NCBI RefSeq assembly: GCF_000003605.2
Contig: NW_003124896.1
Span: 505,500 to 534,777 of the forward strand
Direction of reading: 5' to 3'
Source of the DNA: Saccoglossus kowalevskii
Lineage: Eukaryota > Hemichordata > Enteropneusta > Harrimaniidae
DNA length: 29,278 nucleotides
The position numbers and the translations under genes are program-made. Under the pieces are notes generated by a model. It was not told the DNA's origin, ran no database searches, and saw only the letters and a list, made by a program, of their open reading frames with translations. Shown here piece after piece: positions 1 to 29,278 of this stretch (its first letter is position 1; the number at the start of each line of letters is the position of its first letter).

Positions 1-119
1 CATGGGCACATATCTCAACTAGCAGACTCCCTCTACTGGAATCAAAGATTCTAATATGTCCAGAGCCGTACGCTGCCGCTACAAAACCACTAAATAGACA
101 CACGGATGTACAGCTGGAC
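1..119 (-). CDS. WDR54: WDR54 exon 6, cut by the window edge
   Basis: Starts after a TATTTCAG acceptor and completes the split glycine codon of exon 5. It encodes SSCTSVCLFSGFVAAAYGSG, then HIRIFDSS and VEICAH, matching the family's CPSVQLWQGIIAAGYGNGQ..LY and NAHA. The exon runs off the left edge. Confidence 0.9.
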
Positions 120-3100
120 CTGAAATACAAAATTCAATGGATTGCTCAAACACATGAACCTACCAGGCTGGTATCTATATCAAATGTTATTGTATACATC
201 CAGCTACTTGTGTGTTCTGGACATATTTTAAGTGAACATAACATACTTATTTTGGTCTTTCATGCTATACATTTAACAGCATCTCTTCTTCAAAACCCAC
301 TATTAAATGATGTTAATCTGTTAAAGCAACAGTAGCTGTACAACTATCGATCTTTTTTCCTTTCTTTTTATTTTTAATAAAACATTTCCTGTGTCAATTT
401 GTAATAACCATCGCCAAAATGTGGACACTGAAAGCAGTGCGAATATACGCTTTATACCGACTTTGTACATTGAATCAAGTGAAAAAAGATGGCCGCTGGT
501 CTGTATCCAGGTCTCCTGAGGGCGCCATTTATGGAAATCTAGTTTTGTCAAGCAAACCTAAGATATTACCGGGGGCCTTGGGCGACATCATGTCAAATAT
601 GTCGTCATCTTGAGAGGCTAAGCCTCTTTTCGATGGCTTCTAACTGATGATTTTATGTGCCATTTCCAATAATAGCATGACATGCGTCATAATTTCCTAC
701 AGTCCCAATCCCAATCACTGAAATTACTACTAACCCGGATCCAGCTATTTTTGATAGTCGACTGAACGGATTACCAGCTTTCCACACTATAATACAACCA
801 CTGTCATCAGCACTAGCCATTATGTTATCTTGGTTCTGCAAATCAGTCACAGCATAGGAATGTCCAGTCAAAGTCTCAGACATTGTAATGTTTGGTCCTT
901 TAGGTGGGATGTTAAATATAAGTAATGTCCCCTTGGCTGTGCCTGCAAAATGAGTTGTCTGGTTAAAAAATTAATTTGTTGATCAGATTACTCTTGCATG
1001 CAACCTTGATTAAATATATATAGCAAGACTAGGTAGTTCTAAGATGTCCTCTGGATTATATCAAATCCAATCTAAAAGTACAATTACATTTTTCAAAAAA
1101 AATAAGAATAAATTAATATATATACTACCATTCTCATGGCAGAATATGGAACTATGAACTTGAGTATGAAAGTGATTTATGGCATAAATTGTGAAATCAA
1201 CAAAAGCTTATTAAGAACTCTCATGTGCTGAGGATATTGGAAGCATGAAACACATATAAGGAATACTGTATTTAATATATTAGATGCACATCTTGAATAA
1301 AACTGCAACCAGAGATGATGGTGGTTACAAGTGTCATGTGGGCGATCTTTTGATGCCGCAAAAACAAATAAAAGATACAAATCAGCATTGGCAGTTTTAG
1401 GGAGAATTTCACACACAACTACAGTGTTGGTCGAGGGAGCTTTGTAGAAAGTATGCAATTCTTCTAAAAAATAACGATGGACATTCAAAACACTAGATAC
1501 TCTTGTTTTCTCCAAAAAAATATATCATACAAGTTCGTCTAGACTAGTGTAGACCAATCAAAAACTCAAAATTATATAACAGAAAGCTTTACTGATCTGA
1601 GAGCTTGTACACATGATCAAGCAACTATCCAAGCAAAGATGTGAATTAATGATACATTTCACTCATAGTTTTAACTTTCAACATAGTGTCGAAGTGATTG
1701 AATCCGTCACAGCAATTCTTTCTAATTCTATCTGTGTTGTCTGAAGATATGTTCTGAATTAAGTGCATTGCTTTTAAAGCATTTTTTTTTGCCACATTAC
1801 TGTAGTTATATTTATTTTTGTGAGTAAAACAAGATTGCTGTTACAATGTGATCTCTGGTATGTAGGGATAAGTAAGGTGACGCATACATCCAGGATGTCA
1901 CATTTTACAACATGTTGTTTTTTCTTAAATCGTTTGACAATAATGATTTCTGTGCTATGTTTTGCATAAAAAGTACAAATTAAAAGGATAGAAATTAAAA
2001 TCTTTTTTGAACATAGCGAACAGAATATTTCTTTTAGAAATTTAATCAGATGCAGAATTAATCAGGGAATTTTGGAGTTCAAACTTCTGTATGAGAAAGC
2101 TAATCTGCGTTGAGAAAATGTTGAGAAAAATTCACTATAGCATTGGTCACTATCTGCAGCAGTGCTTAGTACCTATAAATTATTTTAGGACAAAAAAAGC
2201 ACTAATCCATACTATACAATAGTTGGAGCCCGTATAGCTCCCTAAAGTATTCCTGCATGCAATACTGCACCCAAAGTTATTACTTACCAACAGCCATATG
2301 ACTATCACCGCAACTTGTGACACCACGGGCAAATATTTCACCAGCTGAAAAAGAAACAAACGTCAGAAACATATATGTGATGCTAATCTACAACAATTTA
2401 GATGGACTTCAAAGTTAATTTGAGACAAAAGTGAAATCTGACAATGAACTGATGTATTGATTTGGATTTGGATTTGAATTTGGATCAAACCAGAAAGTTA
2501 GAAAGTCTACTTGTCAACTCTGTCAAATGCAACACAAGATTTAAAAAGATGAATGGATTTATTTCGCACAAATTTACATTTCCAGATATTTGCACTTTAT
2601 TTAAATCCAAATGAAAAGCTTTCATTTCTATGGAATATATTTGGTAATGCCCACTAGCCAATTGACCATTTTCTGTTCACTGCGAGAATCACGCGTTGTG
2701 TGTGAAATAGAACGTAAAAACATGACAAACAAAGGTCATATCGTCGTAGTGGCGTCAAACATCACGTGGGATTCGACAAACGCGAAAATATTTTGGGGGC
2801 ATTTCCATGCTTAATTATGTGCTGTACACATTTGATGATAGACAATTTTGATTAAGTAAGGGTATTCGGAAGCAATATTCCTCTGTCGAAGACCGGCCGG
2901 TCGATGTGAGCTACGAAATAAAGAAATTCAAGTTCAAAATCCATTGCTATGGAATATATTTGGTAACGCCCACTAGCCAATTAAATTCAGTGTCTTGCAA
3001 GCAAAGCTGATTTATTACTATATTCTAAGTGTAAGATAGATCCATTGCTATGGAATATATTTTGTAACGCCCACTAGCCAATTAAATTCAGTGTCTTGCA

Positions 3101-4815
3101 AGCAGAGCTGATTTATTACTATATTCTATGTGTAAGATATATCTATTGCTATGGAATATATTTGGTAACGCCCACTAGCTAATTAAATTCAGTGTCTTGC
3201 AAGCAGAGCTGATTTATTACTATATTCTATGTGTAAGATATATCCATTGCTATGGAATATATTTGGTAATGCCCACTAGCCAATTAAATTCAGTGTCTTG
3301 CAAGCAGAGCTGATTTATTACTATATTCTATGTGTAAGATATATCTATTGCTATGGAATATATTTGGTAACGCCCACTAGCCAATTAAATTCAGTGTCTT
3401 GCAAGCAAAGCTGATGATAGACAAATCTTTTTCAAAATAATGAAAGACATATTACCTAATCCACAGTCAGCACTCCCAAATGCATGCCAGAATAGCATAA
3501 CAGAACCATCAGGTTCAAAAATCTGGTTGGAAACAATGAAAAAATACATTTAATGAAATTGTTATAGATTATACTAATTTTAATTTAACTTTAACTAATT
3601 TAAATTTAAAAGTTCATTTAATTTTTTTTGGTATGGTTTTAAGACTATTTTATCTGATATTCTGGAATTAGATGTGTATGTAGATGTGTACATGTATACC
3701 AATGTCATGTGTAATTGATCCAATTCTTCATGAAAAAAAAATCTGTAGATATCCAAAGAATGAGCTAAACAAATGTACCTGGGGTGACCTATTGATTCAG
3801 TATTTTGAGAAAATTTAACAATGATACAGGTTAAATATTCCAAGATAGTTCAGTGACAATACATTCACCATTTCAGTGAACATGCTAAAGTCTGTGCACT
3901 CAGTTCTACCTTGTGATATTGATCACATAATTCCAATACAACCATCTTCTATTCCACTACAATTATACTTGCCTGTATACCTCGCTGTGATAATATGACT
4001 AACATACTTCTTGACGGGAACTCGCAAAATTTGGCCTGAAATGAATATTAATTTCATACATAAATTACTGCAAAGCATATACTGTAAATGCACTCATTTC
4101 AGAATATGGTTAATGGATTAATAAATTTAAAAAAAATTTAGAAACTCAAAATGAAAACTGTTTGACAAATGTTACATAATTGGGGTGGATGAACAAAATT
4201 TCAAAATGACCTGTGTTTTTTCCAATCAGCAACCAGTTTCATTCATACATCAATAAACATCAGTACATACAAGCCAAACCAGCCATCATTGCCTTATCGC
4301 AGTTTTTTCAAATATAAGCCTCTGGTCACATACAAGTATATTCAATATGACAGTACTAAGATTGGTTTATTACTTTTTTAATTCATTTTATTTCTGATTT
4401 AACAAAATAGTGAAACTGGTGGTGATAGGAATGATGACGAGACTGGGGCCGACGTTGCCCATAGCAACGAATTCCTCATTATAATAATAATGCAGACAAC
4501 TAACTGTCTGTACGCTCATCATTTCTCAAATAACGTTTGTTTTTTTCCCATATATTTTTTAAATTGCTGGCGTTTAGGGTCAATACATACCTGTAAAATC
4601 ATTGAGTTACCGGACGGAGTACCCATTTCCTTACAGCTTACTTGCCGATGCTGTATATTCATGGCATCGCCGCTGCAATTTGCGATATTAACAACTGTCT
4701 TGTGCACCGTCGCATAACACGTAACGTTCTTGTCAGGCATGGACAGAATACTGAGATTGTTGTACAGACACGACGCACTTCCCTTGATTTGCACTGATTT
4801 GTCCCTGTTATACAT
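1..4815 (-). CDS. WDR54: WDR54, WD repeat protein, six exons, 3' end off the left edge
   Basis: The gene is read from joined exons at 4591-4815, 4035-3973, 3522-3456, 2344-2288, 942-735 and 119-1, all in one continuous frame of about 246 codons. The amino end (MYNRDKSVQIKGSASCLYNN) lines up with the start of vertebrate WDR54 (charged residues, GSA, L.NNLS). Downstream matches follow in the right order: LSQRGIQ, FWHAFGS, FARGV, a LIFNIPPKGPN block, TGH..AVTD, then SADDSGCIIVW and AYGSGHIRIFD. WDR54 is a ~330-residue WD40 propeller; reports tie it to receptor signalling and cross-linking, but its role is poorly settled. About 90 C-terminal residues are outside the window. The start ATG (4813-4815) has A at -3. 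Intron 2 uses a GC donor. Introns 1, 2 and 4 (4036-4590, 3523-3972, 943-2287) show nothing recognisable. Intron 3 carries a tandem array and intron 5 a hairpin. Identification is from recalled family sequence, not a search. Confidence 0.92.
600..632. repeat. Perfect short hairpin in WDR54 intron 5
   Basis: AGAGGC-TAA-GCCTCT forms a 6-bp perfect stem with a 3-base loop at 613-627, and the imperfect arms extend to CATCTT...TTCGATG. It is followed by a T run on the plus strand. There is no sign of a known RNA family. Confidence 0.45.
735..942 (-). CDS. WDR54: WDR54 exon 5
   Basis: 208 nt, phase 1 to phase 2. It encodes LLIFNIPPKGPN, then TGHSYAVTD and a WD-repeat core SADDSGCIIVWKAG, ending at AGSG. 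The donor GG|GTTAGT is chosen because exon 6 continues exactly in frame with the correct spacing to the family. The open frame that continues to about 653 is intron. Confidence 0.88.
2288..2344 (-). CDS. WDR54: WDR54 exon 4
   Basis: 57 nt, phase 1 to phase 1, encoding GEIFARGVTSCGDSHMAVG. This matches the family's VFARGI..SGHF..VG. The acceptor is TTTCAG and the donor G|GTAAGT. Confidence 0.9.
2459..2486. repeat. Short hexanucleotide microsatellite
   Basis: Four imperfect TTTGGA units in WDR54 intron 3. No function is apparent. Confidence 0.7.
2620..2840. repeat. Unique arm with a stray copy of the 101-bp unit
   Basis: Positions ~2628-2664 repeat the first ~38 bases of the 101-bp unit (GGAATATATTTGGTAAYGCC and the following CACTAGCCAATT), separated from the main array by ~275 bp of single-copy sequence. 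This layout suggests a non-autonomous element with a core of tandem repeats rather than simple slippage. Confidence 0.55.
2941..3414. repeat. 101-bp tandem array, ~4.7 copies
   Basis: Copies start at 2941, 3042, 3143, 3244 and 3345, an exact 101-bp period with only a few substitutions between copies. Each begins YATTGCTATGGAATATATTT and includes CCCACTAGCCAATTAAATTC. The last copy stops after ~70 bp. The array lies in WDR54 intron 3. A 13-base direct repeat, TGATGATAGACAA, stands at 2832-2844 and 3412-3424, just outside the array. Confidence 0.93.
3456..3522 (-). CDS. WDR54: WDR54 exon 3
   Basis: 67 nt, phase 0 to phase 1, encoding IFEPDGSVMLFWHAFGS, which matches the family's MYESNG..VYWHALDSGD stretch. 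The acceptor is CCAG and the donor G|GTAAT. Confidence 0.9.
3973..4035 (-). CDS. WDR54: WDR54 exon 2
   Basis: 21 codons ending LVILSQRGIQ, phase 0 at both ends. The acceptor is TTTCAG. The donor is CAG|GCAAGT, a GC donor with otherwise ideal consensus. Reading through instead of splicing would lose the match to the family. Confidence 0.88.
4591..4815 (-). CDS. WDR54: WDR54 exon 1 (start codon)
   Basis: 75 codons from ATG at 4815 to CAG, then the donor GTATGT (phase 0). It encodes the amino-terminal strand region of the propeller with GSASCLYNNLSIL, the part that identifies the family. Confidence 0.92.
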
Positions 4816-4914
4816 GGTTTGTGTATGAGTTCAAGCACTGACCGTAGAATGATCGCTTTCTTTCAGAAAAGCCGCTCTCTTTTTTTTCTGTCAGGTATGT
4901 CCCCGGTTCTCTAA

Positions 4915-4950
4915 ACCGGAAGTTTAGATGATCGACAATGCGCATGCTCA
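4915..4950. promoter_or_regulatory. Putative WDR54 core promoter with ETS and NRF1-like sites
   Basis: About 100-135 bp upstream of the WDR54 start codon lie ACCGGAAGT (4915-4923), a consensus ETS/GABP site, and TGCGCATGCTCA (4939-4950), which is close to the NRF1 palindrome. The pair is typical of TATA-less housekeeping promoters. It is an inference from motifs and position only. Confidence 0.55.
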
Positions 4951-5380
4951 CGGCGAAGATTTTTTTTCAAACGAGCAGTAGTCGTATCAGTTTGTTTTTA
5001 TATGTTAAAATTAATCGGAAATTTATAAGCGAAAATATTTTAAATCAAATATCAGTGCAAGAAGTTTGTTTATTTCAATAAGTCAAAGCCAGTAGCCCGT
5101 GGTTGAACATGAAAAGAACAAAACCTCAGAATAAATCTGCAAACTAAAACTACAGTACATGTGCTGTAAAAAAGAAAAAAACTTGATTTTCTTTAATAAT
5201 AAAAGTATTTAGATTGGTAAATGTTGCTGTTTAATTACATGCTCATTATTTTAATACTGAGAAAAGAGGGGTATGACATATTTTTTCATGTACTTGTTTC
5301 CTGTCTTGAATGAATATTTTTTTTTTCATTTATTGAAAACACGAATTATCTCATCAGCAGTTATTGTCCACCAAACTAAA

Positions 5381-5591
5381 TACTGTAAAATGACTAATTT
5401 TCGCTGGGTTTAAATTTCACTGATTTACCATTTCAGGCATATTCAGTGGGTTTTAAATTCACAGTTTTATCATTTAGATAATGTGTTCTAAGCACAATTT
5501 TACATATTCACTGGGTTTTAATTTAGCGCATTTTTCAGTCAGCGAAAAAAGCCAAATTAAAACCCAGTGAATAATTAACCCCTTTACAGTA
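5381..5591. mobile_element. Foldback MITE, TACTGTAAA family, copy A
   Basis: Begins TACTGTAAAA and ends TTTACAGTA in inverted orientation. The interior has inverted blocks built from TTCGCTGGGTTT and its complement, including AATTAAAACCCAGTGAAT near the right end. No coding capacity. Its termini match copies B and C (21453-21666, 26936-27067). Confidence 0.8.
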
Positions 5592-7058
5592 TCAACACTG
5601 GAATAACAGTATACGTATAGTTGCTCTCGTATGTCAGTGATCTATAAAACATATACTAGAATAATAGAATTATTTTAAAAAACGGGTATATCTAAACCCA
5701 ATGAGACATTATAAATAATAATATTATAAATGGCAAGAGGCAAGTTATGATAAAAATCTCATCGTCGTTACCACGCCCGCTTGTGGCGGCTTCCAACTGC
5801 GTCGTCCTCTTGGTTCACGGAAAAAAATATACTCTGGCTCACGAGAATTGAAAATATAACAAATAAAAAATCAGTCGTGGTTTCTGGTAATAAGAGTTTG
5901 AGAGTTAGGATGCAACATGGATAATGGCCCACTGATCTTTGTTATTTTGTCGATTTCTAAGGGGAACATGCATAAACAAAACTGGTATTCTCAATGTATT
6001 CTCAAAGTGCAACCATAAACCCTGGTCAACTGGAGGGTCTATGGTGCAACCTCTAGTTTTTAAATTAGCGAGCCTTTGTTGTAAAATAAGTACAGAAAAT
6101 AAATAAGTATGGAAAATAGTGAAATATTTAAAAAATACATTTAGATCAGGTACAATCTAATCAAACACTAACGCCTATATACCAGTGAAGTGATTATCTA
6201 CCTGCACCAGATTGCACCCGGCTACTATGGTTGATTGAATGTTTACTAATTGCCAGATAAAATAAACACTGATACAAGAATACCTAATACCGACCTTGAG
6301 TAAGTATCTTAAAACCGGAGGATGCAACATTTCGGCGTATACTAAATGGTTGTATTACCAGACACTATTATATCGCAAACATCAAAATAATAAATACAAA
6401 AATTACTAATATACTTAATTTGTAATTGTAATAATATCATTATCTGTATTGCAATCGAATCCACTTTGCGATATTGATGCGAATGAACAACTTATAAAGT
6501 TTAAAAACATGGAAATAACAAGAAACAAAATAAAAACATGTGATGTATATATTTAAAAAATATATGCTAGCCGCTGGTGATGATTTATAATCCATATTTT
6601 AATATACTGTCATTATGAGACGTTAAAATAATAGCTAATAATCAGCATTTTATTTTTGTTGAGTTCCGTATCAAAGAAATGGGCGAGCGTTATCGATGGT
6701 CATCACTAACAAAATAGCCGGCGATAATAAATGGTATAATGGTTGCCATGATTTGGCCCCATTCACTACACTGCCCACAGCCACCCAACCATCCCTGATG
6801 TCAAACGTGGTAACCTGGGGGTAGATAACCGTGATCACAATTTTTGTAAATCAACAAAATATTGTCCCAAAAAGTCAGATATGTAAAACGTGTTGTGGAG
6901 ATACATATAACACTATGATTGAACAGAATAAATGGTAAGCATTACGTTCTGGATAGATGTACATATGTACGTGACTCCCCTAAAAAAAAGGACGTATTGT
7001 GAATCTCCACTTCCTTAGGGAGCTCACAGAGTACTGTATTATTTCAAACTTCCGCAAG

Positions 7059-9227
7059 ATGGCTGCATCCGAGAAGTCCCTCGTTAAAGAAATTAGTGAG
7101 GATTTCCTCAGTTGTGCCATCTGTTTGGAGAACTACAAGAATCCCACTCTTCTACCGTGTCTTCATACATTCTGTCAGCAATGTTTGGTAACTTTTAAGG
7201 CTAAATCTGGAGGTGTTTTAAAGTGTGCAACATGTAGAATGCAATGCGACACTCCCATCCAGGAACTAAAGTCGAATTTCTTTTTAACAAGCCTACTGGA
7301 CGCATTCCAGAGACAGAGTCAGCCTAAAACTGACCATCCACCAATGTGTGAGTTATGCCAGGAGAAGACCGCAACACACAGATGTGTAGACTGTCCTCAT
7401 TTTTGCTGTGATGTATGTGTTACTATCCATGAACGCATTCTGGCTACGCGTTCTCATGAAGTGCTTACAATCGACAAGTACAGAGAGATACAATCTAGGG
7501 GTCATCTTGAGGTACAGTCCAAAGTTCTCTGCAGTGATCATAAAAACTGCCACTTAGAATTCTACTGTGATACATGTCAGGTGCCTGTATGCTTGAAGTG
7601 TACCATAGTTAAACACAGAGTTCCTGAACACGTCCATAGAGACTTACAAGAGGTAGCAGATGAGTATAAAACACAAGTGAGGGAAATGTTAGAACAGTTG
7701 AAAGTGAAAGAGAATCAAGTGAAGGACGAAAAGGTGGCAGCTGAAACTGCAATAGAAGAAATCCAAAACCAGTTTGAGGTAGAGAAAATGAAAGTTAAGA
7801 AAAGAGCAGAGGAATTAATAGAGAAGGTAAAGAGAGAAGAGAAGATGCTGATAGATGCCTTGGATGAAAGTGCCACGATGGGATTAAAAGATGCAGCAAT
7901 GAACATTGATGAGATAGAATTCCAACATGGCAACATAGCCAGCACACATCATTATCTGGAAAAACTAGTGCATCATGGGAATGCTGTTCACCTACTATCC
8001 ACCAGGCTTGAAACAATGAAGCGTATAAAAGAGATGGTTGCTAGGGAAACAAAGCCACAACTCAGTTATGATTTTATTGAATTCCAGCCAAAAAGTGACC
8101 TTTCACATACACTGATAGGAGTCGTGAAATCTGATGTTTGTCCATCTAAATGTACAGTTGAAAACATCCCAGAACAACTTGTGAAAGGTGAATCAGTCAA
8201 CCTGCTCATCACAGCCAGAGATTCTAGAGGTAAACAAATCATTCCCCGTCAAGATGTCAAGGTGAAGATGAGGAATCCTGATGCATCATGGGAAGACATT
8301 GACATGTCTGACAATAACGATGGGACTTATCATGTTATATTGACAGGAAAGATAGAAGGAAAACAGCAAGTTGCCATAACAACTGGTAAAGTACATATAC
8401 CAGGATCACCATTCCATATTCCTGTTACCGGAGGATTGGTACAGACAGTAGGAAACACAGGACAAGGACAGCTCAGCAAGCCTTGGGGACTAACCATCAA
8501 CAATCATGGTGACTTTGTCACAGCTGATAAAAGGAATAACAGAGTGACCATACATGACAAAGATGGAAATTACAAACAATCATTTGAATTTACTGATCAG
8601 TTTGCAAAGCCATTCAAACCATGTGATGTAGCAATATCAGATGATAATGAATACTTTATGTTAGATTGTAATAACAAACAAGTTGTTGTGAGTGATGAAA
8701 AACGAAAGGTAATTAGAAAGTTTGGATGCTCTGATAAAACAATTGGAATAGCAATTAATCCTGTTACAAAGAATGTATATGTGAGTGACTATATTACACA
8801 TTGTATCACTAAGTATACGCAGGGAGGTGTCTATATTAATTCATTTGGGAGAAAGGGAGATGAACAAGAAGAGTTCAATGTACCTGGTTTTCTAGCTATT
8901 AACAGTGAAGGAATGGTGTATGTGCCAGATAGCAACAACCACCTTATCCAGGTATTTAATTCTGATGACCAGTTTATGTTTGAATTCTCTTCCACTGGTG
9001 ACAGTACAATGAGTTATCCCAAGGGAGTGGCCATAGATAAGAATAATTATGTCTATGTGAATAGTGAGAATAAAGTCACTAAGTATGACAGCGATGGTCA
9101 GTTTATTTGTAGGATTGATAGGGATAAAGATGGACTGAGTAGACCACATGGTGTAGCAGTGTGTAATGATGGTAAAATAGCTGTATCTGATAATAATAAT
9201 AACTGTATCAAAGTGTTTGTAGAGTAA
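7059..9227 (+). CDS. Single-exon TRIM-NHL protein (RING, two B-boxes, coiled coil, filamin Ig, NHL), TRIM2/3/71-like
   Basis: 722 residues with no intron. Seen in order: a C3HC4 RING at residues 19-59 (Cys19, Cys22, Cys34, His36, Cys39, Cys42, Cys56, Cys59); B-box 1 at about 97-140 (MCELC, CVDC, CCDVC); B-box 2 at about 158-193 (Cys158, His161, Cys170, Cys173, Cys178, Cys181, His186); a Lys/Glu-rich coiled coil at about 196-300; a filamin/ABP280 Ig domain at about 358-455, ending GSPFHIPV; and NHL repeats from about 463 to the end, with repeated PWGL, PKGV and PHGV motifs followed by DNNN-type turns. In this family the RING acts as an E3 ubiquitin ligase and NHL propellers bind RNA or protein. 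Bivalves have many intronless paralogues, some induced on immune challenge. All catalytic-type zinc ligands are intact. The start chosen is ATG 7059 (A at -3, G at +4). The frame is open 20 codons further upstream but only from a GTG. The exact orthologue is uncertain. Confidence 0.93.
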   Translation: MAASEKSLVKEISEDFLSCAICLENYKNPTLLPCLHTFCQQCLVTFKAKSGGVLKCATCRMQCDTPIQELKSNFFLTSLLDAFQRQSQPKTDHPPMCELCQEKTATHRCVDCPHFCCDVCVTIHERILATRSHEVLTIDKYREIQSRGHLEVQSKVLCSDHKNCHLEFYCDTCQVPVCLKCTIVKHRVPEHVHRDLQEVADEYKTQVREMLEQLKVKENQVKDEKVAAETAIEEIQNQFEVEKMKVKKRAEELIEKVKREEKMLIDALDESATMGLKDAAMNIDEIEFQHGNIASTHHYLEKLVHHGNAVHLLSTRLETMKRIKEMVARETKPQLSYDFIEFQPKSDLSHTLIGVVKSDVCPSKCTVENIPEQLVKGESVNLLITARDSRGKQIIPRQDVKVKMRNPDASWEDIDMSDNNDGTYHVILTGKIEGKQQVAITTGKVHIPGSPFHIPVTGGLVQTVGNTGQGQLSKPWGLTINNHGDFVTADKRNNRVTIHDKDGNYKQSFEFTDQFAKPFKPCDVAISDDNEYFMLDCNNKQVVVSDEKRKVIRKFGCSDKTIGIAINPVTKNVYVSDYITHCITKYTQGGVYINSFGRKGDEQEEFNVPGFLAINSEGMVYVPDSNNHLIQVFNSDDQFMFEFSSTGDSTMSYPKGVAIDKNNYVYVNSENKVTKYDSDGQFICRIDRDKDGLSRPHGVAVCNDGKIAVSDNNNNCIKVFVE

Positions 9228-9494
9228 AACTAACAAGTTACTGACAGTAACTTAGAATCGCTATCACACACAAAGAAGATTCATACAAAATTTATTCTTG
9301 AATATCAAGGGTAGATAAATCTAAGGGCAGGTAACATTCCTGGAAATCACATTAAAATTATGTTTGATGTGATATGTTATGAGAATCACCTTCTTAATAA
9401 TCAAATTAGCAAACATTAAGTTAAATTGTATGATTTGTAATCTTACATTGGAATATTGTATCAGGATTGGGAGACAGAGCCTAAAATATAATTC

Positions 9495-9586
9495 AATAAA
9501 ATGTGTGTATCCTCTGTAACTATAAATGTACAACAGTTATCTCTAAGAAAGCTTAGTTTTAAAACTGATGTATTGTCTGTAATAAA
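9495..9586 (+). terminator. Polyadenylation signals of the TRIM gene
   Basis: Canonical AATAAA hexamers lie at 9495-9500 and 9581-9586, 270-360 bases after the stop. The second is followed by a GT-rich stretch (CTTGTGTACTTCT). Either could end the transcript. Confidence 0.6.
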
Positions 9587-10019
9587 AGATTATTCATACT
9601 TTCACGACAAACTTGTGTACTTCTATTTTCATGATGGAAAATGAGCTGAAAAGCAATATTTAGTTTCTAATTCACACAGAAGAGAGATGTTGGTGTCAAT
9701 TAATAAAACACATTGCCAATAATAATATCAAAATATATTTTCTTCTTGACATTAAATAAGTATAAATTATCAGAAAGTGAATTTTCCCCTTGTTCTGGTT
9801 CTCTTCAAAACATTTCTAAAAGGCATTTTGTCAATTATTTCCATTGCTTGACATGAACTGAATCAGGTGATTTATTAGTGATAAATCAGCAAGGAGTCGA
9901 CCGTTTTTGTTAACATATCTAAAACCTGTAACCCAATATGCATAATTCTCATATAAAATTTGAATGTACTTCTCATCTTCAAGACACTTAAGTATCAGAA
10001 TTTAGCAAATTTGAATACT

Positions 10020-10900
10020 GAAATGAACTACAAATGTTCATGAAACTGGTATAAAGACTAAGTTTGAATGAAATTGGTCAAGGCATGCCCCAGAAACTGT
10101 TAATGACATGTGCAAATGTTGATTTTTGGGACAATTAATGGCTGTCAGTTAAAGCTCAACAAAATAAAACAAAGCGATATTGACATGTATCTTGACTTGT
10201 ACCAACTTTAAAACAAAACATTGAACCCATTAACTTGCCCCAAATCTGTAAAATGAGCAGAACACTCGTAAAAAAACAAAATGGCCACTCGTCCTACATT
10301 TTGAATTGAATCACGAAAAAAAATTACGTGCATCAATATTTTGTATGAAATCGGTGAAGGCATGTCCAATAAACAGTTGATGAAATTTTTGAATTTTGTG
10401 ATTTTGTTTCTTAAGAAATGGCCGCCATAAGGCTAAATTTCGATAAAAACGAAAAATAACTGAAAACAACATTTAACCAATTATAACTTGCCTTTGTACA
10501 AAATTTAACCCAAATCTGTACAATCATCTCTGTAAAATGAGCAGAACACTCGTAATGAACAAAATGGCCACCAGTTCGCCATTTTTGAATCGAATCACGA
10601 AAAAAATGACGTACATCAGTAACCCACCATTACTGATGTCAATGCCAAGTTTGAATAAAATCGATCAAGGCATGTCGACATGTCCAAAGGTTGATTTTTT
10701 TTTTTTTGCAACAAAAATGGTCAATCAAAAGTCAACCAAATCAAAATTAAATCAATGTGCACATGTCTGCCATATTGACTCGTCTTTGAAGAAAATCTGT
10801 CTATGTGTCCCTGAGAAATGAAGACTGACAAACACACAGGCGGATGGACACAAAACATAAGTCCCCGTTTCTCACTACGTCCGACGGGGAATACTTGTAA
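10020..10900. repeat. Degenerate modular repeat, ~280-310 bp period
   Basis: The block TGAATGAAATTGGTCAAGGC recurs with changes near 10065, 10342 and 10652. The block TGTAAAATGAGCAGAACACT recurs near 10248 and 10532, each time followed by an AAAATGGCCAC segment and then GAATCACGAAAAAAA. A further AAATGGCCGCC lies near 10418. The right end carries a short inverted pair, GTCCCCGT and ACGGGGAA (10861-10895). It looks like an old dispersed repeat built of tandem modules and is not coding. Confidence 0.65.
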
Positions 10901-12006
10901 CAAATGAAACAAACTTGAGGTTTTCTAAAAAAAAGAAATTTAAGAAATTGGGATAGCCATTTTAATAAGAAGTCGAAAATATCACTCTTTACCAAAAATA
11001 TTCATTAAAATTAGAGAATTGAAGATATCTGCACGAAATGAACAAATCTGAGAGAAATCCACCGAAAGTACACATTATACCAAGTTTCAATTCAATTGGA
11101 CTTGCACTTTTCATTAAGAAGTTGACATGGACTAGCCACGCTTGACGAAGTAAAACAGTGGGGTTAAAAAATTGACATGGAGCACAACTAATTTATTTGT
11201 ATAAAAGGCTACATACTGGTACTTACTATTTAGATAATTGCCAAATTAGTACCATGCCAGGCTAATGAAATGGTGGTGACCATTGTGCAGTGCATATTTC
11301 AATTTCATGTAAACAAACTTTTTCCACACTTTGTGTATATGTTGCTATGAAACCTATATCAAACATGAGCCAAAGTGACAAGCATCATTTTTTAAAGTAA
11401 CTGGTCCTGCAATTGGGTTGTGCTTGGTCTTGCTCACTTCAATATATCATAGCTGATATAACCATGGCAACAGTAATGATACAAAGAAAACAAGAACATC
11501 CAACTTTGTCAGATTTTACTCATACAGCTGTAGTCTCTGCCATGGAGCATTGACAATAATAAAAACATTCAAAAATGATCATTTATTTGTAATGTGTTTA
11601 ATATTTATGACAAATCCAAAGATATCAACAAAAAAACAAGCAAAGAATCATACTTTCCCCAAGATTAATGGCCATGATTAAAATTCAATTCAACAAATAT
11701 TTTCTTGTTTCCATTTCAGATAAACAAAGTAATAGGATAATTCAACACTAGAGGGCAATATATACATTTTTTTTTAATTCAACAGAACATCACCTACTAT
11801 ATATATTATATGTGGCACATGATGTCCTTCCACCTGATATGTACATACATGTATCATGTAAAATTGTTACTGTACATAAATATTTCTAACAAACATTTAT
11901 GTTTTGTTAAGTACCGGGGTATCAATGTACAACACATAATTTATTGGTTATATTCATGTATAATGGTAAAATATTAATTATTACAATTTGTTTCCATTCT
12001 TCTTCA

Positions 12007-12024
12007 TTTATTTATTTATTTATT
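12007..12024 (-). terminator. Overlapping polyadenylation signals of SFI1
   Basis: On the minus strand a (AATA)n tract gives four overlapping AATAAA hexamers starting only 15 bases after the SFI1 stop codon, which implies a very short 3' UTR if used. Confidence 0.55.
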
Positions 12025-12038
12025 ATACTTTCAATACT

Positions 12039-12143
12039 TCACTGCAATTGAGCCACCAAAGAATTTGCTTTGTCGGCAAGTGACCTCACGTTGTCTTTAT
12101 TTTCCGCAATCTTACGAGATAATTCATTGATCTCCAGCTGCAT
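12039..12143 (-). CDS. SFI1: SFI1 exon E20 (last, stop codon)
   Basis: 34 codons plus TGA: MQLEINELSRKIAENKDNVR, then SLADKANSLVAQLQ, a coiled coil. The acceptor is a microsatellite, six ATT units running straight into CAG. Confidence 0.85.
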   Translation of the reverse strand: MQLEINELSRKIAENKDNVRSLADKANSLVAQLQ

Positions 12144-15100
12144 CTGAATAATAATAATAATAATTTTTAAGTGCAGATTTAAACTAGCTATCCCATAATG
12201 CATTGTTTCTGTTAAGGTCTCATGCCACTAATCAACCAATCAATCAATTTAAATGCCTTGCAAGAACCAATGACATTTTTAAAATATTTTTTTTCTCAGG
12301 TGCTCCCTGTTTGTGGGCGTAATCAACCTCGTCAAAGGTGAGACCAACATGTGGTCTTTTGTTTACTACTTAGCGGCTGTGTACCTGTGGGTTTATTCTG
12401 TGTGTATTTGGATGTTCTAATCTTGGTGTTTTTCCAGTGATTTCTCTAGGTGCAATCCAAATACAGTAGGTGTGTCTTGTTTACCTGAGATTTGTAAGAG
12501 TTTGAGCTGGCCAACATGTTAGTTTTTTTCATATGGTTGATTACTGGCATGTTAATTTCCCATTTTTGAGCCATGTTTTCAATTTTCTTCATCATTTTCA
12601 TATACATGTAGCAATCTCGTCATATGTTAACATTGTCGTCTATGGAAATTCAATTAGTGCTATGAGCCCTGATGTTATGCCTCTTTCACCTTGGATATGT
12701 CAGTATGCAGATTCAATTTAGCTATCCTACATAACACTGCACCCTACCATGTTGACTTCCTCTTTCACTTGGGATACATCAGTTTGCAAATTTAAACTCA
12801 TATTAACACCGGACAGTTGATCTTCCAGCCAATCAGAGAGCTGCTTCTTCTGTTTCTGCAAATCTCTGAACAAAAAATAAGCAAACAAAAAGTCATATTT
12901 AGAAAATAATTCTTTGAATACAGATATCCAATAAGAAATATTTTGTAACTTTTTAGTTTTTCTCTCCAAACACTATTAAAGTCTAAACCAAACACCAGTA
13001 CAGTGAAACCTGTTTAAGCCGAACACCAGAACAGTGAAACCTGTTTAAGCCGAACACCAGAACAGTGAAACCTGTTTAAGCCGAACACCAGAACCGTGAA
13101 ACCTGTTTAAGCTGAACACCAGTACAGTGAAACCTGTTTAAGCCAAACACCAGAACAGTGAAACCTGTTTAAGCCAAACACCAGTACAGTGAAACCTGTT
13201 TAAGCCGAACACCAGAACAGTGAAACCTGTTTAAGCCAAACACCAGAACCGTGAATCCTGTTTAAGCTGAACACCAGTACAGTGAAACCTGTTTAAGCCA
13301 AACACCAGAACAGTGAAACCTGTTTAAGCAAAAACACCATAACGGTGAAACCTGTTTAAGCCTAACACCAGAACAGTGAAATCTGTTTAAGCCGAACACC
13401 AGAACCGTGAAACCTGTTTAAGCTGAACACCAGTACAGTGAAATCTGTTTAAGCTGAACACCAGTACAGTGAAACCTGTTTAAGCCGAACACCAGAACAG
13501 TGAAACCTGTTTAAGCCAAACAGGAGTACAGTGAAACCTGTTTAAGCCAAACATGAGTACAGTGAAACCTGTTTAAGCTGAACACCAGAACAGTGAAACC
13601 TGTTTAAGCTGAACACGAGTACAGTGAAACCTGTTTAAGCCAAACACCAGAACAGTGAAACCTGTTTAAGCTGAACACCAGAACAGTGAAACCTGTTTAA
13701 GCCAAACACCAGAACAGTGAAACCTGTTTAAGCTGAACACCAGAACAGTGAAACCTGTTTAAGCTGAACACGAGTACAGTGAAACCTGTTTAAGCTGAAC
13801 ACGAGTACAGTGAAACCTGTTTAAGTTGAACACGAGTACAGTGAAACCTGTTTAAGCCAAACACCAGAACAGTGAAACCTGTTTACGCTGAATACCAGAA
13901 CAGTGAAACCTGTTTAAGCCGAACACGAGTACAGTGAAACCTGTTTAAGCCAAACACGAGTACAGTGAAACCTGTTTAAGCTGAACATTAGCACATAAAA
14001 ACCTCTCTAAGGCAAATGCCAATCTATCAAAACTCTGAATTAAAATGGTTTATTTACTTTATTTTTTCAGTGTTGTTCTTGTGTTCCTCTAACTGTACTT
14101 TGATGTCCATTATCTCTTTTAGAATGCTCTCTCTGCTTCTAATCATCTCCTTTGAAATTTCCGGAACTTGTCTGAGTGGCTGATGGATGTCTGTATCATG
14201 TTGTAAAGGGATAGTGAAAGCTGATGGTGGAAGCAAAATGGGCTTCTCCTTTGGACTAGCGGACATCTTCTTGTTTGCATCAGTCACTCTTTTTGGTGGT
14301 GTTATATTGATAGCAGTGATTGGAATTATGGGATATTGTGTTTCCATGGCACCTGTACTCGGCGTTTCTGTTAATACTGCAGGCTGAATTTTATCATGTA
14401 CATTCACAATAACCTGTGGTTCTTCAGATGGAATTGTTTCTACATCATCTCTGAAGCTGTCAACCTTTGGAGGAATCTCCAATCTTTGTGGTGACGATGC
14501 ATCATTTATCGTTGAAACGTCATTCTCCATCGCATCCGACGTCTCACTGCCCGATACTGAGCTGATATCATGATACAATTTTCCCATGGTGCTAGTAAAT
14601 GGTTTTGGTTCAAATCTAGGATGGCTTTCATCGCTAAACTTTGGTTGTCTGTGATCAATTTTAATTTCCCCAGTTTGTAAATCCACATGGGCACCAGCAT
14701 TACCACTGCAAAAAAAATAATGAAATAATTAAATTACCATAGTGATAGATTTGAATTTAATATGCTATAACCATCAATACCAGGTCTATCCTATAAGGTC
14801 CATTCAATTAGCAATAGCAATTGTCAGCTTCATCATAGTCTTATTAAAATCCAATGTATGAATCCGAATCCGAATCCGAATGTAAAGGCTCCAGTTGTGT
14901 TCATATCTTTCAAAATCAGCAACCAATCAGAATTCATGTTACAGACTACTTGCTAGTAAGGGACTCAGTGGAAGGCTGTCTGAATGAATGCAATTTGCAT
15001 ATAATCTGTTCTTATTCTGGTTGAAAAGGAATAAAATCTTCACCCACAGAGATGATTACCAACATTGTCTACACTGTATGTAAACATACTCCAACATGGG

Positions 15101-18100
15101 CTTAGAAAGCAATGGCTGAATGAAAAAACTTTGGTTGGCAATCTTACCAATCAGACTGCTACATTACTTCTACACTCGTTATTAATATGAAAAATGAATG
15201 TAATTTAATCCAGCAACACAACTGTGAATGTGAACGTTACTCACTCATCAAAACTGATATCCCCAACAAGCCCTTCTTTTTGTAAAGACTCCAAAAGAAA
15301 GTCTGGTTTTCTTGGTTTAGGTCTACTTTTAAGATTTGTAGTCATAACCCTGTAACAGAATTATAATAGACTAAAATTAGGACAATTTGGGTCATTTTTA
15401 AGTAAATGAGTGAATGCAGAGAAAAACGAGTGCAACTATAATCAATGATGTACATATTATTAGTTGACATACTTCTGAGCAATATGCACGGCATGTGGCA
15501 GTTGCTGCACGGCAGGTGGCGGTTGCCGAACTGAAGATCTGATTGGTGATTCTGACGTCATGATTGTTGGTATATAATCAGCCACCTTTCTCCGTGGTAA
15601 CAGTATTCCTTTGCGTTCTCCACCTCTTTGTTGCTGTCTTTGCTTTGTCCATTCTTTCCAGTGATTTGCGCAACGATACACGACTTGCATTGTACTGTAC
15701 GCAATCTATCAATAAGGGACAAGAACATATGAAACATGTTGCGAAACAAAACCATACAAACAATATACAAGAGAAACAGATTTTAAGTTTGGTGACAATA
15801 AGCTTGCTTCATTAAACATCTTTCAAAAAGCGTAAAATGTTCCAATGACTAAATTATTAACATTAAATTTGTTTAATTAATGCTTTGTATGAGAACGCAG
15901 CGATGAAAATACAAGAATGATCATCAGTAGATGTTAATTTTGCTATTATTAATCGCAACCATACCGGCCATTCAAACTTTTTTGAAATGTATAAACGCAG
16001 GTCTGGGTTACCAAAAATAATAAATTAACAGACAAAATGGAAAAAGTAAAATGAGAATGCTAAACTTACCTTGGCTTGTTCTGATGCGGCATACGTTGCT
16101 CTATTTGCCGATATATCAGTGGCTACCTTTAACCACTGTGACACACCCTTTCTTAGGAATCTCTGCCTTCGTTGATCCATTGCTTGGGAAATACGCTCCG
16201 CTTTACGCTTCTTTTCCAATGTATACGAAAACCATGCTAGTAGACATCTACGTTCTACAGAATACGCCCATTGCCAGAGTGCCATGGTGTTCTTTGTGTT
16301 GGTTTCTTGGGCTTCATGATACTATCAACAAAAATATACCCATGAACACAAATGAAAACCACTGTTCTGCCAGTGAAGACAGTGCAATAATGCAACCACA
16401 TGAAAATTAGATTAAGAATCAGGAAAAAAAGAATTTAAAAATTTGTGATGTAATAAAATTTGACAACAGAGAAATGCCGTTTATGATTTTTTGAATAGTT
16501 ACCTGCTGTCGCCACTTTATGAAAAAAGTCGCAGTAATCCTAGTGTTATGTAACCACATACACTGTTTACGCAGCAACTGGAATGATATCAAGAAAATCA
16601 AAAGGATGTTATATTCCAAAAATGTGAAATATGGAAGCATTTTAAAGCTGATATTGGATCGCATTGCAAAAATGAGTAAATATACAGCTTTTCAGAAGTT
16701 TAAATGTGGAAATAAAAAAAGACAATGAACTGAAGTGTCAAAAATATAAAAATGCAAAATCTTTGAACAAGCAAACTTCTTTTTATCAATAATTATTATC
16801 GGTATACGAAAAAATTAAACTGAGAGTTATTCACATACATGTTTCCTGATAGCATATTTCCTATACAACATCCATGCTGTGAAGGATTTCTGACAGAGTT
16901 TATTATCCCAGTGTCTGTCAGCTCTTTCTTGTAATTCCCTGTTCCTTATAGAAGTCTTGTGAGTGTTTATCCAGGCATAGAACACTCTCTTGACTTTCAC
17001 TGCAAGCATGAAATGTACATTATTAGTTGTTAGGGGTTGACCATTAGAATTTCTGGGAGGGGAATGCTAGACAAAAATTGTATAGAATAAAATTTACCAT
17101 CACTCACATTTGTTTTTTTTTGTTTTTTTAAATTGATCCTTCTAGTTTTTAATGGCCCACCTCTTAGTGAAATAATTGAGGTTTAATGTTAAGAATACAT
17201 ATCTTATACAGACATAAACAGAAACAATAAAATATACAATGTACAAACTTGTATATGTATAATCTCTAATAAACATGCTAATAAAGTGATTTGAAAAACA
17301 GCTGTTTTTGTGATAGTCATATGCTGATTTTTTGCTGTTTAATTTCAGAATAGCCATACTTTTGTAGAAAATTAATAAATGTATTTTTATTCACATGACA
17401 AACAAGTAAGAGTGTCATCACAATTTACAAGAAATCTGACTCGACTATTTCTCTCAGTTTTAGAAATGGCAGAAAAAAAACAGTCAAACTGAATTTTACC
17501 TTTGTCTAGAGTTTCCCTTGCCTCTGTAACTTCTTGCTGTTTAGAGTGTTTGTTGCAGATATGTGACATGGTGTAATTACGCCATGCAGAGAATACCTAG
17601 AAGAACGGAACATTTATAGGTTATCACAATTCATATCTAACATTTTTCTAAACCATAGGAAAGCTGTAATTCATCATTTTGTTCAATTTGGTGCTGTTCG
17701 TGTGACTTTTGAACTTCTGGAGGTTGACAGATTTGTCAAACAGATTCTTGAATGTGAAATGTGTTTTGTTTTGCAAGAATGGATTGGAAAAATTAAGGGA
17801 AAAAAATAATCAGTCGCAATACAAGCAGGTTTATATTCTTAGCTCTATGAAATATGGCAGAAATTACATTTTTAATGTATAAACCACACAGTTTGCTTTA
17901 AACATGAGAACATATTGAATTAGAAAACTAGAAAATAAATTGTTGCATGCCTAACCTTTGCTTTGTGGGAGATCTGCCAGTGATTGGTTGCTTTGTTTTC
18001 TGAGGCTTTATCTTCTATCTGAACTTTGACATTTTCATACCACTGCCACAATGCCCACCTGAAATCAACATGATTGTACAGTGAAACTAACAACAAATAT

Positions 18101-21100
18101 TACAAGTGATGATGAAGTTTCAACCTTTCAACAACATGGCAACAACATCATTCAAGCTAAGAAAAAGATTTTTTCTATAATTCTAACTGCCATGTCTGAG
18201 GAAACGTTACTATAATAACACTATAATTGTTCTTGACACATGCCTGTAGTTATGTTTAAGTTCAAGTTTTGTTGAAATCATTACTGATATGAGGTACTTA
18301 GAAAAACAACGGTGAACATAATTTAATGAATATGACACCTACATCAAGAGGTGTTTATAAATTATAAATTTATTTATAAAGATTTGTGTAAGATATGTAT
18401 GGATGGCACTATTAAAAGTGGATATCGTTCTAAATGCCCACACACAACTTGACCATTGCTTACATCAATAAAGCCAAGCATAACAATATAACCATTGAAT
18501 AAATATGAATGTCATATGCTTGTATCTTGTATACAGGAGTTTGAGTCTTGCAGAATGAGAGAGTTCAAATAGGTAGCGATGAATCTTACCTTGACAGTTG
18601 CATATTATAGTTTTCCAGCTTCTGTTCTACAACCTGTTTCGTATTTGTACACTGTTTTGTATAAAACTGCAAATACAAGAAAATAAGTAACAAATAAGTA
18701 GATGATATTATAGTTACATTACAAAAGATTTATCAGTATTTTGGACTTATATCCAAGTACTATAGAGTATTTCCAAGTCACAGTGTTATGAGTTGGGGTT
18801 TAAATGATAATTCAAAGGTGATGAAGTAATTAACAATTTCTCCAAATTACAAGAATGGCTTATTGCGTAAACCACATTTGTGACATCACAACTACATGTA
18901 TTGTCCCTAGTGGTGTTTAGTTGATATAATTACTTCTGCTGCAGTGGTGGTTCTGCAAGAAGCACCAGCGGATTCTGCGAAAAGCACCAGGTGATTGTGC
19001 AAAAAGCACCAGGCAATTCTGCGATAACTACCAGGCAATTCTGCGAGAACCACCAGACAATTCTGTGAGAAGCACCAGACAATTCTGTGAGAAGCACCAG
19101 ACAATTCTGTGAGAAGCACCAGACAATTCTGTGAGAAGCACCAGACAATTCTGGGAGAACCACCAGGCAATTCTGTGAGAAGTACCATGCAGGCAATTCT
19201 GCAAGAACCACTAGGCCATTCCGTGAGAAGCACCAGACAATTCTGTGAGAAGCACCAGACAATTCTGTGAGAACCACTAAGGCCATTCTGTGAGAAGCAC
19301 CAGACAATTCTGTGAGAAGCACCAGACAATTCTGTGAGAAGCACCAGACAATTCTGTGAGAAGCACCAGACAATTCTGTGAGAACCACTAAGGCCATTCT
19401 GTGGGAAGTACCAGGCCATTCCGTGAGAAGCACCAGACAATTCTGTGAGAAGCACCAGACAATTCTGTGAGAACCACTAAGGCCATTCTGTGAGAAGCAC
19501 CAGAAAATTCTGTGAGAAGCACCAGAAAATTCTGTGAGAAGCACCAGACAATTCTGTAAGAAGCACCAGACAATTCTATGAGAAGCACCAGACAATTCTG
19601 GAAGAAGCACCAGACAATTCTGTGAGAAGCACCAGACAATTCTATGAGAAGCACCAGACAATTCTATGAGAAGCACCAGACAATTCTGGGAGAAGCACCA
19701 GACAATTCTCTGAGAAGAACCAGACAATTCTGTGAGAACCACTAAGGCCATTCTGTGAGTAGCACCAGACAATTCTGTGTGAAGCACCAGACAATTCTGT
19801 GAGAAGCACCAGACATTTCTGTGAGAAGCACTAAGGCCATTCTGTGAGAAGCACTAAGGCCATTCTGTGAGAAGCACCAGACAATTCTGGGAGAAGCACC
19901 AGACAATTCTGTGAGAAGCACCAGACAATTCTGTGAGAAGCACCAGACATTTCTGTGAGAAGCACCAGACATTTCTGTGAGAAGCACCAGACAATTCTGT
20001 GAGAAGCACCAGACATTTCTGTGAGAAGCACCAGACAATTCTGTGAGAAGCACCAGACAATTCTGTGAGAAGCACCAGACAATTCTGTGAGAAGCACCAG
20101 ACAATTCTGTGAGAACCACTAAGGCCATTCTGTGAGTAGCACCAGACAATTCTGTGAGAAGCACCAGACAATTCTGGGAGAAGCACCAGACAATTCTGTG
20201 AGAAGCACCAGACAATTCTGTGAGAAGCACCAGACAATTCTGTGAGAAGCACCAGACAATTCTGTGAGAAGCACCAGACAATTCTGGGAGAAGCACCAGA
20301 CAATTCTGTGAGAAGCACCAGACAATTCTGGGAGAAGCACCAGACAATTCTGTGAGAAGCACCAGACAATTCAGCGAGAAGCGCCAGACAATTCTGTGAG
20401 AAGTACCAGACAATTCTGGGAGAAGCACCAGACAATTCTGTGAGAAGCACCAGACAATTCTGGGAGAAGCACCAGACAATTTTGTGAGAAGCACCAGACA
20501 ATTCTGGGAGAAGCACTTAGGCCATTCTGATAGAACATCACTTAAACAACCGTTGTTTATCCATGGAGGTTCTAGAAAATATACACACTATCATTGTTCA
20601 GGTGCTTCCATAATGAATGTTAGAGTGCAACTTCCTACCAATTTTAAAACTTGATGCAAGACCTGCAAAACAAACCCTGATTCTTGGATACACCAAAGTC
20701 TTGGAGTCGTCAGTTACTCTACTGATATAGTTAAGCAGGTGATTTGTTAGGGTATGCAACATGGAGTTGGCGATTACCTACCACTTACACTGGTTGGTGA
20801 CACATGTCAAACTCTAATTTTACACATATTACAAATAATAACTGCTTACCTTCCATGCTGTAAGAACCCTCATCAACAGTTTCTGATTATTGTGATTATT
20901 AGCAGTCAGTACTTTCAAGTATTTCTGTTTACGATACGCCACATACTGTTCGATAAACATAGATCAAGTTAGACAGTGATCAACAAATACAAATATATAA
21001 ATACATTGTTTACTTTCAAAACCAAATTTCAAAAACTCCTTGATCATAAATGGACATGTTTTAATAATAGAAATCTAGTTTAAAATTGAAAACGAAATAT

Positions 21101-24100
21101 ATGAATTTTAATATATTCCAAACATACCTGTTGCCATGCCAACCAGCATCTCGACACCTTCTTAACATAGTCATGTTTGACGGCACACTTCTCATGATCG
21201 TAGCTATTATATTGATACAATAATATAAGTATTACTGACATGGAAGTAATGCTAGAAGGGTTTCAACTTTAGTTGGATTGCACTGTCGTTAGTCATTCAG
21301 AATATAGAAAGATTTGTGAATGACAGACAAGTACACAGCCAAACAACAGTTATGCTATGAAACTGTCTTCCTGTACCAATCTAAGTAAGAGCAGTGATTT
21401 AACACTAGTATAAGGACATAGACTTTCTTTGTAAATATAAAGCTCTTTCAGGATACTGTAAAATACTTTATTTTCGCTTGGAATTAATTTTCACTATTTT
21501 CGCTGAAGGAATGATTCAGTGAAAATAAAATCCAGCGAATATAACTTTTTCCCTATATTTTACATTCAACTTGTCAAAAATCAGTGAAAATAAATTCCAT
21601 ACAAAACAACCAAAATGTCTTTTCAGTGATAATTAATTCTAGCTAAAATAAAGTATTTTACAGTATATGTTATTGGCAGCATGTTACAGAAAAGTTGACA
21701 ATAACTCGCAGGGTTTTATTTTATGTTGATTTTGTCAAGTGATGTACAAGCTGATTCCAAACCTTATGATTTATGAAATCATGAGAAGCATAGAAGTTAT
21801 CGCTATAGTAACAATACTACCTGAATAATATGTACAAATAGAGAAATTTGAATTTGGTAAAGATCATAAGAATAAATAAGACACCCCATTAGAGCAGCTT
21901 AAGAAGTAAATGATGATGTAAAGTTGGTGTGTCAGGTTAGAACACAACTTTAATTTGAGATGCATATCTAAGTAATTGAGCAATGTAATATTATTCAGGA
22001 TGAGGATTCTACCTTTTCTTGAGTTCTTTATTATACAGAATCCAGTCTTTTAATGATTTCATACAAAGATGTTTTTGATAATGATGTTGTGCAATTTCCT
22101 GAAACATCAAAATATCATTATTATTATTATTATATTACTTGTGAGATGTTTCAAATAAAAACAGTCTGACATGGAGACATTAGATCTCCAGTTTCCTCTC
22201 CAATCTCACGTAATGTTACTGGAGGTTTAGTAAGAGTAATTTATTAATAAAGATGAGTTGGATTTACAATTTGGTCTTGAGACGATTTGAAATTCTGTCT
22301 TGTGACAAGTTACAATTCGGCCTTGCAACGATTCAAGATTATCTCTAAAACAGAGTAGTTTATAATTGTAAAACACACAAAAACTGACAAAAAATTCAAA
22401 ATTTTAAGTAAAACAACTTGTCTCACTCACTATGGGTAAAATGTTTCATAAGAGCGATTTTCAAATTCAAATGGAATACAATCATAGCAGTTTATTTTCT
22501 CAATATTGATTAGGTCTTTGTCTAACATTCAATGTGAACAGGTCACATGAGGAGTGGTATAACTGCTATATGACGAATCCAGATTCGATCTAAACACTGG
22601 GGGCGTATCGAAGTAATACAATTATTATACATGTAGTTTTCATAATACTGATGAGCAAAACACACCTCTTGTTTCATTTCATGAAGCTTTTCATTTGTTC
22701 TTTCTTTCCACTTCATAAACTTTCTCTTCAGTAATTCACTGTCATAGTGCAAGATAGCCTGGAAAGAAGTTAGATAAATTTGTTGAAACTATAATTGATG
22801 TTATCTTCACAGCGAGCGCAAGATATTTACATACACCTAACTCCCGCACCCGGTAGGTAATTACCAAGGGACTTTGCAACATCGCCAGACACTTCCCTAG
22901 ACACTCCAATGACCATTGTGGACGCAATGAAGTTAGATACCCACTCACTTGACAGTTAATCAAAACACCGGACGCAGAATGCCTTTGATCATGTGATGTT
23001 TGGCCACGAGGAACGAGAGGTAGTTGGACTATTCCATTGCTTTGTACAAACAAAAATCATTGCTGTGTAACACTTGAGAGAAATATAATACGAACATAAA
23101 ACTGGGAATGAATATTAACAAGAAATGATAAATATAAATTCTTTTGATTTGTAGTTTGTTGAGATGTTGTCAATGGATTTATAGTAATAATATTAGCGTT
23201 GTGAGTGTCCCTTTCAATTTCTCGCATAATGGCTGGTCCCATTGCCAGTTTACCAGAACACTCATCGCCCAGTCAATCTTTCCCTGGAATCTTCTACTTT
23301 GTTTCACCTACACACCGTCACCATATACCAGTTTCAAATATCCTTCAGATCGCAGACAAAATTCGAAAAACTTAACAATTTCTTATGTAACATTCAGTCA
23401 ACGACCGCCGCTCACTGACTCCTTTCAAAACTTATCCAACCACCGTCCCTCAACACCGGTGTTGAGGAACGGTGATCCAACCGATGCGACAGAAATGCGG
23501 TACAATCCTTTGAACCGTTGCAGTCGCTAGTCCAACTTCCTTCGCCGTCGTTCATTCGCGAGAGGCGAATAATCTCCATCTCAGTGTCTTTGTCTAAACG
23601 TTTTGACATAATCAAAATCAGAAACTGTATTCAAAACTAAACTTTATTCAAAACGAGGAAAATTTAGGTAATTTCATTATATGTTAGGGGCGTTTTTAAA
23701 TATTTGTATCAACTAGGTTTATTATTTTCGTGAAACGTTCAAAATAGAATGTATTAAATGAACGAGCATATGTATGTATGAAATAATAAAGTGTCCGATA
23801 TCAACAATGAGTAGAACATGATTGTTTGATGAATGTTTGTTGACCATCTGAAGCCCTGGTCCGTTGTTATGATAAATTGTCATGTAGGCGTGTATGTAAA
23901 TTTATTGCGTCTACAACGGTCGTTGGAGCGTTTAGCAAAGTGTCTGGAGATGTTGCAAAGTCCCTCGGTAATTACCTGCCGGGTGCGAGAGTTAGGTGTA
24001 TGCAAATATCTTGCGCTCGCTGTAACAGTGTTGGCATTAGTAGTTTGCTCTATTGGTACATCTGTGGTTATGTATTTAAATGGCAGAGGTACGTCTCTGG

Positions 24101-27100
24101 TCAAAATATTTGACAAGCCAGCACACAATAAATGTAGTTAATTGCATTTATGATATAGACACATGATTTTTGAAGAGTTAAATGTAAAATACAGAGAAAA
24201 AGGTATATTAGCTGGATTTTATTTTCACTGAACTTCCCTTCAGCGAAAATTATTCCCAGCAAATTGGACAGTAACGTATTATGGTATCACCAGCTATGAA
24301 ATTATTCTACTGAACAATACACTAATGAGGTATTTCAGCTGAAACACATATCAGTATTATATTAGTTGCCAAAATTATTTCAAAAATGGTTACATGAATT
24401 GTAGGTAATTTTATGTGAACTCGCTGTATTACTGCTGTATCATTCTGTAATCCTAACTAGTGTGGTACCGGATTCTGTCGTAAATTCGCCCAGGGCCGTT
24501 AAACGGCAGTTTGGGTTTAAAATAAAATAAAATTGGACCAAGAAACTGCCCATGGCGATTGGTGTTATTTTAATCTTTTCTGAGACCTAAAATCTTCGCG
24601 TAGTCATTGACGCATATTCAAGAGTATTGATGTTTATTGCGACTAGCGTGAATGGGTTAGCTTCGTTTCTACAATGAGCTGTTATCGCTGTAAATAATGT
24701 TAAATTATTCTTCAAATGCTCAGTTTATTTTTTGAAAACAACTAATTTTTTTATTTAAAAACAAATTATGCCGCTTTCCCATCAAAATTCAAGCCAAAAG
24801 ATCAGACAACAACATCGGCAAATCTCTTCCGTACTGAGATCAATAACATTAACATATTTAAATGTGCTATGGTACCGGTAATTTGAACACGTTGGCATTA
24901 TCCATCGATTTTATTGGTTAATTATCGATTTGACCTGTCAGGTCAAAGAACACAGTCTCAGGTCAAACATGGTGGATAGTCATTTCTACAGCATCAAGTG
25001 CTGAGAATGCGATCAGAATCATTCGCTTACAACGAAATAATTTGAAATTTATTTGCATTTTATAACAATTCAACGAATTTATTTTTTGCATGTTATTATA
25101 ATCATTACTAGGTAATAATCAACAATTGTAAAACGCAGCATGACCGGATTGCGCTACCACGATCATTTGCTACTAAGCAATGCAGTTGTGTTCGTTGTTA
25201 TTTGAAACTTCTTTTAGAATATACTTTCGTTAGTAATAAAATGAAACAAAATAATTGTATTTGGTGCACAAGATTTGTTAATGTGATTTTTTGGGAGAAA
25301 GATGCACGGTCTACTTTTTAATCCAGCAAGAACAAAATTTAATAAATTCAACTTGAATAGCGTCTTTCGTTTTGGGTGGTCCAAATGCCACGTTCACAAT
25401 CGGCGTAGGTGGATTTTTCAATGAAAATATAGCCCCCTACAAATATTTTATGACAATTTTTTGAAAATTTTAACCCCAAATAAGGGCCCACCATCCGTGA
25501 AACTGCCCAGGGCGATTTTTCGGATGGGCAAATTTACGGCAGAATGTGGTAGTTACCCAACCAACCATAGAAATACTCACCATTCTTTCTATCATTCTGT
25601 AATCCTGACTAGTGTGGTAGTTACCCAACCAACCATAGAAATACTTTGCATGAAGAATGGACCTATAAGACAAAGCAAAGAAAAGGTAGCTTAGGTGCAC
25701 TCTTACAAGGATACAGTAGATCATATTATAAGGTTATATCAAGAATACTGAAAAGTATCTACAAAGGATATAGAACAAGTGTATACTATGTGGCATTTTC
25801 ATGGTATCTTTATTATTACCGTATTTGCTCACCAACTGTTACACATCGCTAATGGAGACAAACATAAACTAAAAATTGAATTTACTGTACACTGTATCAT
25901 AAAAATATGATTTATTTTAACTTTAGACATACGTCTTATGTAAGTACATGTGTTACTACCAGTAATAGAGCAAATAAATATCAAAATCCAGAAAAAAACA
26001 TTTCATGAGATTCATGCCTCTGCGATCGTTTTCGTTCAGTGACGGTAATCTATTTCAATCATGTACTACATTGTTACGACATCTGTTGTAAACTCAGAAA
26101 AAGTGACACACATTTTTCAAACAAGACATCTGTAATGTGAAATTTTCAAAGATGGCTTAATTCTATTATTTTCACTCTGGATTATGGTTGATACCGTAAA
26201 ATCTGTATTAGAAGTCACATTCGTAATAAAAGTCGCACCCATTTTTATTGAACAATTGTATACCAAAAATTCATCATTTCTCATATGTGTAGATGCTCTA
26301 ATAGAAGCCGCATGTCCTGTTGCATTGTACCATTTCTAAAACAGATTTTACAGTAGTTTGAATGTTTAGATGGGTTGTACTTGTAAGATTGATACCTTCT
26401 ATACTTGATGGCTTTCTCATCTTGTTCGTGTTCTTCTTTCATTAGCTGAACATACACTCTCCAGTTGAAGATACACCTTGGTAAGGTTTTACCAATGTAA
26501 TGAGAATCGGCAATGCTGTACTGTGTCTGAAAATAAATTGCATATTCATGTATCACATGTAATAATAAGAATAATAATCTTTATTGCATAATCGTATTCT
26601 TATTTGGATATTGACTCAGAAAAAGAAAATTACAATAAAGATGAAAAACTGAGGAAGTAACAAAATGTATATGTACAATGAAAAACACAAAACATGCATA
26701 TATCTCAGTTTAAATGGTGATGGATTACACTGATTGTGAGCTGAGCATAGAGAATGGTTCACCATATTATTTGTATGTATTGATAGAATGTTTACAATAA
26801 AACCAATTCCATACCTGTCTATGTCTTCTCCATCGCACATATTGCCACCATTGTTGTATGCAACCTTGCAGAATTTTGGACCTGAAGATGAATTGTGCAT
26901 ATTGATTAAGAGATACTCATGATTGCAAATTTGAGTACTGTAAAATACTTCATTTTCGCTGCAGGAATGATTCAGTCAGAAATCAGAGAAAATAAATTCC
27001 ATATGAAACACCCAAAAATTATTTTCAGCGAAAATTAATTCCAGCTAAAATAAAGTATTTCACAGTATATATTAAAGTGAGGTCAAAAACCATTTACTTA

Positions 27101-28708
27101 TAATGTATCAAATTATATCATTCAATTGCAATACGTAAACAAATGGTCACCAATATCTCGTTGAGAGTGAAAGAGCCACAATACTTGTTTACGCCCTTGA
27201 AATAGTGTTTGATTCTAATCATTCTGTCTACTGATCCAATTACCATGGTTACATAGATCAGGAGAACAGTGGGCGTGATGACGACATAACACTATTTAAG
27301 GAGAAAAATCAGTCACATGACTCCCTCACTCTAAACAAGATCTCTGCATTGGATTGCGTTCAAGATCTCTGCACTGTGTAATCAATGTATTTTATGCCCA
27401 TGTTGAACAAGACATGTTGCGATGACTGTGACACTTATCATAAACTCATATGTTTGTCACCTGTAGTAATTCCTGGCTTTCCGAGACTGTGGTACTAATC
27501 TTAATTCCTCGTTATGTTCACATCTGCTCAGCCAAACATTCCACGCTCTTCTTTGTTGCTAAAAAAAATCATGCATTGAAAAAAATAATTTAAAAAAAAT
27601 GAACACGCTTGGAATGACCTGAAAAAATACCATATTAAGGGCAGTTGCATGCTGAAAGTGGGTTAAGTTAAACTATTGTAAAACATGTTGAAAAAGTGAC
27701 ATGCAATTTTAGCAAATTGCATAAAATGATGTAATAGTGAAATGTTGATTTAGCGAATCTCTCTTGTAATTGTTGATTTCCTGTTTTCACAATACTTGTC
27801 TGTCGCATGCCAAAACAAATGCACAGTTTATCACCTTCATAAAAAAAAAGAAAAACTGTAATTACGAAGCACCCCAGATTTTTATATTCCGGATTACTGT
27901 ATACAAATCCCCAAGCCTTGGCCATTTTGAATTTATAATAAAGTCATTAGCGACATCTTGAATTGGCGAATCAGACATGCTTGCGAAAAAGACATTTTTC
28001 CTATTAGTAATTCTTGCGCTAATATGAAAACACTAAACACAAGTTTGGTACATTTCTAATGCAAGAATAATTTCACTTACATGCACAACTTTGATGATGA
28101 GGTAAAATAATGACTAGAAAGGTAGACTAAAGTTTTCCAAATAGTAAAGGTGTCAGTAATATATTTCTACACATCTCTTTGCATGATAACATAAAGGTAT
28201 TGCTTAGATACCACGATTGAATGATTTGACGCCATTCAGTTGGATATTTTTTTCACAGTGTCAATCAGGCTCTTGCATTTTAAGAAGTTTGGGTCTTGAA
28301 ATTGTGTGTCCTCAGAAAACCCATGTTCAAAACCTGGATTTTTATAAATTGCTAAATTCTATTGTTAACACTGGCAGATGTAAAATAATGGATCAGATAT
28401 TCTTAGTTATTAATGCTCAATAAATGGTAAGGTACATACCAGTTTGTGATTCAACTGCAGTGAAATAGCTTTCCTCATTGCTTTCAACTTTCTCTGAATC
28501 TTGAAAAGCTGGATTGCTGTGAAACACATTTTCTGAAAATACAGAAATATGCAGAATTAAATACACTTCAAAGCCAAATATCAGACCAAATATCAGAGCG
28601 GTAATGCAACACAATTTCTCAGCTAAATGTTTCTTACCAATAAACGTTTTCTGCAATGATTGTCAGCCATTTCATGTTTTTCTCTTTTTTCTTTGCATAA
28701 TTCAACAT
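12039..28708 (-). CDS. SFI1: SFI1, centrin-binding centriole protein, 20 exons seen, 5' end off the right edge
   Basis: Twenty exons, about 927 codons, joined in frame except across intron 5, where one exon is missing. The body is a string of Sfi1 repeats of the pattern A-x7-LL-x3-(F/L)-x2-W-(K/R). Clear examples are AILHYDSELLKRKFMKWK, ANNHNNQKLLMRVLTAWK, ADRHWDNKLCQKSFTAWM, ATNHWQISHKAKVFSAWR and ARNYYRSKILQGCIQQW. Each such helix binds one centrin. Sfi1 forms filaments at the yeast half-bridge and sits at vertebrate centrioles. After exon 16 the protein turns Pro/Ser/Thr-rich and disordered, then ends in a coiled coil closing at NSLVAQLQ. Many introns fall inside repeats rather than between them. 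CCDC191 and other Sfi1-repeat proteins are the alternative, but the long repeat run followed by a disordered tail and C-terminal coiled coil favours SFI1. Introns 27559-28439, 17001-17499, 17597-17955, 18059-18589 and 15706-16069 show nothing notable. Confidence 0.88.
12145..12163. repeat. (AAT)n microsatellite at a splice acceptor
   Basis: Six trinucleotide units on the plus strand. On the transcript strand they form the ATT tract directly in front of the E20 acceptor CAG. Confidence 0.85.
12748..12865 (-). CDS. SFI1: SFI1 exon E19 (coiled coil)
   Basis: 118 nt, phase 2 to 0. It encodes DLQKQKKQLSDWLEDQLSGV and a VKEEVNM end. Acceptor TTGTTCAG, donor GTAGGG. Confidence 0.83.
12988..14025. 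repeat. 31-bp tandem array, ~32 copies
   Basis: The unit contains CAGTGAAACCTGTTTAAGC followed by a variable YGAACACCAG or CAAACACCAG part, with a 31-bp period. It fills most of the 1.2-kb SFI1 intron between E18 and E19. Copies vary at a few fixed positions (CCAGAACAG, CCAGTACAG, CGAGTACAG, CCAGAACCG). The last copies near 13985-14025 are degenerate (AAAACCTCTCTAAGGC). Confidence 0.95.
14058..14705 (-). CDS. SFI1: SFI1 exon E18 (large, disordered tail)
   Basis: 648 nt, phase 2 to 2. It encodes a Ser/Pro/Thr/acidic tail (KIDHRQPKFSDESHPRF near the start) and then the start of a coiled coil (ESILKEIMDIKVQLEEHK). Acceptor T8GCAG. The donor AAA|GTAAAT lies just before an in-frame TAA, so retention of the next intron would end the protein here. 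Confidence 0.85.
14859..14882. repeat. (GAATCC)n microsatellite
   Basis: About four perfect hexanucleotide units in the SFI1 intron between E17 and E18. Confidence 0.85.
15245..15349 (-). CDS. SFI1: SFI1 exon E17
   Basis: 105 nt, phase 2 to 2. It encodes SRPKPRKPDFLLESLQKEGL then GDISFD, a short conserved-looking basic motif in the linker. Donor GTGAGT. Confidence 0.84.
15473..15705 (-). CDS. SFI1: SFI1 exon E16
   Basis: 233 nt, phase 0 to 2. It carries the last Trp motif (VVYRCANHWKEWT), then moves into a basic and Pro/Gln-rich linker (RQPPPAVQQLPHAV). Donor GTATGT. Confidence 0.84.
16070..16321 (-). CDS. SFI1: SFI1 exon E15
   Basis: 84 codons, phase 0 at both ends. It contains ALWQWAYSVERRCLLAWFSY and AMDQRRQRFLRKGVSQWLK, two repeats. 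The acceptor is TTTTTGTTGATAG, so the exon starts 12 codons before the first internal methionine. Donor AAG|GTAAGT. Confidence 0.86.
16503..16577 (-). CDS. SFI1: SFI1 exon E14
   Basis: 25 codons, phase 0 at both ends: LLRKQCMWLHNT followed by ATFFIKWRQQ. Acceptor ATTCCAG, donor CAG|GTAACT. Confidence 0.8.
16839..16999 (-). CDS. SFI1: SFI1 exon E13
   Basis: 161 nt, phase 1 to 0. It contains KVKRVFYAWINTHKTS and ADRHWDNKLCQKSFTAWM, the end of one repeat and one full repeat. Donor GTATGT after a histidine codon. Confidence 0.86.
17500..17596 (-). CDS. SFI1: SFI1 exon E12
   Basis: 97 nt, phase 0 to 1, starting VFSAWRNYTMSHICNKHSKQ and ending at AREtLDK, which begins the next repeat. Acceptor CTTCTAG, donor GTAAAA. 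Confidence 0.83.
17956..18058 (-). CDS. SFI1: SFI1 exon E11
   Basis: 103 nt, phase 2 to 0, starting WALWQWYENVKV and ending ATNHWQISHKAK, the first part of a repeat completed by VFSAWR in E12. Donor GTTAGG. Confidence 0.84.
18590..18666 (-). CDS. SFI1: SFI1 exon E10
   Basis: 77 nt, phase 0 to 2. It encodes FYTKQCTNTK and then VEQKLENYNMQLS, continuing into RWALWQW in E11. Acceptor TATTTGCAG, donor GTAAGA. Confidence 0.8.
18945..20535. repeat. 22-bp tandem array, ~70 copies
   Basis: The unit core is ACAATTCTGTGAGAAGCACC with a 22-bp period. It is nearly perfect from about 19047 to 20515 and degenerate at the left end. A second unit type (CCACTAAGGCCATTCTGTG) is interspersed near 19281, 19392, 19481, 19746, 19837, 19858, 20123 and 20519. 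The array occupies ~73% of the SFI1 intron between E9 and E10. The long open frames on its minus strand are a by-product of the unit lacking stops. Confidence 0.96.
20850..20945 (-). CDS. SFI1: SFI1 exon E9
   Basis: 32 codons, phase 0 at both ends, ending ANNHNNQKLLMRVLTAWK, an exact consensus repeat. Donor GTAAGC. The next intron holds the 22-bp satellite. Confidence 0.84.
21128..21203 (-). CDS. SFI1: SFI1 exon E8
   Basis: 76 nt, phase 2 to 0. It contains CAVKHDYVKKVSRCWLAWQQ, one repeat with Trp in the Phe position. The acceptor has a poor pyrimidine tract (ATATAATAG). Confidence 0.8.
21453..21666. mobile_element. Foldback MITE, TACTGTAAA family, copy B
   Basis: The left arm has TACTGTAAAATACTTTATTT, then TCGCTTGGAATTAATTTTC. 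The right arm is the inverted match ending AAAGTATTTTACAGTA. Inside, GGAATGATTCAG is shared with copy C. It lies in an SFI1 intron (E7-E8). No coding capacity. Confidence 0.88.
22013..22098 (-). CDS. SFI1: SFI1 exon E7
   Basis: 86 nt, phase 0 to 2, starting EIAQHHYQKHLCMKSLKDWI, one complete repeat. Acceptor GTTTCAG, donor GTAGAA. Confidence 0.83.
22666..22758 (-). CDS. SFI1: SFI1 exon E6
   Basis: 31 codons, phase 0 at both ends, beginning AILHYDSELLKRKFMKWKER, a textbook Sfi1 repeat. Acceptor CTTTCCAG. In-frame joining to E5 is impossible (phase 2 to 0). Confidence 0.85.
22810..24022. mobile_element. DNA transposon relic with ~165-bp terminal inverted repeats
   Basis: The left end starts CAGCGAGCGCAAGATATTTA and the right end is its inverse, ending in CTTGCGCTCGCTG. 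The arms (about 22810-22975 and 23860-24022) match over ~165 bp at roughly 85%. The right end is followed by TA and the left preceded by CA, consistent with a decayed TA target duplication. Total length is 1.2 kb. A 20-base perfect palindrome (23448-23467) and a transposase helix-turn-helix relic lie inside. It sits in SFI1 intron 5. Confidence 0.83.
23475..23610 (-). pseudogene. Frameshifted transposase helix-turn-helix relic
   Basis: The minus strand reads MSKRLDKDTEMEIIRLSRMN. In a second frame it then reads AKEVGLATATVQRIVPHF, which together have the look of the N-terminal helix-turn-helix of Tc1/mariner or IS630-type transposases. A one-base shift separates the two parts and stops follow soon after. 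No catalytic domain is left. The family assignment is inference. Confidence 0.55.
24183..24290. mobile_element. Degenerate copy D of the TACTGTAAA foldback family
   Basis: Has TGTAAAATAC at the left, then GCTGGATTTTATTTTCACTG and an inverted CAGCGAAAATTATTCCCAGC. The right terminus (ACAGTAACGTATT) is decayed. Confidence 0.55.
24472..25545. mobile_element. ~1.07-kb element with short inverted termini inserted in a 68-bp repeat
   Basis: The left end ATTCTGTCGTAAATTCGCCC is inverted at the right end (GGGCAAATTTACGGCAGAAT). Both junctions carry TGTGGTA just outside, a likely target duplication. A subterminal motif AAACTGCCCAKGGCGATT occurs in direct orientation near both ends (24543, 25500). No open frame of note, so it is non-autonomous. 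Confidence 0.68.
25546..25645. repeat. 68-bp tandem duplication
   Basis: GTGGTAGTTACCCAACCAAC starts at 25546 and again at 25614. The end of the same unit (TATCATTCTGTAATCCTRAC) also stands at 24438, left of the 1.07-kb element, so the array was split by that insertion. Confidence 0.85.
26192..26355. mobile_element. 164-bp MITE with TACYGTAAAATCTG termini
   Basis: The left end is TACCGTAAAATCTGTATTAG and the right end, inverted, is TACTGTAAAATCTGTTTTAG. The arms are ~21 bp. It lies 41 bp from SFI1 exon E5, inside intron 5. The first nine bases resemble the TACTGTAAA family, but the interior is different. Confidence 0.8.
26396..26526 (-). CDS. SFI1: SFI1 exon E5
   Basis: 131 nt, phase 0 to 2. 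It contains CIFNWRVYVQLMKEEHEQDE and ends at KAIKYR plus two bases (AG), i.e. the first half of a repeat with nothing to complete it. Donor GTATCA. Confidence 0.82.
26815..26881 (-). CDS. SFI1: SFI1 exon E4
   Basis: 67 nt, phase 2 to 0. It encodes SKILQGCIQQWWQYVRWRRH, the second half of the repeat that starts at the end of E3. It is the model for the exon missing from intron 5. Confidence 0.85.
26936..27067. mobile_element. Foldback MITE, TACTGTAAA family, copy C (internally shortened)
   Basis: Ends TACTGTAAAATACTTCATTT and the inverse AAAGTATTTCACAGTA. It shares GGAATGATTCAG with copy B but is ~80 bp shorter. It lies in the SFI1 intron between E3 and E4. Confidence 0.85.
27461..27558 (-). 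CDS. SFI1: SFI1 exon E3
   Basis: 98 nt, phase 0 to 2. It starts QQRRAWNVWLSRCEHNEELR and ends at ARNYY plus a split arginine. Acceptor T8AG, donor GTGACA. Confidence 0.82.
28440..28532 (-). CDS. SFI1: SFI1 exon E2
   Basis: 31 codons, phase 0 at both ends, starting KMCFTAIQLFKIQRKLKAMR. It completes the repeat begun in E1. Acceptor ATTTTCAG, donor GTATGT. Confidence 0.82.
28638..28708 (-). CDS. SFI1: SFI1 exon E1 (first seen in window)
   Basis: 71 nt, phase 1 to phase 0, ending HEMADNHCRKRLL. It opens the repeat ADNHCRKRLL-KMC-F. The donor GTAAGA is good. The acceptor (a CTTAAC branch point, then GTAAG) is weak, so the left limit of the exon in the transcript is less sure. Confidence 0.65.
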
Positions 28709-29278
28709 CTTACTCAGGTTAAGAACTTTCATGTGATACAGTATGACAAGAGAAAACAAAATCTAAATGTTTCCATGGAAACCACAGACACTAACCATTA
28801 GGTATTTCTATGATGACTAACGTAAACAATTTTTACCAATCACGAGTTACAAGTTGATGCCTAGAATCAACTAACTAATCTCACTTAGAAGCTACCAATT
28901 TATACCAGCCACAATCAATGCCAACATATCACTGATTCCAAAGACAATGTACCAACCTAAGTTAATTTAAGCAAACATAGCATTGATAACAACTATACTC
29001 TACCAATCTAAGCCAACAAATCATTGGTACCAACTACAATCTTACCAATTGAAGCTACACTGCAACAAACAATTAAGGTGGCTCATTACAGTTTCACAAA
29101 AGTCTGTTGATTGTTTTTTTTATATTTTGCACATAGATTGCTTATTGCCATACAACGTGAATACAAAATTAGAATATGGACCTATTATTTTTCTCATAAA
29201 AAGGATTTTACTGTATGTGAATTTCAGAATTAATATGCTGGGATACTTTGAAGAAAAGGAAACATGATCCATTCATTA
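28709..29278. other. 5' side of the SFI1 gene, no exon recognised
   Basis: Upstream SFI1 sequence, taken to be intron. Between about 28880 and 29065 the phrase TACCAAYCTAAG or TACCAATTTA recurs every ~50 bp (28893, 28950, 29001, 29042), a weak, decayed minisatellite. Nothing else is supportable. Confidence 0.4.

Follow-up and report, generated by a model that had tools for sequence, protein, structure and literature searches.

The stretch of Saccoglossus kowalevskii DNA analyzed here, 29,278 nucleotides of contig NW_003124896.1 referred to below as the window, carries an SFI1-like gene on the minus strand (12039..28532), one intron of which is largely filled by a minisatellite with a 22-bp unit. 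The exons of this gene were placed by hand from open frames and sequence, giving a model of 21 exons in which 19 GT-AG junctions join exons 2–21 into a single open frame of 931 aa that closes with a stop codon; these are modelled junctions. The model supplies 20 acceptors, counting that of exon 2, and omits an exon-like frame at 12446–12619 that lacks a clear acceptor. A loose tryptophan motif matches the 931-aa model 19 times, with 8 of the 18 spacings exactly 33 residues long. Conserved tryptophans about 33 residues apart are characteristic of SFI1-type repeats, and many exons of the gene are approximately one such repeat in length. We take this spacing to be the SFI1 pattern and named the gene from the periodicity. 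A Pfam search of the 931-aa model returned no SFI1 family match and a PDB search with 531 aa of the model returned no match, so the name SFI1-like rests on the tryptophan-repeat pattern.

Other genes and repeats are visible elsewhere in the window. Downstream of the SFI1-like gene and on the opposite strand, an uninterrupted frame at 6984–9227 (+) combines RING, B-box, filamin and NHL-repeat matches, as in proteins of the TRIM-NHL type, and an exon-like frame at 653–970 (-) matches WDR54 with an E-value of 2.9e-15. A 101-bp repeat occupies 2939–3415 (4.7 copies, 96%), and 41 nt of the same repeat stand apart at 2623–2663 as a partial copy. Scans of the window for Rfam families and for tRNAs gave 0 and 0 matches. 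The features on which the analysis turns are the following:

28708–28638, minus strand: exon 1 of the SFI1-like gene, possible but uncertain
20850..20945, minus strand: exon 10, upstream of the array, ending in phase 0 with the donor AAG/gtaagc (called E9 in an earlier sequence-only reading of this DNA)
18667..20849, minus strand: intron 10 of the spliced model, the host intron, GT-AG, 2183 nt
20517..20535, minus strand: degenerate first copy of the repeat at the donor-side edge of the array, outside the 77 AGs counted below
18951..20516: 22-bp minisatellite of ~71 units, minus-strand unit TTGTCTGGTGCTTCTCACAGAA, from Tandem Repeats Finder, unit parse and pattern count
18712..18720, minus strand: highest-scoring donor-like GT in the stretch from the array to exon 11, AAT/GTAACT at site 18717, score 5.9
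18590..18666, minus strand: exon 11, downstream of the array (E10 of the same reading), acceptor TTATTTTCTTGTATTTGCAG
12984..13987, minus strand: second minisatellite, in intron 19 of the SFI1-like gene, 31 bp x 32, its unit including AACAG in the transcript orientation

The 22-bp array is an intronic minisatellite in the plain sense of the term, being built of head-to-tail units within the 10–100 bp range and lying wholly inside a GT-AG intron, 72% of which it occupies. Tandem Repeats Finder reports 18951–20516 with a period of 22, 70.7 copies and 89% matches, and degenerate edge copies stretch the array to about 18945 and 20535. The unit consensus, allowing up to three mismatches, is found at 56 places in the window, all inside the array, and at none in 100 shuffles, which bears out the sequence-only reading of about 70 tandem units in an SFI1 intron. 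That reading also placed the array correctly between donor and acceptor, with distances that needed slight revision: the donor lies 333 nt from the array (320 had been given), and exon 11 starts at 18666, 285 nt past the other end (about 280 had been given). No higher-order repeat was detected within the array, where identity is 0.88–0.90 at lags of 1–14 units and 0.88 for random pairs. The exact unit pattern has 0 matches in viral and prokaryote contigs, as expected for animal DNA, and the first 20 letters of the unit (plus strand) occur in none of the 5.39 million published papers searched.

Parsing yields 71 units, of which one partial unit was left aside. On the minus strand, the transcript strand, 65 of the remaining 70 carry an AG at the expected place and 64 carry YAG; between 18951 and 20516 there are 77 AGs, including 46 CACAG and 9 CCCAG, and 79 when the edge copies are added (18940–20540). 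The description of each unit as a pyrimidine-rich stretch that runs into CACAG or CCCAG is thereby confirmed. These seventy sites are one unit amplified and do not amount to seventy independent coincidences.

Two further properties of the array were considered and set aside. Long open frames cross it on the minus strand (307 and 281 aa, for example), and they follow from a 22-bp unit that contains no stops, so that a coding array was rejected. Pfam matches in these frames are scattered and weak and were taken as an effect of the repetition; the Meleagrin match reaches 25.2 bits against a cut-off of 25 for the whole frame only, and no single stretch passes. The second property is RNA structure: 198 nt of the array, folded as the transcript strand, are less stable than shuffled versions (z +1.83), of which 196 of 200 match or exceed them in stability, and a structure that hides or displays the AGs was rejected since the array RNA folds no better than shuffled sequence.

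Whether the repeated AGs resemble real acceptors depends on the standard applied. By a human-type acceptor matrix, which is approximate and whose human consensus may mislead for an AT-rich invertebrate gene, the 77 array AGs have a median of 7.1 and the 20 modelled acceptors one of 6.6; the array median stands at the 98th percentile of background intronic AGs, of which just 7 in 461 score as high. With the same matrix 51 of the 77 array AGs score at least the true-site median and 64 reach the true lower quartile. Across intron 10 the true acceptor of exon 11 scores 8.1 and ranks third, being exceeded by two of the 106 other AGs, one in the flank (20662, 9.2) and one in the array (19709, 8.6), and 44 of the 79 AGs of the extended array lie no more than 1 bit below it. 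By this standard the unit is mildly unusual: as good a score is obtained by 2.2% of random intronic 22-mers made tandem and by 4.8% of shuffles of the unit.

A matrix built from the 20 modelled acceptors of the gene itself, which are U-rich, was run at 12 settings that combine width and pseudocount. It separates true sites (leave-one-out) from background with an AUC of 0.86–0.90 and places the array median between the 42nd and 83rd percentile of background AGs over the 12 settings. The median score is 0.9 for array AGs and 6.0 for true sites (leave-one-out). At the default setting the true lower quartile is reached by 4 of 77 array AGs and the true median by none, while across all settings 1–13 of the 77 reach the former and 0–12 the latter. 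When 22-mers drawn at random from introns are arranged in tandem, 16–48% of them equal or surpass the unit (5000 draws, 12 settings; 44% in one of them). The unit is thus unusual only by a borrowed human-type consensus, and then mildly. The claim that the units are good-looking acceptors holds by the approximate human-type matrix, which scores them high, and fails by the gene's own matrix, which scores them low.

The two matrices disagree because U content differs. Thymine makes up 55% of the sequence before true AGs and 41% before array AGs, and the mean longest T run is 3.75 at true sites, 2.7 at background AGs and 2.1 in the array. Overall pyrimidine content is about equal (70% at true sites, 69% in the array), and array AGs do not fall short of true sites in the mean length of the longest pyrimidine run (6.0 against 5.6).

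The ranking within intron 10 was also obtained with the gene's own matrix, the exon 11 acceptor being left out of training. The acceptor scores 10.7, the best of the intron, and none of the 106 other AGs reaches that value; the array-region median is 1.0. The best other AG belongs to the degenerate edge copy, where ATCAG at 20527–20531 (scored at 20526) is the top AG of the array region with 8.8, above the true-site median. A narrower version of the model gives 8.7 for the true acceptor, 8.0 for the edge copy and 0.3 for the array-region median. The own-gene model is a rough one, as intron 2 shows: of its 38 other AGs, 32 equal or exceed the true site with the wide version and 16 do so with the narrow one. 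Two branch-like CTTAT words lie 17 and 28 nt upstream of the exon 11 acceptor.

These scores bear directly on a role for the array as a set of decoy acceptors, whose units would bind U2AF or the branch-site complex, compete with the true site, slow the removal of intron 10 and lower the amount of full-length mRNA. The YAG present in nearly all units (64/70) and the human-type scores, with 44 of 79 AGs no more than 1 bit below the true acceptor and one array AG above it, speak for such competition; the poor fit to the gene's own acceptors, with their longer T runs (3.75 against 2.1), and the first rank of the true acceptor by the own-gene matrix speak against it. The array also contains 52 branch-site-like yTnAy words, 47 of them CTCAC, and 40 of the 52 sit 25 nt upstream of the next usable AG (more than 8 nt on), a spacing that would suit splicing and that counts in favor of decoys.

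Conservation among the copies offers a further view of the same question. The AG columns of the units are 96% conserved, a level that a random pair of columns matches or exceeds in 42% of permutations (P = 0.42); six unit columns never vary, and the CAG triplet takes 9th place among 22. When the eight signal columns (tract plus YAG) are taken jointly, the permutation P is 0.13, so neither measure reveals excess conservation of splice signals across copies. That the AG is not conserved in excess is another point against decoys. The pyrimidine-tract columns contain purines in 5 of 420 cells and the remaining pyrimidine columns in 23 of 490, a scarcity in the tract that hints at a possible constraint among copies that are not independent. 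Taken with the acceptor scores, the decoy role appears unlikely. The more specific proposal that a typical unit forms a compact cassette of branch site and acceptor (CTCAC, 25 nt, YAG), so that the array would slow the removal of one intron of a centrosome gene to a degree set by its length, is improbable. Were it correct, the array would be the acceptor-side counterpart of the human donor minisatellites in 6-16 and ABCA7, and its length would provide a natural dial for splicing speed.

An array acceptor could yield a new exon if a suitable donor followed it. The 132 GT contexts in the array, most commonly CTG/GTGCTT (52) and ATT/GTCTGG (49), are weak as donors, the best scoring 4.1, where the lower quartile of modelled donors is 6.3 and their range 1.0–11.3. 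Downstream of the array, the AAT/GTAACT at 18717 (5.9) could serve in this capacity, and array acceptors might on rare occasions be joined to it as pseudoexons, or extend exon 11, producing poison exons with early stops and degraded transcripts. Any of the 79 array AGs does lead to a stop in either outcome, and in the human ABCA7 gene, according to the passages matched in PMC5954066, one VNTR unit is retained through a cryptic donor. The stops, however, come from the flank, which holds 5 to 8 per frame in 274 nt, and so they do not speak for poison exons; the array acceptors are moreover weak by the own-gene matrix. We regard poison exons as doubtful, with a small probability. The own-gene matrix scores the array AGs low and the donors are weak as well, so that the consequences proposed in the sequence-only reading, namely U2AF titration, slower splicing and variable exons, rest on the borrowed consensus.

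A different origin would make the array part of a mobile element inserted in the intron, for example a Helentron-like carrier of tandem repeats. Satellite-like repeats of oyster are carried by Helentrons, as described in the matched part of PMC7492417, and other introns of the SFI1-like gene hold dispersed and inverted repeats. Against this, the window has no copy of the unit outside the array, the intron flanks match each other and the rest of the window no better than shuffles, and no element ends are seen at the flanks of the array; the exact scans of viral and prokaryote contigs, with 0 matches, gave what an animal sequence would be expected to give. An inserted element is accordingly very improbable.

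The explanation we favor, with a probability of roughly 0.8, is a minisatellite of the ordinary intronic kind that is most likely inert and spliced out whole. A sequence of about 22 bp whose sense strand by chance combined a CAG with a run rich in pyrimidines would have been amplified to about 70 copies, presumably through replication slippage or unequal exchange. The array would then be transcribed with the gene and probably removed cleanly by splicing between the donor at 20849 and the U-rich acceptor that precedes 18666. Compared with the acceptors of the gene's own introns its AGs are weak, good donors to pair with them are lacking, and selection has left no clear mark on them; the presence of a second, different minisatellite in another intron of the same gene supports the ordinary explanation. 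Several observations count against it: the own-gene matrix is built on only 20 modelled acceptors and the human-type matrix rates the units high, the pyrimidine runs of the array are no shorter than those of true sites, the edge copy scores 8.8, the CTCAC words are regularly spaced, and purines are few in the tract. If the array is indeed ordinary, it carries a caution, namely that whatever signal a unit contains by chance is multiplied when the unit is repeated in tandem, so that a count of look-alikes is no evidence, and that a consensus of human type may be misleading in an AT-rich invertebrate gene.

Human minisatellites that supply a splice signal many times over provide the closest parallels. 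The 6-16 gene is also called G1P3/IFI6. Its minisatellite provides multiple splice donor sites, to judge from the title of Turri, Cuin and Porter 1995 (cited in PMC2572611 and PMC2915984); the likeness lies in the repetition of the signal, and the difference is that the 6-16 signal is a donor and is used, whereas the 22-bp array offers an acceptor-like signal predicted from sequence. The VNTR in intron 18 of ABCA7 has a 25-bp unit that starts with a splice donor, and the matched passages of PMC5954066 describe that retention of one unit occurs and is unchanged with VNTR length, while length tracks the skipping of exon 19. Like the 22-bp array it is an intronic VNTR with a splice signal in each unit; unlike it, as far as those passages go, it acts on the donor side, touches an exon boundary, is human and comes with expression data.

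Two other intronic minisatellites have been tied to splicing. A VNTR in intron 6 of hTERT (block 6, 38-nt repeat) is required for splicing choice in minigenes, according to the matched part of a review (PMC8150890), which does not describe it as a splice-site array. CeRep25B, a 24-base minisatellite in C. elegans introns, is enriched in genes with several splicing decisions (PMC4039745); it shares with the 22-bp array its intronic position in an invertebrate and differs, in the passages matched, in being near-palindromic, present at many loci and linked to splicing by correlation only. In the parts of these sources considered here, the published minisatellites with a splice signal in each unit (6-16 and ABCA7) are donor-side. 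No small-unit minisatellite of tandem acceptors appears among the matches listed by literature searches, though one may nevertheless have been published. Those matches include a paper on the internal repeat 1 of EBV (PMC5834210). That viral repeat has much larger units, which carry spliced exons.

The second minisatellite of the gene, with its 31-bp unit, has a higher AG median than the 22-bp array on the own-gene matrix in 11 of the 12 settings, all but the one that pairs the narrowest width with the largest pseudocount. The two arrays share a TCTGGTG(C)TTC word (P = 0.064 against shuffles), and a common origin is not claimed. As a post hoc observation, the acceptors of the two minisatellite-bearing introns, 10 and 19 (before 18666 and 12865), rank 1st and 3rd of 20 on the wide own-gene matrix and 6th and 3rd of 20 on the narrow one. 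Intron length and acceptor score are not significantly tied in the SFI1-like gene (Spearman 0.24 and 0.06).

The search for dispersed and inverted repeats was confined to 1–12900 and 20500–29278. Within these segments, intron 6 of the SFI1-like gene contains an inverted pair of 165 nt (22809–22973 and 23859–24023, 85%), and introns 8 and 3 share a dispersed pair of 100 nt (21573–21672 and 26975–27074, 87%); both pairs are perhaps short mobile elements.
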